From Streptomyces albofaciens JCM 4342 (GTDB taxonomy: Bacteria; Actinomycetota; Actinomycetes; Streptomycetales; Streptomycetaceae): 64,000 nucleotides of DNA. How positions within the stretch are numbered: the first letter of the stretch is position 1; every line of letters starts with the position of its first letter. Below, one piece after another: positions 1 through 64,000 of the stretch. Made by a program: the position numbers and the translations under genes. The stretch lies in NCBI RefSeq assembly GCF_008634025.1, contig NZ_PDCM01000001.1:4434501-4498500 (forward strand). Direction: 5' to 3'. The notes beneath the pieces are model-generated. The model searched no databases. It was not told the DNA's origin and saw only the letters and a list, made by a program, of their open reading frames with translations.

Positions 1-558
1 GTCGCCGAGCTCGTCGAGAGCGAGACTGTCGCGCCCGGCCAGCGGGTCGTCCGCGCGCAGGACCACGCCGACCGGGTCCGCGCGCAGGACGCGGGTGGTC
101 AGGCCGGAGTCCTCGAACGGCGCGCGGGTCAGGGCCACATCGACCAGTCCGGCGCGCAGCCCGGCGGTCGGGTCGCTCAGGTCGGCCTCGCGGATGCGGA
201 TCCGTACGTGGGGGTGACGGTCCCGGTACGCGGCGGCCAGGCACGCTCCGGCCTCCTCGACGCTGTCGGCGAGGGTGCCGACCGTCAGGGTGGCCGTACC
301 CGCCGCCGCGGCCACCCGCACCCGCGCCCGGTCGGCCTGCGCCAGCAGCGTACGGGCCTCGTCGTGCAGCACGGCCCCGGCAGCGGTCAGGGAGACCCCC
401 GTGGGGGAGCGGTCGAGGAGCGTGCAGCCGAGGTCGGCCTCCAGCTGCCGGATGGCACGGCTCAGCGGCGGCTGGGTCATGTGCAGCCGCGCGGCGGCCC
501 GGCCGAAGTGGCGTTCCTCGGCGACGGCCGCGAAATAGCGCAGCAGGCGTAGCTCCAT
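1..558 (-). CDS. LysR-family transcriptional regulator (C-terminus cut by window edge)
   Basis: The reverse strand from an ATG at 558 reads MELRLLRYFAAVAEERHFGRA and runs open to the left edge, 186 codons without a stop. Residues about 17-60 form the LysR winged helix-turn-helix (FGRAARLHMTQPPLSRAIRQ, then LEADLGCTLLDR), followed by the start of the substrate-binding domain. LysR proteins are usually near 300 residues, so about a third is outside the window. It is divergent from the hydrolase at 701, which is the usual arrangement for a LysR regulator and its target; the 142-bp gap would hold the shared operator. The inducer is unknown. Confidence 0.93.
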   Translation of the reverse strand, partial: MELRLLRYFAAVAEERHFGRAAARLHMTQPPLSRAIRQLEADLGCTLLDRSPTGVSLTAAGAVLHDEARTLLAQADRARVRVAAAAGTATLTVGTLADSVEEAGACLAAAYRDRHPHVRIRIREADLSDPTAGLRAGLVDVALTRAPFEDSGLTTRVLRADPVGVVLRADDPLAGRDSLALDELGD

Positions 559-700
559 CCAGCAACGATACCGGCGCGGTATCGGGCCGGCGCGATCGGT
601 GTTGGACGCAGCGGAGCGCGGGCGGTGGACTCGACGGCGTACCGGATCCGCCGCCGTACGGGGCGGCGGACCGAGATCGTCGCAGCGCTGAGGAGTCGAC

Positions 701-1729
701 ATGGCAGAGGTGGCCGCGGGAGCGGGAGCGGGAACGGCGGCCGGGGCACCGGAAGCGATCCGGCACGCCGGGCCGGATCCGGTCGTGCACGTCGCCGGGG
801 CCCGGGAGATCGCCGACGACCTGGTGGTCGTCCCCGACCGGGGCGTGCAGCTCGTACCGAACATCGGGATCATCGGCGGCCGGGACGCCGTCCTGGTCGT
901 GGAGACCGGCCTGGGACCCCGCAACGCGGAGCGGGTCCTGGAGTTCGCGGCGGACCACGCCCGGGGCCGCAGGATCTATCTGACGACGACGCACTTCCAC
1001 CCCGAGCACGCCTTCGGCGCGCAGGCCTTCACCGGCGCCGCGACCTTCCTGGCCAACCGGGACCTGGCCGCGGACCTGGAGACGAAGGGCCCCGGCTATC
1101 TGGAGATGTTCCGGCGGCTCGGCGAGTCGGTGGCGCGTCATCTGGAGGGGGTCCGGCCGGTCCGGCCCGACATCGTCTACGACCGGTCGTACGACCTGGA
1201 CCTGGGCGGCCGGACGGTGCGGCTGCGGGCCACCGGCCGGGCACACAGCAGGGGCGACCAGGTGATCGAGGTGCCCGACGCGGACGTGCTGTTCACCGGC
1301 GACCTCGTGGAAGCGGGCCGGTTCGCGGTCTTCCCGTGGTTCCCGCCGCACGACACCGACGTCTCCGGCACCCGCTGGCTCGCGGTCGTGGAGCGGCTGG
1401 CGGCCCGGCGCCCGCGGACCGTGGTGCCGGGCCACGGCGGGATCGGCGGCCCGCGACTCCTCACCGACGCGCGCGACTACCTCGCCGAGCTGCGGTACGA
1501 GACATGGGTCCGCCGGGACTCGGCGGCCGACGGGCAGACGATCGCCGACGAGATCGCGGACCTGATGATCCGGCGCCACCCGGAGTGGGCCGGCCGCGAG
1601 TGGATCGGGAAGGGCGTCGGCTGCCTGTGCGCCGAGCACGACGCGCAGATGCACGACGCGCGGGCGCGTGACGGGCAGACGCAGGACGGGCACGCGCGTG
1701 ACGAGCCCGCACCCGGCAGCCCGTCCTGA
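701..1729 (+). CDS. Metallo-beta-lactamase-fold hydrolase
   Basis: A 342-residue protein with the MBL-fold metal motifs: THFHPEH (an HxHxEH variant of HxHxDH) near residue 94, HSRGDQV near 183, FTGDLVE near 200 and PGHGG near 246. The ATG at 701 is preceded by AGGAG at a good distance. MBL enzymes hydrolyse esters, lactones, thioesters or phosphodiesters; the substrate cannot be read here. The last 30 or so residues are a degenerate polar tail rich in Asp, Ala, Arg and Gln that is not part of the fold. It is probably controlled by the divergent LysR gene. Confidence 0.88.
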   Translation: MAEVAAGAGAGTAAGAPEAIRHAGPDPVVHVAGAREIADDLVVVPDRGVQLVPNIGIIGGRDAVLVVETGLGPRNAERVLEFAADHARGRRIYLTTTHFHPEHAFGAQAFTGAATFLANRDLAADLETKGPGYLEMFRRLGESVARHLEGVRPVRPDIVYDRSYDLDLGGRTVRLRATGRAHSRGDQVIEVPDADVLFTGDLVEAGRFAVFPWFPPHDTDVSGTRWLAVVERLAARRPRTVVPGHGGIGGPRLLTDARDYLAELRYETWVRRDSAADGQTIADEIADLMIRRHPEWAGREWIGKGVGCLCAEHDAQMHDARARDGQTQDGHARDEPAPGSPS

Positions 1730-1933
1730 GCCCCTCGGACTTGCCAGGGTCGGTGTCCTCCGGGCCCGCCGCCGACGGCGGGCCGCACGGCCCCGGAAAC
1801 GGAGCGTCCGACGACCGTCCCGCGACCGGCGCGGCGGATCAGCCGGGCGCCGGGGCGAGCGCCCCGGGCGGCGCATGACATCCTGTGGTCTCGCAACGCG
1901 CCGGGCCGGCTCGGCGGACTACAAGGAAGATCG

Positions 1934-2989
1934 ATGAGGCTCTGCTTCCTGGTGGAGGAAAACTACCGTCACGACGGGATGCCGAACGAGGTGATCCGTC
2001 AACTGACCGCTTGGGGCCACCAGGTGGACGTGCTGCGGCCGGGCGGTTCCCTGCTGCACATGACCGAGGCGGTACGGGCGGGCACCCACGACGCGTGGGT
2101 GCTCAAGACGGTCTCCGGCGGGCCCGGGCTCACCCTGCTCGAAGCGGCGGCCTCGGCCGGGATGACGACGGTCAACGACGCCCGGTCCATACGGGGCGTA
2201 CGGGACAAGGCGCTGGCCGCGGCGATCGGCCGGGCCCGGGGGCTGCCGCTGCCCCGTACCTACGCCGCGGCCCGGCCCGAACTGCTGGCGGAGCTGCCCG
2301 CGTCGGAGTACCCGCTGGTCGTCAAGCCCGCCGACGGCAGCTCGGGCCGGGCCGTGCACCTGGTCGCGTCGCCGGACCGGCTGGCCGCGATGGCCCCCGA
2401 ACTGGCGCGGGAAGGCATGCTCATAGCCCAGCCGTACGTGCCCAATTCGGGCATCGACATCAAGGTGTACTGCGTCGGCGGCGAGCTGTACGCCACCGAG
2501 CGACGCTCCCCGCTCCACCCGGAACACGCGGTACGCGAACGCCGCGTGCCGCTGCCGGCCGAGGTGGCAGCCGTCGCGGACCAGGTGGGGGCGGTGTACG
2601 GCCTCGACCTGTACGGCGTGGACGTCCTGCTGGGGCCCGACGGCCCGGTGGTCGTCGACGTGAACGACTTCCCCAGCTTCCGGAAGGTGCCGGACGCGGT
2701 GGCGCGGGTGGCACGGGCCGTACTGGGGCTGGCGCGCGCCGGACAGGAGGCAGCCGCCGGCGGCCCGACGGGGCGGTGCGGCGCTGTGGAACAGCACGGC
2801 GCGGTGGAACAGTACGGCGCGGTCGGCGGATCGTCGCCAGCGGGCCGGGCGCATCCCGATCCCGTCCCCGGCACGGGCGCCGTGGAGATCACTCTTCCCG
2901 CGCAGGCCGCAGCTCCCGCGCAGGACTCGGCTGCCGTGCGGGCCGCGGCCCCCGCGCACGTTCCCGCGGCGGCGGGGGAGGGCGCGTGA
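1934..2989 (+). CDS. RimK-like ATP-grasp ligase A
   Basis: A 351-residue ATP-grasp protein. Visible motifs are the ATP-binding strand PLVVKPADGSSGRAV (about residue 120), PYVPNSGIDIKVYCVGG, and the metal-binding end VVVDVNDFPSFRKV. Such enzymes join a carboxylate to an amine through an acyl phosphate. Residues from about 270 on are a low-complexity Ala/Gly/Pro tail that includes a short internal duplication of GAVEQ(H/Y). The stop overlaps the GTG of the next gene (GTGA), so the two ligases are translationally coupled. The substrate is unknown; no obvious precursor-peptide gene lies beside it. Confidence 0.88.
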   Translation: MRLCFLVEENYRHDGMPNEVIRQLTAWGHQVDVLRPGGSLLHMTEAVRAGTHDAWVLKTVSGGPGLTLLEAAASAGMTTVNDARSIRGVRDKALAAAIGRARGLPLPRTYAAARPELLAELPASEYPLVVKPADGSSGRAVHLVASPDRLAAMAPELAREGMLIAQPYVPNSGIDIKVYCVGGELYATERRSPLHPEHAVRERRVPLPAEVAAVADQVGAVYGLDLYGVDVLLGPDGPVVVDVNDFPSFRKVPDAVARVARAVLGLARAGQEAAAGGPTGRCGAVEQHGAVEQYGAVGGSSPAGRAHPDPVPGTGAVEITLPAQAAAPAQDSAAVRAAAPAHVPAAAGEGA

Positions 2990-3822
2990 GGATCGGCCTG
3001 ATCACGTGCGACCCCGGACACCCGCTGCTGGCCGCCACCACCGCCCTGCTCACCCCCGAGCACGACGTGCTGACGCTGGATCCGGAAACGGCGGGGCAGG
3101 ACCCCGATCCCGCACCGCGCGCCGATGTCTACCTGCTCAAAGCCCGCACGCCGCAAGCCCTCGCCCTCGCCCGTGCCCTGGAGGAAAGCGGCGCTCCCGT
3201 GGTGAATTCGGCCGCGGCGACCGCACTGCTCCAGGACCGTACGGCGATGGCGGAGTACGCCCGGCGAGCCGGCCTCCCCTTCGCGGACACCCGTACCTTC
3301 GCCACGCTCGCCGAACTGGCCGACGGGCCGCGGCTCCCCGGCCCGGTGGTGGTCAAGAGCCGGCACAGCCGCAAGCACGACCTGGTGGCCCGCGTCGACG
3401 ACGACGGACAGCTGCGCGCGCTCGCCGCCGCGCACCCGCACGAGCCGGTGGTGGTGCAGGACTTCGTCCCGAACAGCGGCTGGGACCACAAGCTGTGGGC
3501 GGTGGGGGACCGGCTCTTCGCCGCCCTGCGCCGCTCGGAACTCTCGCCGGAAGGCCGCGGGCCCACGCTGCCGCTCGCCCTCGCCGACCTGCCGCCCGGC
3601 CGGCCGGGCATCGTGCGCCGGGCCGGTGAGGTCTTCGCGCTGGACGTCTACGGCGTGGACGTCATCGACGCGGGCGACGGCTCCCCGCTCATCGTGGACA
3701 TCAACGCCTTCCCCGGCATCCGGGGGCAGCAGGGCGCTCCGGAAGCCCTGGCGGCTCTGGCACTGCGCCGCGCCGGCGGACAGCGGTCTCACCCCCAGGT
3801 AAGGGGGTCGAGATGCAGGTAG
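2986..3822 (+). CDS. RimK-like ATP-grasp ligase B
   Basis: A 278-residue second ATP-grasp protein starting at the GTG that overlaps the upstream stop. The fold shows the same three signatures as its neighbour: PVVVKSRHSRKHDLVARV, QDFVPNSGWDHKLWAVGDRL and LIVDINAFPGIRG. It is shorter than ligase A and has no C-terminal tail. The pair may act on successive substrates or as a heteromer (inference). Its 3' end overlaps the convergent phosphotransferase gene by 34 bp, so the last residues (SHPQVRGSRCR) may be read-through beyond the conserved domain. Confidence 0.85.
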   Translation: MRIGLITCDPGHPLLAATTALLTPEHDVLTLDPETAGQDPDPAPRADVYLLKARTPQALALARALEESGAPVVNSAAATALLQDRTAMAEYARRAGLPFADTRTFATLAELADGPRLPGPVVVKSRHSRKHDLVARVDDDGQLRALAAAHPHEPVVVQDFVPNSGWDHKLWAVGDRLFAALRRSELSPEGRGPTLPLALADLPPGRPGIVRRAGEVFALDVYGVDVIDAGDGSPLIVDINAFPGIRGQQGAPEALAALALRRAGGQRSHPQVRGSRCR

Positions 3823-4598
3823 AACCGCTCGCGGTCCCGGTCGAGGGCGATGCCGTACCGGGCCGCGAACTCCTCCTCCGCGGCCACTGACCGCCGTTCG
3901 TCGTCGCCCCACGTCTCGCGGGCGGTGGCGAAGAGGAGCGCGAGGTCGGCGTACGGATCGGCGCGTCCGAGGCGGCCGAGGTCGATGAAGCCCGCCACGG
4001 CCGGGGTGTCCGGATCGAGGATGATGTTGGGCAGGCACAGGTCCCCGTGGCAGACGACGGTCTGCGCGGACTCCTGCGCGAGACGCCGGCCGATCTGCGG
4101 GGTGAGGCGCGCGAGCAGTTCCTCAGGGGGCGTGTGCCGCTGCGCCTCGGGGAGGAAGTCGGGATCGACCGCTCCCCGCGCGACGACATCGCGGGCCATG
4201 GAGACCATTTCGCCGAGACCGCGCGTGAACGGGCAGTGCTCCGGAGGCAGTTCGTGCAGCTGCCGCACGGCGTCCGCGATCGCCTCCCACGCCGTCCGCA
4301 GCGTCGAGGCCGACGCCCGGTCGGCGGGAATCCCTTCGACGGCGCTGGTCACCAGCCCGGCCCCGGCGGCGCCGACGCGCCAGTCGAGAACGCGCGGCCC
4401 GGGAATGCCCTGGGCGGCCAGCCAGCTCACCCGGTCCCGCTCCGCCTCCAGCGCGGCCGCCTGACCGGCGGGGACGCACTTGGCGTAGCGCGAACCGTCG
4501 GCCGACCGGAAGACGGCGGCCCCTGACTCGCCGCCCGTCACGGGCTGCCACCCGGCACGCTCGCCGTCGGCGCGCAGCAGCGCGCGGAATGCGGACAT
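3789..4598 (-). CDS. APH-family aminoglycoside-type phosphotransferase
   Basis: A 269-residue protein from the ATG at 4598 (MSAFRALLRADGERAGW). It has the APH kinase catalytic loop VVCHGDLCLPNIILD and the metal-binding IDLGRLGRADPYADLALL, arranged as in the APH(3')-like enzymes of antibiotic producers. Cytosolic ATP- or GTP-dependent phosphorylation of an aminoglycoside or related cationic drug is the family role; the real substrate is not shown. In-frame GTG (4610) and TTG codons upstream could extend it slightly. It is divergent from the TetR gene at 4725, with tandem operators in the gap, so it may be controlled by that regulator. Confidence 0.85.
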   Translation of the reverse strand: MSAFRALLRADGERAGWQPVTGGESGAAVFRSADGSRYAKCVPAGQAAALEAERDRVSWLAAQGIPGPRVLDWRVGAAGAGLVTSAVEGIPADRASASTLRTAWEAIADAVRQLHELPPEHCPFTRGLGEMVSMARDVVARGAVDPDFLPEAQRHTPPEELLARLTPQIGRRLAQESAQTVVCHGDLCLPNIILDPDTPAVAGFIDLGRLGRADPYADLALLFATARETWGDDERRSVAAEEEFAARYGIALDRDRERFYLHLDPLTWG

Positions 4599-4682
4599 CG
4601 AATCGATCACGGTCGTCAACCTAGTCGCCGGTTGCGGTGCGCCGCACCGTGATTTTTCCGGCGTGGACCGAGGCGCGGGCGG

Positions 4683-4712
4683 AACGAACTTGTTCGTGAC
4701 GAACATGTTCGT
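4683..4712. promoter_or_regulatory. Tandem palindromic operator, probably for the adjacent TetR
   Basis: Two palindromes are centred 15 bp apart: CGAACTTGTTCG (4685-4696) and the perfect 14-mer ACGAACATGTTCGT (4699-4712). They end 13 bp before the TetR start and lie 85 bp from the phosphotransferase start. Position and symmetry fit autoregulation by the TetR protein and possibly control of both directions. Confidence 0.75.
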
Positions 4713-4724
4713 TACCGTGGTGAC

Positions 4725-5399
4725 GTGACCCCAGCCAGCCGTCGCGAGCGGCCCGCCAAGCCCGCCCTCACCTACGAAGGCATCGTGGCCACCGCCGTGG
4801 CCCTGATGCGGTCGGAAGGGTTGCAGCGGGTGACGATGCGCCGCCTGGCCGAGGAACTCGACACCGGCCCCGCGTCGCTGTACGTCTACGTCGCCAACAC
4901 GGCCGAACTGCACGCCGCGATCCTGGAGGAACTCCTCGGCGCGGTGGACCTCGGACCGGCCCGTGCGCCCGGTGACTGGCGCGAGCGGCTGGTGGACCTC
5001 CTCGGCTCGTACACGCGCACCCTGTTCCAGTACCCGAGCCTCGCGCACTCCGCGCTGGTCGCCCGCCCCTGCGGTCCCAACTACCTGGCGCTGGTCGAGG
5101 CGGTCCTCGCCCTGCTGCACGAGGGCGGCGTCCCCGGTGGGCGGGCGGCCTGGGGCGTGGACGTCCTGCTCCAGGTGGCCACCGCCACCGCGGCCGAGCA
5201 GTCCGCCCGCGACCGCGCCCCGGGCGCGGAGGAGGAGCACAACGCGCTGGTCGGCGCGTTGCGACAGGCCTCGCCCGACACGTACCCACGCATCGCCGAC
5301 CTCGGCGACGACCTGTTCTCCGGAACTCCCGAACAGCGACTGGCCTGGATGTTCCGCATGGTCGTCAACGGCGCGGCGGCCACGCCCCGACCGTCCTGA
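4725..5399 (+). CDS. TetR-family regulator with TetR-type C-terminal domain
   Basis: A 224-residue repressor with GTG start. Residues about 14-60 form the TetR DNA-binding helix-turn-helix (TYEGIVATAVALMRSEGLQ, then VTMRRLAEELDTGPASLYVYV). The longer ligand domain resembles the tetracycline-repressor-like C-terminal group. A tandem palindrome sits immediately upstream, and the next gene, 47 bp downstream in the same direction, is a TetX-like monooxygenase, so a drug-responsive regulator of that enzyme is the natural reading. The ligand is not known. Confidence 0.9.
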   Translation: MTPASRRERPAKPALTYEGIVATAVALMRSEGLQRVTMRRLAEELDTGPASLYVYVANTAELHAAILEELLGAVDLGPARAPGDWRERLVDLLGSYTRTLFQYPSLAHSALVARPCGPNYLALVEAVLALLHEGGVPGGRAAWGVDVLLQVATATAAEQSARDRAPGAEEEHNALVGALRQASPDTYPRIADLGDDLFSGTPEQRLAWMFRMVVNGAAATPRPS

Positions 5400-5446
5400 A
5401 CGCTTCCGGGCCCTTTCGCCCGCCACCACCGAAACGAGGAACCACC

Positions 5447-6586
5447 ATGCGCACCACGCGCCACCCCGTCACGGTCATCGGCGCCGGCCTCGGCGGTCTG
5501 ACCCTGGCCCGGGTCCTGCACGTGCACGGCATCGACGCGGTCGTCCTCGAAGGCGAGGCCGACCGGCACGTCCGTACCCAGGGCGGCATGCTCGACATCC
5601 ACGACGACGCGGGGCAGGCGGCCCTGCGCGCCGCCGACCTCCACGAGCGGTTCCGCGCGCTCGTCCTCCCGGGCGGCGAGGCGACGCGCATCGTCGATCC
5701 GCACGGCACCGTACGGATGGAGGAGGTGGACGAGGGCGACGGCACCCGGCCCGAGGTGGACCGCGGGCAGCTCCGCGACCTGCTGCTGGACTCGCTGCCC
5801 GAGGGCGCCGTCCGCTGGGGGAGCAAGGTCACCGGCGCCCGCGCGCTGGGCGGCGGACGGCACGAGGTGACGCTCGCCGACGGCACGGTCCGCACCACCG
5901 GCCTGCTCGTCGGCGCCGACGGCGCCTGGTCCCGGATCCGGCCGCTGGTCTCCCCGGCCACCCCCGCCTACACCGGCATCTCCTTCGTCGAATCCGACCT
6001 GCTGGACGCCGACACCCGGCACCCGGACAGTGCCGCCCTCGTCGGCGGCGGCTCCTTCTTCAGCCTCGGCGACGGGAAGGGCTTCCTCGCCCACCGCGAG
6101 TCCGACGGCAGTCTGCACGTCTACACCGCGCTGAAGACCGGCCCCGAGTGGCTCGACGCCATCGACTTCACCGCCACCGACACCGCCAAGAAGGCGGTAC
6201 TGGCCCACTTCGACGGCTGGGACGACCGGCTGCGGGCCCTGGTCGCCGACGCCGACGGGCCGCTCGTACCGCGGCACATCCACGCCCTGCCCGTGGGCCA
6301 CCGCTGGGACCGCACCCCCGGCGTCACCCTGCTCGGCGACGCCGCCCACCTGATGTCCCCGTTCGCGGGCGAGGGCGCCAACCTCGCCATGCTGGACGGC
6401 GCCGAACTCGGCCGGGCCCTCGCCGCCCACCCCGGCGACACCGAAGCCGCCCTCGCCGCCTACGAGCAGGCCCTCTTCCCGCGCAGCGAGGCGTCCGCCG
6501 CCGAGTCCGCGGCCAACCTGGAGCTGATGTTCGGCGACCGGGCACTGGAGCGGCTGCTCGGCCTGTTCGCCTCCCACCAGGCGTGA
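5447..6586 (+). CDS. TetX-like FAD-dependent monooxygenase
   Basis: A 379-residue class A flavin monooxygenase with the Rossmann motif GAGLGG at residues 12-17, the NADPH/FAD motif around VGADGAWSRIRP and the second FAD motif LLGDAAHLMSPFAGEGAN (Asp298). The N-terminal block GGMLDIHDDAGQAALRAADL and the C-terminal YEQALF pattern are close to TetX tetracycline destructases rather than to aromatic hydroxylases. It follows a TetR gene, so it may inactivate a polyketide drug by oxygenation. Substrate identity is inferred. ATG follows an AACGAGGAACCACC ribosome site. Confidence 0.85.
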   Translation: MRTTRHPVTVIGAGLGGLTLARVLHVHGIDAVVLEGEADRHVRTQGGMLDIHDDAGQAALRAADLHERFRALVLPGGEATRIVDPHGTVRMEEVDEGDGTRPEVDRGQLRDLLLDSLPEGAVRWGSKVTGARALGGGRHEVTLADGTVRTTGLLVGADGAWSRIRPLVSPATPAYTGISFVESDLLDADTRHPDSAALVGGGSFFSLGDGKGFLAHRESDGSLHVYTALKTGPEWLDAIDFTATDTAKKAVLAHFDGWDDRLRALVADADGPLVPRHIHALPVGHRWDRTPGVTLLGDAAHLMSPFAGEGANLAMLDGAELGRALAAHPGDTEAALAAYEQALFPRSEASAAESAANLELMFGDRALERLLGLFASHQA

Positions 6587-6588
6587 GC

Positions 6589-6612
6589 GCGGGGCCGACG
6601 GGCGGCCCCCGC
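6589..6612. terminator. Hairpin between convergent genes
   Basis: GCGGGGCCG pairs with CGGCCCCCGC (one bulged base) around a 5-nt loop. It starts two bases after the monooxygenase stop and ends just before the esterase stop, so it can terminate both. Confidence 0.5.
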
Positions 6613-6613
6613 C

Positions 6614-7804
6614 TCAGGCGGCCCGGCCGTCCGCGAAGGCACCCTCGCCGCTGAAGGCCAGCCCGGCGAAGCGCTCGCCGATACGGCGGTGGGTGGCGGC
6701 GTCCGGGTGGAGGTCGTCGGGCAGCGGCAGTTCGGCCGCGTCCGCCGCGCCGTAGAGTTCGCGGCCGTCCAGGTAGTGCAGGTTCGGGTCCTGGGCCGCC
6801 CGCTGCGCCACGATCCGGGCCAGCTCGTCCCGGATCACGCCCAGCGTCAGCTTCCCGCTCGCGACCTCTGCCGGATCGCCCGTGGCCCGGAACCGCAGCC
6901 GGCCGGAGCTGACGGAGGAGAAGTCCGGGGCGCAGGGGCCGGGGGTGTCCTCGTGGATCGGGCACAGGATGGGGGAGACGACCAGCAGCGGCGCGGTGGG
7001 GTGGCCGTCCCGGATCGTGTCGAGGAAGCCGTGGACGGCGGGGGTGAAGGCCCGCAGCCGCATCAGGTCGGCGTTGACCAGGTTGATGCCGATCTTGACG
7101 CTGATCAGGTCGGCCGGGGTGTCCCGCATCGTACGGGCGGTGAACGGGTCGAGCAGGGCGCTGCCGCCCAGCCCCAGATTGACCAGCTCGACGCCGCCGA
7201 GGGACGCGGCGAGCGCCGGCCAGGTCGTGGTGGGGCTCGCCGCGTCCGAGCCGTGGCTGATCGAGCTGCCGTGGTGCAGCCACACCCGGCGCCCCCGGTC
7301 CGGCACGGGCTCGACGGGAGCGTCGGTGCGCAGGGCGAGGAGCTCGGTGGTCTCGTTGTGCGGCAGCCAGATCTCGACGTCCTTGGCGCCGTCGGCCAGG
7401 CCGGTGAAGCGGACGGTGCCGGGCGGGCCGGGCCGCTGCTCGGCGGTCCCGGCGACCATGTCGATGGTCAGGGTGTTGCCGCGGTCCGGCACATCCGCCC
7501 GGCCTGCCGGGCGGCCGTCGACGATCAGGTCGTACACGCCGTCCGGCCGGGGCGGGGCGCCCACGTACACCCGCTTGGTGGGCAGCGTGTCCAGCTCGAC
7601 GGCGGTGGCCCGGGTACGGAAGACCAGCCGCACGCCCGACGGCTGCGACTCGGCCATGGCCAGTTGTCCGTCGACGTTCTGGGCGCGGGCCCACGCGGGC
7701 AGCCGGTGCGGCAGCACGCCGTGCTCGGTGCGCTCCACGTCGAGGGCGCCGCGCAGGAGGTCGGCGGTGATGGGGGTGGTGATCCAGTCGTGGTTGGTGT
7801 GCAT
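6614..7804 (-). CDS. GDSL/SGNH-family esterase
   Basis: A 396-residue protein. After an N-terminal beta-rich domain (about 1-170) comes an SGNH hydrolase domain with block I HHGSSISHGSD (Ser near 180), the Gly block NLGLGGSALLD, the Asn block VKIGINLVN and the terminal DDLHPD catalytic dyad. These enzymes deacylate esters, often on sugars. No signal peptide is visible, so it is probably cytoplasmic. It lies just downstream of, and on the same strand as, a TetR gene (59-bp gap) and may be in its operon. Confidence 0.87.
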   Translation of the reverse strand: MHTNHDWITTPITADLLRGALDVERTEHGVLPHRLPAWARAQNVDGQLAMAESQPSGVRLVFRTRATAVELDTLPTKRVYVGAPPRPDGVYDLIVDGRPAGRADVPDRGNTLTIDMVAGTAEQRPGPPGTVRFTGLADGAKDVEIWLPHNETTELLALRTDAPVEPVPDRGRRVWLHHGSSISHGSDAASPTTTWPALAASLGGVELVNLGLGGSALLDPFTARTMRDTPADLISVKIGINLVNADLMRLRAFTPAVHGFLDTIRDGHPTAPLLVVSPILCPIHEDTPGPCAPDFSSVSSGRLRFRATGDPAEVASGKLTLGVIRDELARIVAQRAAQDPNLHYLDGRELYGAADAAELPLPDDLHPDAATHRRIGERFAGLAFSGEGAFADGRAA

Positions 7805-7862
7805 GACCTTTACCTGTAGGTGGGGTGAGGCGGAGGAGGTACGCGGTGCGCGCCCGGCCCCG

Positions 7863-8432
7863 TCAGGCCGCGGGCCAGTTCCGCAGCAGGGCGTCGAGCG
7901 CGTCCAGGACCCGTGACCAGGTCTCCTGCGTGTCGGGAGCGCTGTGGCTGAAGCCGCCGCCCAGTTCCAGGCTCACGTACCCGTGGAAAACGCTGCCCAG
8001 CAGCCGTACGGCATGCGTCTGGTCCGGCTCCGACAGGTCGTAACCGCGCAGCAGGGCCCGCGTCATCTGCGCGTGCCGCACGCCCGCGCTGGCGGCAGCC
8101 GTCGCCGGGTCCAGCCTGAGCTGCGCCGCGGCATAGCGGCCGGGGTGCTCCCGGGCGTAGTCGCGGTAGACGTTCGCCAAGGCGGTCAGGGCGTCCTTGC
8201 CCGCCCGCCCGGCCAGGGCGTCGGCGGCCCGGTCGGCGAGTTCCTCCAAGGCGAGGAGGGCGATCCGGGTCTTGAGGTCGTGCGAGTTCCTGACGTGTGA
8301 GTACAGGCTCGCGACCTTCACGTCGAACCGTCTGGCCAGCGCCGAGACGGTCACCTGGTCGAAGCCGACCTCGTCGGCCAGTTCGGCGCCCGCCCGGGTC
8401 AGACGTTCCGGGGTCAGCCCTACGCGTGCCAT
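7863..8432 (-). CDS. TetR-family regulator (WHG-domain type)
   Basis: A 189-residue regulator. Its N-terminal helix-turn-helix reads TVSALARRFDVKVASLYSHV and the C-terminal half (HGYVSLELGGGFSH) matches the WHG ligand domain. The ATG at 8432 is followed upstream by a near-perfect 21-bp palindrome that is its likely operator. It is co-directional with the GDSL esterase, which is the likely regulated partner. Confidence 0.9.
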   Translation of the reverse strand: MARVGLTPERLTRAGAELADEVGFDQVTVSALARRFDVKVASLYSHVRNSHDLKTRIALLALEELADRAADALAGRAGKDALTALANVYRDYAREHPGRYAAAQLRLDPATAAASAGVRHAQMTRALLRGYDLSEPDQTHAVRLLGSVFHGYVSLELGGGFSHSAPDTQETWSRVLDALDALLRNWPAA

Positions 8433-8935
8433 GGGCTTCCTTTCGTTCGGCGCAACCGAGTATGCGGTTGCCTAAAGGCTTTAGGCAAGCTGCTGTGGCA
8501 GTTAGGTAGGTCACTGAGGCGCTGTGGTGCGGGCCGCGACCACGACTCCCCGCCCGTAAATCCGCTACGCCGATTCCCCGGCGCTTGCTAATGTGTGCCA
8601 CGCGGGGCGGCTCCGCAGCGTGCTTCCTTCTCACTTTCCTCTCTCGAAAAATGAGTGCGCTCACTTTCCGCCCCGCTTCAACGTCTTTTCCGTGACGCCG
8701 CCTTGAGCGCGGCCAACCGCCGCTGACCAGCAGCTCTTCCCGCGCCTGGACCCGTAACACCATGCGGATGCAGCGACTTCACGGGCTTGATACGTTCACC
8801 GGGCGCGCAGCGGCAGAAACAACCGGCAGCCGGGCCCGTCTCGCGCGCGTATTTCACAGAATTCGCGTGACGGCGGTCCGTACGAACCGGCGTCACGCCA
8901 AGCCCGGCGTTCCCGCCGGGCGGGGGAGGAAGGCC
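8433..8935. other. 503-bp divergent intergenic region
   Basis: The region between the TetR gene and the RING protein gene. It holds the TetR palindrome at 8468-8488 and, from about 8600 to 8690, an AT-richer stretch. An open frame extends upstream of the RING start to 8762, but it has no supporting ribosome site and does not look like protein. No RNA gene was recognised. Confidence 0.6.
8468..8488. promoter_or_regulatory. 21-bp palindromic operator
   Basis: Arm TTGCCTAAAG is inverted exactly around a single central G. It ends 36 bp upstream of the TetR start, consistent with autorepression. Confidence 0.75.
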
Positions 8936-11599
8936 ATGACGCTCACCATCAGCTCGACCCGTACCGACGGGCGCCGCGGCCTGGCGGCCGTGCTCTTGTC
9001 CCGTCGCGGCGCGGTCTACCTGCCCGCGGCCGGGGACGCGGCACGGCCGACGGTGGACGGACTCGCCGGTGTCTCGCTGCTGGAGGCCGACCTCCTGGAA
9101 CGCGGTTACCTGCTGTCGGCCGACCTGCGTCAGGCCCTGGCCGTACTGGACACCCGGGCGCTGACCACGGCGGGCCGCGCCCTGCTGGCGGACCTCGACC
9201 ACGCCCTCGGCGCGGACCGCGACCACGCCCCGCTCTTCCGCGGCTTCCCGCTGACCACCCACACGGACACCGGCGCCTTCTACGTCGACCGCGTGCTGAC
9301 CCTCCTCTTCCAGAAGCCACGCCTGCCGTGTGTCCTGTGCGGCAAGGACGGCACCGTGCACGCCCTCGCGCCCTGCGCCCACCTGGTGTGCCGTATGTGC
9401 TTCGACGGCAAGGACTTCTCCGGCTGCCCGGTCTGCCACCGCCGCCTCGACGCCGACGACCCGTTCCTGAGCCCGCAGGAACCGCGCCCGGCCGCCGACC
9501 CCGGCCGCGCCCTGCCCGAGCGCCTGCGCGTCCTGGCTCACGGCGGCGGCCTCACCGCCCGTACGGCCGACGCGGGCCGCGAGTTGAGCGCCCTCCTCGC
9601 CCGCACCGGAGCGCTGAGCCCGCAGGACACCGACGACCTCCTGACTCTTCTGGACACCCGGGACCGCACCGACCTGACCTGGCTGCCGCGCACCGTCCCC
9701 GGCCGCGAGACCAAGGCCCGGCTCCTGGCCTGGCTGCTCGCCGACCCGGCCGCGCACGCCGTGACGCTCCCCGCGGCCACCGCCCTGATCGACACCGCGA
9801 CCGATGTGCTGCGGCTGCTCATGGTGCGCTCCGGCGGCGACGCCGGCCTGGCCGACGTCCCCCGCTTCACCCAGGTCCCGCGCCCGCTGCGCCGCGCCCT
9901 GCTGTCCGTACTCGACCGGCTCGAACCAGCCCTGGCCGTAGAGGACATGCGCCGCCACCCGACGGCGTGGAAGCACGCCGCCGAGCGCCTGCACCCCTTC
10001 GAATACGTTCAGCGCTGTCCGCGGGCCGCGCTCGCCGTCGCCGTACTGCGCGAGACCCGGCTCACCGACGACGCCCTGTCCGAGCGGCTGCGCGCGGCAG
10101 CGCGGTCCCTGCCGTACGCCGACGTCTCCGGCGACCGGGTCCGGCTCCCGCACTGGCCGGCCCGGGTCGAAGCCGCGCTGGCGGGCCGGGACGTGCCCAC
10201 CGCGGTCGCCCTGCTCGCCCAGCGCCCCGGCGAACTGCTGCGCCGCCTGGACCACTTGCTGCGGCTGGCGGCCGCGAACGGCGACCGCGTCGGCGAGGTG
10301 CTGACCGCGCTGGACAAGGCCGTACGGAAGGTGTCCCCGGAGGTGCTGCTCTCCGCCCTCGGCGAGATCCGGACCCGTACGGCTCCCGGGCAGCACGACC
10401 GCGTCTTCTTCCCCAAGGGCGGCAACGCGAAGGCGCACATCGTCGCGGACGAGCGCGGCCCGCTGCCGGCGGACGCCGTCGCCCGTACGGTGACCGTCCT
10501 GACCGGCGAGATACTGCGCCGCGCCGCCGCCCGGCCGCCGGTGGAACTGGCGGTCGTGGACGCCGGACTCACCGGCGTCATCGCGCCGTTCGCGGAGCGC
10601 ACCGCCTCGCGGGCCCTCGTCACCCTGCCGCGCGGCAGCGAACTGCCGGTGCCCGAAGGACGTACGGTACGCCTGTTCCTGCACTGGATGGAGAGCGCGG
10701 CTTCCGGCCGCACCGACCTGGACCTGAGCGTGGCGCTGTACACCGCCGACTGGCAGCACACCGGCACCTGCGACTACACCGACCTGCGGTTCCGTAAGGA
10801 CGCCGCGGTGCACTCCGGCGACCTGACCAGCGCACCGGCGCCGCAGGGCGCGGCGGAGTTCGTGGACCTCGACCTGGACCGGCTGGCGGCGGCCGGCGTC
10901 CGCTATGCGGTGGCCGTGGTCTTCTCCTACAACAACGTCGCGTTCGAGGACCTGGACGAGGCGTTCGCCGGGCTGATGGTCCGCGACCGGCCGGGGGAGG
11001 AGGGCCCGGTGTTCGACCCGCGCCAGGTGGAACAGCGCTTCGACCTGACGGGCCGGGCCCGCACCGCGGTGCCGATGATCCTGGACGTGGCGGGCCGTAC
11101 GATGCGCTGGCTCGACGTGGTCAAGGGCGTCACCGGCACCCACCACGCCGTGCACCGCCACGCGGACGCCCTGGCCACCCTCGGCGAGGGCCTGACGGGC
11201 CTGTTCGCCTCCGGCGCCCGGGTCGGCCTCGGCGAACTGGCCACCTGGCAGGCCGCCGCCCGCGCGCGCACCGTCGTGGTGCGCCATCACGACGGTTCGG
11301 CGAGCACCTACCGGCGTCGCGACGGCGAGGAGACGGCGGAGTTCGCCGGCCGGATCGGGACCCCGGCGACGGACGACGGTGCGGGCCGGAGCTCCGGCGA
11401 GGTCCGTACCCCCACCGGAGAAACAGGCGCCGAAACCCCGGACCTCGGCCGGGCCCGGCTGGCGTATCTGCTGCGCGGCGACCTGCCGTTGACCGGGCAG
11501 GCGGAGGTGTTCGCGCTGCACCCCGCCGGGCTGGACGCCGGGGAGGTGCGCCTCCTGGCCGCCTCCGACCTCGTCACGTCGCTCGCCGCGGAAGGGTAG
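8936..11599 (+). CDS. RING-finger protein with TerD-like domain (MXAN_6230/SCO0854 family)
   Basis: An 887-residue protein; the ATG at 8936 follows GGGGGAGGAAGG. Residues about 132-172 carry a RING-type zinc finger: CVLC (132-135), then a CAHLVCRMC cluster, then CPVC. A long helical region follows. Residues about 578-690 resemble a TerD domain (a DLDLSVALYTAD strand pattern, AVHSGD, and AGVRYAVAVVFSYNN). RING-TerD combinations belong to the Ter-type stress and tellurium-resistance network of bacteria; whether this RING has any ubiquitin-like partner is unknown. It is monocistronic and ends in a strong hairpin. Confidence 0.85.
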   Translation: MTLTISSTRTDGRRGLAAVLLSRRGAVYLPAAGDAARPTVDGLAGVSLLEADLLERGYLLSADLRQALAVLDTRALTTAGRALLADLDHALGADRDHAPLFRGFPLTTHTDTGAFYVDRVLTLLFQKPRLPCVLCGKDGTVHALAPCAHLVCRMCFDGKDFSGCPVCHRRLDADDPFLSPQEPRPAADPGRALPERLRVLAHGGGLTARTADAGRELSALLARTGALSPQDTDDLLTLLDTRDRTDLTWLPRTVPGRETKARLLAWLLADPAAHAVTLPAATALIDTATDVLRLLMVRSGGDAGLADVPRFTQVPRPLRRALLSVLDRLEPALAVEDMRRHPTAWKHAAERLHPFEYVQRCPRAALAVAVLRETRLTDDALSERLRAAARSLPYADVSGDRVRLPHWPARVEAALAGRDVPTAVALLAQRPGELLRRLDHLLRLAAANGDRVGEVLTALDKAVRKVSPEVLLSALGEIRTRTAPGQHDRVFFPKGGNAKAHIVADERGPLPADAVARTVTVLTGEILRRAAARPPVELAVVDAGLTGVIAPFAERTASRALVTLPRGSELPVPEGRTVRLFLHWMESAASGRTDLDLSVALYTADWQHTGTCDYTDLRFRKDAAVHSGDLTSAPAPQGAAEFVDLDLDRLAAAGVRYAVAVVFSYNNVAFEDLDEAFAGLMVRDRPGEEGPVFDPRQVEQRFDLTGRARTAVPMILDVAGRTMRWLDVVKGVTGTHHAVHRHADALATLGEGLTGLFASGARVGLGELATWQAAARARTVVVRHHDGSASTYRRRDGEETAEFAGRIGTPATDDGAGRSSGEVRTPTGETGAETPDLGRARLAYLLRGDLPLTGQAEVFALHPAGLDAGEVRLLAASDLVTSLAAEG

Positions 11600-11600
11600 A

Positions 11601-11638
11601 GCCTGGGTCATGATCCCGGCCGGGGTCATGACCCAGGC
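11601..11638. terminator. Bidirectional hairpin terminator
   Basis: GCCTGGGTCATGA (11601-11613) pairs perfectly with TCATGACCCAGGC (11626-11638). It sits between the RING gene stop and the convergent lipoprotein gene stop. Confidence 0.8.
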
Positions 11639-11680
11639 CTTCGGCTTCCCGGAGGTCCTCCGGGGAGCGCCGTGCGGCCG

Positions 11681-12832
11681 TCAGTTCCAGCGGACCAGGG
11701 ACGTACGGTGCTTGTCCGCGCCGTCGAGGGGCTGGTCCACGTTCGCGACCTTCACCGGCCGGCCACCGCCCGTGAAGCTCCCGCGGAACAGCGCCCACTG
11801 CCCGCCCTCCCCCTTCGAGAGGAACGCGAAGCCCTTGCCGTCGGGGGAGGGCACCGGCGGCAGGCCGACCCGGTCGTTCTCCGGGACCAGATCCTCGGTC
11901 CTCACCACCTTCTTGTAGTCGGCGGTGACGGTGATCTGCTTGAACTCGCAGACCAGGGTGGTGGCGTCGCGCCAGAACGACGGGGCGCAGTCGGGCCCGT
12001 CCTCGCCCAGGCCCTTGGTCTCCAGGTCGGTGAGGAAGGCGTCCGCGCCGGACCAGCCCTTGTCCGCGACCCGCTTCAGACGGACGCCCCCGGACTGCGC
12101 GCCCGTGGCCACCACCCCGCCGGACGGAACGGCACGTCCGTGCACTCCGCTCGTGGCCAGGACCGTGGCCGCCGTCGGCCCGTCCTGCTTGAGGAGGGAC
12201 GGGATCTTCTCGTACGGAACGCGCTGCTCGCTCGCGACGCCCGCCTTCGTGTCGCGCGAGACGACCGGGTCGCTCGACCGGAAGCCGTGGGGCTGCTCGT
12301 TGTACCAGAGCCTGCCCGTGACCGGGTGGAAGACGGCGTCGGTGTTCTTCGCGCGCTTGGTGAACGCGTCCGGGTCGGGCGGAGCGACTTCCTTGCCCGT
12401 GGTCAGGTCGAAGGCGGCGGCCCGGTCCACGGTGCCGGCCCGGGCGATGCCCGCCACCTGCGTCAGGTCCTTGTTGAACGCCAGGCCCGCCCCCTTGGCG
12501 GGACCGGCCTTCGCGCACACGGCCGTCGGTTCCACGCCGCGCGGCAGGACGGTGCTGCGCTCGGCGACGACCGCGCCGTTCTTCGCGGAGTACGAGCGGA
12601 GCGTGAGCCCGTACACCTTGCCGCCGTCACCGCCGCTGGGGACCGGGTGGCAGAAGGCCGCCGTCAGAGCGCCGGGCTGGGCCAGTGACGCCTTCTTCAC
12701 CTCACCACCGGACGCGCCGCCCCCGTCCCCTGCGGCCTCGGCGCCCCCGGCCGTATCGGCACCGCCCCCGCAGGCGGCGAGCAGGAGTGCCGCTCCCACC
12801 ATGATCCCGGCCTGGACTCCACGTCGTGTCAC
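11681..12832 (-). CDS. Secreted lipoprotein of unknown function
   Basis: A 383-residue protein starting MTRRGVQAGIMVGAALLLAAC, a lipoprotein signal with lipobox LLAAC (Cys21) and a Gly/Ala-rich linker after it. The body is mostly beta-strand-like with repeated short patterns (GLTLRSYSAKNG, DRAAAFDLTTGKEV, GKGFAFLSKGEGG), which could be a beta-propeller. No enzyme motif was recognised. It would be anchored on the outer face of the membrane. Confidence 0.8.
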   Translation of the reverse strand: MTRRGVQAGIMVGAALLLAACGGGADTAGGAEAAGDGGGASGGEVKKASLAQPGALTAAFCHPVPSGGDGGKVYGLTLRSYSAKNGAVVAERSTVLPRGVEPTAVCAKAGPAKGAGLAFNKDLTQVAGIARAGTVDRAAAFDLTTGKEVAPPDPDAFTKRAKNTDAVFHPVTGRLWYNEQPHGFRSSDPVVSRDTKAGVASEQRVPYEKIPSLLKQDGPTAATVLATSGVHGRAVPSGGVVATGAQSGGVRLKRVADKGWSGADAFLTDLETKGLGEDGPDCAPSFWRDATTLVCEFKQITVTADYKKVVRTEDLVPENDRVGLPPVPSPDGKGFAFLSKGEGGQWALFRGSFTGGGRPVKVANVDQPLDGADKHRTSLVRWN

Positions 12833-13038
12833 AAGAAGCTCCCCGTTGGTGCCGCCTCGACCGGGCCGGCCCGGGGCTCGGCAACGAACACAGGGCGCGC
12901 CGGCCGCCGGCAGCGGTGTCTCGGCAAAGAGCGATCATTAAAGCAGGTCTTGGCGTGCACGGATCAAGCGCGGCGGACGCCCGCCGCCCGCCGCGTCGTG
13001 GGTGCTCCTCGGCCTGCCGTCAGGGGAGAGGACGAACC

Positions 13039-13599
13039 ATGCTGCTGACGCTGACCGGGGGCTCCGGCGCGGGGAAGACGACGCTGGCGGCCGAACTGGC
13101 GGTCACCACACCGTGCGACTCCGTGCGGGTGCTGCACGCCGACGACTACTACTTCCGCACACCGGACAGGGGTGTGTGGTTCCTCGACGAGAACGGCGTA
13201 CCGCACCTGGACTTCGGCGATCCCCGGTCGTTGGACATGGGGCGACTGGCCCTCGACACGGACGCGGCGCTGGCCGCCCACTCGGTGGTCATCCTCGACG
13301 GTCTGTTCGCCTGCCGCCTGGTGCCCCAGGCGGCGTGCGCGCGCTTCCATGTCTTCGTCGACGTTCCGGCCGACCTCCGGCTGGTACGGAAGATCCAGCG
13401 CAAGTGCCTGCGCGACGGATTCCCCCTCGACGTCCTGCTGCGCAACTACCTCCGCCACCGCCGCGACGCCCACGACCGGCACGTCGAACCCGCACGCCAC
13501 GCCTGCGACCTGGAACTCGACGGGACCCTGCCGACCGGGACCCTGGCGCGGCAGATCTGGTCGGCGGTCCTCACCATGGGACTGGTGCCCGGAGCGTGA
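13039..13599 (+). CDS. Uridine-kinase-like P-loop NTPase
   Basis: A 186-residue P-loop kinase with Walker A GGSGAGKTT at residues 7-15, an HADDYYFR substrate loop, DPRSLDM, and a LID/C-terminal region (FPLDVLLRNYLRHRRDAHDRH, then VEPARHACDLEL) typical of the uridine kinase/phosphoribulokinase group. The ATG at 13039 was chosen because it follows GGGGAGAGGACG and places Walker A at the usual position. It is convergent with the preQ0 operon, so it might phosphorylate a nucleoside made there; that link rests only on proximity. Confidence 0.82.
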   Translation: MLLTLTGGSGAGKTTLAAELAVTTPCDSVRVLHADDYYFRTPDRGVWFLDENGVPHLDFGDPRSLDMGRLALDTDAALAAHSVVILDGLFACRLVPQAACARFHVFVDVPADLRLVRKIQRKCLRDGFPLDVLLRNYLRHRRDAHDRHVEPARHACDLELDGTLPTGTLARQIWSAVLTMGLVPGA

Positions 13600-13603
13600 G
13601 ACA

Positions 13604-13626
13604 CGGCCGTACGGTACGGACGGCCG
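13604..13626. terminator. Hairpin between kinase and MFS genes
   Basis: CGGCCGT (13604-13610) pairs with ACGGCCG (13620-13626) with a 9-nt loop. It lies between convergent stops. Confidence 0.5.
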
Positions 13627-13628
13627 CC

Positions 13629-14858
13629 TCAGTCGGCCGACGCCCCCGAGGGGACGCGGGCACCCTCCACGGCCGGGCGCAGACGCGGGACGCGCGCTCC
13701 GCAGACGGCACCGGCCGCCCAGGCCGCCGAGGCCAGCAGCAGGGCCCCGGTCAGCCCGCCGTGTGCCAGGGCCCAGCCGCCGACTGCCGCGCCGAGCGCG
13801 CCGCCCGCCATCATCGCCGCGGCCACCCACGACTGGGTCTCGGCCTCCTCGCCCTTGCCCGCGTGGTCCGCGGCCGTGCCGTATACGGAGGCGAAGCACG
13901 GCCCCAGGCAGAAGCCGACGGGCAGACAGGCCGGCGGAACGAGGAGAGGATGGACGAAACCCGCGGCCGCCAGGAGCAGGAGGCACACCGCGTTTCCGCC
14001 CAGTGGCACGGTGGGCCGCATCAGGCGCCGGGCGGCCCGGGCGGGCAGGCCGCCGAGCAGCGCGGCGCCCGCCATGCTGGCCATCGCGATGAGGCTCAGC
14101 AGCGCCCCGCCGGCCAGCGTCACCTCGCCCTTGTGCCCGTAGGAGGCCAGCGAGACCTCCATGATGTTCACCCCGAGGAAGAAGCAGAACGCGACGCTGA
14201 AGACCCGGCGCAGCGCCGACGAGCACAACGGCCCTGCCCAATGCCTGCGCGGCGGCGCCTCCTTGGGGGCCCGGGCGCCGGCACCGCGCAGGCCCAGCGG
14301 CACCGCCACGGCCACCAGCAGCCCGCAGGCCAGCAGTGCGGCGTCCGGCGTGATGCTGCGCGCCAGGGCGACCGCCGCGACCGGGCCGACCATGAAACCG
14401 AAGTCCGCCAGGACGGAGTCCAGGGCCAGCGCGGTCGTCCGCAGGTCATCCGGGACCACCTTCCGCCACATCACACGGGTGAGGGTGCCGATGGGCGGCA
14501 TGCTGACGGACGCCAGCACGGACAGGCAGACCAGCACGCCGGTCCCGGTGCGGGCCCGCGCCGCGGCGACGAACAGCAGCAGCGAGCCGAGGTGCAGGAC
14601 GAGCAGCGGCCACAGCACCGCGGTGTACGGATACCGGTCGAGCAGCCTGCCCCGCAGCGGTGTGGTCATCGCGCCGAACGACGCGGCGGCGACCACCAGG
14701 GTGGCGTCGCTGTAGTCGAGACGGTCCGACGCCAGGGCGAGCAGGGCCACCGGATACATGCCCGGCTGGAACTTGCCGGTCAGGGCGGCGACCGCCGACA
14801 GACGGAGGCCGGGCACCGCGAAGAGCAGCCGGTACTTGCGCGCCAGGTCCGTCGCCAA
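13629..14858 (-). CDS. MFS transporter, last gene of the preQ0 operon
   Basis: About 409 residues with roughly twelve hydrophobic segments and an MFS-like loop (RGRLLDRYPY after helix 2), so a proton-driven exporter is likely. I chose TTG at 14858 because CGAGGAG sits 8 nt upstream and the protein then begins with the common MFS start ATDLARKYRLLFAVPG; a GTG at 14915 would add 19 residues but has no ribosome site. It follows folE by about 100 bp in the same direction and probably exports the product of the operon. Confidence 0.82.
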   Translation of the reverse strand: MATDLARKYRLLFAVPGLRLSAVAALTGKFQPGMYPVALLALASDRLDYSDATLVVAAASFGAMTTPLRGRLLDRYPYTAVLWPLLVLHLGSLLLFVAAARARTGTGVLVCLSVLASVSMPPIGTLTRVMWRKVVPDDLRTTALALDSVLADFGFMVGPVAAVALARSITPDAALLACGLLVAVAVPLGLRGAGARAPKEAPPRRHWAGPLCSSALRRVFSVAFCFFLGVNIMEVSLASYGHKGEVTLAGGALLSLIAMASMAGAALLGGLPARAARRLMRPTVPLGGNAVCLLLLAAAGFVHPLLVPPACLPVGFCLGPCFASVYGTAADHAGKGEEAETQSWVAAAMMAGGALGAAVGGWALAHGGLTGALLLASAAWAAGAVCGARVPRLRPAVEGARVPSGASAD

Positions 14859-14963
14859 CAGGAGGTCTCCTCGATCGTCGGTGCGCCGGTGCCCGCCGTA
14901 CGGCAGTGCCGCCACGGTCGGGGCGCGGGCCGCCCACCGTCACCGCGCAGGTCACTGCGCACG

Positions 14964-15551
14964 TCACTTCGCGCCGAGCTGGGCGAAGATCTCCGCCCGG
15001 GCATGCTCCGACTTCTCGAACACACCGCGGAAAACGGAGGACGACATGGTCGACGGCGTGCGGATGCCCCGCATGGTCATACAGAGATGTTCCCCCCGTC
15101 CCACCACCGCCAGATCGTCCGTCCCGGTGATGTCGGCGATCTCGTCCGCGATATCGCTCACGAGGCGTTCCTGCACCTGCAATTTGTGTGCGTGCTTGTG
15201 CGCGATACGGGCGAACTTCGACAGCCCGAGCAGCATCCCACCGGATTTGTACGCCACCGCCAGGTCACAGCTGAACGGCAGCAGATGGTGTTCGCACAAC
15301 GACCACACGGTCATGCCCGAGACCATGACCGTCTGCCCCAGCGTGCTGCTCTCGAACAGAGTGTCCACCTTCCCGGCGTCGTACTCCACGAACTCCTTCC
15401 ACCACCGGGCATAGCGCCGTGGCGTTTCGAGCAGCCCCGCACGGGTGGGGTCCTCACCGATCTCGACGAGAATCTGCCGCGCCAGCTCTTCGAGCCGTCC
15501 GACATCGACCGACGCCTCGGCCGTTTCCTGTTCCTGCCGGACGATTTTCAT
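14964..15551 (-). CDS. folE: GTP cyclohydrolase I
   Basis: A 195-residue enzyme that converts GTP to 7,8-dihydroneopterin triphosphate, the first step to preQ0 (and to folate). The zinc and active-site motifs are present: SLCEHHLLPF, KFARIAHKHAHKLQVQERL and GRGEHLCMTMRGI. ATG at 15551 lies two bases after the queE stop, so it is translated as part of the que operon. A housekeeping folE is expected elsewhere, so this is probably a pathway-dedicated copy. Confidence 0.95.
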   Translation of the reverse strand: MKIVRQEQETAEASVDVGRLEELARQILVEIGEDPTRAGLLETPRRYARWWKEFVEYDAGKVDTLFESSTLGQTVMVSGMTVWSLCEHHLLPFSCDLAVAYKSGGMLLGLSKFARIAHKHAHKLQVQERLVSDIADEIADITGTDDLAVVGRGEHLCMTMRGIRTPSTMSSSVFRGVFEKSEHARAEIFAQLGAK

Positions 15552-15553
15552 CG

Positions 15554-16288
15554 TCACACCCCCCTGCGATTGCCCCATGCGTGCACATGGATACGGGTCG
15601 AGATGTTCCAGCGCCGCGCCACGACGGCGTCGGCGAGCAAGGCCAGCCGGTCGGACAGCGTTTCCTGGTCCTGTCCCTCCGGCATGATCCAGACGGATTC
15701 CAGGCCGTGCCGCGCGACGATGTCCGCCACCTCGCCGAGGTCGTCCAGGTCCCGGCAGACGAATTTGAAGACGGCGCCGCGGGTGGCGTTCAGGGCGCGC
15801 AGCGCCTCCGGCACCACCGTGCGTTCCGGGCCCATACCGCTGTGCCGCAATTTGGGCGAGACATTGAAACGGGGCCGCGCCGCCACCAACTCGTCCGACG
15901 GGGAAAGGGTGCCGTTGGTCTCGATCTCGACGGACACCCCGCTCTCGCCCAGCAGACGGCAGAGGCGGGCCACGGTGCGCTGCTGCTGGAGCGGTTCGCC
16001 GCCGGAGACGACGACGAGCCGGACGTGGGTGGCCAGAAGCCGCTCCACCACATCCGTGACGTGCATCGCATGCAATTCGGCCTTCGCGTCGTACGCCGTG
16101 CCCGCGTCGCTCTGCCCGGTCCAGTCCCAGGTGTACGGCGTATCGCACCACGTACACGTCAGATTGCACCCGCCGAGCCGGACGAAGGAACAGCTCCGCC
16201 CCATGGACGGGCCCTCGCCCTGGACCGTCGGCCCGAAGATCTCATTGACGACGATCTTCCGTTCCGACCGCGTTTCCCGTGTCCTCAT
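15554..16288 (-). CDS. queE: 7-carboxy-7-deazaguanine synthase (radical SAM)
   Basis: A 244-residue radical SAM enzyme that converts 6-carboxytetrahydropterin to 7-carboxy-7-deazaguanine. The CX3CX2C iron-sulfur motif is seen in GGCNLTCTWCDTPYTWDW, with the substrate/SAM signatures VNEIFGPTVQGEGPSMGR before it and VVVSGGEPLQQ after it. The ATG at 16288 sits 10 bp after the queD stop. Part of the contiguous queC-queD-queE-folE set. Confidence 0.95.
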   Translation of the reverse strand: MRTRETRSERKIVVNEIFGPTVQGEGPSMGRSCSFVRLGGCNLTCTWCDTPYTWDWTGQSDAGTAYDAKAELHAMHVTDVVERLLATHVRLVVVSGGEPLQQQRTVARLCRLLGESGVSVEIETNGTLSPSDELVAARPRFNVSPKLRHSGMGPERTVVPEALRALNATRGAVFKFVCRDLDDLGEVADIVARHGLESVWIMPEGQDQETLSDRLALLADAVVARRWNISTRIHVHAWGNRRGV

Positions 16289-16298
16289 CGCGCCGCGC

Positions 16299-16664
16299 TC
16301 ATTTCCCACGGTAGGCGGCCCAGGTACGGGGCGTCTCCGACACCCGTACACAGCTCAGCTCGGGCAGCCGGCCGATCCACTGGTGATACACCCACCAGGC
16401 CAGGTTCTCGGCGGACGGATTCATCCCCGGGACGGCGTCGTTGAGGTGGCGGTGGTCGAAGGTGGCGTCGAGCCACTTCTTGAACTCGTCGAGTTCACCG
16501 AAGTCACGGACGAATCCGGCCTCGGTGAGCTCCGTGTCGTCACAGCGGAGTTCGAGGACCACCTGATAGTTGTGGCCGTGCATCCGGGCGCACTGGTGCC
16601 CCGGCGGCAGGGAGGCGAGCCGGTGGCTCGCGGAGAAGTGGAATTCCTTGGAGATCACGTACAT
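16299..16664 (-). CDS. queD: 6-carboxytetrahydropterin synthase
   Basis: A 121-residue protein of the QueD/PTPS family that makes 6-carboxy-5,6,7,8-tetrahydropterin from dihydroneopterin triphosphate. The zinc histidines are in FSASHRL and MHGHNYQV and the catalytic cysteine is in HQCARMHGH. Length and motifs are standard for the bacterial QueD type. Confidence 0.95.
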   Translation of the reverse strand: MYVISKEFHFSASHRLASLPPGHQCARMHGHNYQVVLELRCDDTELTEAGFVRDFGELDEFKKWLDATFDHRHLNDAVPGMNPSAENLAWWVYHQWIGRLPELSCVRVSETPRTWAAYRGK

Positions 16665-16736
16665 GGAGGTGTTCGCGTCCTTTCCGGTGTCCGCCCGGTT
16701 CTCCCGGGTGCTCCCGGCTCTTACCGGCAGCGGTGT

Positions 16737-17411
16737 TCACCTCTCGTACCGGGTCGGGTCGGTCAGCTCCGCCTCGGTGAAGGCGTGACGGCGGTCGTGA
16801 CAGGACGCGCACGTCCCGCAATGGAGTTCATTGCCCTTGAAACAGGTCCAGGTGTCCCGCCAGTCGACGCCCAGTCCGGCGCCAAGGCGCAGGACCTCGG
16901 GCTTACGCAGGGTGAGCAGCGGGGCCGTCACCCGCGGCGGCGGATCGGCGAGCCCTGCAACGGCCCGTGCCTCCATCGCGTTGAACGCCGTGAGGAAGCG
17001 CGGCGAAGTGTCGGGTGCGGTGGCGGCGTCCTCGGCGAGGAATCCGAGACACATTTCCTGCGCCCCGGTCAGTACGGCATGGGCGTAGGCGACCGTCATG
17101 AAGACCGGGTTGCGGTTCGGGACGACATTGACGCTCCCCGTACGTGTGTAGTGCTCGTCGGGGACCGCGACCTCGGCGTCCGTCAGGGAGAAGCCGCGCA
17201 TCAGCCGGGAATAGCCGCCGAGGTCGGCGACGACCAGTTCGATGCCGAGCTTCCGTGCGGCCCGCTCGGCGTACCGCAGTTCCTTGCGGTGGCGTTGTCC
17301 GTAGTCGAAGGCGATGGCCGACAGCTCTCTGCCCTCGGCCGCGCAGGCGTGCGCGAGGACGACGGAGTCGATGCCCCCGGACAGCACCACCAGCGTTCTC
17401 GTCGGCGTCAC
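16737..17411 (-). CDS. queC: 7-cyano-7-deazaguanine (preQ0) synthase
   Basis: A 224-residue ATP-dependent enzyme that converts 7-carboxy-7-deazaguanine to preQ0 with ammonia. The N-terminal PP-loop VVLSGGIDSVVLAHA and the C-terminal zinc cluster WTCFKGNELHCGTCASCHDR are intact. GTG at 17411 follows GGAGGGGAG. The gene is 49 bp after the PLP-enzyme stop and opens the preQ0 section of the operon. Confidence 0.95.
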   Translation of the reverse strand: MTPTRTLVVLSGGIDSVVLAHACAAEGRELSAIAFDYGQRHRKELRYAERAARKLGIELVVADLGGYSRLMRGFSLTDAEVAVPDEHYTRTGSVNVVPNRNPVFMTVAYAHAVLTGAQEMCLGFLAEDAATAPDTSPRFLTAFNAMEARAVAGLADPPPRVTAPLLTLRKPEVLRLGAGLGVDWRDTWTCFKGNELHCGTCASCHDRRHAFTEAELTDPTRYER

Positions 17412-17460
17412 CGTCCGCTCCCCTCCGTTCGGGTGGGTACCTCTGTCACATGAACAGGGC

Positions 17461-18537
17461 TCAATGGGTCAGGGCTCCTTTCCTCCCGGCGGCGGGTTCC
17501 TTCCGCAGGGCCCGCAGCACATCGGCGACGATGCAAAGCGCGGTGTCGGCGTCCGGGCGCGAGACGTCCAGGTGGGTCACGAAGCGCAGGAATCGCTCCG
17601 TCAGCACGCTGACGAGAAGGCCGTGCCGCAGGAATCGCTCCGCGAGAGCGGGGGCACCGACGGGCAGTTCCCGGGTGTCCACCACGATGATGTTGGTGTC
17701 GGGGCGTGCCGTGGTCAGCCGCAGTCCGAGCGCGGTGAGCCCGGCGGCGAGGTAACGCGCCAGCCGGTGGTCCACGCCGAGCCGGCCGGCGTTGTGCCGG
17801 AGCCCGTACAGGGCCGCCGCCGCCATGAAACCGGGCTGGCGGACCTCCGCCCCGAACAGCTTGCGATGCAGCCGGGCCTCGCCCATGACGTCGGCCCGGC
17901 CGGCGAGGACGCTTCCGTAAGGCGCCCCGAGCCCCTTCGAGAAACACAGGGAGACGGTGTCGACTTCGGCCGTGAACGCCGTCGCCCGCACTCCCTTGGC
18001 CGCACAGGCGTTGAAAAGGCGCGCGCCGTCGAGATGGACCCGCATGCCCTTGCTGTGGGCGTACGCCGCCGGACGTGCGATCTGGCCGGGGGTCAGCGCC
18101 TTTCCGGCGTGGTGGTTGACGGTGTTCTCCAGGCCGAGCAGCGTGGGCGGCGCGCACCACCACAGCCTGCGTTTCTTGTCGAGCGCCTCGTCGATACGGT
18201 CCGCGGTGACGATGCCGTCGCCCGATTCGATGGTGTTGAGGGCCACCTGCGCGAACTGGGCGCAGAATCCGCTCTCATAGGTGTTCAGGTGGTACGACTG
18301 GTCGAGGATCACCTCGTCCCCCGGCCGGGTGTGCAGGCGCAGCGCCACCTGGTTGCTCAGGGTGCCGGAGCTGAGAAAGACCGCGTCGTCCATGCCGAGC
18401 AGTTCGGCACAGAAGGCCTCCAGCGCGTTGGTGGCCGTGTCCTCGCCGTAACCGCAGTCGCCGACTTCCGCCTTGAGCATGGCGTCGAGCATTCCGGGAC
18501 CGGGCCGGGTGACGGTGTCGCTGCGGAAGTCAAGCAT
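17461..18537 (-). CDS. Threonine-aldolase-like PLP enzyme
   Basis: A 358-residue fold-type I PLP enzyme of the beta-eliminating lyase/low-specificity threonine aldolase family. It starts with the family signature MLDFRSDTVTRPGPGML; the PLP lysine is Lys201 in CFSKGLGAPYGS, and LDGARLFNA binds the cofactor. These enzymes cleave or form beta-hydroxy-alpha-amino acids with glycine. Its ATG lies inside the 3' end of the upstream ATP-grasp gene (8-bp overlap), so the two are co-translated; together they suggest making and attaching an amino acid. Confidence 0.87.
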   Translation of the reverse strand: MLDFRSDTVTRPGPGMLDAMLKAEVGDCGYGEDTATNALEAFCAELLGMDDAVFLSSGTLSNQVALRLHTRPGDEVILDQSYHLNTYESGFCAQFAQVALNTIESGDGIVTADRIDEALDKKRRLWWCAPPTLLGLENTVNHHAGKALTPGQIARPAAYAHSKGMRVHLDGARLFNACAAKGVRATAFTAEVDTVSLCFSKGLGAPYGSVLAGRADVMGEARLHRKLFGAEVRQPGFMAAAALYGLRHNAGRLGVDHRLARYLAAGLTALGLRLTTARPDTNIIVVDTRELPVGAPALAERFLRHGLLVSVLTERFLRFVTHLDVSRPDADTALCIVADVLRALRKEPAAGRKGALTH

Positions 18538-19780
18538 GGACGGAACCGTCCACCGACCGGTCGATGTCCAGCTCCACCACCTCGCGCAAGTGGTGCAGCC
18601 GTTCCCGGACCTGCGCCGGGGTCGCGCCGCAGACCCAGGCGCCCAGCGGGATATTGGTCGTACTGTCCGTGGTGGGGACCCAGTCACCCGGCGCGTAGGC
18701 GATCAGAACCTTCTCCACGCCCGGGCCGGCGGCGAACGCGTCCAGGCCTTTGATCTCACGCAGGATTCCCGGACCGCCTTCGTTGCGGACGGCGATCGCG
18801 CCGAAAGCGGCGTCGAACACGATGTCCTCGCCCCATGCCTCCGGGCGCCGGCCCATGTGGCAGTCGATATCGGCGTAGTACGGGTTGAAGTCGCTGTGTG
18901 CCAGCCAGAGATCGGTGAACGGCCCACCGCCCAGCCGCGCCGCCACCTCGATCAGGAACACACCGTCCGCGTTGCATTTCACTTCCGTGTGGCCGGGCCC
19001 GATCCGGATGCCGAAGGTGTCCAGGACCTCGTGCGTGAAGGCGGCCACCCGGTCCCAGTCCGGGTCGTCCCGGCCGATCTGGAGGTTGTTCCAGTAAGGG
19101 AAGTCGTAGTCCGCGTCGCCGGGCTGGGAGTAGAACCACATATCGATGATGTGGTGTTCCCCGTCGTAGCTCATGGTGTTGACCGCGATCTCCCGGCCGC
19201 GGACGTACTGTTCCACCAGCCAGCTGCGGACCGGCTCGCGGAAGTGGTCGAAGGTCTCCAGCCGGTGGAGACCGGTCAGCGCCGCTTCGCCGGCCAGCAG
19301 CGCGGCGCCGTGGGAGCCGCCGCCGGAGGTGTGTTTCGCGATGGCCGGGAACCCGACCTCACGAGCGGCGGCGGGAATGCCGGCGATCGAACCGACCAGC
19401 CGGTACCGGGGAATGCGCAGCCCCGCCTGCTCGGCGACCCGGCGCATGACGTCCTTGTGATTGCGGGCCCGGGCCAGTTCCACGCAGTTCCCGGGGAGGC
19501 CGAGCACATGGGCCAGCTGGTCGGCCAGATCGACGGAGGAATCATTGCCGGAAAGGACCGCACGGACATCGTCGCGGTACGGCTTCAGCTGGTCCAGCAC
19601 GCTTTCGAGGTCCCGTGCGTAGAGCGAGATGTCGTCGCCGTCCGCATGGGACGGCCAGCGTTTCTCCAGCAGCTCCGCATTGAAGGAGTACACCGAAATG
19701 AGCCGGTGCCCTCTGGCCCGCACCGCCTTCTTGTACTTGACACCGGACTTCACCGGATTGATGACGACGACACCGGACAT
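18530..19780 (-). CDS. ATP-grasp carboxylate-amine ligase heading the preQ0 operon
   Basis: A 416-residue ATP-grasp enzyme with FPAIAKHTSGGGSHGAALL (ATP strand and loop), VEQYVRGREIAVNTMSYDG and the metal-binding FLIEVAARLGGGPFTDLW, the pattern of amino-acid ligases of the carnosine-synthase/BL00235 type. It probably forms an amide or peptide bond on a small substrate. It is the first gene of the operon, with a repeat-rich 5' region, and overlaps the PLP enzyme gene. No free-standing relative of known substrate could be assigned. Confidence 0.87.
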   Translation of the reverse strand: MSGVVVINPVKSGVKYKKAVRARGHRLISVYSFNAELLEKRWPSHADGDDISLYARDLESVLDQLKPYRDDVRAVLSGNDSSVDLADQLAHVLGLPGNCVELARARNHKDVMRRVAEQAGLRIPRYRLVGSIAGIPAAAREVGFPAIAKHTSGGGSHGAALLAGEAALTGLHRLETFDHFREPVRSWLVEQYVRGREIAVNTMSYDGEHHIIDMWFYSQPGDADYDFPYWNNLQIGRDDPDWDRVAAFTHEVLDTFGIRIGPGHTEVKCNADGVFLIEVAARLGGGPFTDLWLAHSDFNPYYADIDCHMGRRPEAWGEDIVFDAAFGAIAVRNEGGPGILREIKGLDAFAAGPGVEKVLIAYAPGDWVPTTDSTTNIPLGAWVCGATPAQVRERLHHLREVVELDIDRSVDGSVHA

Positions 19781-20298
19781 ACGGAATCCCCCTTTGTCGT
19801 ACCGGACACCGAGGACGCGCACCACGCGCACGCCGAAGCCGCCCGGACGTGGCTTGCGCGGAGAACCCCGTAGCGGGCGAGCGCGTCGGCAACCCTGCCG
19901 GAAGACGGTCCTGTTCACGCTGCCCGGCGCAGCGAGGCCCGTGGGGGAAAGAAGACGTAACCCATGGGCGGCCGTACGACGGGCCCGCGCTGCTCCCGGC
20001 CTACTGACGGAGCGCGAACACCAATTCTCTGAAAGCACACAGATCCTCTGGACCACAGACCCCTGGACCGCACATCCTTTGGATCACAACAAAACGCAAC
20101 ACGCTATCCGTACCCTTCCCAGCGCCACCAGACCTTATTAGTCCCACTTATCCGGTCTCCGTGGACGGTGGGTTCCCCCGGTTCTGCCCGTACGGACAGC
20201 GAGTTCCCGGCCACTGGCGCGAACTCGCCACCGTGGACCACGGGCCGTGACCCACCACACATAGGCACCGAGCCGTGCTGCCCTTACCGTTCTCACCC
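19781..20298. other. Upstream region of the preQ0 operon
   Basis: About 520 bp between the ATP-grasp gene (minus strand) and the truncated dehydrogenase (plus strand). It is less GC-rich than its surroundings around 20000-20150 and holds three imperfect direct repeats at 20038-20084. No gene or RNA was recognised. The operon promoter and any operator should lie here. Confidence 0.6.
20038..20084. repeat. Three imperfect 15-16-bp direct repeats
   Basis: Units CACAGATCCTCTGGAC (20038-20053), CACAGACCCCTGGAC (20054-20068) and CGCACATCCTTTGGAT (20069-20084) follow one another without gaps. The first and third contain the small dyad TCCNNNGGA, and the second a degenerate form. They lie about 260 bp upstream of the ATP-grasp start and may be a regulator site. 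Confidence 0.55.
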
Positions 20299-20961
20299 AT
20301 GATTCCCACCACGCCGGCCCGCACCTCGTTTCCCTCCGACGCCATCGACGTCGCCGCGGAAATCGGCGGCCGGGCGCATGTCGTGGACCTGGCCGATCCC
20401 GCCGCGATCGAACTGCTGCCGGCCGAGGCCGACATCCTCGTCAACAACGCCGGATTCCAGCACGTGGCTCCGCTGACCGCATTCCCGCCGGAGCGGTTCG
20501 CGCTGATGCAGCAGGTGATGGTCACCGCACCGTTCCTCCTGCTGCGTCGCACGCTGCCGTACATGTACGCCAACGGCTGGGGCAGGGTCGTGAACATCTC
20601 CAGCGTCCACGGGCGGCGGGCGAGCGCCTACAAGTCCGCCTACGTCACCGCGAAGCACGCCCTGGAGGGGCTGAGCAAGGTCACGGCCATCGAGGGCGCG
20701 GAGCACGGCGTGACCAGCAACTGCATCAACCCCGGCTACGTCCGTACGCCGTTGGTCGAGCAGCAGATCCGCGACCAGGCCGCCGCGCACGGAATCGACG
20801 CCGCGGACGTCCTCAACGACGTGCTGCTGGCCCGGTCACCGATCAAGCGCCTACTGGAGCCCGAAGAGGTCGCCGCGGCCGCGCTCTGGCTGTGCTCGCC
20901 GCACGCCGGCTACGTCAACGGTGCATCCGTACCGCTGGACGGCGGCTGGGGAGCCGGGTGA
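20299..20961 (+). pseudogene. 5'-truncated short-chain dehydrogenase (3-hydroxybutyrate-dehydrogenase-like)
   Basis: The frame matches an SDR from DILVNNAGFQHVAPL onward: the catalytic region SSVHGRRASAYKSAYVTAKHALEG has Ser, Tyr and Lys in the usual spacing, and the C-terminus YVNGASVPLDGGW is standard. The first strand with the TGxxxGIG NAD-binding motif, about 40 residues, is missing; the sequence before DVAAEIGGRAHVVDLADP is unrelated. Without the dinucleotide loop it should not be active, so I read it as a remnant that lost its 5' end, perhaps when the preQ0 operon was inserted next to it. Confidence 0.7.
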
Positions 20962-21030
20962 CCCAGCCCGCCTCGGCCCCTCACCTGAATGGCCGAGTGT
21001 GCGAGGCCGCGACGCGTCGGGGGAGCGACG

Positions 21031-21615
21031 ATGGGCACGCGGAGGGGACCGACCCTGCCAGCTGCTCCGGGAGTCACCGTGACCTGTTTCGACCGACGAG
21101 ATCTCGGCCTGCTGCTGCTCCGGGCGGGCGCCGGCGGCGTGCTGGCCGCACACGGCGCGCAGAAGCTGTTCGGCTGGTTCGGCGGCGGCGGAATCGAGGG
21201 AACCGGCCAGTTCATGGAGTCCGTCGGCTACGCGCCGGGCAAGGCGAGCGCGACGCTCGCGGGGCTCACCGAAGTCGGCAGCGGCGTACTGCTGGCCCTG
21301 GGCCTGGCGACCCCCGCCGCCGGTGCGGCCGCCGCGGGAGCGATGGCGGGTGCCGCCGCCGTACACCGGCCCAACGGCTTCTTCGCGCAGGACGGCGGCT
21401 ACGAACACCCGGCCTACCTGGGCCTGACAGCCACCGGCCTCGGCATCGCGGGCCCCGGCAGGCTCTCCCTCGACCACGCCCTCGGCCACATCTTCAACCG
21501 CGGCTGGATGGCCCCGGCAGCACTCGCGGCGACGGGCGTGGCCACGGGGCTGGTGGTGGGGGCGCGTAACCGGAGGGTGCGGCAGGGCGAGCAGGGGAGC
21601 GCGGCGGGGGAGTGA
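21031..21615 (+). CDS. DoxX-family membrane protein
   Basis: About 194 residues with four hydrophobic segments and the DoxX pattern RAGAGGVLAAHGAQKLFGWFGGGG near the N-terminus, then GLATPAAGAAAAGAMAGAAAVH. ATG at 21031 follows CGGGGGAG; a GTG at 21079 would remove 16 residues and is also possible. DoxX proteins are small integral membrane oxidoreductase-associated proteins of unclear role. Confidence 0.85.
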   Translation: MGTRRGPTLPAAPGVTVTCFDRRDLGLLLLRAGAGGVLAAHGAQKLFGWFGGGGIEGTGQFMESVGYAPGKASATLAGLTEVGSGVLLALGLATPAAGAAAAGAMAGAAAVHRPNGFFAQDGGYEHPAYLGLTATGLGIAGPGRLSLDHALGHIFNRGWMAPAALAATGVATGLVVGARNRRVRQGEQGSAAGE

Positions 21616-21971
21616 ACGGGGGGACCCGGCGGGAGGGGGCGCACCGGGTGGGAAAGGGGCGCCCCGGCACGTGCGGTAGCCCAGCGCGGCACGCCATCCG
21701 CGTACGGCACATCCACGCACACCCACCCGTACGAACCGATGTGGAAACCCCGAACCCGCCCTCGCCGCCCCGGATCTGCACGTGGTGATGTGCTGTGCGG
21801 TGTGCACCCTTACCTGTACGCGATGCTGAGCTGCACGGTCAGCGGGGAATCGAACCCCGGCGTTGCTCTCCACGCACCAGGAGTGAACCGGAAGACCGCC
21901 GGCTCTCGGTGTGTGCACGCCTCCGTGACGGCTACCTGCTCCACATTCGGCATCCGCTGCCGACCACCTGC
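21616..21971. other. 356-bp intergenic region with a tRNA T-arm-like stem
   Basis: Between the DoxX gene and the convergent DIP1984 gene. A GC-rich potential hairpin lies near 21634-21665. On the minus strand near 21842-21859 there is a CGGGG/CCCCG stem enclosing TTCGATT, like a tRNA T arm, but no matching acceptor, D or anticodon arm was found, so no tRNA is called. Nothing else was recognised. Confidence 0.5.
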
Positions 21972-22442
21972 TCAGTCCAGCAGATCGACCTCCCAGTTCG
22001 TCCGCTGGATCGCCACGTCGATCTCCCGGATCTCCCGCGCGATGAGGTCCGCCTGCCGCCGCAGTTCCGCGACCGGCAGCGCGGGCAGCATCATCAGCTC
22101 GGACCGGAGCTGCCGCCCGTACCCGCGCTCGCCCGTCCCCGCCGCCGCGTCCGCGGCCGAGGTGACCATCGAATGACGCAGCCGCAGCACGTCCCGGCGC
22201 GCGAGCGCGTCGGTGAGCGTGCCGTGCCGGCCCATGTCCACGGCGGCGTTGGTGCGGTTGATGCGCCGGATCAGCGTCTCCAGGGTGGCCAGCACCTCGT
22301 CCGCCTCGGCCAGGAGTTCGGCCGCGTCCTCGGCGGGCGTTTCGCCTTCCTGGTACCGCGCGCTGCTGACGACGCGCGCACGCAGCTGTTCCACACGCCG
22401 CGTCGCCTCCGCGCGTTCCGCCAGTGCTTCGGCAAGCTTCAC
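21972..22442 (-). CDS. DIP1984-family protein
   Basis: A 156-residue, mostly helical cytosolic protein starting with GTG after a perfect AGGAGG. It matches the DIP1984 (septicolysin-like) family in length and in motifs: MKLAEALAERAEATRRVEQL, LRRINRTNAAVD, and LIAREIREIDVAIQRTNWEVDL at the C-terminus. The family function is not established. Coiled-coil content is high. Confidence 0.85.
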   Translation of the reverse strand: MKLAEALAERAEATRRVEQLRARVVSSARYQEGETPAEDAAELLAEADEVLATLETLIRRINRTNAAVDMGRHGTLTDALARRDVLRLRHSMVTSAADAAAGTGERGYGRQLRSELMMLPALPVAELRRQADLIAREIREIDVAIQRTNWEVDLLD

Positions 22443-22662
22443 TGTCCACCTCCTCTGTGCAGCTGAGCGTCCGCACGAGTATACGAAGGCAAATGTGCCC
22501 GTTCGCACCTGGTTTTTCGACGTGCTCAAGCAGTGGCTGCCGGCGGGGCGCAAACGGTGGTGGGGACGCTGCGGGCGCACAGGGTCTGATTGGTGATCGG
22601 CTCGTCGCGTTCCCACGTACCGCCGGCGAAGCCGCAGCCGAAGCGCGGCGTGTGGCCCTCGG

Positions 22663-23904
22663 TCAGGCGCCCTGGTACGGACCGTCCTGGTACGGACCGC
22701 CCTGATCGTGGTCGCCGCGTGTGGAGCGGATCGCCCGCACCAGTTCCGCGACCAGGCGCGCCCGCCCGGCCATGGACTCGATCAGCACGTACTCGTGGTC
22801 GGCGTGGGCGCCGCCGCCCACCGCGCCGAGGCCGTCGAGTGTCGGTATGCCCAGAGCGGCCGTGAAGTTGCCGTCGCTGCCGCCGCCGACCGCCACTCCT
22901 TCGATGCCGGGGGACAACCGCTGTGCGAGCGCGAAGAGTCCGGCCGAGGCGGATTCGGGCATCGGTGGGCGGCCGATTCCGCCTCGTACGGTGATCTCCG
23001 CTTCGTCCAGGTGGGGCGACAGCGCCGCGAAGGCCGTCTCGACGCGCTCCTTCTCGTCGGCCGTCTCGACCCGTACGTCCACGGTGATGGTCGCTTCCGC
23101 GGGGACGACGTTGTCCAGGGTGCCGGCGGACGCGACGGTGGGGGTGACCGTCGTACCGATGCCGGGGCGGCCGAGCGCCGCGATGTCCAGCACCTGGTGG
23201 GCCGCTTCGACCAGGGCGTTGACGCCTGCCGCGGGCTCCAGGCCCGCGTGCGAGGCCCGGCCCGTGACGGTGACGTGGAAGGTGCCGCAGCCCTTCCGGG
23301 CGGTCTTCAGGGCTCCGCCGTCACCGGCGCCCTCCATGACGAGGACCGCGCCGCAGGCCCGGGCCCGCTCCTCGATGAGGCCGCGGGAGGAGTGGGAGCC
23401 GACCTCCTCGTCGGCGGTCACCAGGAATTCGACGCCCGACCGGTCGTCGAGCGACGCCACGGCGTGGATCGCCTGGACCAGGCCGCCCAGCATGTCGAAG
23501 ACGCCGGGCCCGGTCGCCCGCCCGTGCTCCGTTCCGAACGGGCGGCGGGCCAGGGTGCCGAGCGGAAAGACCGTGTCGTGATGGCCCAGGAGCAATACCT
23601 TCGGGTCGCCGCCGCCCGACCAGTGGACGTGCGGTCCGGCTTCGCTCCCGATGAGGGTGGCCCGCCCGCCGAGGCGGTTTTCGAGAACGGCGGCGACCGC
23701 GCGTGCCGATGCCGCCAGGGCGTCGAGGTCGCGTGACGGGGACTCGGTCTCGACGAGCGTTCTCAGGTCGGCGAGCATCGCGTCGGTGTCGATGGTGAAG
23801 CCGGTGTCGACATCGGTGACGGCGTCGATGGTGGAGTCGGCGTCCGTGTCGACGACGTCGGTGTCGGGGCTGGAGTGGCTCCCGATGGGCTTGCGCAGCG
23901 TCAT
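22663..23904 (-). CDS. M20-family metallopeptidase
   Basis: A 413-residue zinc peptidase of the glutamate carboxypeptidase/ArgE group. Metal and catalytic motifs: LLLGHHDTVFPLG, TADEEVGSHSS (general-base Glu), GGSDGNFTAALG and GGGAHADHEYV. The dimerisation domain lies at about 205-310. The N-terminal 40 residues are an Asp/Thr/Val-rich low-complexity stretch and the C-terminus ends in a short GGPYQDGPYQGA repeat. It probably removes an acyl or glutamyl group from a small substrate. Confidence 0.88.
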   Translation of the reverse strand: MTLRKPIGSHSSPDTDVVDTDADSTIDAVTDVDTGFTIDTDAMLADLRTLVETESPSRDLDALAASARAVAAVLENRLGGRATLIGSEAGPHVHWSGGGDPKVLLLGHHDTVFPLGTLARRPFGTEHGRATGPGVFDMLGGLVQAIHAVASLDDRSGVEFLVTADEEVGSHSSRGLIEERARACGAVLVMEGAGDGGALKTARKGCGTFHVTVTGRASHAGLEPAAGVNALVEAAHQVLDIAALGRPGIGTTVTPTVASAGTLDNVVPAEATITVDVRVETADEKERVETAFAALSPHLDEAEITVRGGIGRPPMPESASAGLFALAQRLSPGIEGVAVGGGSDGNFTAALGIPTLDGLGAVGGGAHADHEYVLIESMAGRARLVAELVRAIRSTRGDHDQGGPYQDGPYQGA

Positions 23905-23921
23905 GGCATGAGCGTACGAGG

Positions 23922-24566
23922 TCACCGGTTGGCGTCGATGTGCGTCATGCACAGGCTCATGAGTTCGCGGTCGTGCTTGCCGAGCATCCGGTAGTAGGCC
24001 TGTCCGGGCTCGCAGCCGGTGCCCGCGCCGACCTTGGCCACCTTGTACTTGGCCGCCGGCTTGCCACAGTCGATGATCTTCAGCTCCGGTTCCCGGTCCG
24101 TACCGCCCGTCTGCTGGAGACAGTCGCCGACCTTCGCGGCCGAGACGCTCTGCGGGTCGGCCTTGGGCCGCTTCCTGCTCTCGGCGTTGTACTCGTCCTG
24201 GTGCAGCACCACCCACGCACCGATCCCACCGAAGATCAGCAGAACGATGAGCGCCCGCACGATCCCGGGGATACGCACCTGCCGCGGCGGACGCCCACCG
24301 GGGCCGTTGGGCGCCTGAACGTTGGGCCTCTGAATGTCGGGCGCCTGGTGGTTGGGCATCTGGCCGTACGGTGCATGGCCGTACGGTGCTTGGCCGTTGG
24401 GTACCTGGCCGTACGGCGCTTGGCCGTACGGCGGCTGCGGCTGCGGGGGCTGTTGATACGGCGCCTGCGCGTACGGCTGGCCCTGCGGCGGCGGACCCTG
24501 CGGCGGTTGTGCGGGGTGGCCGTACGGGGGGTAGCCGCCGTGGTGCGGTGGGGGAGGCGTGGTCAT
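23922..24566 (-). CDS. LppU/SCO3897-like membrane protein
   Basis: A 214-residue protein. The first 100 residues are a Pro/Gln/Tyr/Gly repeat (many copies of APYGQ variants), followed by one transmembrane helix (IVRALIVLLIFGGIGAWVVL) and an extracytoplasmic domain with four cysteines (VGDCLQQ, IIDCGKP, GCEPGQ, LCMTHID). This is the layout of the LppU/SCO3897 family, with probable disulfides outside the cell. The function of the family is unknown. Confidence 0.82.
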   Translation of the reverse strand: MTTPPPPHHGGYPPYGHPAQPPQGPPPQGQPYAQAPYQQPPQPQPPYGQAPYGQVPNGQAPYGHAPYGQMPNHQAPDIQRPNVQAPNGPGGRPPRQVRIPGIVRALIVLLIFGGIGAWVVLHQDEYNAESRKRPKADPQSVSAAKVGDCLQQTGGTDREPELKIIDCGKPAAKYKVAKVGAGTGCEPGQAYYRMLGKHDRELMSLCMTHIDANR

Positions 24567-24785
24567 GAAGGGTTCCCTCGTTGGGTGGAGACGCGCGTGC
24601 CGGGCACGCCGACCGGAAAGTCGATCACCGCAGATTAGCCCGCGGCCGTCCGCGCCTTGGCATGACCCTGGCATGCCTCGTCCGCCCGGCCCGCCGTCCG
24701 CCTACGGAAAAGGGTGCGTGCGTCACTCAAATCGCACATATGATCCTCTCGCTCCGTTTTTCTGTTTGTGGGGGGACTCTGCCCT

Positions 24786-26489
24786 GTGGGCACATCTCTG
24801 CGCGCGCTGCGTGCACTGGTCCTGCTGGCCGGCTTCTACGTGCTCGCCCTCGCCGTACTGGCCCTGCTCACCGGCGCCGGACTCGCGGCCTGGGCCTGGG
24901 CGTCGCCCGCGGCCGCGCTCACGGTCACGGTCCTCTGCGTCCTGCTGGGCCTCCCGGTCCTGCGCGGCGTCTTCACCCTCGGCACGGCCGGCGGCAACAG
25001 GAAGCGCGGGGACGGACACGACGCACCCGAGACGGACGGCCTGGCCGTCACCGGCGATGAGCAGCCCGAGCTGTGGCGCGCCGTCCGCTCGCTCGCCGAG
25101 CGCACCGGCACCCGCGCCCCCGACGCGATCCTCCTCACCGAGGAGGTCAACGCGGCCGTCCGCGAGGACACCCGGCTGCTGGGCCTGCTGCCGGGGCGCC
25201 GCCGTCTGTACCTCGGGGTGCCGCTGCTGATCGGCCTGACCGAACCGCAGCTGCATTCGGTGATCGCCCACGAGCTGGGCCACTACGGCAACGCGGACAC
25301 CCGGCTCGCCGGTGTCACCCTGCGCGGCCGGGACAGCGTGCTGCGCACGGTCGAGGGTTTCCAGGCGCCGCGGCGCAAGCTCAGGGACCGGGCGTGGGCG
25401 CGGCAGGGGCGGCCGGCCGGCGAGGCGGTGCGCAAGGGCAGGAGCATCGACCTGGGGGGTGGCGGGCGGACCGGGTTCGGTTACGGCTCGATGGCCCGGC
25501 CGTTCCAGGCGTACGCACGGTTCTATCTGCGCGCCACGAGCAGCGTCGGCCGTGGGCAGGAACTCGCCGCCGACCGCGTGGCCGCCCGCGTCGCGGGCCG
25601 GGACGCCACCGCGTCGGCGCTGCGCGAGATCGCGGTGCTGGACGCCGTCCACGACTTCTACCTGAACGAGTACGTCGCGCTGGGCACCCGCGCGGCCCTG
25701 CTCCCGCCGCCCGGTGAGGTCTGCGGCGGCCTGCGGCACCTGCTCGCCGACCCGGAGCTGCGGTCCGACATGGCGGAGTTGCGCGGCGAACCGGGTCCCG
25801 GCCACGGCACGCCGTACGACTCGCACCCGCCGGTGGCCGAGCGGATCCGGCTGATCGAAGCGATGCCCGACGACGGCCGGGCGGCGGATCCGGCGCGGCC
25901 CGCGCTGGCGTTGCTGCACGAGGCCGGACGGGTGCTGGCCGAGGTGGAACGCGTTCTCCTCACGCCGGAGGCGCTGGCCATGGAGCGGGCCGACTGGCCG
26001 GAGCTGATCCACCGGGCGGCGCACGCGCTGGCGGAGGCGGGCGCGGAGGCGCTGCGCACGGCACTGGCGGAGGCGGGCGCGAAGCCGGCGCGTACACAGC
26101 CGCAGGACGACCGGGAGCCCGCGGACTCCGCGGGTGGCGCGACCGCGACCGGTGCCGCGCGGGACCTGGCGGCCCTGCTGGACGCGACCGACGCGGGACG
26201 GCTGTGGCAGGTCGCGGACCACTTGCCCAAGTCGCCGGAGGCGGCGCGGGCGAGCGGCCGGGCGGCGCGCGAGTTCCTGCGGCCGGCACTGGAATACGGT
26301 TCGCGGTCACTGGCCGAGCTGGCCCTGGTGGAAGCGGCCGGGGCCCGCTGGGCGCTCTCCTGGTCCACACCGCCACGGCTGCGGCTGCCGGCGGGGCGGG
26401 ACCTGACGGAGCCGCTGGCGGCGGCCGTGCGGGCGGCTCTCGCGGACGATCCGGACACGGCGCCGCTACGGGCTCTCCTCGCGCACTGA
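24786..26489 (+). CDS. M48-family membrane metalloprotease
   Basis: About 567 residues with two N-terminal membrane segments (LVLLAGFYVLALAVLALL and a following one) and the zinc motif HELGH at residues 162-166, third ligand probably in the later GQELAADRVAA. It belongs to the HtpX/Ste24 group of membrane proteases. GTG at 24786 was preferred to the one at 24768 because GGGGGGAC lies 9 nt upstream. The C-terminal 250 residues are Ala-rich and specific to actinobacterial members. Confidence 0.87.
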   Translation: MGTSLRALRALVLLAGFYVLALAVLALLTGAGLAAWAWASPAAALTVTVLCVLLGLPVLRGVFTLGTAGGNRKRGDGHDAPETDGLAVTGDEQPELWRAVRSLAERTGTRAPDAILLTEEVNAAVREDTRLLGLLPGRRRLYLGVPLLIGLTEPQLHSVIAHELGHYGNADTRLAGVTLRGRDSVLRTVEGFQAPRRKLRDRAWARQGRPAGEAVRKGRSIDLGGGGRTGFGYGSMARPFQAYARFYLRATSSVGRGQELAADRVAARVAGRDATASALREIAVLDAVHDFYLNEYVALGTRAALLPPPGEVCGGLRHLLADPELRSDMAELRGEPGPGHGTPYDSHPPVAERIRLIEAMPDDGRAADPARPALALLHEAGRVLAEVERVLLTPEALAMERADWPELIHRAAHALAEAGAEALRTALAEAGAKPARTQPQDDREPADSAGGATATGAARDLAALLDATDAGRLWQVADHLPKSPEAARASGRAAREFLRPALEYGSRSLAELALVEAAGARWALSWSTPPRLRLPAGRDLTEPLAAAVRAALADDPDTAPLRALLAH

Positions 26490-26646
26490 TACCGGCTTCC
26501 TCCGCTCATCGGAGGGACCGGCGCGCCGACACCTGCACGCCCCCGCACATCGCCCCGCCACGCGACCACCCCGCCGCACGACCACCCCGCTGTGCGCGCA
26601 CCCCTGAACTTCGACCCCCCAACCCCCGAACGGAACACACCACTTC

Positions 26647-27702
26647 ATGCACGGAATCATCCCCCTGACCATCCTCGTGGTCTCGCTCGTCGTCTGGCTG
26701 GTGAAGCGCAGGCGTACGTCGAAGCTCGCCGCGGCGGCCGGTGCCGACCTGGTGCCGCGGGAGCAGCAGAACACGAACCGGTCCTTCCCGGACCCCGAAG
26801 CGGACGCCGTGGAAGCGGCCCTCGCCCGGGGCGAATGGCAGCCCGCCGCCCAGGCGATCGCCGCCGCCGGTACGGACTGGGAGCGCCGCTCCTACCTGGT
26901 GGACGTCGTCGCCGACCGGGCGGCCCGGGACGACGCCTGGCTGCGGGCCTGGCAGGCCGCGCGCCCGGACGACCCGGACGCGGCGGTCGTACGGGCCGCC
27001 GCGCAGGTGGCGTTGGCCTGGGAGATCCGGACCGGAGCCTTTGCCGAGCACGTCACCGGCGAGCAGGCCGCCGGGTTCCTCCGGGTGCTGGGGGAAGCCC
27101 GGGAGGACTTCGAGCGGGCGCGGAAACTGGCCCTGCCGGGCGACCCCACGCCGTATCTCAAGGAGATCCCGCTCTACAAGGGCCTGAACGCCCCGCACGA
27201 GGCGATGCTCGCGCTGTGGAGCGAGGTCACCGCCCGCGCCCCGTACCACTACGAGGCCCACGCACACGCGCTCCAGTACTGGTGCGCGAAGTGGCACGGC
27301 TCCGCCGAGACGGCCCGCGACTTCGCCGGGCAGGCCGCGGCGTCGGCGCCGCCCGGCAGCCTGCTGTCGGTCATCCGGCTGATCGCCTGGTTCGAGCACC
27401 ACCACGACGACGCGCCGTCCGAGGCGTTCGGCTGGCCGGAGGTCAGGGGCATGACCGACGCGGCGCTGGCGGATGTCGCGGCGGCACGGCCGGACCACCC
27501 GAGGCTCGCGGAGGCCCGCCATCTACTGGCGTACTTCCTGACCCGGCAGGAACGGTACGAGGCGGCCATGATCCAGTTCCGGGACGTGGACGGCTGCGTG
27601 GACGCGCTGCCGTGGCGCTACTTCGAGGACCCGGCGAAGGCCTTCTGCGGCATCCGGGACGCGGCGCTGCGGGGCGCGGTGAGCGGCCGGGCACCGGCCT
27701 GA
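26647..27702 (+). CDS. Membrane-anchored TPR-like protein (DUF4034-like)
   Basis: A 351-residue protein: an N-terminal transmembrane helix (IIPLTILVVSLVVWLVKRRR) followed by a helical-repeat cytoplasmic domain with paired helices such as WQPAAQAIAAAGTDWERR and RPDHPRLAEARHLLAYFL. This resembles the DUF4034 group. The function is unknown; TPR-like folds usually mediate protein contacts. It stands 157 bp after the M48 protease, probably a separate transcript. Confidence 0.78.
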   Translation: MHGIIPLTILVVSLVVWLVKRRRTSKLAAAAGADLVPREQQNTNRSFPDPEADAVEAALARGEWQPAAQAIAAAGTDWERRSYLVDVVADRAARDDAWLRAWQAARPDDPDAAVVRAAAQVALAWEIRTGAFAEHVTGEQAAGFLRVLGEAREDFERARKLALPGDPTPYLKEIPLYKGLNAPHEAMLALWSEVTARAPYHYEAHAHALQYWCAKWHGSAETARDFAGQAAASAPPGSLLSVIRLIAWFEHHHDDAPSEAFGWPEVRGMTDAALADVAAARPDHPRLAEARHLLAYFLTRQERYEAAMIQFRDVDGCVDALPWRYFEDPAKAFCGIRDAALRGAVSGRAPA

Positions 27703-27772
27703 TCACGGCGCGAACAGCACGACCGGCAATGTCGATTGTTTGTCTTCTTCCATCTGAATGCGAGGACTGCAT

Positions 27773-28699
27773 ATGAGCGTCTCCCCTCCGCCGGACGGCC
27801 CGAAGCCCGAGGAGCCGGCGGCCGAGGCCCGCGACCCGTGGCGTCCCCCGTCGCCCGGACCGGCCCCGGACCCGGCGTCCGCCCCCTGGTCGCCGTACCC
27901 GATGGACCCGCTGCTGGCGGCCCGGCCGCCGCGCAACGGCATGGGCATCACGGCCCTGGTGCTCGGCATCGTCAGCCTGGTGCTCGGCGTGTTCGTCTTC
28001 CTGTTCTGGATGACCTGGCTGCCGGGCCTGCTGGCCGTGATCTTCGGCATCATCGGGATGCGCCGTCACCGCAAGGGCCTGGCGACGAACGGGACGATGG
28101 CGACGGTCGGCACGGTCCTGGGCGCCCTCGGCCTGGTGGCCTCGATCGCCTGCGGGATCTTCGTCGCCGTGCTGGCGAAGAAGGCCGTCGACGACACGCG
28201 TGCGCAGGTCAAGAAGGTGGAGGCCTCCGTGGAGGCGGAGCGGGAGAAGGCCCGGCAGGAAGCGGAGAAGGCCGAGCGGGAGGAGAAGGCCCGCCATCTG
28301 GCGTTCGGCGGGACGTACTCCTTCCCGGACGGACTGAAGGTCACCGTCGCCAAGCCGGAGCGGCACACCCCCGGACGCGTGGTGTTCGGGCACGCCAAGG
28401 GCAACAAGGCGATCGAGGTGACGGTCACGGTCGTCAACACCGGGACCCGGCGGGCCGCGACGGACGCGGGCCTGCCCCACGTCAAGGACGCCGACGGGGC
28501 CCAGGCGGAACTGGTGATCGACAGCAGCGGCCGGCAGAAGCTCATCACCGGATACGTCGAGCCGGGCCAGACGGTCGTCGGCCGGTACCACTTCTCCCTG
28601 CCGCCGAAAGCCGCCGACAAGATAGAGGTCGAATTCAGCCCCAATCTGGAGCGTTCCGACTACTCCTACTGGAGCGGCCCCACCGGCCTGGGGAGTTGA
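27773..28699 (+). CDS. DUF4190/DUF4352-type membrane protein
   Basis: A 308-residue protein with a Pro-rich cytoplasmic start, two DUF4190-like transmembrane segments (about 60-120: GITALVLGIVSLVLGVFVFL and VGTVLGALGLVASIACGIFV), a Lys/Glu/Ala coiled coil (about 140-180) and an extracellular beta-sandwich like DUF4352 (FGGTYSFPDGLKVTV to the end). ATG at 27773 follows GCGAGGACT. Such proteins are common at the Streptomyces surface; the role is unknown. Confidence 0.8.
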   Translation: MSVSPPPDGPKPEEPAAEARDPWRPPSPGPAPDPASAPWSPYPMDPLLAARPPRNGMGITALVLGIVSLVLGVFVFLFWMTWLPGLLAVIFGIIGMRRHRKGLATNGTMATVGTVLGALGLVASIACGIFVAVLAKKAVDDTRAQVKKVEASVEAEREKARQEAEKAEREEKARHLAFGGTYSFPDGLKVTVAKPERHTPGRVVFGHAKGNKAIEVTVTVVNTGTRRAATDAGLPHVKDADGAQAELVIDSSGRQKLITGYVEPGQTVVGRYHFSLPPKAADKIEVEFSPNLERSDYSYWSGPTGLGS

Positions 28700-28860
28700 C
28701 CCGGGTCTGCCTGGCCTGCCGGACCCGCCAGGCCCGCCCGGCCCGTACCGGAACGACCGGCACGGGCCGCGGCATGGCCGGTTCCGCCGTTGTCCGGGAT
28801 GCCGCGGTGCAGTTGGCTGGCGCTGTTCCGTCCGGTGTCCATGGGGCTGGGGAGTGAATC

Positions 28861-30198
28861 GTGCGGCGATGGACCACTGTTCCGGCGGTGCTGGCAACGG
28901 TCTGGGTCACGACGCTGCCCGCCGCGTCCGCCCTCGGCACGGGCACCGGTACGGCCGGGCGGAGCGTGCAGCGGGTCAGCGTCAGCGCCGCCGGAGCCCA
29001 GGCCGACGGTGACTCCTCCGGCGCCGTGCTCAGCGCGAACGGACGCGTCGTCGTCTTCACCAGCCGGGCCCGCAACCTCGTACCGGGCACGCCCGAGGGG
29101 ACCGGCATCCAGCTGTACGCCAAGGACCTGCGCACCGGGCGGGTGGACCTCGTCAGCGCGAACCCGGACGGCTCGCCGGGATACGAACCCGGTTACGCGC
29201 ACACGGTGAGCGCCGACGGCCGGTACGTCGCCTTCGACTCGCCGTCGCACACCCTCGACCCGAGCGACTCCGGCGGCGGCATGGACGTCTTCCTCCGCGA
29301 CCGCCGGAAGGGCACCACCGAGCTGATCACCCGGCACGACGGCGACCCGGGCGCCGGGCGCAGCTTCCTGCCCTCGATCAGCGCCGACGGGCGCTTCCTC
29401 GCCTTCACCTCGCTCCGCGACGACCTGGTGCCCAGGGACACCAACGGCCGGGCGGACGTCTTCGTCCGCGACCGGCGGACCGGGGCCACGCGGCGCGTCA
29501 GCGTCGCCAGTGACGGCACACAGGCCGACGCGGCCTCCGACAACGCCGTCATCAGCGCCGACGGGCGGCAGGTGGCCTTCACGACCGAGGCGAGGAACCT
29601 GTTCCCCTGGCCGCAGGGCGCGCCGGGCATCGCCAGGCCGCGGCCGCCGTACGTGACGTTCGGCGTGCACGACCTGCGGACCGGCGGGACCAGGGCGGGC
29701 GCTTACAACTTGAACGGCATCCCGGCCCGCGTCCAGTACGGCCTGCACTTCTCGCCGGACGGCCGGTACCTCCTCTTCGACACCAGCGACGCGCTGCTGC
29801 CGGGCGACGAGTCCGGGTGGTGGGGCTTCTACTCCCGTGACCTGCGCACGGGCGCGTACGCACGGCTGGCCGCGCGGCCGGACGGCGGCCGCCCGACGGG
29901 CAGTGTGACGGGCGCGGGCGTCAGCGCCGACAACCGGACCGCCTTCTTCACCACCAACGCCCCCGACCTGGTACCGGACGACACCAACGGCACCTGGGAC
30001 GTGTTCGCCCGCGACCTGCGCAGCGGCCGGGTCACCCGGCTCGCCTCGACACCGGACGGCGCGCCGCCCGCCGAGGGGGCCCACGGGGTGTCGCCCGACC
30101 GCCGCGGCCGGCTGGTGGCGTTCACCGGCGCCGGCGCCGATCTGGTGCCGGGCGACACCAACGGGGCGAGCGACGTCTTCGTACGGCGGCTGCGCTGA
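28861..30198 (+). CDS. Secreted TolB-like (PD40) beta-propeller protein
   Basis: A 445-residue protein with a Sec signal (MRRWTTVPAVLATVWVTTLPAASA) and about seven repeats of the PD40 type, each with a SADGRYVAF- or SADGRFLAFTS-like strand followed by a DTNG..DVFVRDR..G turn. The repeats form a beta-propeller. It is probably extracellular; the ligand is unknown. A strong hairpin follows the stop. Confidence 0.85.
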   Translation: MRRWTTVPAVLATVWVTTLPAASALGTGTGTAGRSVQRVSVSAAGAQADGDSSGAVLSANGRVVVFTSRARNLVPGTPEGTGIQLYAKDLRTGRVDLVSANPDGSPGYEPGYAHTVSADGRYVAFDSPSHTLDPSDSGGGMDVFLRDRRKGTTELITRHDGDPGAGRSFLPSISADGRFLAFTSLRDDLVPRDTNGRADVFVRDRRTGATRRVSVASDGTQADAASDNAVISADGRQVAFTTEARNLFPWPQGAPGIARPRPPYVTFGVHDLRTGGTRAGAYNLNGIPARVQYGLHFSPDGRYLLFDTSDALLPGDESGWWGFYSRDLRTGAYARLAARPDGGRPTGSVTGAGVSADNRTAFFTTNAPDLVPDDTNGTWDVFARDLRSGRVTRLASTPDGAPPAEGAHGVSPDRRGRLVAFTGAGADLVPGDTNGASDVFVRRLR

Positions 30199-30200
30199 CG

Positions 30201-30222
30201 GCCGCCCCGCCCCCGGGGCGGC
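30201..30222 (+). terminator. Hairpin after the propeller gene
   Basis: GCCGCCCCG (30201-30209) pairs perfectly with CGGGGCGGC (30214-30222) around four C residues, directly after the stop codon. Confidence 0.7.
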
Positions 30223-30286
30223 GGGCCACGGCGGCCGCGGGAAAACCCGTACCGCCCGCAGGGGCCCGTCCGCTACGGTCAGCCGC

Positions 30287-30337
30287 ATGAAGCGCGCCGG
30301 AATGACGACGACGCCGGAGGCGGTCCCGGCGCGCTGA
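30287..30337 (+). CDS. Threonine-codon leader peptide upstream of the ThrRS gene
   Basis: A 16-codon frame, MKRAGMTTTPEAVPAR, with three consecutive ACG threonine codons (30305-30313). It ends 13 bp before a perfect terminator hairpin and lies 83 bp upstream of a threonyl-tRNA synthetase gene. This is the standard layout of ribosome-mediated attenuation: stalling at Thr codons when charged tRNA-Thr is short would prevent the hairpin and switch on the synthetase. No mapped transcript supports it; the inference rests on layout and codon content. Confidence 0.7.
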   Translation: MKRAGMTTTPEAVPAR

Positions 30338-30350
30338 CGCATGATCCAGT

Positions 30351-30382
30351 CGAAGCCCCGGGGCGGGTGCCCCGGGGCTTCG
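30351..30382 (+). terminator. Attenuator hairpin before the ThrRS gene
   Basis: CGAAGCCCCGGGGC (30351-30364) pairs perfectly over 14 bp with GCCCCGGGGCTTCG (30369-30382), loop GGGT. There is no U tract, as often in Streptomyces. It lies between the leader peptide stop and the ThrRS ribosome site. Confidence 0.75.
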
Positions 30383-30420
30383 CCGTCCGGTCACCCGCCC
30401 TCGCACGCGAGGAGACCACC

Positions 30421-31656
30421 ATGTACGACCACCGCAGGCTCGGCCGCGAACTCGGCCTGTTCGGCAGCGACCCGCTGATCGGCTCCGGACTGCCGTACTG
30501 GCTGCCCGACGGCGCGACCGTACGGCACACCCTGGAGGAGTACATCCGCGACGCCGAACGCCGGGCGGGCTACCAGCACGTGTACTCGCCGGTGCTCGGC
30601 AAACGCGAGCTGTACGAGCGGTCCGGCCACTGGTCGCACTACCACAAGGACATGTTCCCCCCGATGGACCTCGGCGGCGAGCAGGTGGTGCTGCGCCCGA
30701 GCCTGTGCCCGCACCACGCGGTGATCTACCGCTCCCGCGCCCACAGTTACCGCGAACTGCCCCTGCGGATGGCCGAACTGGGCGGCATGTACCGCGCCGA
30801 GCTGTCCGGGGTGCTCGGCGGGCTGAGCCGCGTACGGGCGATCCAGCTCAACGACGCGCACATCTTCTGCACCCTGGACCAGGTCGCCGAGGAGGCGCGG
30901 GCCGCCCTCGGCATGATCCGGCGGGCCTATGAGGCGCTCGGCATCCGGGCGTCCCGGTACCGGCTCTCGCTGCCGGGCCCGGGCGGCAAGTACGTCGCCG
31001 CGCCCGCGTTGTGGGAGCGGTCCACCGCCCTGCTGACCGAGGTCCTCGACCGCTCCGGCCTGCCCTACGAGGAGGGCGAGGGGGAGGCGGCGTTCTACGG
31101 GCCGAAGATCGACGTCCAGGTGACCGACAGCGCCGGACGGGAGTCGACCCTCTCCACCGTCCAGGTCGACTTCCACCAGCCCGAACGGTTCGACCTGCAC
31201 TACATCGGCCCGGACGGCGCCCGGCACCGCCCGGTCATGGTCCACCGCAGCATCATCGGCAGCGTGGAGCGCGCCGTCGCCCACCTCGTCGAGGAGCACG
31301 GCGGCGCCTTCCCCGCCTGGCTCGCGCCCACCCAGCTGGTGATCCTGCCGGTCTCCGAGAGCGAGGTGGGCGGGGCCGAGGCCGTCGCCGAGCGCTGCGC
31401 CCGCCTCGGGCTGCGCGCCCGGCTCGCCGGGCCGGAACGCGGCAGCCTGGGCGCCCGCATCCGGGAGGCCCGCCTCGTCCCGTACCAAGCCGTCGTCGGC
31501 GCCAAGGAGGCCGCCGACGGCCATGTGGCCCTGCGCCTGCGCGACGGCCGTCGGCTCGACCCGCGGCCCGCCGACGCCGCGCTGCGCCGCATCGGCGCCC
31601 TGGTGGCCGCGCACCGTACCGAACTGTGGGAGTGCGGTGACGTGGACACCTGGTAG
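30421..31656 (+). CDS. thrS: Short threonyl-tRNA synthetase lacking TGS and editing domains
   Basis: A 411-residue class II synthetase that would charge tRNA-Thr. It begins directly in the catalytic core; a typical bacterial ThrRS (about 640 residues) carries about 240 extra N-terminal residues for TGS and editing domains, absent here. The three zinc ligands are kept: Cys96 (RPSLCPHH), His147 (LNDAHIFC) and His275 (MVHRSIIGS). The anticodon-binding domain occupies about 310-405. ATG follows AGGAG. It is probably a second, inducible copy; it could serve threonine stress or resistance to a ThrRS inhibitor. It cannot remove mischarged serine in cis. Confidence 0.9.
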   Translation: MYDHRRLGRELGLFGSDPLIGSGLPYWLPDGATVRHTLEEYIRDAERRAGYQHVYSPVLGKRELYERSGHWSHYHKDMFPPMDLGGEQVVLRPSLCPHHAVIYRSRAHSYRELPLRMAELGGMYRAELSGVLGGLSRVRAIQLNDAHIFCTLDQVAEEARAALGMIRRAYEALGIRASRYRLSLPGPGGKYVAAPALWERSTALLTEVLDRSGLPYEEGEGEAAFYGPKIDVQVTDSAGRESTLSTVQVDFHQPERFDLHYIGPDGARHRPVMVHRSIIGSVERAVAHLVEEHGGAFPAWLAPTQLVILPVSESEVGGAEAVAERCARLGLRARLAGPERGSLGARIREARLVPYQAVVGAKEAADGHVALRLRDGRRLDPRPADAALRRIGALVAAHRTELWECGDVDTW

Positions 31657-31664
31657 GGCGTGTT

Positions 31665-31706
31665 CCGGGCGGGCCGGTCAGCGGTGCCGCCACCCGGCCC
31701 GCCCGG
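31665..31706 (+). terminator. Terminator after the ThrRS gene
   Basis: CCGGGCGGGCCGG (31665-31677) pairs perfectly with CCGGCCCGCCCGG (31694-31706), with a small inner hairpin in the loop. Confidence 0.75.
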
Positions 31707-31876
31707 GACAGGTCCGGTGGGCGGGAGGCAGCCCGTCCAGCGCGACGACCGGGGGTTTTCCCTACCCCGGACGGGTCGCTGACCGAACCCCGGACAGGCC
31801 TGACAACCGGATGGATCACTTCCCCTTGATGGCGGAGGCTGAGCGTGTCGCAGACGCTCGTCCGATCGGAGAACCA

Positions 31877-32704
31877 GTGTTCAGCCTGAAGTCCTCACGC
31901 CGCACGGTGGCGCGCACCGCCGCGGTGGCCCTGGCGGGCGCGGCGTGCGCCGCCATGATGTCCGGCAGCGCCGAAGCCATCGTCAACGGCGGGAATTCCA
32001 CGCAGCGCTACCCGTTCATGGTGTCGATCCCGGTGACGGGTGTGGACGACCCCACTTTCCAGGGGGTCTGCGGGGGATCGCTGATCGACGCGAAGTGGGT
32101 GCTCACCGCGGCGCACTGCGTGGACCCGAGGCTCGTCACGCTGGACGGCACCGTCCGGATCGGCAGCGAGTGGAAGAGGTCCGGGGGCACGGTGCGGTCC
32201 ATCGCGCAGACGGTGTCCCACCCGGGCTACAAGAACGGCGAGAACATCGTTGCCAACCGCGACGACATCGCTCTGATCCGCCTGGACCGCGCGGTCTCCG
32301 AGAAGCCCATTCGCATCGCCGGCACCCCGGGGCGGCCCGGCACTCCGACCCGGCTGCTGGGCTTCGGCACCGTCGACGACACCGCCCCCGATCCCGCCAA
32401 GGGAGTCTTCCCCAACCGGCTCCAGGAACTCGACACACGCAGGGCGGCGGTCTCCGAGTGCGCGCCGGGTTACGCGAACAGCACCCGCCTGTGCACGGTC
32501 AGCCAGGTGCCGAAGGCCATGGCGTGCCACGGTGACTCGGGCGGCCCCCAGATCCGGCGGGACCGGAAGGGACGCTGGCAACTCATCGGCGTCACCTCGG
32601 GCCCGGGCGCCCCGGGCGTGCGATGCAGCGAGGGCCCGGGGCTCTACACCAGCGCGCCCGCCTACGCGGGCTGGATCCACAAGACGGTGAGCCGCGACGG
32701 CTGA
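31877..32704 (+). CDS. Secreted trypsin-like serine protease
   Basis: A 275-residue S1 protease. The signal peptide ends around SGSAEA, and the mature enzyme would begin at IVNGG (residue 35). The catalytic triad is His80 (TAAHC), Asp130 (RDDIALIRL) and Ser221 (GDSGGP), with paired cysteines. The acidic pocket residue that gives Arg/Lys specificity, expected six residues before the catalytic serine, is not clear: the local sequence is KAMACHGDSGG, so specificity may not be classical trypsin. GTG at 31877 follows GGAGAACCA; an upstream in-frame ATG (31811) would spoil the signal. Confidence 0.88.
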   Translation: MFSLKSSRRTVARTAAVALAGAACAAMMSGSAEAIVNGGNSTQRYPFMVSIPVTGVDDPTFQGVCGGSLIDAKWVLTAAHCVDPRLVTLDGTVRIGSEWKRSGGTVRSIAQTVSHPGYKNGENIVANRDDIALIRLDRAVSEKPIRIAGTPGRPGTPTRLLGFGTVDDTAPDPAKGVFPNRLQELDTRRAAVSECAPGYANSTRLCTVSQVPKAMACHGDSGGPQIRRDRKGRWQLIGVTSGPGAPGVRCSEGPGLYTSAPAYAGWIHKTVSRDG

Positions 32705-32846
32705 TCCGGGACACCGACGCTGTGCCGGAGCGCTCGCTCCGCCGGGCCCACGGAGAAGGCGGAGGCGAGCGCAGTGGCACGAGTGAGGCGTGTGGACGTG
32801 CCCCGGCCCTTGCGCCGGGTGTGCGGCGTGTAGTCCGCTACCCCTC

Positions 32847-34448
32847 ATGGTGAAGAGGAGAATTGCCGCACTGATGGCCGTGCTGGTCACGGGTTCTCTG
32901 GTCACGGGCATACCGGAGCCGCGCGCGGAGGCCGCCGTGCCGGGCGGCGGCGCTGCGCCGCCCGCCGGTCCGGCCACCGCGCTCGGAGTCGATCTCGACA
33001 CCGTGACGATTCCGGAGCTGCAGGACCGCATGGAGGACGGTTCCCTGACGTCCGCCGCCCTGACCCGCGCGTATCTGCGCCGCATCGAGGCCGTCGATCC
33101 GAAGATCAACGCGGTGCTGCGGACCGACCCGACCGCCCTGCGCCAGGCCGCCGCCAGCGACGCCCGGCACCGGCGCGGCGACACGCTCGGGCCGCTGGAC
33201 GGCATCCCCGTCCTGGTCAAGGACAACGTGAACACCCGCGGCCTGCTCTCGACGGCGGGCTCGCTCGCACTCGCCGGCAGGCCGCCGGCCCAAGACGCCA
33301 CGCTGGTGACCCGGCTGCGCCAGGCCGGCGCGGTGATCCTCGGCAAGACCAATCTGTCGGAGTGGGCCAACTTCCGTTCCACCAAGCCGACATCGGGGTG
33401 GTCGGCGGTCGGCGGGCAGACCCGCAACCCGTACGTGCTGGACCGCAACCCGTGCGGCTCGTCCTCCGGTTCGGCCGCCGCGCTCGCCGCGTCGCTGTCG
33501 CAGGTGGCGATCGGCACCGAGACGGACGGCTCGATCGTGTGCCCGGCCGGGATGAACGGGGTGGCCGGCCTCAAGCCCAGCCTCGGGGTGGTCAGCGGGG
33601 ACGGCGTGGTACCGATCTCCGCCGAGCAGGACACCGCGGGGCCGATGGCCCGCAACGTGACCGATGTGGCGCTCACCCTCGCGGCGCTCAGCGGCGACAG
33701 CACGCGGTACGGGGCCTCCTCCAAAGGCGGGGACGGGACCGGGAGTGCCGGCGGGCTGCGCGGCAAGCGGATCGGGCTGTGGCGGCTGCCGGAACTCGGC
33801 CCCGAGGTGGACGCCGTCATGACCCGTACGGCGGCGAAGCTGCGCGCGGCGGGAGCCCAGGTCGTCGAGGTGACACCGCCGTACCAGAAGCGCCTCGCCG
33901 AGCTGGAGTTCCCGGCCCTGCTGAGCGAGTTCCACCGGGACATCGACGCCTACCTCGCCACCCGCGAGGGCCCCCGCGACCTCGCCGGGCTCATCGAGTT
34001 CACCCGGAGCCACCCGGCCGAGCGGACCTGCTTCCCCGGCCAGGAGCTGTTCGAGCAGGCGCTCGCCGCGCCGCCCACCACGGACCCCAAGTACCGGGCG
34101 ATGCGCGCCGAGCTGAAGGATCTCTCCCGGCGCTCCATCGACGAGACCCTGGCCGCACACCGGCTGGACGCCATCGCCGCCCCCACGAACCCGCCCGCCT
34201 GGACGACCGACTGCGCGCGGGGTGACAACGACGTGATCCCGTCCTCCACGCCCGCGGCCGTGGCCGGTTACCCGTCACTGTCCGTGCCGGCCGGCTCCGT
34301 GGGCGAACTGCCCGTCGGCGTGCTCCTGACCGCCGGGAACCATCAGGACGCCGCGCTGCTGGCCCTGGGGGCCGCGGTGGAGCACCGGCTGGATGCCTGG
34401 AAGGCGCCGCGCTATCTGCCGACGACCGGGGGTGGCGGCGGCCGGTGA
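32847..34448 (+). CDS. Secreted amidase-signature enzyme
   Basis: A 533-residue protein with a Sec signal (MVKRRIAALMAVLVTGSLVTG, then IPEPRAEAA). It carries the amidase signature triad Lys125 (LVKDNVNT), Ser about 205 (CGSSSGSAAALAA) and nucleophile Ser229 (TETDGSIVCPA). It would hydrolyse amides outside the cell. Family members act on peptide amides or small amides; the substrate is unknown. The gene is 142 bp after the trypsin gene and on the same strand. Confidence 0.88.
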   Translation: MVKRRIAALMAVLVTGSLVTGIPEPRAEAAVPGGGAAPPAGPATALGVDLDTVTIPELQDRMEDGSLTSAALTRAYLRRIEAVDPKINAVLRTDPTALRQAAASDARHRRGDTLGPLDGIPVLVKDNVNTRGLLSTAGSLALAGRPPAQDATLVTRLRQAGAVILGKTNLSEWANFRSTKPTSGWSAVGGQTRNPYVLDRNPCGSSSGSAAALAASLSQVAIGTETDGSIVCPAGMNGVAGLKPSLGVVSGDGVVPISAEQDTAGPMARNVTDVALTLAALSGDSTRYGASSKGGDGTGSAGGLRGKRIGLWRLPELGPEVDAVMTRTAAKLRAAGAQVVEVTPPYQKRLAELEFPALLSEFHRDIDAYLATREGPRDLAGLIEFTRSHPAERTCFPGQELFEQALAAPPTTDPKYRAMRAELKDLSRRSIDETLAAHRLDAIAAPTNPPAWTTDCARGDNDVIPSSTPAAVAGYPSLSVPAGSVGELPVGVLLTAGNHQDAALLALGAAVEHRLDAWKAPRYLPTTGGGGGR

Positions 34449-34526
34449 TCCGGCGCCGCTGACCGTGTGCCGAACTCCGCGGCAAAGCCGGCGATCCGGA
34501 CGCCGCTGACCGCGCGCCAACTCCGC
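34447..34526. repeat. Imperfect 34-bp direct duplication, period 46 bp
   Basis: 34447-34480 and 34493-34526 share about 90 percent identity, each running from GATCCGG through GCCGCTGACCG to ACTCCGC. The first copy starts at the amidase stop codon. It looks like a local slippage duplication. Confidence 0.55.
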
Positions 34527-34801
34527 CCGCGTGCCCGCCACTCCCCGGCGGGCACCTCCGCGCCGCCCGCTCCGCTCACCCGCGGTCAGCGGTCAGCGCT
34601 CGGTCAGTTCCCCCGCAGGCGCGGAGGTCGGCCACCCCGAGACGCCCGCTCCGCGCGCTGACCGTCCCCGCCCGGCAGCGGCCCGCCGTTCTGACCTAAC
34701 TGACCTTACTGACCTCCGCTGACCCTTCATTAACCCCCGGCCCTCGACTGTCATGGAATGCGGCAACCGACCGCCGTGCACGAGACGAGCTGGGGGATCT
34801 G
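34449..34801. other. Upstream region of the picolinate/PKS cluster
   Basis: 353 bp with no gene. It holds the second half of the 34-bp duplication, four TGACC(T/C) direct repeats at 34692-34725, and at 34744-34767 a TCGACTG half-site with a downstream CAAC half that partly resembles the StrR operator (GTTCGActG-N11-CagTcAAC). The promoter of the aminotransferase gene should lie between 34690 and 34790. Confidence 0.6.
34692..34725. repeat. TGACCT direct repeats upstream of the cluster
   Basis: TGACCTAAC (34692), TGACCTTAC (34701), TGACCTCCGC (34710) and TGACCC (34720) follow one another at a 9, 9 and 10 bp pitch, about 80-110 bp upstream of the first cluster gene. They may be an activator binding array. 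Confidence 0.55.
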
Positions 34802-36064
34802 ATGGACCGGAGCTATGTCGTGCCCTGGGGCAAGCGGGGCAGCATCTTGGCCGAGGCCGAGGTGTCCGTACTGAGGGAACTCATCCACGAGGACACGCCG
34901 CTGTCGATGGGCGGCCGGCGGGAACGTTTCGAGCGCTCCTTCGCCGAGACGGTCGGCAGCACGCACGCGATCTCCGTGACCAGCGGAACGGTCGCCCTGG
35001 AGCTGGCCATCCGCATGCTCGACCTGGAGCCCGGCGACGAGGTCATCGCCACCCCGCAGACCTATCAGGCGACCGTGCAGCCGCTGCTCGACTACGACGT
35101 ACGGGTCCGGTTCTGCGACATCGACCCGGACACCCTCAACATCGACGCGTCCGCCGTCGAAGCGCTGGTCACCCCGCGCACCAAGGCCCTGCTGCTGGTG
35201 CACTACGGCGGCTGCCCGGCCGAGATGGACGCCATCATGGCGCTGGCCCGACGGCACGGCTTCCTCGTCCTGGAGGACTGCGCGCACGCGCTGGGGGCCC
35301 GTTACCGGGGACGGGCCCCCGGGGCCCTGGCCGACATCGCCACCTTCAGCTTCCAGAACGCCAAGAACATCACCACCCTCGGCGAGGGCGGCATGGTCAC
35401 CTGCGACCGGGACGACTGGGCCGTACGGCTGGACCGGCTGCGCTCCAACGACATCGACGCCGAGATCGTCCGGTCCGACCTGAGCGACACGGTCGAGCCG
35501 ATCGTCCTGCCGTGGATGAAGTACGCCACGCCCGTCTACAGCGACTCCGTACGGCGGCTGCGCCGGGCCGGGACGAACGCGACGATGTCGGAGGCCGCCG
35601 CGGCCGTCGGGCAGGTCCAGCTCGGCCGGCTGGCGGCCACCGGCGCCACCCGGCGCGCGATCGCCGCCCGGCTGGACGAGGTGATCTCCCGCTACCCGTT
35701 CGTGCGGGCCCAGTCGGCGCCCGCGCACAGCGTGCACGCCCACCACCTCTACACCTGCTTCGCCGACCGCCAGGAACTGCGCGACCAGCTCGTACTGGGT
35801 CTCGACCGCAGGGGAGTCGAGATCCAGCTGCGCTACTTCCCGCAGCACCTGCTGCCCGAGTGGCGCCACCGCGGCCACCTGCGCGGCGAGTGCCCGGTCG
35901 CCGAACGCCTGTGGTTCGACCAGCACCTCAACCTGCCCTGCCACCCCCGGCTCACGCCCTCCCAGGTGGACTACCTCGTCGACGCCCTGGACGAGTCGCT
36001 GGCCGAGCTGAACGGCGGCGCCGCGGCCCCGCTGGCGTCGGCCACGGCGCACCTCGGCCGGTAG
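34802..36064 (+). CDS. DegT/DnrJ-type aminotransferase, probable L-lysine 2-aminotransferase (NikC/VisA-like)
   Basis: A 420-residue PLP enzyme of the DegT/DnrJ/EryC1/StrS fold. The PLP lysine is Lys188 in SFQNAKNITTLGEGGM, with EDCAHALGARYRG before it. The start SYVVPWGKRGSI and the core TPQTYQATVQPLLDYDVRVRF resemble the lysine 2-aminotransferases of nikkomycin and virginiamycin S biosynthesis more than sugar aminotransferases. The predicted reaction removes the alpha-amino group of lysine; the keto acid cyclises to piperideine-2-carboxylate, the substrate of the NikD-like oxidase in this cluster. It is the first gene of the operon. Confidence 0.85.
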   Translation: MDRSYVVPWGKRGSILAEAEVSVLRELIHEDTPLSMGGRRERFERSFAETVGSTHAISVTSGTVALELAIRMLDLEPGDEVIATPQTYQATVQPLLDYDVRVRFCDIDPDTLNIDASAVEALVTPRTKALLLVHYGGCPAEMDAIMALARRHGFLVLEDCAHALGARYRGRAPGALADIATFSFQNAKNITTLGEGGMVTCDRDDWAVRLDRLRSNDIDAEIVRSDLSDTVEPIVLPWMKYATPVYSDSVRRLRRAGTNATMSEAAAAVGQVQLGRLAATGATRRAIAARLDEVISRYPFVRAQSAPAHSVHAHHLYTCFADRQELRDQLVLGLDRRGVEIQLRYFPQHLLPEWRHRGHLRGECPVAERLWFDQHLNLPCHPRLTPSQVDYLVDALDESLAELNGGAAAPLASATAHLGR

Positions 36065-36096
36065 CGGCGGGGAGCGCGAGGGGGAAAGGACGACCG

Positions 36097-37173
36097 ATGC
36101 CCTGGGAAGAGGGACTGCCGGCCGGGCCGCCGCCCGGGCCCGCCGCCGGGCCGGCGGGCGACGACGTGCGCACCCACCTGCCGGCGCCGCCCCCGGCCCG
36201 GCGCGAGCCGGTGACCGTACGTATCAGCGCGCTGGACCTGTCGGGCTCGCCGCGGCTCGCGGGCTGCGACGTGGCGCACGTACGGGCCCTCGCCGAGGCG
36301 GACCCGGCCGGGCTGCCGCCGATCTTCGTGCACCGCGCCACGATGCGGGTGCTCGACGGCGCCCACCGGGTCCGGGCGGTGATCCTGCGCGGCGGGTCCG
36401 AGATCAGCGCGGAGCTCTTCCGGGGCACGGAACAGGAGGGGTTCGTGCACGCCGTACGGGCCAACGCCGCGCACGGGCTGCCGCTGACCACGGCGGACCG
36501 CAAGGCCGCGGCCCGGCGCATCCTGCGGGACTTCCCCTACTGCTCGGACCGGTCGCTGGCGGAGGTCGCCGGGCTGTCCGCGAAGACCATCGCCGGGCTG
36601 CGCCGGCGTTCGAGCGCGGACGGTCCGCGGTTGAACACCGCGCGGCTCGGGCGGGACGGCCGGGTGCGCCCGGCCAGTACGGCCGAAGGACGGCTGCGCG
36701 CCGGGCGGATCCTCCGCGAGAACCCCACGGCGCCCTTGCGGGAGGTCGCGCGGCGGGCCGGAATCTCCCTGGGTACCGCGCAGGACGTCAGCCGGCGCCT
36801 GCGCAACGGCCGGGACCTGCTGCCCGTACAGCAGGGCGAGGCCGCCGCGGCCGTCCGGCGGATCGAGGTGCACAGCCGCACCGCCGACGCCGTGGCGGAA
36901 CCCGGTGGCGCCCGCCGCCGCGGCGCCCCGGGCGAAGTCCCCCTGGAGCGGCTGCCGTTCCTGCGGCAGGACGTCGCGCTGCGGTCCACGAACACCGGCC
37001 GGGCCCTGCTGCGGCTGCTGATCGCCCAGGAAGCCGTGCTCGCCGACGGCGACCGGCTGGCCGCCGAGGTTCCGCCGCACTGCCTCCCGGCGCTGGCGGA
37101 GACGGCCCGTGCCTGCGGGCGGCTGTGGGCGGAGTTCGCCGAGAGCCTGGCCCGCCGCGAACCGGCGGAGTGA
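36097..37173 (+). CDS. StrR/NovG-type ParB-fold pathway regulator
   Basis: A 358-residue DNA-binding protein. The ParB-like N-terminal domain (about 35-125) reads VRISALDLSGSPRLAG, then LPPIFVHRATMRVLDGAHRVRAV and AVRANAAHGLPLTTADR; helix-turn-helix segments follow (FPYCSDRSLAEVAGLSAKTI and PLREVARRAGISLGTAQDV). This is the arrangement of StrR and NovG, activators specific to antibiotic clusters. ATG at 36097 follows GGGGGAAAGGA, 32 bp after the aminotransferase stop. It most likely activates this cluster. Confidence 0.87.
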   Translation: MPWEEGLPAGPPPGPAAGPAGDDVRTHLPAPPPARREPVTVRISALDLSGSPRLAGCDVAHVRALAEADPAGLPPIFVHRATMRVLDGAHRVRAVILRGGSEISAELFRGTEQEGFVHAVRANAAHGLPLTTADRKAAARRILRDFPYCSDRSLAEVAGLSAKTIAGLRRRSSADGPRLNTARLGRDGRVRPASTAEGRLRAGRILRENPTAPLREVARRAGISLGTAQDVSRRLRNGRDLLPVQQGEAAAAVRRIEVHSRTADAVAEPGGARRRGAPGEVPLERLPFLRQDVALRSTNTGRALLRLLIAQEAVLADGDRLAAEVPPHCLPALAETARACGRLWAEFAESLARREPAE

Positions 37174-37287
37174 CGGGGCGGTACGGCGCGGGAGCGGCGT
37201 ACGGCGTGGAACCGGGGCGCCGGCCGTGCGGAGGAACCTGCCCGGCGGCGCGCCCCAAGGAAATCGAAGGCAGCGAAGGAGTCGGTT

Positions 37288-37527
37288 GTGTCCATGAACG
37301 AGGTCCTGCGGGCCCTGTCGGACATAGGGCTGGACGCGGCCCTGCTCGACGAGGCGGGCCCGGACGTCAGGCTGCGCGCCGAACTGGGGCTGGACTCCGT
37401 CGAGACGACGGACCTCCAGCTGGAACTGAAGAAGCGGTTCGGTGTGGAGATCGACCTGTGGGACCAGGAGGACTACACGCTCGGCCAGCTGGCCGACCGC
37501 ATCGCCCCCGCCGGGAGCCCGTCATGA
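37288..37527 (+). CDS. Discrete acyl/aryl carrier protein
   Basis: A 79-residue carrier protein with the phosphopantetheine site LGLDSVETTDLQLELKKRF (Ser37). GTG at 37288 is best placed after AAGGAG; an ATG two codons later is possible. Its stop overlaps the ATG of the AMP ligase (ATGA), so the pair is co-translated, which fits loading of the activated acid onto this protein. The carrier would hold a picolinyl thioester for the PKS. Confidence 0.9.
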   Translation: MSMNEVLRALSDIGLDAALLDEAGPDVRLRAELGLDSVETTDLQLELKKRFGVEIDLWDQEDYTLGQLADRIAPAGSPS

Positions 37528-39251
37528 CCGTGACCGGCCGAACGGCCCCCGCCGCCCCCACCGCCCGCGCCCCGCTCGACCCGATGGTCCCCGCCATCGA
37601 TCCCGGACGCGCCGCCCGCTACCGGGCCGCGGGCGTGTGGACGGACGAACTCGTCGGCGCCCGCATCGCCGAACGTTGCCGCACCGCCCCGGACCGCTGC
37701 GCCGTGGTCGACGGCGAGCGCCGGACGACGTACGGGGAACTCGGCCACGCCGTACGGGCCGCCGCCGGACGGCTGCGCGGGCTCGGCATCGGCCCCGGCG
37801 ACCGGGTGGGCGTGCAGCTGTCCAACAGCACCGAATACGTCGTGCTGGTGCTCGCCCTGCTGGAGATCGGCGCCCCGCCGGTCCTCGTCCTCCCGGCGTT
37901 CCGCGCCCACGAACTCGACCACATCGTCTCCGTCACCCGCCCGGTCGCGCTGGCCGTCGAACGCGGCACCCGCAGGTCCGACGCGCTCGCCACCGCCCGC
38001 GGCCTCGCCGCCCGGCACCCGGGCCTGCGCCACCTGCTGGTCCGCGGCGCGGACCCGGGCGACGCCGACGGCACATGGGTGGATCTCACCGAGCTGTGCC
38101 GCCCGGAGCCCGGCGCGAGCGGCCCGGTGCCGCCCCCGCCCGAGGCGCCCGGCGCCGCGCCCCACGACGCCGCCGTCTTCCTGCTCTCCAGCGGCACCAC
38201 CGGCCTTCCCAAGGCCATCGCCCGCACCCACGAGGGCTACGGCTACATGATCCGGACGGCGACCGTCCTCGCCGGGGTCACCGAGCGCACCGTCAACCTC
38301 GTCGTGATGCCCGCCGAACACGGCTTCGTCATGAACTGCCCCGGCCTGCTGGGCACCCTGTCCGCGGGCGGCACGGCCGTCCTGACCACGCCCGCCAGCC
38401 CCCGGCGCGCCCTGGAGCTGATCGAACGCGAGCGGGTCACCCACAGCACCCTGGTGCCGACACTGGCCCTCCAGTGGATCGCCGCGGCCCGCGAGCGGAC
38501 GTACGACCTGTCGAGCCTGGAGGTGATCCAGGTGGGCGGCGCCCGGCCGTCCGCCGACATGGCCGCCGGGCTGCGCGAGGTCCTGGGCGCCACGGTCCAG
38601 CAGTGCTACGGCATGAGCGAGGGCCTGCTCTGCTACACCCGCCTGGACGATCCCGTGGCGACGGCCGACGGCACCCAGGGCGCCCCCGCGTCCCCCCTCG
38701 ACGAGGTCCGGGTCGTGGACGCGGACGGCGCCGAAGTGGCGGCCGGGGAGATGGGGGAGCTGCTGACCCGCGGCCCGTACACCGTCGCCGGCTATTACCG
38801 CAACGCCGACGCCACGGCCTCCTCCTTCACCGCCGACGGCTTCTACCGCACCGGCGACCTGGTCCGCCTCGACGCGCGGGGCAACGTCCTGGTCGAGGGC
38901 CGGGTGCGGGACGTCATCAACCGCGGCGGCGAGAAGATCTCCGCCGAGGAACTGGAACAGATCGCCCGGCAGCACCCGGGCATCGCCGACGCGGCAGGCG
39001 TCGCCATGCCGCATCCGCTGTACGGCGAGGCGGTGTGCCTCTACGCGGTGCCCGCCGCCGGTGCGGCAGCGGCGGGGGAGGACCTGGACCTGCGCGCGGT
39101 ACGGCGGTTCCTGGAGGACCGCGGACTGGCCCGCTACAAGTTCCCCGAACGGCTGGAAATCGTGGCCGCGCTGCCGCTGACCGGCATCGGAAAGATCGAC
39201 AAGGCCGCGCTGCGCGAGGACATCGCCGCCCGGCTCGCCGCCGGGACCTGA
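37524..39251 (+). CDS. Aryl-acid AMP ligase (VisB/SnbA/DhbE-like), predicted picolinate-activating
   Basis: A 575-residue adenylate-forming enzyme. Signature motifs: FLLSSGTTGLPKAIARTH (P-loop), QQCYGMSEGLLCYT, FYRTGDLVRLDARGNVLVEGRVRDVINRGGEKIS, and the C-terminal lysine motif PLTGIGKIDKAALR. The acid-pocket segment MPAEHGFVMNCPGLLG aligns with the DhbE segment in which His-Asn and a nearby Ser read an aryl acid; here His is kept and Asn is Gly, as might suit a pyridine acid. It would form picolinyl-AMP and pass it to the carrier protein encoded just upstream. Confidence 0.88.
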   Translation: MTVTGRTAPAAPTARAPLDPMVPAIDPGRAARYRAAGVWTDELVGARIAERCRTAPDRCAVVDGERRTTYGELGHAVRAAAGRLRGLGIGPGDRVGVQLSNSTEYVVLVLALLEIGAPPVLVLPAFRAHELDHIVSVTRPVALAVERGTRRSDALATARGLAARHPGLRHLLVRGADPGDADGTWVDLTELCRPEPGASGPVPPPPEAPGAAPHDAAVFLLSSGTTGLPKAIARTHEGYGYMIRTATVLAGVTERTVNLVVMPAEHGFVMNCPGLLGTLSAGGTAVLTTPASPRRALELIERERVTHSTLVPTLALQWIAAARERTYDLSSLEVIQVGGARPSADMAAGLREVLGATVQQCYGMSEGLLCYTRLDDPVATADGTQGAPASPLDEVRVVDADGAEVAAGEMGELLTRGPYTVAGYYRNADATASSFTADGFYRTGDLVRLDARGNVLVEGRVRDVINRGGEKISAEELEQIARQHPGIADAAGVAMPHPLYGEAVCLYAVPAAGAAAAGEDLDLRAVRRFLEDRGLARYKFPERLEIVAALPLTGIGKIDKAALREDIAARLAAGT

Positions 39252-39314
39252 CTCCCGGACCGGGTCGCCGGTCCGGTACGCCCCCACCCCACCACCGCAA
39301 GGAGCACGCACGCG

Positions 39315-40082
39315 ATGAGCGACACGGCCCGCTCCGCCTGGGTCAAGCGCCTCCCCGGCGCCGAGCCCGCCGGCCACCACCTGGTCTGCTTCCCGCACGC
39401 GGGCGGCGGCGCCGCCTTCTTCCGGCCGTGGCGGGAGACGCTGCCGCCCGCCACCGAACTGCTGGTGGTCCAGTACCCCGGCCGCGAGGACCGGCTCCAG
39501 GAGCCCTTCGCCGAGACCGTGGAGGAGGTCGTGGAGGGCGTCTCCGCGCAGCTGACCGCCGAACTCGGCGGCGGCCCGGTCACCTTCTTCGGGCACAGCA
39601 TGGGCGCCCTGGTCGCCTACGAAGTGGCCCGCCACTGGGAGCGGCTGGGCCTGCCCGGACCGGACCGGCTGGTCGTCTCCGGCCAGTACGCGCCCGGCGA
39701 ACTGCCGCCCCAGGACGTCCACGAACGGGACGACGACGGGGTCCTGGAGGTGGTGGAGCGGCTCGGCGGCGCCGTCTCCGACGTCCGCCGCAGCCCCGAA
39801 CTCAAGGCGTTCGTCGCCGCGTCGACGCGCGCCGACTACCGGATGCTGGACGGCTACGCGCCCTTCGACGGCGAACCCGTCGCCGCCGCGCTGACCGCCC
39901 TGTGCGGGCGCGACGACCCGGCGGTCTCCCCGGAGGACGTCGCCCGCTGGCGCGACTTCACCACCGGCCCCTTCGAGCAGCTGCACTTCCCCGGCGGTCA
40001 CTTCTACCTCCGGGACGGCCGGCAGGCCGTGATCTCCGCGCTCGTCGGAGCGCTTCCGCATGCCACCGGGCAGTACACCTAA
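39315..40082 (+). CDS. Type II thioesterase
   Basis: A 255-residue alpha/beta hydrolase with the nucleophile Ser95 in FFGHSMGALVAYEVA and a C-terminal catalytic His in FPGGHFYLRDG. The opening LVCFPHAGGGAAFFRPW is the hallmark of editing thioesterases associated with PKS and NRPS. It would clear stalled acyl chains from the carrier domains; because the PKS has no release domain it might also unload the product. ATG follows CAAGGAG. Confidence 0.92.
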   Translation: MSDTARSAWVKRLPGAEPAGHHLVCFPHAGGGAAFFRPWRETLPPATELLVVQYPGREDRLQEPFAETVEEVVEGVSAQLTAELGGGPVTFFGHSMGALVAYEVARHWERLGLPGPDRLVVSGQYAPGELPPQDVHERDDDGVLEVVERLGGAVSDVRRSPELKAFVAASTRADYRMLDGYAPFDGEPVAAALTALCGRDDPAVSPEDVARWRDFTTGPFEQLHFPGGHFYLRDGRQAVISALVGALPHATGQYT

Positions 40083-40094
40083 GGAGCTGTGTCC

Positions 40095-41309
40095 ATGAGC
40101 GGCATCGAGACCTATGACCTGATCGTCGTCGGCGGCGGGCCGGTCGGCCTGTCCACCGCCTGGCACGCGGCCCGGCGCGGCGGGCACCGGGTCCTCGTAC
40201 TGGACCAATACGGCTTCATGAACGAGCGCGCCGGATCGAGCGGCGCCGAACGCCACTGGCGGGTGCAGTACACCCAGAAGGACATCTTCGCGCTGACGTT
40301 GCAGACCCGCCCGATGTGGGCGGAGCTGGAGCGGCTGACCGGCCGCAGACTGATCCACGAGCTGGGCAGCCTGTGGTTCGGCGACACCGGGGTGGAGACC
40401 AACGAGGGGCACATCGCGGACACCGCGCGGGCCATGGACGAGATGTCCGTGGCGTACGAGTGGCTGACCGCCCGGGACATCGAGAAGCGCTACGGCTTCA
40501 CCGGGCTGCCCGGCCACTTCGAGGGGTTCCTCCAGCGCGACGGCGGCGCCATCGACGTACGGGGCACCCTCGCCGCGCTGTTCCAGCTCTCCCAGGAGCA
40601 CGGCGCGGTGCTGCGCGGCAACGAGGCCGTACGGGAGACCACGCCGGACCGCGACGGGGTGACGGTCCGCACCGACCGGGCCGCCTACCGGGCCGCCAAG
40701 GTCGTCCTCGCCAACGGCTCGCAGGCCAACGACCTCATCACCCCCTGGGGCGGCGGCGGGCTGGACCTGCACGCGTACGAGATGGCGCTGGTCACCCTGC
40801 GGCAGCGGGACGCCTCCGTACCGCGGCCGTTCTGGTTCGCCTTCCAGAAGCCCACCGAGGAGGACACCAACCTCTTCTACGGCTTCCCGCCCAACCCCTG
40901 GTCCACCTCCGACGAGGTGCGCCTCGGCCCCGACTTCGAGGTCAACGCCCTGGAGCACGCGAGCCGGGCCACCGGCGTCCCGGACCCGCGGCACGTCGAG
41001 CGGGTCACCGACTGGGTCCGCGCGCACATGCCGTGGGTGGACCCGGAGCCCACCGGCACCTCCACCTGCCTGGCCGTGCTGCCCGGCGACCCGGCGCGGC
41101 AGTTCTACCTGGGCACGGCCGCGGGCCTGGTGGACGGCGGCGAGAACGTGGTCGTCTCGGTCGCCGGCTGGGCGTTCAAGCTCGTCCCGCTCTTCGGCCG
41201 GATCTGCGCGGAACTCGCCCTGGACGGCGGCACGTCGTACGACATCGCCCGGCACGCGCTGACCGGCCCGGCGGTGCCCGCACGGCCCGCGCCCGGAGCC
41301 GCCCGATGA
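40095..41309 (+). CDS. NikD-like flavin oxidase (piperideine-2-carboxylate to picolinate)
   Basis: A 404-residue member of the monomeric sarcosine oxidase family. The FAD motif VVGGGPVGLSTAWHAARRG is at the N-terminus and Cys325 in TSTCLAVLPGD is the expected covalent FAD attachment. The stretches SGAERHWRVQYTQKDIF, LGSLWFGDTGVETNEGHI, DGGAIDVRGTLAALF and SVAGWAFKLVPLFGRICA follow nikkomycin NikD, which oxidises piperideine-2-carboxylate to picolinate. ATG at 40095 fits AAGGAG better than the GTG at 40089. The stop overlaps the PKS start (ATGA). Confidence 0.9.
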   Translation: MSGIETYDLIVVGGGPVGLSTAWHAARRGGHRVLVLDQYGFMNERAGSSGAERHWRVQYTQKDIFALTLQTRPMWAELERLTGRRLIHELGSLWFGDTGVETNEGHIADTARAMDEMSVAYEWLTARDIEKRYGFTGLPGHFEGFLQRDGGAIDVRGTLAALFQLSQEHGAVLRGNEAVRETTPDRDGVTVRTDRAAYRAAKVVLANGSQANDLITPWGGGGLDLHAYEMALVTLRQRDASVPRPFWFAFQKPTEEDTNLFYGFPPNPWSTSDEVRLGPDFEVNALEHASRATGVPDPRHVERVTDWVRAHMPWVDPEPTGTSTCLAVLPGDPARQFYLGTAAGLVDGGENVVVSVAGWAFKLVPLFGRICAELALDGGTSYDIARHALTGPAVPARPAPGAAR

Positions 41310-44260
41310 CGCCCGCCGCCCGGGACGTCGCGGTCATCGGCATGGCGGGGCGCTTCCCCGGCGCCCCGGACCTCGACGCGTTCTGGGCCAATCTGCGCGA
41401 CGGCGTGGAGTCGATCACCGCGCTGAGCGAGGACGAGCTGTCGGCCGAGGGCATCGAGCGGGAGCTGTTCGAGCGGGACGACTACGTCCGCGTCGCCTCG
41501 CTCCTGGACGGCCACGACCTGTTCGACGCCCGGTTCTTCGGCTTCAGCGCGCGCGAGGCCGCCCTGCTCGACCCGCAGCAGCGGCTCTTCCTGGAGTGCT
41601 CCTGGCACGCCCTGGAGGACGCCGCCCTGGATCCGGCGTCGGTCCGCCGCGGCGGGATCTTCGCGGGGGCCAACATGCCCGCGTACTGGATGTCGAACCT
41701 GCTGGGCGGCCGGCGCGTCGTGCTCGACGCGGACGTGTTCGAGCAGCAGATCCACAACGACAAGGACTACCTCGCCACCCGCACCGCGCACCGCCTCGGC
41801 TTCACCGGGCCCGCGGTCAGCGTGCAGACCGCCTGCTCGACCTCGCTGGTCGCGGTGCACGAGGGCATCAAGGCGCTGCTCGTGGACGAGTGCGACGTGG
41901 TGCTCGCCGGCGGGGTCTGCGTCCGGGTGCCGCAGCGCGCGGGCTACCTCGCCGAGCGCGGCATGGTGCACTCCCCGGACGGCCACTGCCGCCCCTTCGA
42001 CGCGCGCGGCGCGGGCACCGTCTTCGGCAACGGCGTCGGCGTGGTCGTCCTCAAGCGGCTCGCCGACGCGCTGACCGACGGCGACCGGGTCCTGGCCGTC
42101 GTCAAGGGATCCGCCGTCAACAACGACGGTACGGACAAGGTCGGCTTCACCGCGCCCGGGGTCGCCGGGCAGGAGCGGGTGGTCCGCGAGGCGCTGCGGA
42201 CCGCGGGTGTGCCCGCGCGCAGCGTCACGGCCGTCGAGGCGCACGGCACGGCCACCCCGATCGGCGACCCGATCGAGATCAAGGCGCTCACCCGGGCGTT
42301 CCGGGACTCCACCGACGAGAGCGGCTTCTGCTCCGTCGGGTCGGTCAAGGGCAACATCGGGCACCTGGAGTCGGCGGCGGGCATCGCCGGGTTCATCAAG
42401 GCGGTCCTCCAACTGCGCCACCGGCAGCTCGCGCCCACGGTGCACTTCGCGGAGCCCAACCCGCGGATCGACTTCGCGGCGACGCCGTTCCGGGTCGACG
42501 CGGCGCTGCGGGAGTGGGATGCGGCGGAGTTCCCGCGCCGCATCGGGGTCAGCGCCTTCGGCATCGGCGGGACCAACGCACACGTGATCCTGGAAGAGGC
42601 GCCGCGCTCCACGGCCGTCGCCGACGGGGCCGCGGCCGACGCGCCGCAACTGCTCGTACTGTCGGCGAAGAGCCCCGAGGCGCTGGACGCGGCGACGCGA
42701 CGGCTGACCGCCCGGCTCGCCGAGCCCGGCGCCCCGGATCTCGCGGACGCGGCGTACACGCTGCAAACCGGCCGGTCACCGATGCGGCACCGGCGCACCC
42801 TCCTCCGCGCGGGGAGCGGGCCGTACGCCGAACACACGGGGGAGAGCGGCACCGGACGGCTCAGGACGGTGTTCCTGTTCCCCGGCCAGGGCGCCCAGTA
42901 TCCGGGCATGGGCCGCGAACTGCACGCAGCGGAGCCGGTCTTCGCCGAGCACCTCGATCACTGCGCCGAGGTGCTGCGCGACGAACTGGGCTTCGACGTC
43001 AGGGGGTTGCTGCTGGACCTGGACGCCCCGGCGGAGCGGCTGACGGCGACCGAGGTGGCGCAGCCCGCGCTGTTCACCGTCGAGTACGCGCTCGCCCGGC
43101 TGCTGGCCTCCTGGGGCATCGCGCCGGACGGCATGGTGGGCCACAGCCTCGGGGAGTACGTCGCCGCCTGCCTCGCGGGCGTGTTCACCGTGGAGGAGGC
43201 GCTGCGGCTGGTGGCGCTGCGCGGCCGGCTGATGGCCGCGCGCCCGGCCGGGGCGATGCTGTCGGTGCAGGCCCCGGAGGAGCGGCTGCGCGAACTGCTC
43301 GTGGACGGCGTCGGCATCGCGGCCGTCAACGCGCCCGAACTGTGCGTGGCCTCGGGCCCCGCCCCGCTCGTCGCCGAACTGGCCGGACGCCTCGCCGCCG
43401 CGGGCATGTCCGCCCGGCCGCTGCACACCTCGCACGCCTTCCACTCGCCGATGATGGAACCGGCCGTCGCGCCGTTCACCGAGGCCGTACGGACCGCGCG
43501 CCCGGCGGCGCCACGGCTGCCCTTCGCCTCCGGCGTCACGGGCGCCGCCATCACGGCGGAGCAGGCCACCGACCCCGCCTACTGGGGCGAACACATCCGC
43601 CGCCCCGTACGGTTCGCCGACGCGCTGCGCACCGCCCTGCCCGCGGGCCGCTGCGCCCTGGTCGAGGTCGGGCCGGGCACCACCCTGTCCTCGCTGGCCA
43701 GAGCGGCGCTCGGGGCGCGGAAGGGACTCACCGTCACCCGTACGATGCCACGGCCCACGGAGGCGGAGAGCGAACGGGTCACCCTGCTCTCCGGCGTCGG
43801 CGACCTGTGGCTCGCGGGCGCCGGGGTGGACTGGCGCGCGCTGCACCGGGTCCCGCGGCGGCGGGTCGCGCTGCCGGGGTACCCGTTCGCCCGTGAGCGG
43901 TACTGGATCGAGCCGCGCGGCGGCGGACAGCGGGCGCGGGGGAGCGGTGCGGAGGAGCGGCCCCCCGCGCGGCCGCAGGGGCAGGCGCGGACCGCCCGGC
44001 CCGGCGGCCTGCGGACGGCGTACGCGGCCCCGGACAGCGAGACGGAGAAGCAAGTCGTCGCGCTCTGGGAGGAGTTCCTGGAGTACGAACCCGTCGGCGT
44101 GCACGACGACTTCTTCGAACTCGGCGGGCACTCGCTGCTCGCCACCCGTATCGCCAACCGCCTGGCCGAGGTGCTGCGGACGCAGGTGTCCGTCCGCGAT
44201 GTGCTCGCGCACGCCACGCCGGCGCGGCTGGCGGCCGAGCTGGACGGGCGGGAAGGCTGA
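41306..44260 (+). CDS. Single-module polyketide synthase KS-AT-ACP
   Basis: A 984-residue type I PKS. The ketosynthase (about 8-430) has active-site Cys177 (VQTACSTSLVAVH) and both histidines (EAHGTATPIGDP and KGNIGHLESAAG). The acyltransferase (about 510-810) has Ser614 in GHSLGEYVAA and the HAFHS motif that predicts malonyl-CoA. The carrier domain (about 910-975) has Ser943 in FFELGGHSLLATRI. There is no KR, DH, ER or TE, so it would give an unreduced beta-keto thioester, once or iteratively. It is coupled to the NikD-like gene and followed by a 16-bp terminator. Confidence 0.95.
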   Translation: MTPAARDVAVIGMAGRFPGAPDLDAFWANLRDGVESITALSEDELSAEGIERELFERDDYVRVASLLDGHDLFDARFFGFSAREAALLDPQQRLFLECSWHALEDAALDPASVRRGGIFAGANMPAYWMSNLLGGRRVVLDADVFEQQIHNDKDYLATRTAHRLGFTGPAVSVQTACSTSLVAVHEGIKALLVDECDVVLAGGVCVRVPQRAGYLAERGMVHSPDGHCRPFDARGAGTVFGNGVGVVVLKRLADALTDGDRVLAVVKGSAVNNDGTDKVGFTAPGVAGQERVVREALRTAGVPARSVTAVEAHGTATPIGDPIEIKALTRAFRDSTDESGFCSVGSVKGNIGHLESAAGIAGFIKAVLQLRHRQLAPTVHFAEPNPRIDFAATPFRVDAALREWDAAEFPRRIGVSAFGIGGTNAHVILEEAPRSTAVADGAAADAPQLLVLSAKSPEALDAATRRLTARLAEPGAPDLADAAYTLQTGRSPMRHRRTLLRAGSGPYAEHTGESGTGRLRTVFLFPGQGAQYPGMGRELHAAEPVFAEHLDHCAEVLRDELGFDVRGLLLDLDAPAERLTATEVAQPALFTVEYALARLLASWGIAPDGMVGHSLGEYVAACLAGVFTVEEALRLVALRGRLMAARPAGAMLSVQAPEERLRELLVDGVGIAAVNAPELCVASGPAPLVAELAGRLAAAGMSARPLHTSHAFHSPMMEPAVAPFTEAVRTARPAAPRLPFASGVTGAAITAEQATDPAYWGEHIRRPVRFADALRTALPAGRCALVEVGPGTTLSSLARAALGARKGLTVTRTMPRPTEAESERVTLLSGVGDLWLAGAGVDWRALHRVPRRRVALPGYPFARERYWIEPRGGGQRARGSGAEERPPARPQGQARTARPGGLRTAYAAPDSETEKQVVALWEEFLEYEPVGVHDDFFELGGHSLLATRIANRLAEVLRTQVSVRDVLAHATPARLAAELDGREG

Positions 44261-44266
44261 CCGGAC

Positions 44267-44307
44267 CCCGGCGGGCGGCGGCGATGTCGGTGCCGCCGCC
44301 CGCCGGG
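44267..44307. terminator. Strong hairpin between PKS and CGNR genes
   Basis: CCCGGCGGGCGGCGGC (44267-44282) pairs perfectly with GCCGCCGCCCGCCGGG (44292-44307) around a 9-nt loop, between two convergent stops. It marks the end of the biosynthetic operon. Confidence 0.8.
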
Positions 44308-44311
44308 ATTC

Positions 44312-44833
44312 TCAGGCCGCGCGCTTGGCGCGGTGGCGGCGTACCGCGTCGCGGTTGGCGCAGGCGTGCGAGCAGTACCGCTGCCGCCCGGCGCGGGTGA
44401 AGTCCGCGTAGGCGTTGGGGCATTCGGCCAGCGCGCAGCGGCCCAGCCGGTGCATGCCCAGACCGGTCAGGTGCAGCGCGGTGCCGACGCTGGCCACCGC
44501 CCGCAGGATGCCCGCGGCCCCGAGGCCGTCCTCGCGGTAGTGGATGTGCCAGCCGCCGTCGGCGTGGTCGGTGAGCCGGGGGTGGGTGGACGCGTCGGCG
44601 AGCAGCGTGTTGAGGAGGGCGGCGCGCCGCTCGTCCGTGGGGGCGTCGACGACCTCGGCCCACCGGGCGAGGAAGTCCAGTGCCTCGGCGAGGTCGTCGT
44701 CCGTCGCCGGCCGGTCGAGCACCATGCCCGCCGCCTCGCAGCGTTCGGCCAGCTCGGAGGCGCTGGCGGGCGGGGAGTTGGCAAGGTCGGTCACGAAGCG
44801 GACGGGGTCCTCCCCGTAAGGGTTCAGCTGCAT
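44312..44833 (-). CDS. CGNR zinc-finger transcriptional regulator
   Basis: A 173-residue protein with an N-terminal ABATE-type helical domain and a C-terminal CGNR zinc finger: CALAECPNAYADFTRAGRQ, then YCSHACANRDAVRRHR, with Cys pairs and the CANR variant of CGNR. ATG at 44833 leaves only 25 bp to the divergent MFS gene, so the two share a control region and this protein probably regulates the exporter. Confidence 0.87.
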   Translation of the reverse strand: MQLNPYGEDPVRFVTDLANSPPASASELAERCEAAGMVLDRPATDDDLAEALDFLARWAEVVDAPTDERRAALLNTLLADASTHPRLTDHADGGWHIHYREDGLGAAGILRAVASVGTALHLTGLGMHRLGRCALAECPNAYADFTRAGRQRYCSHACANRDAVRRHRAKRAA

Positions 44834-44858
44834 AAGACCATTACAGCAGAGTGATCCC

Positions 44859-46346
44859 ATGGACTCACCACTGGCCGACGGGCGCCCCGTTGCCGTCGGA
44901 GAAGCACCCCCGGCGCCCACGCCCGCACAGACCTCCGCGGCTCCCCGCTCCACCCCCGGCACCTGGCTCCCCCTGGTCGCCACCTGCCTGGGCACCTTCA
45001 TGCTCCTCGTCTACGCGACGATCGTGACGGTGGCGCTGCCGCAGATGGCGCGAGATCTGCACGCGGGCTTCGGATCGCTCCAGTGGATCATCGACGTCTA
45101 CACCCTCGCCCTCGCCGGCCTGCTGCTCGGCATGGGCTCCCTCGGCGACAACCTGGGACGCAAGCGCCTGTACGTCATCGGGCTGACCGTCTTCACCGCC
45201 GCCACCCTCGCCTGCGGCCTGGCCCCGGACGTCGGGGTGCTCATCGCCGCCCGCGCGGTCCAGGGCGTCGCGGGCGCCGCCATGTTCGCCACGCTGCTGC
45301 CGCTGATCGGCCTCACCTACACCGGACGCGACCGGGCCACGGCGTTCGCCGTCTGGGGCGCGGTCGCCGGCGCGGCGGCCGGCATCGGCAATGTCGCGGG
45401 CGGCATGCTCACCCAGTTCCTGTCCTGGCAGTGGATCTTCTACGGTGCCGTGCCGGTCTGCGCCGCCACCATCGCCCTGTCCGTGAAGGTGCTGGCCGAC
45501 GACACCAGCCGGCCCACCCGCGTCGACTGGGCGGGGATCGTGACCTTCACCCTGGCCGCGATCGGCGTCACCTTCGGCTTCATCCGCGGCGGCGAGGCGG
45601 GCTGGACGGACCCCACCACCCTGCTCGGCTTCGCCGTCGGCGCCGTCCTGCTCGTCGTCTTCGTCCTGGTGGAGCGGGCCGTCACCCACCCGATGCTGCC
45701 GCTGGAACTGTTCCGCAAGCCCGCCTTCGACGGCATGCTCCTCGCCGCCTGCGGCTACTACCTGGCCGCGTTCGGCTTCCTGCCCGTGCTCTCCCTCTGG
45801 CTCCAGAACGGCGTGGGACTCAGCTCCTTCGCCACCTCCCTGGTCATCACCGTCCAGCCGGCCGCCTTCTTCGCCACCTCCGCCCTGGTCGGCAGCGCCC
45901 TGCACCGCATCCCCGCCCGCTGGACCCTCGGCGGCGGCTCCGTGGTGGTCGGCCTGGGCAACCTCGCACTGCTGACGGTGGGGCCCGGCTCGTCCTGGCC
46001 GGCGCTGCTGCCCGGACTGGTGATCACCGGGGTCGGCGCGGGACTCGTCTCGCCGGTCCTGCCGGCCGTCGCCATGTCCGCCGCGCCCGCCGCGCACAGC
46101 GGCGTCGCCGCCGCGGCCGCCAACAGCGCCCGCCAGCTCGGCCTCGCCCTGGGCATCGCCCTGCTGGGCACCGTCTTCCACCAGTACGTGCCGGACGGCG
46201 GCCCGGCCTCGGGCACGGCGTACGCCCACGGACTGGACGCCGTTTTCCTCCTCGCGGGCGTCATCACCCTGGCCGCCGGAATCGCGGCGATGTGGCTCCT
46301 CGGATTCCGGGGGCGAACCCACAAGGAGGTCCCGGGAACGGCGTGA
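44859..46346 (+). CDS. DHA2-type MFS exporter (14 TM)
   Basis: A 495-residue drug:H+ antiporter of the EmrB/QacA type with about fourteen hydrophobic segments. The DHA2 loop GDNLGRKRLYVIGL and the motif C-like AAARAVQGVAGAAMF are visible. It is divergent from the CGNR regulator and adjacent to the PKS operon, so it probably exports the cluster product and gives self-protection. Confidence 0.9.
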   Translation: MDSPLADGRPVAVGEAPPAPTPAQTSAAPRSTPGTWLPLVATCLGTFMLLVYATIVTVALPQMARDLHAGFGSLQWIIDVYTLALAGLLLGMGSLGDNLGRKRLYVIGLTVFTAATLACGLAPDVGVLIAARAVQGVAGAAMFATLLPLIGLTYTGRDRATAFAVWGAVAGAAAGIGNVAGGMLTQFLSWQWIFYGAVPVCAATIALSVKVLADDTSRPTRVDWAGIVTFTLAAIGVTFGFIRGGEAGWTDPTTLLGFAVGAVLLVVFVLVERAVTHPMLPLELFRKPAFDGMLLAACGYYLAAFGFLPVLSLWLQNGVGLSSFATSLVITVQPAAFFATSALVGSALHRIPARWTLGGGSVVVGLGNLALLTVGPGSSWPALLPGLVITGVGAGLVSPVLPAVAMSAAPAAHSGVAAAAANSARQLGLALGIALLGTVFHQYVPDGGPASGTAYAHGLDAVFLLAGVITLAAGIAAMWLLGFRGRTHKEVPGTA

Positions 46347-46667
46347 ACGATCGGCCGAATTCCCGCTTCGCGTATTCTCGTCCGACTTCGAACGGTTGAC
46401 AGTGGTAAGGGGGCGGCACAGCATTTGCGATGGATCCGCCGATCTCTTTTCCCGGGTGGCGTCCAGTATTCTCCTTCCCGATGTCCGGGCGCTGTTCGGG
46501 CCGGTCGGCGGAGCTGTCGTACGCATGTGTCCGGCGTGCGGACGAGCGTTGCGGGTAATTCCGAGGAACCACGTTCGGAGAATCCCGGTGCTCCGGACTC
46601 CGGCTGAATACCGGCCGCCCGGCCGAAATGCGTGCCCGACCGAACCGACCCGTGAAACGAGGGAGAT
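46347..46667. other. 321-bp intergenic region inside the cluster
   Basis: Noticeably less GC-rich than its surroundings. A perfect TTGACA lies at 46396-46401 but no convincing -10 was found at 17-18 bp. No gene was recognised. The promoter of the barrel-protein/MFS pair should be here. Confidence 0.5.
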
Positions 46668-47192
46668 ATGACCCCGACCCCCAGTCCGCTGCCGGTCCCC
46701 GGCATTCCCGCGATGTGCCCGCGGTGCCTGGCCGCGCTCGACGGCCCGCTGCCGGACGTCGGGCAGACCGAGGGCGGTACGGGCTGCGTCGTACGGACCG
46801 GGCTCGCCGAGCACGCGGACATCACCTTCCACGCCGCCACCGCGACGGGGCCCACGGTCGGCGACCGGAACACCCACGTGGACCGCCTCACCGACGCCGC
46901 CGGAACCACCGTCGGCACCATCACCGGCGGCGGCTGGAAGGTGTTCGAGCACCCCCGGGACGGCCATGTGCTGTCCTACTACCGCGAGGAGATCGAGTTC
47001 CTGGACGGCACGGTCGTCACCACCGGCTGGATGGACTCCACCGCCGTATGGTCCGGCCAGTGGCAGAGCCTGCACGCGGTCGGCACCGGCGGCGCCTACC
47101 GCGGCCTGATCGGCGTGCGGCAGATCCGCCAGGAGGAGCCCCGCCGGCTGTTCCGCGCCAACGTCGTCCTGTGCGCCACCGGCGGCCGGTGA
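46668..47192 (+). CDS. Small AOC/dirigent-like beta-barrel protein, candidate cyclase
   Basis: A 174-residue protein, all beta-strand-like. The segments VGDRNTHVDRLTDAAGTTVGTITGGGWKVF, EIEFLDGTVVTTGWMDST and HAVGTGGAYRGLIGVRQIRQEE follow the allene-oxide-cyclase/dirigent barrel pattern, with the typical GTGxYxG turn. Some actinobacterial barrels of this size act as pericyclases or cyclases in polyketide pathways, so a ring-forming role is possible. The N-terminus carries a CPRC motif of unknown use. The fold is inferred from sequence pattern only. It is 10 bp before the second MFS gene. Confidence 0.6.
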   Translation: MTPTPSPLPVPGIPAMCPRCLAALDGPLPDVGQTEGGTGCVVRTGLAEHADITFHAATATGPTVGDRNTHVDRLTDAAGTTVGTITGGGWKVFEHPRDGHVLSYYREEIEFLDGTVVTTGWMDSTAVWSGQWQSLHAVGTGGAYRGLIGVRQIRQEEPRRLFRANVVLCATGGR

Positions 47193-47202
47193 AAGGAGCC
47201 CG

Positions 47203-48507
47203 GTGTCTTCCCTCGGACGTGCCCGGTGGGGCATCGGCGCGCTTCTGGCGGGCGGTCTGCTCGTCAACTTCGCGGACCGTACGGTGCTGTCCGTCGCGGC
47301 GCCGCAGCTCGCCGACGAGTTCGGGTGGAGCCTGAGCCAGTTGGGCGTCGTCCTCGCGGCGTTCAGCTGGTCGTACGGGCTGGTGCAGCTGCCGGCCGGC
47401 GCGCTGGTGGACCGGATCGGCGTCAAGTGGCTCAACCGCGTCGCGGTGACGCTGTGGGGCGTGGCCAGCCTGCTGCTCGCGGTCGCCGGGGGCCTCGGCC
47501 TGATCCTCGTCTCACGGCTGCTGCTGGGCGTCGCCGAGGGGCCCTTCATGCTCAGCGCCGCGAAGGCCACCGCCACCTGGTTCCCCACCGCCGAACGCGG
47601 GCGCGCCACCGCCCTCTTCGACGGGGCCACGAAACTGGCCAACGTCATCGGGCTGCCGGTGCTCGCCCTCGTGGTCGGCACCTGGGGCTGGCGGGCCGGG
47701 TTCCAGTTCACCGGCGTGCTCAGCCTGCTGTTCGCCGCGGTGTGGTGGTGGCGCTACCGGGACCCGGCCGAACACCCCCGGCTGGGCGCCGCCGAGCGCG
47801 CGCACCTGGCGGCCGGCGGCGCGCGCGTCGCCGACCGGCCGCGCGGCTCCGTCCTGCGCCCGGTGCTGCGCTCCGGCCGGATGTGGACGATGGCGCTCGG
47901 CTTCGCCTGCTACGGCTATGCCATCAACGTCGTCCTGACCTGGATGCCGGAGTTCTTCCAGCGGCAGTTCGGCACCCGCACCCTGGGCTCCGGCCTCTAC
48001 TCGGCGGTCCCCTGGATCGTGGCCACCGTCGCCGAACTCGCCCTCGGCGGCTGGCTGGCCGACCGCCTCGTACGGGCCGGACGCGACCCGATGAAGGTCC
48101 GCAGGACCGTGCTGACCTGCGGCCTCGCGGTGGGCGCGACCGTCGGCTTCGCGGGTACGGCGCCCAGCGTCCCGGCCGCGGTGGGCTGGATGGCGCTCTC
48201 CCTCGGCGGGCTCGCGGTCGCCGCGCCGGCGGCCTGGAGCCTGCCCGGCCTGCTGGCGCCGCCCGGCGCGGTGGGCGCGGCCGGCGGGCTGATGAACTTC
48301 GCCAACGCCGCCGCCACCACGGCGGGCGTGGTGTTGACCGGCTGGCTGGCGGAGGTGACCGGGTCGTTCGGCGCGCCCTTCGTGTTCGCCGCCGCCGTCC
48401 TGGGCGCCGGGATCCTCCTGTACCGGCGGCTGCTCGTGCCGCGCCCCGGGCGGACGACGCCCGCGGCCACGCCCCGCACGGAAGGGGATGAGGCCCTGGC
48501 CCTATAG
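47203..48507 (+). CDS. MFS transporter (12 TM)
   Basis: A 434-residue MFS protein with about twelve hydrophobic segments, MFS loop GALVDRIGVKWLNRV, and sequence features of the anion:cation symporter group (LLLGVAEGPFMLSAAKATATWF). GTG start follows GAAAGGAG. It is co-transcribed with the barrel protein. It may import a precursor or export the product; direction cannot be read. Confidence 0.87.
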   Translation: MSSLGRARWGIGALLAGGLLVNFADRTVLSVAAPQLADEFGWSLSQLGVVLAAFSWSYGLVQLPAGALVDRIGVKWLNRVAVTLWGVASLLLAVAGGLGLILVSRLLLGVAEGPFMLSAAKATATWFPTAERGRATALFDGATKLANVIGLPVLALVVGTWGWRAGFQFTGVLSLLFAAVWWWRYRDPAEHPRLGAAERAHLAAGGARVADRPRGSVLRPVLRSGRMWTMALGFACYGYAINVVLTWMPEFFQRQFGTRTLGSGLYSAVPWIVATVAELALGGWLADRLVRAGRDPMKVRRTVLTCGLAVGATVGFAGTAPSVPAAVGWMALSLGGLAVAAPAAWSLPGLLAPPGAVGAAGGLMNFANAAATTAGVVLTGWLAEVTGSFGAPFVFAAAVLGAGILLYRRLLVPRPGRTTPAATPRTEGDEALAL

Positions 48508-48733
48508 CACACTTCCGGTTGGTTGCGGGATTGCCGTGCACATAACGCAAAGCGACTTTGCGATAATTTTCAGCTGGTGGTGATCTGCGGCTGTCGGCCT
48601 CCGGTTAGGCTGCCCAGTGCTTCGTTCGCGAGCGCTGGAGGGGTTTTGTGCACAGCGGTGTGTCCGACCGGTATGAGCAGAGCCAACGGATTCTCCCGGG
48701 CATGCACGTATTAAGCGGCGGGACGAGGCTGCC

Positions 48734-50041
48734 GTGAGCGACTCCATAACGTTGTCCGCCTGCCTGAAAAGGCTGTCCTGGTCCCCGGACCGGCTCGCCC
48801 GTGAGATCAACCGGGTGTGCGGCGGGGGCACGATCAGCGACAAGGCTCCCTACAATTGGCTCAAAGGCTCCCTGCCGCGGCGGCAACTTCCCGAAATCGT
48901 GGCGAGAATTCTGACCGAAAAGCTCGGGGAGCCGGTCACGGTCCGTGATCTCTGGCCGGACAGGTTCCCGGCTCCGGTGGCCGAAAAGGCTCCTGTTCCA
49001 CGGCAGCGTCCGGCCGGCCCGGACCCGGCCCCGCTGCCCGCGCAGGACATGGTCGCCACCGCCGTGGACTGGCTCGTGGGCAGCGACCCGCCCCTGACCT
49101 GCCGGCTGCGCGGCGAGGAGGTCGACCCCGGCATCCTGACGGTGCTGGAGGACCGCAGTGACCAACTGCGCCGGCTCGCCGACGAGCGCGCCGGGGAACT
49201 GGTCATGGACTGGGCCGTGCAGGAGCTGCGGTGGACCCGCAAGCTCATCGCCGAGTGCAGCTACGGCCGCGCGACCGGGCTGCGGCTGCACCGCACCGCC
49301 GCCGAACTCGCCCAGGTCGTCGGCTGGATGGCCGCCGACCTCGACATGGCGGGCCAGAGCGAACGCCACCTCCTGGCCGCGCTGCGCTCCGCCCGGATCG
49401 CCGGGGACCGCGCGCTGGCCGCGTACGTCATCTCCTGCCTGAGCTACCGGTTCGCCTGGAGCGGCCAGGGCCGGGAGGCGCTGCGGCTGATCCAGATCGC
49501 CCGCAAGGGCACCCAGGACCACGCCCCCGGGCCCGGGCAGGCACTGCTGGCGAGCCGGCAGGCCAGGGCGCACGCCGCGCTGGGGGACGCCGTGGGCTGC
49601 CGGCGGGCCCTGGACGAGGCGCAGGAACTGATCGAGACCGGCGGCGAGTCCGGTACGGCGCCCTGGGCGTCGTGGGTGACCCCCGCCGTGCTGGTCGCCG
49701 ACGCGGGCCGGTCCTGGTTGGATGTGGGCAGGTCCGCATGGGCGGAACGCCATCTGGTGCGCGGGCTGGAGCTGTTCGGCCAGAGCCAGCCGCTGAACCG
49801 GCTGCTGCACTGGACCTCACTGGCCGAGGCCCGGCTGGCGCACGGTGACGTGGACGGCGCCGCGACCGCGACCTGGGAGGCCCTGGGGCTCTACGAGCGG
49901 GTCACCTCGCACCGCGCCCGCGTCCGGCTGACCCGGCTGCGCGGCCGTTTCACGCGCTGCGACGCGCGGGTGGCCCGGCAGGTCGCGCAGGGCACGGCGG
50001 AGGTGCTCGACGAGGCGCGCCGACTGGCCTCCTGCGGCTGA
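48734..50041 (+). CDS. HTH-TPR regulator (NsdA-like)
   Basis: A 435-residue cytosolic protein. An N-terminal DNA-binding-like domain (LSACLKRLSWSPDRLAREIN, ISDKAPYNWLKGSLPRRQLPE, VTVRDLWPDRF) is followed by helical TPR-like repeats (for example ALGDAVGCRRALDEAQELIETGG). This is the layout of NsdA-type Streptomyces regulators of secondary metabolism. GTG at 48734 follows GACGAGG. It closes the biosynthetic region and may control it. Confidence 0.78.
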   Translation: MSDSITLSACLKRLSWSPDRLAREINRVCGGGTISDKAPYNWLKGSLPRRQLPEIVARILTEKLGEPVTVRDLWPDRFPAPVAEKAPVPRQRPAGPDPAPLPAQDMVATAVDWLVGSDPPLTCRLRGEEVDPGILTVLEDRSDQLRRLADERAGELVMDWAVQELRWTRKLIAECSYGRATGLRLHRTAAELAQVVGWMAADLDMAGQSERHLLAALRSARIAGDRALAAYVISCLSYRFAWSGQGREALRLIQIARKGTQDHAPGPGQALLASRQARAHAALGDAVGCRRALDEAQELIETGGESGTAPWASWVTPAVLVADAGRSWLDVGRSAWAERHLVRGLELFGQSQPLNRLLHWTSLAEARLAHGDVDGAATATWEALGLYERVTSHRARVRLTRLRGRFTRCDARVARQVAQGTAEVLDEARRLASCG

Positions 50042-50192
50042 GCGCGGTGCACGGCGGGAGCCGTTGCCGTACGGTTCCGGCCGCGGCCCCGCCGGGACGC
50101 GGCCGGTGACGCGGCGGCGCGTCCCGCCCACCGGACCTCCGTGCCGCCCCGGCCGACCGGGACCGGGCAGTTGCGTCTGGAGGAGAGACATC

Positions 50193-51296
50193 TTGCACAT
50201 CGCGTACGGAGTACCGCTGGCGCCGATGACCACCCTGCATCTGGGAGGCCCGGCCACCGCCCTCGCCGAACTGCGGGACCTCGCCGACTTCCCCGCCGTC
50301 GTCGCCTGGGCGAAACGGTACGGCGCCGCGCCCTTCTGCCTCGGGCACGGCAGCAACGTCCTCGTCAGCGACGCGGGGTGCAGCCGCCCCGTACTGCGCC
50401 TGGCGACCCGGGGCGTCGAGATGCGCGGTACCGCACCGGACGGGCGGGTCCTGGTCGAGGCGCAGGTCGGCCATCCGCTGCGGGACCTGGTGGAGAAGAC
50501 GGTCGAAGAGGGCCTGTCCGGGCTGGAGATGCTCAGCGGCATCCCCGGCACGGTCGGCGCCACACCGGTGCAGAACGTGGGCGCGTACGGCCAGGAGATC
50601 GGCGACTGCCTCGTGCGGGTGCGGGCGTGGGACTGGAAGCTGGGCCGCGCGGTGACCCTGTCCGCCGCCGAGTGCGCCCTGGGCCACCGCACCAGCAGGT
50701 TCAAGGGAACCACCCGCTGGACCCTGCTCACCCTGGTGCTCGCGCTGCGGCCGTCCCCGCTGAGCGCGCCCATCACCTACCGCAGCGTCGCGGGCGTCCT
50801 GGACGTCCCGCTCGGCAGCAGGGTGCCGCTGAAAGACGCCGCGCGGGCCGTGCTGGCCGTCCGCCGCGGCAAGGGCATGGTGCTGGAGGACTCCGGCATC
50901 GACCACCGTACGGTCGGCAGCGTCTTCCTGAGCCCCGAGGTCACCGGCGCGCAGCAGGCGCGGCTGCGGGCGGCCGGTGCCCCGCTGAACTCCTTTCCCG
51001 ACGGCTCGACCCGGGTCAGCGCCAGCTGGCTGATCCGCCGGGCCGGTTTCGGGCTGCGGACGGCCGTCGCCGACGGCGTCCGGGTCTCCTCCCGGCACTA
51101 CACCCTGGTCGCGCGGTCGGGCGCGAGCGCGGCCAGCTTCGGGCAGGCCGTCGGCACCGTGCACCGCTCCGTCCTGCGGCACACCGGTGTGGCGCTCACC
51201 TCAGAAGTCGACTTCCTCGGCGACTCGCGGACGTACCCGCCCGGTTGGCCGTCACCAGCAGCACCAGCAGGTACGGCCCGCCCACCACGCCCGTGA
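50193..51296 (+). CDS. murB: MurB homologue (UDP-N-acetylenolpyruvoylglucosamine reductase) with TTG start
   Basis: A 367-residue flavoenzyme-like protein with the MurB motifs LGHGSNVLVSDAG, MLSGIPGTVGATPVQNVGAYGQEI, an EDSGIDHRTVGSVFLSPEV catalytic block and RVSASWLIRRAGF. MurB reduces enolpyruvyl-UDP-GlcNAc to UDP-MurNAc. TTG at 50193 was chosen because GGAGGAG lies 7 nt upstream. The C-terminal 40 residues after SEVDFLGDS overlap the convergent permease gene by 101 bp and are not MurB-like. It is probably an extra copy of the cell-wall enzyme recruited for another role or for protection. Confidence 0.82.
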   Translation: MHIAYGVPLAPMTTLHLGGPATALAELRDLADFPAVVAWAKRYGAAPFCLGHGSNVLVSDAGCSRPVLRLATRGVEMRGTAPDGRVLVEAQVGHPLRDLVEKTVEEGLSGLEMLSGIPGTVGATPVQNVGAYGQEIGDCLVRVRAWDWKLGRAVTLSAAECALGHRTSRFKGTTRWTLLTLVLALRPSPLSAPITYRSVAGVLDVPLGSRVPLKDAARAVLAVRRGKGMVLEDSGIDHRTVGSVFLSPEVTGAQQARLRAAGAPLNSFPDGSTRVSASWLIRRAGFGLRTAVADGVRVSSRHYTLVARSGASAASFGQAVGTVHRSVLRHTGVALTSEVDFLGDSRTYPPGWPSPAAPAGTARPPRP

Positions 51297-52260
51297 CCAC
51301 CCCCACCGGCAACTCGACGGGCGTGAAGGCGTGTTGCGCGACGAAGTCGGACACCAGCGTCACCAGCGCCCCCACCAGCGCCGACGCCGCCAGGGCCGGC
51401 CCGCCGTCGCGTACCAGGCGGCGGGCGACCGGCGCGGAGACCAGGGCCACGAACGCCACCGGGCCTGCCGCCGCGGTGGCCGTCGCCGCCAGCGCCACCC
51501 CGGTCAGCAGCAGCGCGAGCCGGCTCCGCTCGACCCGCAGGCCCAGGCCCCGGGCCAGGTCGTCACCGAGGCACAGCACGTTCAGGGGACGGGCCAGCAC
51601 GGCGGCCGCCAGGACCAGCGGGACCAGACAGCAGGCCAGCGTCGTGGCGTGGGTCCAGGTGCGGCCGCTCAGGCTGCCGGTCAGCCAGATCAGCACCTGC
51701 TGCGCGTCCCAGACCGCCGCGCTGGTCATCAAGTACGAGACCAGGCTGGACAACAGGGCGGTCGCGCCGATCCCGACGAGCACCAGCCGCCGGCCGGACA
51801 GCCCGCCGCGCCACGACAGCAGATAGATCGCCACGGCGGTGACCAGCGCCCCGGCCAGCGCCCCGGCGGAGACCGCCATACCGCCGAGCCCCAGCGCCAC
51901 GATGCAGGTCGCCGCCGCCGCGCCCGCACCCGATGTGATGCCGATGACGTCCGGGCTGGCCAGCGGATTGCGCACCAGGCTCTGGAAGATCGCGCCCGAC
52001 ATGCCGAACCCCAGTCCGGCCAGCAGCCCGGTGAGCACGCGGGGGAGCCGGATGTCGAGGACGAACAACCGGCTCTTCCACTCCGCCTCGCCGCTGATCG
52101 CGCCGATCACCTCGGACAGCGGTACGACGAAGTCGCCGACCGCCAGCAACGTGACGGCGGTCAGCAGCACCGCCAGGGCCAGCACGACCACCACGGGCCG
52201 GGCGCGCCGCCGTCGTACGGCGCCGCGGACGCTCCTGGTCCGCACGGTCACGGCCGTCAC
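51196..52260 (-). CDS. FecCD-type siderophore permease B
   Basis: A 354-residue permease of the BtuC/FecCD family with about nine to ten membrane segments and the signatures LDIRLPRVLTGLLAGLGFGMSGAIFQSLVRNPLASPDVIGI and GPVAFVALVSAPVARRLV. GTG at 52260 overlaps the stop of permease A by 4 bp (GTGA). The two should form a heterodimeric channel for an iron-siderophore complex. No ATPase gene follows. Confidence 0.9.
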   Translation of the reverse strand: MTAVTVRTRSVRGAVRRRRARPVVVVLALAVLLTAVTLLAVGDFVVPLSEVIGAISGEAEWKSRLFVLDIRLPRVLTGLLAGLGFGMSGAIFQSLVRNPLASPDVIGITSGAGAAAATCIVALGLGGMAVSAGALAGALVTAVAIYLLSWRGGLSGRRLVLVGIGATALLSSLVSYLMTSAAVWDAQQVLIWLTGSLSGRTWTHATTLACCLVPLVLAAAVLARPLNVLCLGDDLARGLGLRVERSRLALLLTGVALAATATAAAGPVAFVALVSAPVARRLVRDGGPALAASALVGALVTLVSDFVAQHAFTPVELPVGVVTGVVGGPYLLVLLVTANRAGTSASRRGSRLLR

Positions 52261-53342
52261 AGCGCCGCCCCCTTCCGGCTGCGCACCATGGCGATGAGGA
52301 CCGGCGCGCCGATCGCCGCCGTCACGATGCCCACCTGCACCTCGGTCGGCCGGATCACCAGCCGCCCCACGAGGTCCGCCAGCAGCACCAGCACCGGCGC
52401 GAGCACCATCGAATAGGGCAGCAGCCAGCGGTGATCGGCGCCGGTCAGCATGCGGGCCACATGCGGCACCGCGAGCCCCACGAACCCGATCGGCCCGGCC
52501 ATCGCGGTCGCCGTGCCGCACAGCAGCACCACCGCGAGCGCCGCCGCCAGGCGTACCCGTACCACGTGCTGCCCGAGCGCCCGGGCCGTGTCGTCGCCCA
52601 GCGCCAGCAGGTTGAGCGACCGGCCCAGCGACAGCGCCAGCACCGCGCCGGCCAGCACGAACGGCGCCCCCTGCCAGGCCACCGCCTCGTCCCGCCCGGC
52701 CAGCGACCCGACCTGCCAGAACCGGAACTGGTCGAACGCGCTGACGTTCAGGAGCAGTACGGCCTGGGTCGCCGAGGTGAGGACCGCGGTCGTCGCCGTC
52801 CCGGCCAGGACGAGCTTCAGCGGGGTCGCCCCGCTCGCGCCCATGGAGCCCACCGCGTACACCACCGCCGCGGCGACGGCCGCGCCCGCCATCCCGAACC
52901 ACACATAGCCCGACAGCGACGTGACCCCGAAGAAGTTGATCCCGGCCACCACGAAGAGCGCCGCGCCGGAATTGACGCCCAGTACACCGGGATCGGCCAG
53001 CGCGTTGCGGGCGATGCCCTGCATCACCGCGCCCGCCAGCCCGAGCGCCGCCCCCGCCAGCAACCCGACGACGGTGCGCGGCAGCCGTAACGAACGGATC
53101 ACCAAGTGCTCGGTGTCGGACGGGTCGAAGCGGAACAGGGCCTCCCCGACCGTGTGCGCGGACAGCGGTTTGCTGCCCATCGTCACACTGGCCGTGGCCA
53201 GCGCCGCCAGGACGACGAGCGCCACCACGAGCCCGGCGGCCAGGCGTAACCGCCGGTGCGGCCGACGCCGAGGTGCGGCCGCGGTGTTCGCCTGCCCCGG
53301 TGGGGGCGGCGGCTGAGTGATCTGTTCCGGTACATGTGCCAC
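52257..53342 (-). CDS. FecCD-type siderophore permease A
   Basis: About 361 residues, with a Pro-rich cytoplasmic start followed by nine or ten membrane segments. Signatures: IRSLRLPRTVVGLLAGAALGLAGAVMQGIARNALADPGVLGV and GPIGFVGLAVPHVARMLTG. GTG at 53342 keeps the iron-box-like site outside the gene; an ATG at 53387 with GAGG upstream is an alternative. Two leucines are coded by TTA (plus-strand taa at 53247-53249 and 53088-53090), so translation should depend on the bldA tRNA. Confidence 0.88.
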   Translation of the reverse strand: MAHVPEQITQPPPPPGQANTAAAPRRRPHRRLRLAAGLVVALVVLAALATASVTMGSKPLSAHTVGEALFRFDPSDTEHLVIRSLRLPRTVVGLLAGAALGLAGAVMQGIARNALADPGVLGVNSGAALFVVAGINFFGVTSLSGYVWFGMAGAAVAAAVVYAVGSMGASGATPLKLVLAGTATTAVLTSATQAVLLLNVSAFDQFRFWQVGSLAGRDEAVAWQGAPFVLAGAVLALSLGRSLNLLALGDDTARALGQHVVRVRLAAALAVVLLCGTATAMAGPIGFVGLAVPHVARMLTGADHRWLLPYSMVLAPVLVLLADLVGRLVIRPTEVQVGIVTAAIGAPVLIAMVRSRKGAAL

Positions 53343-53355
53343 AGCAGGACTATGG

Positions 53356-53374
53356 AAAGGCTGGCCTAACTTGG
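53356..53374. promoter_or_regulatory. Iron-box-like site between the divergent siderophore-uptake genes
   Basis: The 19 bp AAAGGCTGGCCTAACTTGG match the DmdR/IdeR consensus TTAGGTTAGGCTAACCTAA at 11 of 19 positions, with the core CTAAC intact. It lies 14 bp from permease A and 57 bp from the binding-protein gene. It is degenerate, so the assignment is tentative. Confidence 0.5.
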
Positions 53375-53431
53375 CAAGGCCGTCCATGATCCTCAAGGGA
53401 AATGGTGCGAACCGACGAGAGAGGATCAGCC

Positions 53432-54433
53432 ATGCTGCACACCGACGGTGCGCGGTGGAGCCGGCGGCGGCTCCTGGCCGGCGCGACGGCCGTGGTGGGG
53501 GCGGGCCTGGTGGCCACGGGCTGCGCCCCCCGGCCGGCGGCGTCCCGCCCCGAAGGACCCCGGCGCTGGGCCTTCACCGACGACACCCGTACGTCCGTCG
53601 GCGCGCCCCGGAGGCCCCGTACGGTCGTGGCGTACGCGACCGCCGCCGCGGCCCTGTGGGAGTACGGCATCCGTGCCGTCGGCGTGTACGGGGGAATCCA
53701 GACCAGCGGAGGCGGCGTCAACACGGCCATCCTGGGCGGCGTCGACCTGGACCGGACCACGCTGCTCGGCCGCACCTGGGGACAGGTCAACCTCGAAGTC
53801 CTCGGCAGGCTCGCCCCCGACCTCGTCGTCGACACCCTCCAGTTCGGGGCGCACCAGATCGAGCCCAACACCCTCGGTTTCGTACGGCGGTTGGCCCCGG
53901 TCGTCGGCCTGGAGGTGTACCACACCGGGATACCGCGCGCCGTGCACCGATTCGCCCAACTCGCCCGCGCGCTGGGCGGCGAGGTCCGCGAACGCGACCG
54001 TACGGCCTTCGAGAACGCCCGCCGCCGACTGAAGAACACCATCAGAACCCGCCCCGGCCTGCGCGTCCTGTGCGTGTCCGCCGACCCGGACGGCTTACGC
54101 GTGGCCCGCGGTGCCTGGCCCGGCCTCCCCGACTTCAAGGGCCTCGGCCTCGGTGTCGTGGTGCCGTCCACGGGCACCAGCGCCTACGCGCAGAAGCTCT
54201 CCTGGGAGGACGCCGACCGCTACCCCGCCGACCTGATCCTCATGGACATCCGCACCAGCAGCCTCCAGCGCGACCAGCTCGCCACCAACCGCGTCTGGCA
54301 GAGCCTCCCGGCCGTCCACGCCGGCCAGACCGCCCCCTGGAACCCCGAACCCGTCCTGACGTACCCCGCCATGGCCCGCGTCTACAACGACCTGGTCACC
54401 ACGCTCGAACGCACCCACCGCCTGCCGGCCTGA
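53432..54433 (+). CDS. Siderophore ABC substrate-binding lipoprotein
   Basis: A 333-residue periplasmic-binding-type protein. The N-terminus has a Tat signal (SRRRLLAGATAVVGAGL) merged with a lipobox (VATGC), so it is exported folded and anchored outside. The body has the class III binding-protein layout (RPRTVVAYATAAAALWEYGI, NLEVLGRLAPDLVVDT, long helix, then DLILMDIR). Codon 222 is TTA (54095-54097), so expression should need bldA. ATG at 53432 follows GAGAGGA. It is divergent from the two permeases. Confidence 0.88.
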   Translation: MLHTDGARWSRRRLLAGATAVVGAGLVATGCAPRPAASRPEGPRRWAFTDDTRTSVGAPRRPRTVVAYATAAAALWEYGIRAVGVYGGIQTSGGGVNTAILGGVDLDRTTLLGRTWGQVNLEVLGRLAPDLVVDTLQFGAHQIEPNTLGFVRRLAPVVGLEVYHTGIPRAVHRFAQLARALGGEVRERDRTAFENARRRLKNTIRTRPGLRVLCVSADPDGLRVARGAWPGLPDFKGLGLGVVVPSTGTSAYAQKLSWEDADRYPADLILMDIRTSSLQRDQLATNRVWQSLPAVHAGQTAPWNPEPVLTYPAMARVYNDLVTTLERTHRLPA

Positions 54434-54455
54434 CCGCCGCCCGGCCGCCCGTCCT

Positions 54456-55067
54456 TCACGCACCCCGCCAGATGTTGTCGAAGGCCGCCTTCTCGACGGT
54501 CCGCCGCTGCCGTACGGATTCCAGCTCCACCACCGCCTCGTTGACCGCGGCGAGCACGGTCAGCACGGCCTCGTCGGTGATGCCGGGAGCCCCTTCGCCC
54601 CCGGCCGCCCGGTCGCGGATCCCGGCGGCGGCCGCGAGGGCGGCGAGGACCGGCTCGCCCGAGGCCCAGCGGCCGGCGGCGTGCCGGCCGGCCGGTGAGC
54701 CGGCCGGCTCCGGGCGGCCGCTCCGCACGGGAACCCACCGGCGACGCCGCCGGACCAGGTCTCCCTCCGATACGAGCACGCCCTGGTAGACCTCCGACAG
54801 GCCGCGGCCCCGGCGCCACAGCCAGTCCTCGACCGACTCGTAGGGCTCCTGCCGCACCAGCGAGGCGGCGGCCTCGGACAGCAGACGATCGGCCGGCGGC
54901 CGCCGCTCGCCGGGCACGAGGCGGTCGCCGTCCAGTACGAGGACACCGGCCGCCAGCAGATCGATCACCTCGGCCCCGGCGAGGGCGAGCGAGAGATCGC
55001 CCGGCTCCACGGCGCGGCCGGCCCCCGCGTCCACGGCGATGATCGACAGGTCCCGGGGTGTGGTCAT
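54456..55067 (-). CDS. GPP34-family protein
   Basis: A 203-residue protein with the Golgi-phosphoprotein-3 (GPP34) fold features: DLSLALAGAEVIDLLAAGVLVLDGDRLVPG near the start, a central AASLVRQEPYESVEDWLWRRG and a C-terminal helical block with VLTVLAAVNEAVVELESV. In eukaryotes this fold binds phosphoinositides; the bacterial role is unknown. ATG at 55067; upstream in-frame extension to 55352 is not supported. Confidence 0.82.
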   Translation of the reverse strand: MTTPRDLSIIAVDAGAGRAVEPGDLSLALAGAEVIDLLAAGVLVLDGDRLVPGERRPPADRLLSEAAASLVRQEPYESVEDWLWRRGRGLSEVYQGVLVSEGDLVRRRRRWVPVRSGRPEPAGSPAGRHAAGRWASGEPVLAALAAAAGIRDRAAGGEGAPGITDEAVLTVLAAVNEAVVELESVRQRRTVEKAAFDNIWRGA

Positions 55068-55162
55068 CAGCGGCTCCGGAGCGCGGGCGTCGGGCGGGGC
55101 AGCGCCGACTGTAACCGTGCCGGGCGGGCCCGGACACCCTCCACAAGGGCGTATCCGCCTTG

Positions 55163-55186
55163 ATAGGCAAGTCGCGACTTGCCTAT
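55163..55186. promoter_or_regulatory. Perfect 24-bp palindromic operator
   Basis: Arm ATAGGCAAGTCG is followed at once by its exact reverse complement. It ends 10 bp before the ArsR start (55197) and lies 95 bp from the divergent GPP34 start. It is the likely ArsR binding site. Confidence 0.8.
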
Positions 55187-55196
55187 GGTGGTGGTC

Positions 55197-55490
55197 ATGG
55201 CAGAGGATGTCTTCAAGGCGCTGGCCGACCCCACCCGTCGGCGCATCCTTGACGAGCTGGCCGAACGGAACGGCCAGACGTTGTTCGAAATATGCGCACG
55301 GCTGGTGACCAAGCACGGCCTCAGCCTGTCCCGCCAGGCGATCAGCCAGCATCTGGCCGTCCTGGAATCCGCCGGCCTGGTCGTGTCACGCCGCCAGGGC
55401 CGCTACAAGTTCCACGACCTGAACACCGAGCCCCTTGAGCACATCGTGACCCGATGGCTCAGCCCCGAACCACCGGAGAGCACCCCATGA
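55197..55490 (+). CDS. ArsR-family repressor
   Basis: A 97-residue winged-helix regulator: MAEDVFKALADPTRRRILDEL, then SRQAISQHLAVLESAGLVVSRRQGRYKFHDLN. There is no obvious metal-binding ELCVCDL motif, so it probably senses something other than a metal. ATG at 55197 follows GGTGGTGG; in-frame ATG 55185 and TTG 55179 lie within the palindrome and are less likely. The stop overlaps the start of the VOC gene (ATGA). Confidence 0.9.
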   Translation: MAEDVFKALADPTRRRILDELAERNGQTLFEICARLVTKHGLSLSRQAISQHLAVLESAGLVVSRRQGRYKFHDLNTEPLEHIVTRWLSPEPPESTP

Positions 55491-55873
55491 GGATCTACAT
55501 CACCAGCGTCTTCGTCGACGACCAGGAGAAGGCGCTGCGCTTCTACACCGACGTCCTGGGTTTCGAGAAGAAGCACGACATCCCGATGGGCGAGGCCCGC
55601 TGGCTGACCCTGGTCTCCCCGGACGCCCCCGACGGCACCGAACTCCTGCTGGAGCCCTCCGGCCACCCCGCCGTCCCCCCGTACAAGACGGCCCTGGTCC
55701 AGGACGGCATCCCGGCCGCCTCCTTCGCCGTGGACGACGTCCGGGCGGAGTACGACCGGCTGCGCGAGCTCGGCGCGGAGTTCACCCAGGAGCCGCTGGA
55801 GATGGGCGGCGTCACCACCGCGGTGCTGGACGACACCTGCGGCAATCTGATCCAGATCGTGCAGGGGGCGTAG
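55487..55873 (+). CDS. VOC-family (glyoxalase-like) protein
   Basis: A 128-residue vicinal-oxygen-chelate protein with two beta-alpha-beta-beta-beta units: MRIYITSVFVDDQEKALRFYTDVLGF and AASFAVDDVRAEYDRLRELGAEF, ending in TAVLDDTCGNLIQIVQ. Members are metal-dependent lyases or dioxygenases, or drug-binding proteins. It is translationally coupled to the ArsR repressor, so it is probably induced by the ligand of that repressor. Confidence 0.9.
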   Translation: MRIYITSVFVDDQEKALRFYTDVLGFEKKHDIPMGEARWLTLVSPDAPDGTELLLEPSGHPAVPPYKTALVQDGIPAASFAVDDVRAEYDRLRELGAEFTQEPLEMGGVTTAVLDDTCGNLIQIVQGA

Positions 55874-55909
55874 GAGGCGGGACGGCCGCGCCCCGCGCGT
55901 CCGGCCCCG

Positions 55910-57529
55910 TCAGATCACCCGAAACAGATCCGCCGCCCCCCGCACATCCATGAAGTCCTCCACGGACCGCAGGTTGTCGCTCAGGGCGTCCAGGACCGAA
56001 TCGGCCGCGGCGGCGCGGGGAGCGCCGATGGCCACGCCGAAGACGCGGAAGCCCAGCCGGTGCTTGGCGGCGTTCCAGTCGCGCATCCACGCCTCGGTGA
56101 CGTCGCACTCGTCGTCGGTGAGCATGACGATGTCGCCGCGGGCGCGGGCGGCGGCGTCGAATTCCTCCTCCAGGAGTTCGACGGCTGCGGACAGGGGGCT
56201 TTGGTAGCTGGTGCCGCCGCCGAGGAAGGTTTCCGCGAAGTCGAGCACCCGGGTGATGCCGGCGGGCTCGTCGGCCGGGAAGCGGAAGACGCGGAGTTGG
56301 CCGGCGGAGGAGAAGAGGATGCCGACGAAGTCGCGCTTCGCTTGGCGGGCCTGGTCCAGCAGTGCCAGGGCGCACGCCTTGGCCCACGCTTCGCGGGTGC
56401 CTCCGCCGGGTCCCTCCATGTACATGGAGTGCGAGGTGTCGACGCACGCGATGACGGCGCCCTGGCCGGTGGTCTGCTCGCCCTGGCTGTCGTAGAGCAT
56501 CAGCTCCCCGGCGGCGTAGCGCGCGGCGAACACCGCGCGCAGTTCGGGCAGGCCGAGGTTGGCCAGCTCGGAGGGGATGACGCGGGAGAGGTCGTTGCCG
56601 AGGGTGACGCCGATCAGTTCCCCGGTGGCGTTCTCGATCTTGCGGGCGCGTTCGCCGTCGGCCATCTGCCGGAAACGGCCGATCAGCTCGGCCCATGGGG
56701 CGAAACGGCCGGTGCGCAGCCGTTCGGCGAGCCGGGCGCGCTCGTCGTACGGCATCCGTTCCAGCTCGCCGGGGCCGACCCCCCACGCCCGCATCAGTGC
56801 CGCCTCCTCCCGTACGGTTCCGGCGGCCTTCGCCACGGCGCTCCGCGCGGTGGCGCGAAGGCCGGGGGCCGCCGCCGCGAGGGCCTGCGCGGCGCCCTGG
56901 GTGGTCTGCCGCACGGCGGCGCCGGCGGCCTCGGCGGTCTCGGTCGCCCGTTGCACGGCCTCGGCGGCCGGGGGCGGTACGGTGCCGTCCGCACCGGTCT
57001 CGTCGGCGGCCTGCCGAAGCGCCGTACCCACCGCGGCCGACGCGCCTTCGGCGTCCTGCCGGGCCTTCGCCGCCCGCTCGGTCTGCCCCCGGGCAGGCCG
57101 GAACCGCTCCAGCATGTCGCGCAGCGCGGCAGCCTGGGCGAGTACCGCCATGGCGGCGGCGTACGGGTCGCCGGCCGTCTCCCGGTGCAGCCCGGCGAAC
57201 TCCGGTGACTCCACCAGGGAGCTGATGATCTGGTGGTTGACCAGCCGGGAGGGGGCCATCTCGGCGCGCTCGCGCAGCCGCGGGCCGGCCTGGTAGGCGG
57301 CCAGGAAGGCGTCGGCCAGGAGATCGGTGGTGTGCTCGTGACGCGCCGTCAGCTCCTCGGCCAGTTCGCGCAGCCCCGCCGACTGCGCGTAGGTGTCGCG
57401 CCAGGCGATCTGCTCGAACGGGTCCGCGACCACGGCCGTGGTGTGCTGCCCGGTCGCCGCGCCGGCCCGGCCCAGCCACGGCTCGGCCCGGTTCGCCGGC
57501 GCGTCGAGGCTGCTCGGCGTCCCGCTCAT
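55910..57529 (-). CDS. VWA-domain protein partner of MoxR ATPase (ViaA-like)
   Basis: A 539-residue protein with a long helical N-terminal part (Ala/Gln/Glu-rich, about 60-240) and a C-terminal von Willebrand A domain from about 345. The MIDAS motif is intact: IACVDTSHSMYMEG, then GGGTSYQSPL and MLTDDECDV. It lies 20 bp after the MoxR gene and should act with that ATPase, as ViaA does with RavA. Confidence 0.87.
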   Translation of the reverse strand: MSGTPSSLDAPANRAEPWLGRAGAATGQHTTAVVADPFEQIAWRDTYAQSAGLRELAEELTARHEHTTDLLADAFLAAYQAGPRLRERAEMAPSRLVNHQIISSLVESPEFAGLHRETAGDPYAAAMAVLAQAAALRDMLERFRPARGQTERAAKARQDAEGASAAVGTALRQAADETGADGTVPPPAAEAVQRATETAEAAGAAVRQTTQGAAQALAAAAPGLRATARSAVAKAAGTVREEAALMRAWGVGPGELERMPYDERARLAERLRTGRFAPWAELIGRFRQMADGERARKIENATGELIGVTLGNDLSRVIPSELANLGLPELRAVFAARYAAGELMLYDSQGEQTTGQGAVIACVDTSHSMYMEGPGGGTREAWAKACALALLDQARQAKRDFVGILFSSAGQLRVFRFPADEPAGITRVLDFAETFLGGGTSYQSPLSAAVELLEEEFDAAARARGDIVMLTDDECDVTEAWMRDWNAAKHRLGFRVFGVAIGAPRAAAADSVLDALSDNLRSVEDFMDVRGAADLFRVI

Positions 57530-57549
57530 ATCCGTACTCCCGCCTCGTT

Positions 57550-58749
57550 TCAAAGCTGGGTCTGCACCGTGCTCGCGTCCACGCCGAGGGCCTCGGTGAG
57601 CACCCGGGCCCGGACGGCACGCTGACGCCCGGCGACCCGCTCGATGGCCGAGGTGGAGCGCCCGGCGCCCGCCGCCTCCGCGCGCAGCCGCTCCAGCCGC
57701 TTGCCCGCCCTGGCCAGCGTGTTGTGGGCGTTCTTGATGACCCACTCGCTCAGCGCCTCGCGGGACTGCCCGGCCATGGCGTCGAGCTGGGCCTCCAGCT
57801 CGTCGATGGCGTCGGCCAGGTCGAGTGCTTCCTTGGCGTCGGGGTTGACCAGGTGCAGCACCTCGCGCTCGACAACCGGGCGCTGGGCGGGGGAGTCCCA
57901 CAGCACATGCGTCAGGACCGACAGATCGGCCTCGGCGACCGCCGGGCGGCCGTCGAGGTACGCGGACGCCTGGAGCAGCCCCACCGCCTGCCGCCAGCGG
58001 CGGTCCGAGGCGACGAGCTCCTTGCGGCGCAGGGCGGCCCGCAGCGTGCACACCGCGTCCACGATCCCGTCGGGCACGTCCACGGCCGGGACGGCCTCGG
58101 TCACGGCGTGCCGCAGCGCGGCCAGTTCGACGGTCGTCCGGGCCGGTGCCGCCGGGCGGCTGACGGCCGAGCGGACCAGCGCGGCGAAGTTCGAGGGGTC
58201 TTCCAGGTACCCGACCTCGATCCGCACCAGCAGCCGGTCGTAGATCGCCGCCGCGTCCTCCCCGCCGGGCAGTTCGTTGCTCGCCGTGATGGCCCCGATC
58301 AGCGGGCAGCGGACCGGCGCGCCGCCGTTCTCCGGGTGGTAGATCCGCTCGTTGAGATAGCCCAGCGTCTCGTTGAGCGCCGCCGTCGAGCATTTGAATA
58401 TCTCGTCGATGAACGCCACATGCGCGGTCGTGGCGCGCCCGTCGTAGACCTGGCGGTACTCGCCCCGGGCCAGCGCGGCGACGTCGATGGGCCCGAACAT
58501 CCGCGTCGGCGCGGTGAACTTCGACAGCAGGATCTCCCAGTAGGAGGCGCCCTCGATCCGGCCGGTGAGCTCCCGGGCCAGCTCGGACTTCGCCGTCCCG
58601 GGCGGCCCGAGCACCAACGAGTGCCGCCCGGCCAGCAGCGTCACCACCAGCGTCCGCACCACGTCGTCCCGCTCGTAGAACCGCTCCGACAGCTCGTCGC
58701 AGACGGCCCGCAGCCGCTTGGCGGTGTCCTGCGCGTCCGGTGCGCCCAT
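57550..58749 (-). CDS. MoxR-family AAA+ ATPase (RavA-like)
   Basis: A 399-residue AAA+ ATPase: Walker A LVLGPPGTAKSELAREL, Walker B VAFIDEIFKC, sensor 1 IGAITASNELP, and a C-terminal helical segment with EWVIKNAHNTLARAG. ATG at 58749 follows CGAGGAGTCGCC. MoxR ATPases act as chaperones that assemble or remodel complexes together with a VWA protein, encoded next. Substrate unknown. Confidence 0.92.
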   Translation of the reverse strand: MGAPDAQDTAKRLRAVCDELSERFYERDDVVRTLVVTLLAGRHSLVLGPPGTAKSELARELTGRIEGASYWEILLSKFTAPTRMFGPIDVAALARGEYRQVYDGRATTAHVAFIDEIFKCSTAALNETLGYLNERIYHPENGGAPVRCPLIGAITASNELPGGEDAAAIYDRLLVRIEVGYLEDPSNFAALVRSAVSRPAAPARTTVELAALRHAVTEAVPAVDVPDGIVDAVCTLRAALRRKELVASDRRWRQAVGLLQASAYLDGRPAVAEADLSVLTHVLWDSPAQRPVVEREVLHLVNPDAKEALDLADAIDELEAQLDAMAGQSREALSEWVIKNAHNTLARAGKRLERLRAEAAGAGRSTSAIERVAGRQRAVRARVLTEALGVDASTVQTQL

Positions 58750-59011
58750 GGGCGACTCCTCGCTGTGGTGCCCTGGCGGGCGCGGGGCGGTTGGTTGTGC
58801 GGACAAGATTAGAGGCCGGTCGGTGCACCCATCTCCCCAGGCCCAGGGTGGTGCTGAGCGAACCCCGGGACGGGTGGGCGCACCATCGTGCCGCCCCACG
58901 GCCCGAACCTAGAGTCGCCCGGGACGGCCGCCCCTCTCCCTCGCCCTGACCAGCGCGAGGCGGGAGCAGGTGAACGACACGGCCGGTGACCGCGACTCGG
59001 AAGGCAGATCC

Positions 59012-59824
59012 ATGGCACTTCGCACGGGGAGAAGACCCTCTGCGCCCCTCGGCACGACCCGGACGACGGGCCACGGCGCGGCCAGTGCCTCCGCGCTCAC
59101 CCTGGACCGGGTCTCCCGCAGTCACCGGCGCGCGGGCCGGCAGTTCCACGCGCTGCGGGACATGAGCCTGGATGTGCCGCCGGGCCGGTTCCTCGCCGTC
59201 ATGGGCCGTTCCGGGTCCGGCAAGACGACCTTCCTGCAGTGCGCGGCAGGGCTCGACCAGCCCACCTCGGGCACGGTACGGATCGGGGGCACCGACCTGT
59301 CCGGGCTGTCCGAGGCGGCGCTGACCCGGCTGCGCAGGGACCGCATCGGCTTCGTCTTCCAGGCGCTCAACCTCGTGCCGTCGCTGAGCGTCCAGGAGAA
59401 CGTCGCACTCCCGCTGCTGTTGCGCGGTACGCACCCCGACGACCCCGGGGTGCGCGAGCGCTCCCTGGACGTACTGGAGGCCGTCGGGCTCGCCGACCGG
59501 GCCGACGACTCCCCGCTGCGGATGTCGGGCGGCCAGCAGCAGCGCGTGGCCGTCGCCCGCGCCCTGGTCACCGACCCCGCCGTCATCTTCGCCGACGAGC
59601 CGACGGGCGCGCTGGACCCGGTCACCGCCCGCGAGGTGCTGGGCCTGCTGCGCCGGGCCGTCGACACGTCGGGGCACACCGTGGTGATGGTGACCCACGA
59701 TCCGCAGGCCGCCGCCTGGACCGACGAGGTGATGTTCATCGAGGCGGGACGCTGTGTCGCCCGGCTGGAACGTCCCGCCGCGGAGACCGTGGCGCACCGG
59801 TTCGCGCAGCTCGCGGAGCGGTGA
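59012..59824 (+). CDS. ABC transporter ATP-binding protein (MacB/LolD type)
   Basis: A 270-residue ATPase: Walker A GRSGSGKTTF, Q-loop FVFQALNLVPSLSVQENVALPLLLRG, signature MSGGQQQRVAVARAL, Walker B AVIFADEPTGALD and switch His VMVTHDP. ATG at 59012 follows GGAAGG at good spacing; a GTG at 58970 is in frame but close to its ribosome site. It pairs with the FtsX-like permease 2 bp downstream. Confidence 0.93.
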   Translation: MALRTGRRPSAPLGTTRTTGHGAASASALTLDRVSRSHRRAGRQFHALRDMSLDVPPGRFLAVMGRSGSGKTTFLQCAAGLDQPTSGTVRIGGTDLSGLSEAALTRLRRDRIGFVFQALNLVPSLSVQENVALPLLLRGTHPDDPGVRERSLDVLEAVGLADRADDSPLRMSGGQQQRVAVARALVTDPAVIFADEPTGALDPVTAREVLGLLRRAVDTSGHTVVMVTHDPQAAAWTDEVMFIEAGRCVARLERPAAETVAHRFAQLAER

Positions 59825-59826
59825 CC

Positions 59827-62553
59827 ATGAGCGTAGACCTCGTTCGGACGCCGTCCCGAACTCCGCGCGAAGAGCCCGCCCGGCGCACCGCCCGTTTCCT
59901 CGCCCGTCGCTCCGGGCGCCTGCACCGCAAGGCGTGGGCCGCGGTGTTCGCGGCACTCGTCCTCACCTCGCTGCTGCTCGGCAGCTTCGCCCTGGCGACG
60001 GTGTCGGCGCTCGTGGGGCACCCTCGGGTGGAGCGCTACGCGGCGACCGGCGCCGTGGTCGCCGCCGACCAGAACGCCCGGTACCGGGCCAAGCCGTGGG
60101 GCGACGCGCCGACCACCGTGACGCAGTCGCTCACCGAACGGATCCGCGTCCCCGCCGAGGTCGTGGACCGGCTCGCGAAGGCGCCCGGCGTACGGGCCGC
60201 CATCCCGGACAGCAGCTTCCCGGTCGCGCTCGCGGGTGCCGACGGCCGGCTCGTGCCGGGACCGGCCGGTGATGCGGGTGCCGCCCCCGTGTACGGCCAC
60301 GGCTGGGCCGCGGCAGCCCTCGCCCCGTACACCCTGCGCGAAGGCGAGGCGCCCTCCCGGGCGGGGCAGGTGGCGATCGACGGGGACCTGGCCGCACGCG
60401 CCGGAATACGCCCCGGCGACCGGATCCGGGTGCAGGCGCTCGGCACACCGGCCTCCTACGTCGTCTCCGGCATCGTCGCCCCCGAAGGCCGTGCCGACGA
60501 CACCGGACTCGCCCATCAGGGCGCCGTCTTCTTCACCGACGACCGGGCCGCCCGGCTGGGCGGCCACCCCGGCACCGTGGACGCCGTCGGGGTGCTCGCC
60601 GCGGACGGTGTGAGCGGTGACCGGCTCCGCTCCGAGCTGCGCAAGGCCCTCGGCGGGCCCCACCCGGCCCGGGACGCCGTCGCCGGAAGCCGGGACCGGC
60701 AGGACTCGGCCGAGCTGCGGGTGCTGACCGGCGACGAGCGGGGCCGGGCGGAGTTCCTGGAGGCCGCGCCGAGCCGCACGAGTCTGCTGGACCTGCTCGC
60801 CGCCCTCTGCGCGACCGTCCTCATGATCGCGCTGCTCGTGGTGGCCGGCACCGTCGGCCAGGCGGTGCACCAGCGGTCCCGTGAACTGGCGCTGCTCCGC
60901 GCGGTCGGGGCGACGCCCCGGCAACTGCGGTCCACGGTGGGCCGGGAGGTGACCGGTGTCGCCACGGCGGCCGCCGTCCTCGGCGCGGCCGGTTCCGTGC
61001 CGGTCTTCCTGATGCTGCTGTGGATGCTGCGCGACCGCGGCGCCGTACCCGTCGGGCTGGACCTCCCGGTGCTGCCGTGGATGCTCGCCGCGCCGGCCCT
61101 GACGGCCGTCCTCACCCTGGTCGTCGCCCGGGTCTCGGCCGCCGTGGCGTGCGGACGCGTCGCCCGGATCCGTCCCGCCCAGGCGCTCGGCGAGGCAGCC
61201 GGCGAACCCGGGCGGCCGGGCCGGGGCCGCACCGTCACCGGCCTCGCCGTCCTCTTCGCGGGCCTCGGCTCCGCGGGGACCGCCGCCCTCCAGTCGGGAG
61301 AACTCGCCGCCATGGCCGCGAGCAGCGCGACGATCGCCCTCATCATCGCCTGCGCGCTGCTCGGCCCGTGGATCGCCCGCGGGGCCATGCGCCTGTTCGC
61401 CCCGCTCGCCCGGAAGCTGGGCGGCCCGGGCGGCTACCTCGCCGCGGCGTCCACCACCGCGAACGCGCGCCGGCTGGGCGCGGCCATCACCCCCGTGGCC
61501 CTCGTGGTCGCCTTCACCGGTGTCCAGCTCACGGCAGGCGCCACCATGGACCACGAGGGCGGCGCGCAGGCCCGGCAGGCGATGCACGCGAACCTCGTCG
61601 TGACCACCGGGCAGGCCGGGCTCCCGGCCCGGGCCACGCAGGACGTCGCCGCGGTGCGCGGTGTCCGGGCCGCCACGGGCACGCTCCACAGCACGGTCCT
61701 CCTGGCCCGGCGCGAAGCGGGCGACCCCGTACTCGACCGGCTTCCGGTGGTGGGCGTCACTCCCGGCGCGCTGCCCGGGACGCTGGACCCCGGCGTCACC
61801 TCCGGGTCGCTGCGGGACCTGCGCGAGGGCACCGTGGCGGTGGGCGCCGCCCGGGCCGACTCGCTCGGCGTCACGGTCGGCTCCCAGGTCAGGCTGCGCT
61901 ACGGCGACGGCGTCACCGCCTCGCTGCGCGTGGTGGCGGTCTACGAACGTTCCCTCGCACTCGGCGACTTCCTGTTCGCGCGTGACGCACTGGCCGCACA
62001 TGTGTCGGCACCCCTCGACACCCGCGTCCTGGCCCGGGTCGCGCCGGACGCCGACCAGGCCGCCGTGCGGCGGGCCGTACGCACGGCACTGTCCGGCGTC
62101 GCGTTGGACGTACGGGTGGCCGGCGCCCCGAGCCCGGAGCACCTGCTGTCCGCGGACCGGGACGTGAGCCAGGTGCTCACGGCGGTGGTCGTCACCGTCG
62201 TCGGCGGGTTCACCGTCATCGCCGTCCTCAGCACCCTGGTGCTGATCCTCGTCGGACGCAGACAGGAACTGGTGCTGCTCCGGCTGGTGGGCGCGGGCCG
62301 GCGCCAGATCGGACGGATGCTGAGGGCCGAGGCCGTCATCGTGATCACCACCGGCCTGGTGGTCGGCACGCTGGCCGCCGCCATACCCCTCACGGCGTTC
62401 AGCCTGTCCGTCACCGGTTCCCTGCCCCACCTCCCGCCGGTGCAGGCGGCGGCCATCGTCCTGGTCGTCGTGGTGACCGTCACCGCGGGTGCCCTGCTGC
62501 CCGCGTGGCCGGCACTGCGCCGGCGGTGCCCGGCGGCGCTGAACCGCGAGTGA
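59827..62553 (+). CDS. FtsX-like ABC permease (MacB type)
   Basis: A 908-residue membrane protein: an N-terminal helix (VFAALVLTSLLLGSFALATV), a large extracellular domain, three FtsX helices (about 320-450, including LLALCATVLMIALLVVAGTVG), another membrane segment pair (480-520), a second extracellular domain and the final FtsX trio (about 780-900, VVVTVVGGFTVIAVLSTLVLILVG). This duplicated layout is usual in Streptomyces exporters or mechanotransmission complexes for peptides, lipids or antibiotics. It forms a two-gene operon with the ATPase. Confidence 0.92.
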   Translation: MSVDLVRTPSRTPREEPARRTARFLARRSGRLHRKAWAAVFAALVLTSLLLGSFALATVSALVGHPRVERYAATGAVVAADQNARYRAKPWGDAPTTVTQSLTERIRVPAEVVDRLAKAPGVRAAIPDSSFPVALAGADGRLVPGPAGDAGAAPVYGHGWAAAALAPYTLREGEAPSRAGQVAIDGDLAARAGIRPGDRIRVQALGTPASYVVSGIVAPEGRADDTGLAHQGAVFFTDDRAARLGGHPGTVDAVGVLAADGVSGDRLRSELRKALGGPHPARDAVAGSRDRQDSAELRVLTGDERGRAEFLEAAPSRTSLLDLLAALCATVLMIALLVVAGTVGQAVHQRSRELALLRAVGATPRQLRSTVGREVTGVATAAAVLGAAGSVPVFLMLLWMLRDRGAVPVGLDLPVLPWMLAAPALTAVLTLVVARVSAAVACGRVARIRPAQALGEAAGEPGRPGRGRTVTGLAVLFAGLGSAGTAALQSGELAAMAASSATIALIIACALLGPWIARGAMRLFAPLARKLGGPGGYLAAASTTANARRLGAAITPVALVVAFTGVQLTAGATMDHEGGAQARQAMHANLVVTTGQAGLPARATQDVAAVRGVRAATGTLHSTVLLARREAGDPVLDRLPVVGVTPGALPGTLDPGVTSGSLRDLREGTVAVGAARADSLGVTVGSQVRLRYGDGVTASLRVVAVYERSLALGDFLFARDALAAHVSAPLDTRVLARVAPDADQAAVRRAVRTALSGVALDVRVAGAPSPEHLLSADRDVSQVLTAVVVTVVGGFTVIAVLSTLVLILVGRRQELVLLRLVGAGRRQIGRMLRAEAVIVITTGLVVGTLAAAIPLTAFSLSVTGSLPHLPPVQAAAIVLVVVVTVTAGALLPAWPALRRRCPAALNRE

Positions 62554-62583
62554 CGGCCGGTCTTCTGGCCGCACCCCAAAGGC

Positions 62584-62622
62584 GCGTACGGCCCCCACCG
62601 GACTCCGGTGAGGGCCGTACGC
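62584..62622 (+). terminator. Hairpin after the ABC permease gene
   Basis: GCGTACGGCCC (62584-62594) pairs with GGGCCGTACGC (62612-62622); an inner CACCGG/CCGGTG stem continues it after one mismatch. Confidence 0.75.
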
Positions 62623-62677
62623 GTGCTTCCGCGCGGGGCGGTGCTGCTCCAGCGGCCCCGGGACCGGTTCCCCGTGG

Positions 62678-62704
62678 CCGGGCCCGTTGTGGGAACGGGC
62701 CCGG
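62678..62704 (-). terminator. Hairpin after the FN3-like gene
   Basis: CCGGGCCCGTT (62678-62688) pairs perfectly with AACGGGCCCGG (62694-62704), loop of 5 nt. It lies just downstream of the minus-strand gene stop at 62714. Confidence 0.7.
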
Positions 62705-62713
62705 GGCGGGTTG

Positions 62714-63457
62714 TCAGGGCTGGACGTCGACGGCGGTTTCGGTGCGGAGGTCGTTGACGAAGCCGTTCTTGGCTACGCGCATCCAGTAGGAGTGGGTGCG
62801 GACGTTGGCGGGGATGGCGGCGTCGCGCTCCAGTTTGCGGTGTGTGGAGGTGGCGCCGGAGGGGACGTCACGCTGGAACGTGTAGGGGTCCCACAGGCCC
62901 AGTTCGCTGATGTAGAAGGGCTTGCGCTCCATCAGCATGACCAGGTCCGGACTGCCCTGCGGGGGCTGCCAGTTGACGCGTACGGTGGCCGCGTCCACGC
63001 GGTCGACCGAGGTGATCGCCGGCGCCTTCGGTATCGACGAGGAGGCGGCGGGCTTGAGGCCGTTGCTGCGGATGGTGCGCGGCACCCACTCCTCGTAGCC
63101 GTCGGGGTTGTCCAGTTTCCCCGTGACACGGAGTTCCGTAGGAGCCTGGTTCTGCCCGCCCGCGCACGCGTCGACCTGGGTGACCTTGCGCCAGCCCGAG
63201 GAGAATCTGACGTCGGCCTCCTTCTGGAACTTCAGCTCGCGGACCGTGCCGCCGAAGACTCCGCTGACGGCGTAGACGTAGCGGGAGTCGTGGTCGCGGA
63301 CGACTTGGTACGTGCAGCGGTCCACGGCCGCGGCGCGCGCGTCGACCGAGGCGGCGGGCGAAGGGGAAGGAGCGGCTGTGGCGACGCCCGCGCCTGCGGC
63401 GAGGACTCCGAGGCTCAGCGCGCACACAGTGATTCCGGCGGCGGTACGGGGCGGCAT
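62714..63457 (-). CDS. Secreted FN3-like protein of unknown function
   Basis: A 247-residue exported protein. A Sec signal (MPPRTAAGITVCALSLGVLAAGAGVATAA) precedes a beta-rich domain with a Cys pair (VDRCTYQVV and VDACAGGQN), then a fibronectin-type-III-like module (APAITSVDRVDAATVRVNWQPPQG). ATG at 63457 follows GGAGGACGC. No enzymatic motif was seen; a surface binding role is likely. Confidence 0.82.
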   Translation of the reverse strand: MPPRTAAGITVCALSLGVLAAGAGVATAAPSPSPAASVDARAAAVDRCTYQVVRDHDSRYVYAVSGVFGGTVRELKFQKEADVRFSSGWRKVTQVDACAGGQNQAPTELRVTGKLDNPDGYEEWVPRTIRSNGLKPAASSSIPKAPAITSVDRVDAATVRVNWQPPQGSPDLVMLMERKPFYISELGLWDPYTFQRDVPSGATSTHRKLERDAAIPANVRTHSYWMRVAKNGFVNDLRTETAVDVQP

Positions 63458-64000
63458 GCGTCCTCCGGTGGCATCGAGGGGATCGAGCTGATCAAGGTCG
63501 GACGCTACCGGCAAAGAGCGGTCAAGCAAAAGTCAAGAAGTGGCAAAGAGGCGGGAATGAGTCAGGCCCGACGAGCTGGCGGGCGGAGCAGGACTCGGCC
63601 CGGACCGGGATGGTCTGCGGGTGGCCAGGGCTTCGCCGGGGGCGTTGCTCGACGGAGTCCGGGGCCCGTGCCCATGGCCCGTATCGCGGCAGTGGGCGAA
63701 ATCCGCTGTCCGATCGGTCAACCCGTCCTCGTACTGCCCCTGACAGGCAAGTGATCACCGGGCTCGCCGGGTTCACCGGCCGGAGGTCTGTGCCGTGGAT
63801 GCGAGCGGTCCGCCGCCCCGTACGGGACGCTGTTCCCGGGAGCCGTGGCGGTCACCCCGCCGACCGGTGTCCTGGTCCTGGTCTTCCGCCGTTCCCGTCT
63901 CCGACACGACCTCGGGGGTGTGAAGGGATGACGGAAACGGCGCCGACGCCGTTGTGCCCTAGGAGCGCTCCCACTGCGTACCGCGACCTGAAAGGCAGTC
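63458..64000. other. 543-bp region at the right edge, no confident gene
   Basis: It contains the promoter of the FN3-like gene and a stretch of weak open frames on both strands without family resemblance. An ATG at 63928 starts an open frame (MTETAPTPLCPRSAPTAYRD) that runs off the window and overlaps a preceding stop as ATGA; it could be the 5' end of a gene but has no good ribosome site. Nothing else was recognised. Confidence 0.4.

Follow-up and report, generated by a model that had tools for sequence, protein, structure and literature searches.

Nine genes stand in a row between positions 34802 and 46346 of the window, a 64,000-nucleotide stretch of the Streptomyces albofaciens JCM 4342 genome. 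By Pfam and NCBIfam matches they encode a DegT-family aminotransferase, a regulator, a discrete carrier protein (ACP), an aryl-AMP ligase, a thioesterase (TE), a NikD-like oxidase, a KS-AT-ACP polyketide synthase (PKS), a CGNR protein and an exporter (Table 1). An earlier note on this DNA had named the aminotransferase, carrier, ligase, type II TE, oxidase and PKS, and all are present with the domains it claimed; the ATGA overlaps it described, carrier with ligase and oxidase with PKS, are two -4 bp junctions. Its StrR-type regulator is borne out as a gene with a single Pfam match, HTH_24, and the StrR/ParB-like character is our reading of the N-terminus encoded at 36211-37173. The span 34802-48507 also holds the CGNR regulator, the DHA2-type exporter, a second MFS transporter and an AOC-barrel protein; the last (dN/dS 0.56) is present in the Streptomyces caatingaensis locus and was not found in the Streptantibioticus ferralitis or Streptomyces albospinus loci.

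Table 1. Features at the locus and on its flank, and the second locus of the same genome (window positions unless a contig is given)
Feature	Position	Strand	Evidence or remark
DegT-family aminotransferase, putative L-lysine 2-aminotransferase (NikC/VisA/CaeP1 role)	34802..36064	+	PF01041 2.7e-93; SFQNAK PLP-lysine motif
StrR/ParB-like pathway regulator	36211..37173	+	HTH_24
Discrete aryl carrier protein (ACP)	37288..37527	+	PF00550
Predicted picolinate-type aryl-AMP ligase	37524..39251	+	DHB-AMP-ligase-like 498 bits; equivalog cut-off 723 not reached
Type II thioesterase	39315..40082	+	PF00975 3e-47; GHSMG
NikD-like flavin oxidase (DAO; putative piperideine-2-carboxylate to picolinate)	40089..41309	+	NikD 2oln 535.7 bits
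Single PKS module, KS-AT(malonyl-type)-ACP	41306..44260	+	without reductive or release domain
CGNR zinc-finger regulator	44312..44833	-	PF11706; in 5/5 clusters compared
DHA2-type MFS exporter	45000..46346	+	efflux_EmrB 163 bits, under cut-off of 230
Position of PALP (RosC-like) and SAT genes in S. caatingaensis, S. ferralitis and S. albospinus	46347..46712		both absent here
AOC-barrel protein (AbmU/AbyU-like), membership uncertain	46713..47192	+	PF18678; AbmU 95 bits
Second MFS transporter	47284..48507	+	syntenic in S. ferralitis and S. albospinus clusters
NsdA-family TPR regulator, probable pathway-associated gene	49049..50041	+	NF053720 205.7 bits, cut-off 75
MurB-like flavoprotein	50193..51296	+	syntenic in S. 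albospinus
FecCD-type iron-chelate permease	51196..52194	-	syntenic in S. albospinus; in S. caatingaensis up to that locus's end
FecCD-type iron-chelate permease	52257..53228	-	syntenic in S. albospinus; not discriminating alone
Peripla_BP_2 substrate-binding protein	53627..54433	+	syntenic in S. albospinus, 51%
Putative back-half locus	G000:C2:1,294,635-1,302,439		same genome, other contig

The DegT aminotransferase is 49-55% identical to aminotransferases adjoining NikD homologues in five other genomes (G180, G192, G367, G370 and G278). In the PDB it most resembles perosamine and other sugar-type enzymes; of the 60 matches listed, none carries the name of a lysine aminotransferase. The oxidase scores 535.7 bits against NikD and 87.9 against the best sarcosine oxidase, which speaks against a grouping with sarcosine enzymes, and it keeps NikD residues Glu101, Tyr258, Asp276, Cys321 and Trp355, which we take to be the five of the active site. 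The ligase is 54% identical to the CaeA1-type P0310 and 56% to its counterpart at the nikkomycin-like G180 locus. In its acyl pocket HG replaces HN, as it does in CaeA1-type and nikkomycin-like ligases; HG occurs in 18 of the 19 rows of the pocket alignment, three of the HG rows lying outside these named groups (row G278_23, from an NRPS A domain with no alignment at the pocket, was set aside), and HN is found in all five salicylate/DHB ligases compared, which are five of the 13 PDB ligases matched. The NikD similarity and the HG pocket support priming with picolinate, probably derived from lysine, as had been proposed.

The PKS (984 aa) ends after its ACP, in agreement with the single non-reducing module described earlier, and carries KS Cys-His-His, AT GHSLGE...HAFH and ACP GGHSL motifs. 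We take the HAFH motif to be malonyl-type, which suggests a malonyl extender. In the nikkomycin pyridyl sub-pathway (NikC, NikD and NikE/SanJ), acyl-CoA reductase and aldolase genes adjoin NikC/D/E. Homologues of its aminotransferase, NikD and picolinate ligase are present here, but there is no acyl-CoA reductase or aldolase gene in 34802-48507, and picolinate would pass to a carrier and PKS rather than into an aldehyde/aldol branch. Caerulomycin and collismycin clusters (PMC8149447) share the lysine aminotransferase and oxidase, the CaeA1-type ligase (54%) and a malonyl KS-AT-ACP; however, they have a Cy-A-PCP-Ct NRPS module fused to the PKS, which is absent from the window protein.

The row of nine genes is found again, its order unchanged, in S. 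rimosus (L009), S. caatingaensis (L010), S. ferralitis (L011) and G190, which is probably S. albospinus and is so called here, where the regulators of the last two and the ACP of the last had been missed by the gene caller and were later recovered. In the latter three clusters, the row runs on directly downstream into a RosC-like PLP enzyme (PALP) and a serine acetyltransferase (SAT). Window positions 46271 and 46657 align with positions 16045 and 18010 of the S. caatingaensis locus, with PALP and SAT gone between them, and tblastn of window positions 46201-46900 with PALP, SAT, AsnB, P450 and MFS queries found no remnant of the pair (best E 0.084).

A RosC-like enzyme and SAT are encoded on another contig (C2) of the same genome, together with an AsnB-type amidotransferase, a P450, an MFS transporter and a second, divergent StrR/ParB-like regulator, arranged as in S. 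albospinus. The C2 PALP, SAT, AsnB, P450 and MFS proteins are 92, 91, 85, 89 and 85% identical to those of the S. albospinus cluster; 13 other PALP matches in the genome are 27-37% identical to the S. caatingaensis protein. Alignment of C2 with S. albospinus leaves two gaps at gene borders, one (9667/10955) corresponding to DegT and the other (12082/21414) to the genes from ACP to MFS. The RosC-like proteins of S. caatingaensis and C2 are 51% and 49% identical to Erwinia rhapontici RosC. Those of C2, S. albospinus and S. ferralitis read KDRP next to the PLP lysine, whereas Erwinia RosC and the S. caatingaensis protein read KDRT, and the reaction of the former group may therefore differ. AsnB and P450 genes were not found in the S. 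caatingaensis or S. ferralitis stretches (~10 kb on each side of the oxidase), and AsnB has no match at 1e-60 in the S. ferralitis genome, which argues that tailoring is not part of the core pathway.

We judge, at a probability of roughly 0.77, that a proferrorosamine-type (ros-like) pathway has its front half in the window and its back half on C2, split by complementary losses. The sequences directly establish the gene content, the orthology, the losses at gene borders, the discordance of the trees and the purifying selection; from these we infer the substrates, the order of steps, the product and the cooperation of the two loci. By homology, the DegT aminotransferase and NikD-like oxidase would convert lysine to picolinate, the ligase would load it onto the discrete carrier, the KS-AT-ACP would add one malonyl-CoA unit, and the TE would release picolinoylacetate. 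C2 would contribute the serine O-acetyltransferase and the RosC-like PLP enzyme, and the latter would join O-acetylserine with loss of CO2, closing the chain to a 2-(2-pyridyl)-pyrroline carboxylate. The AsnB-type enzyme probably forms a carboxamide and the P450 probably hydroxylates; the C2 MFS gene would complete this locus. The product is best read as a pyridyl-dihydropyrrole iron chelator of the proferrorosamine/siderochelin type, made via two loci and probably amidated. A chelating product had been expected, and the gene content supports this. The earlier note could name no family, but the RosC-like and SAT genes downstream in the relatives point to proferrorosamine logic, and a pyrone or free beta-keto acid as the main end point, as first favored, is demoted to a rival because all three longer relatives carry the pair.

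In excerpts from PMC11481915, the ros cluster of E. rhapontici yields a ferrous chelator from a picolinate starter, one malonyl unit added by a type I PKS, and a RosC-like PLP enzyme that uses O-acetylserine. The likeness extends to RosC by sequence (49-51%) and to the ligase (RosA) and PKS (RosF) by description. Putative picolinate genes, a picolinate-type ligase (HG pocket, 54-56%) and a single module that appears malonyl-type are present in the window, whereas RosC and SAT are absent there and a 49% RosC-like protein and SAT are on C2. Unlike ros, the genes here occupy two loci. They include AsnB, P450, and StrR-like and CGNR regulators. The siderochelin (sid) cluster of Amycolatopsis WAC04611, as described in the same excerpts (PMC11481915), also converts lysine to a pyridine carboxylate and extends it by a PKS, and has O-acetylserine supply, a RosC homologue, iron-transport genes and a carboxamide enzyme, of which the AsnB-type enzyme at C2 is a candidate counterpart. 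However, siderochelin uses 3-hydroxypicolinate and methylmalonyl extension by discrete KS, AT and ACP, whereas here the AT is malonyl-type, the module is fused and no SidJ-type hydroxylase was seen among the genes scanned. The statement that no hydroxylase for 3-hydroxypicolinate is present holds for the span; of the six genes scanned on C2, only the P450 qualifies it.

Among the literature matches listed, PMC11481915 alone concerned proferrorosamine and no Streptomyces producer of proferrorosamine or siderochelin was found; the excerpted rows of an S. rimosus ATCC 10970 table (PMC13098539) name no compound of these types. The reading gives the pathway a name, a ros-type ferrous chelator in Streptomyces, and accounts for a front locus that, mined alone, looks like an odd PKS fragment. 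The system lends itself to testing in S. rimosus, which produces oxytetracycline and in which Cas9 cluster deletion is reported in the excerpted text (PMC13098539).

In phylogenetic trees the two halves fall into different cluster lineages. The window groups with S. caatingaensis and silvisoli in the PKS and ligase trees (99/98 and 98/93, the latter set including A. bartoniae), and C2 groups with S. albospinus and S. ferralitis in the PALP tree (100/99, a set of seven). Regulators divide likewise (100/100), the window copy with S. caatingaensis and the C2 copy with S. albospinus and S. ferralitis. The best reading is that the genome once housed two homologous clusters from different lineages, each of which lost genes that the other kept. 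The same two-locus split occurs in S. rimosus G047, and we lean, at somewhat better than even odds, towards the fuller account that two clusters came together in the lineage of S. rimosus and grew mutually dependent through complementary losses, giving a new picolinyl-dihydropyrrole carboxamide, possibly hydroxylated. If so, this is an unusually legible case of co-resident clusters coming to share one pathway through losses at gene borders. A single ancestral cluster cut by rearrangement, its front half later replaced by recombination, would likewise yield two loci and discordant trees; this is unlikely, as each locus has its own regulator copy, the two belonging to different lineages, and both loci show gene-border gaps within a retained frame, which fits two clusters better.

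Both halves are under purifying selection: dN/dS is 0.10-0.29 in 16 of 18 genes spanning them, and all 18 are open in both species, with no internal stops. It is rather improbable that the window cluster is self-sufficient, with its module acting once or iteratively, the TE or spontaneous lactonisation giving a pyridyl beta-keto acid, 2-acetylpyridine or 4-hydroxy-6-(2-pyridyl)-2-pyrone, and the C2 genes serving something else. The missing RosC/SAT pair, the non-reducing module, the cluster's own exporter, TE and regulators, and the selection on the locus would suit this account, as would the use of RosC-like genes by other pathways. Seven of the 10 RosC-positive genomes among 392 of the genus have RosC at 45-50% only and no NikD match at 1e-60; four RosC-only loci (G059 and G076 of those seven, and G400 and G403) lack NikD, ligase and DegT matches at 1e-5, with a partial KS match (28% over 201 residues) at the stretch edge in G076. 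Such loci show that RosC-like genes can stand without picolinate genes, and the C2 pair could therefore belong to a different pathway. Against self-sufficiency, RosC-like and SAT genes hold the same position in 3/3 longer relatives, and this genome retains close orthologues of both in the scar of a sister cluster. RosC above 88% identity occurs, among the 392 genomes, only in the three NikD-positive genomes with this PKS locus, a co-occurrence based on few, partly sister genomes. Of 394 genomes of the family, two match RosC at 1e-100: that of the window, and one whose contig coordinates are those of the S. ferralitis hit. In the plasmid collection, NikD matches six records (best 42.7%) and RosC four (best 43.5%).

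A product ending as a hydroxamate instead of a carboxamide is suggested by the AsnB-type enzyme, whose best PDB match is 7ylz (594 bits; next 168), and is in our view very unlikely. According to excerpts on the trichostatin route, 7YLZ is the hydroxyamidotransferase TsnB9, which requires glutamyl hydroxamate made by TsnB6/TsnB7, of which the former is a helper and the latter an AurF-like oxygenase; this demoted the idea of a hydroxamate cassette, since none of the six C2 genes scanned resembles an AurF-type oxygenase, and the same excerpts do not support a P450 as hydroxamate source. That both halves are relics decaying separately without a product, as the lack at each locus of genes found in its relatives might hint, is very improbable given the open frames, the low dN/dS, the same architecture in two species and the similar database member numbers of ligase (P0246, 19) and RosC (P0131, 21).

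Iron-uptake genes flank the window locus. Two negative results count against the chelator reading: allowing at most three mismatches, a DmdR/DtxR-type 19-mer iron box has no match in the window, and no ABC ATPase is among the genes scanned beside the FecCD permeases. FecCD matches at 1e-60 occur in 51 of 61 genomes, and 58-60% matches in 8 of the 60 genomes other than this one; because FecCD is this common, the permeases were assigned by synteny alone. The NsdA-family regulator has 57-63% identical orthologues in S. caatingaensis, S. ferralitis and S. albospinus, and matches elsewhere are 32-35% identical only (4 of 20 other genomes).

The cluster in the window has a core of nine genes, with 4 bp overlaps at the carrier/ligase and oxidase/PKS junctions. 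Gene calling by codon bias and domain assignment with Pfam and NCBIfam bear out the gene list and coordinates of an earlier note on this DNA. That note could name no family for the cluster, a view that does not hold up: RosC-like and serine O-acetyltransferase (SAT) genes in relatives point to proferrorosamine/siderochelin-type logic, and the window cluster can be named as a predicted member of this type. Its membership is incomplete, as the window locus lacks the RosC step.

Coordinates of features in the window and in related loci
Feature	Position	Remarks
Cluster core	window 34802-46346	DegT aminotransferase, regulator, carrier protein, aryl-AMP ligase, type II thioesterase, NikD-like oxidase, KS-AT-ACP, CGNR regulator (reverse strand), DHA2-type exporter
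Syntenic place of PALP and SAT	window 46271/46657	aligns to L010 16045/18010
AOC-barrel protein	window 46713-47192	beside the one-module PKS
NsdA-type TPR regulator, MurB-like protein, two FecCD permeases, binding protein	window 49049-54433	downstream of cluster; order as in G190
PALP orthologue	C2:1295379-1296410	SAT adjoining
RosC-like proteins with KDRP and SSAGASW	L035:1376-2410; L012:9394-10419; L011:16537-17529	Erwinia RosC and L010: KDRT, SSAANW
C2-G190 alignment, first gap	9667 to 10955	DegT (called at 9735-10943)
C2-G190 alignment, second gap	12082 to 21414	carrier to exporter
Putative preQ0 row	window 14964-19831, reverse strand	GTP cyclohydrolase I, QueE-like radical SAM, PTPS/QueD, QueC, threonine-aldolase-like lyase, ATP-grasp amino-acid ligase
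MFS	window 13629-14858	accompanies the preceding row
887-aa protein	window 8936-11599	prokaryotic RING finger (Prok-RING_4)
von Willebrand A protein and bpMoxR AAA ATPase	window 55910-58749	adjoining genes

The nine-gene row recurs in S. rimosus (L009), S. caatingaensis (L010), Streptantibioticus ferralitis (L011) and S. albospinus (G190). Of the named relatives found, S. rimosus NRRL WC-3904 is the nearest (oxidase 96%). In the latter three of the four relatives, genes for a PALP-fold PLP enzyme (PALP) and a hexapeptide acetyltransferase come after the exporter gene. The acetyltransferase has an orthologue on C2, another contig of the S. albofaciens genome, that exceeds the cut-off of EpsC, a serine O-acetyltransferase model. 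The S. caatingaensis PALP, used as a database query, matched an Erwinia rhapontici protein named RosC at 51%; in the tail of the match list, at 31-41%, names like cysteine synthase A are frequent. According to PMC11481915, proferrorosamine is made from picolinate and one malonyl unit, after which RosC joins O-acetylserine and the ring closes spontaneously. Given the downstream PALP and SAT genes, the RosC match and this route, the relatives' clusters fit proferrorosamine-type logic. Both genes are gone from the syntenic place in the window, and no remnant of either was found at that site.

The genes that remain in the window would suit making and loading picolinate. The proposed NikD-like identity of the flavin oxidase is upheld by a score of 535.7 bits to NikD, versus 87.9 to the best sarcosine oxidase. 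In the NikD alignment, with motifs checked, the oxidase retains the NikD active-site residues Glu101, Tyr258, Asp276, Cys321 and Trp355. Aminotransferases adjoining NikD homologues in five other genomes share 49-55% identity with the window enzyme; judged by their genes, these genomes look nikkomycin-like (G180, G192), caerulomycin-like (G367) and 3-hydroxypicolinate-NRPS-like (G370, G278). Most PDB matches of the window aminotransferase are sugar-type enzymes. The ligase shares 54% identity with Actinoalloteichus protein P0310, which fits CaeA1, and 56% with the ligase of the nikkomycin-like locus in G180. His-Gly occupies its acyl pocket and that of most ligases compared (18 of 19 rows, the remaining row being an NRPS domain unalignable there), and His-Asn is found at the same site in all five printed salicylate or dihydroxybenzoate ligases from the PDB. 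In DhbE this Asn touches the substrate 2-hydroxyl, and its absence from the window ligase fits an acid lacking a 2-hydroxyl. The putatively nikkomycin-like loci of G180 and G192 (L014-L017) and the putatively caerulomycin/collismycin-like locus of G367 (L018/L019) are all from Streptomyces. The G367 locus contains a ligase and a protein of 2079 aa that is 45% similar to the window PKS over 942 residues.

The PKS carries KS Cys-His-His, AT GHSLGE and HAFH, and ACP GGHSL motifs; HAFH denotes the malonyl type. The earlier description of a single module without reduction or NRPS stands: the protein terminates after the ACP, and domain and motif reading found neither an NRPS nor a reductive domain fused to it, unlike CaeA2, which PMC8149447 describes with fused domains. 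The neighbouring AOC-barrel protein is akin to AbmU/AbyU cyclases; of the other clusters found, only those of S. rimosus and S. caatingaensis have its gene, whose dN/dS is relaxed.

Close orthologues of PALP and SAT are present on C2, where they are surrounded by genes for an AsnB-type amidotransferase (AsnB), a P450, an MFS protein and an AraC-type regulator. Identity between the C2 proteins and their S. albospinus counterparts is 85-92%, and in S. albospinus the P450, AsnB and MFS genes lie directly upstream of DegT. A nucleotide alignment of C2 with S. albospinus spans the AraC-type regulator, MFS, P450, AsnB, regulator, PALP and SAT, interrupted by two gaps, and alignment with the S. ferralitis locus makes identical jumps. 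The C2 regulator is a second copy with an open frame.

Phylogenies place the two loci in different lineages. The PKS tree groups the window and S. rimosus with S. caatingaensis and S. silvisoli (support 99/98), as does the ligase tree (98/93), whose set also includes the long-branched A. bartoniae. The C2 gene instead belongs with those of S. albospinus and S. ferralitis in the tree for PALP (100/99, in a set of seven), and a 100/100 branch separates the window regulator from its C2 copy. The simplest history would be two homologous clusters in one ancestor, followed by complementary losses, and such a split is a notable feature of the cluster. A rival history is a split by relocation, then replacement. 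Misassembly is unlikely to have caused the two-locus arrangement, because an independent S. rimosus assembly (G047) also has both loci, on contigs C41 and C76.

The C2 locus also bears on tailoring. The nearest PDB match of AsnB is TsnB9, and the hydroxamate route with TsnB9 is described with the partners TsnB6/7. These partners were not seen among the six C2 genes scanned, so a carboxamide product is more likely than a hydroxamate; carboxamide precedents are siderochelin A/B and the proposal for amidotransferase Dip5 of dipyrimicin. By calculation, the predicted pyridyl-pyrroline carboxylate would have m/z 191 and its amide m/z 190. Tailoring varies: the S. caatingaensis and S. ferralitis stretches yielded neither AsnB nor P450, and at 1e-60 nothing in the S. 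ferralitis genome matches AsnB. KDRP stands beside the PLP lysine in the C2, S. albospinus and S. ferralitis RosC-like proteins; this and SSAGASW, in place of KDRT and SSAANW, may reflect an altered substrate.

The genes downstream of the cluster would suit iron-chelate uptake. Orthologues of the NsdA-type gene at 57-63% are present in S. caatingaensis, S. ferralitis and S. albospinus; elsewhere it has only 32-35% matches, in 4 of 20 other genomes. FecCD permeases at 58-60%, however, are also present in 8 of 60 other genomes. The permease region of S. albospinus includes an ABC ATPase gene; none was seen among the genes scanned beside the window permeases, and no iron box was found in the window.

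Comparison of the window genome with S. rimosus shows all 18 genes open and dN/dS of 0.10-0.29 in 16 of them, the outliers being the carrier (0.47) and the AOC-barrel protein (0.56). Among 392 genomes of the genus, NikD matches (1e-60) occur in 8 and RosC matches (1e-70) in 10. RosC exceeds 88% in three genomes, which are exactly the three NikD-positive ones carrying this PKS locus, a co-occurrence that is statistically weak because two of the three are close relatives. The other seven RosC-positive genomes (RosC 45-50%) have no NikD match, and RosC-like genes thus probably work in other pathways too. This counts against the proferrorosamine-type reading, as do the altered residues beside the PLP lysine, the variable tailoring and the search for an iron box, which found none. 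Four RosC loci without NikD were opened, two from these seven (G059, G076) and two from a separate search (G400, G403). All four have a SAT-like gene near the RosC-like gene, and at 1e-5 none has a match to NikD, the ligase or DegT; the G076 locus has a 28% match to KS over 201 residues, at the stretch edge. RosC-type joining may occur in further pathways yet to be described. In these loci (L058 in G059, L059 in G076, L060 in G403, L061 in G400) the RosC-like (45-49%) and SAT-like genes lie in different neighbourhoods.

Elsewhere in the window, the row beginning with GTP cyclohydrolase I looks like a 7-deazapurine (preQ0) natural-product cluster, and the von Willebrand A and bpMoxR pair resembles a portion of a MoxR-vWA-beta-propeller ternary system.
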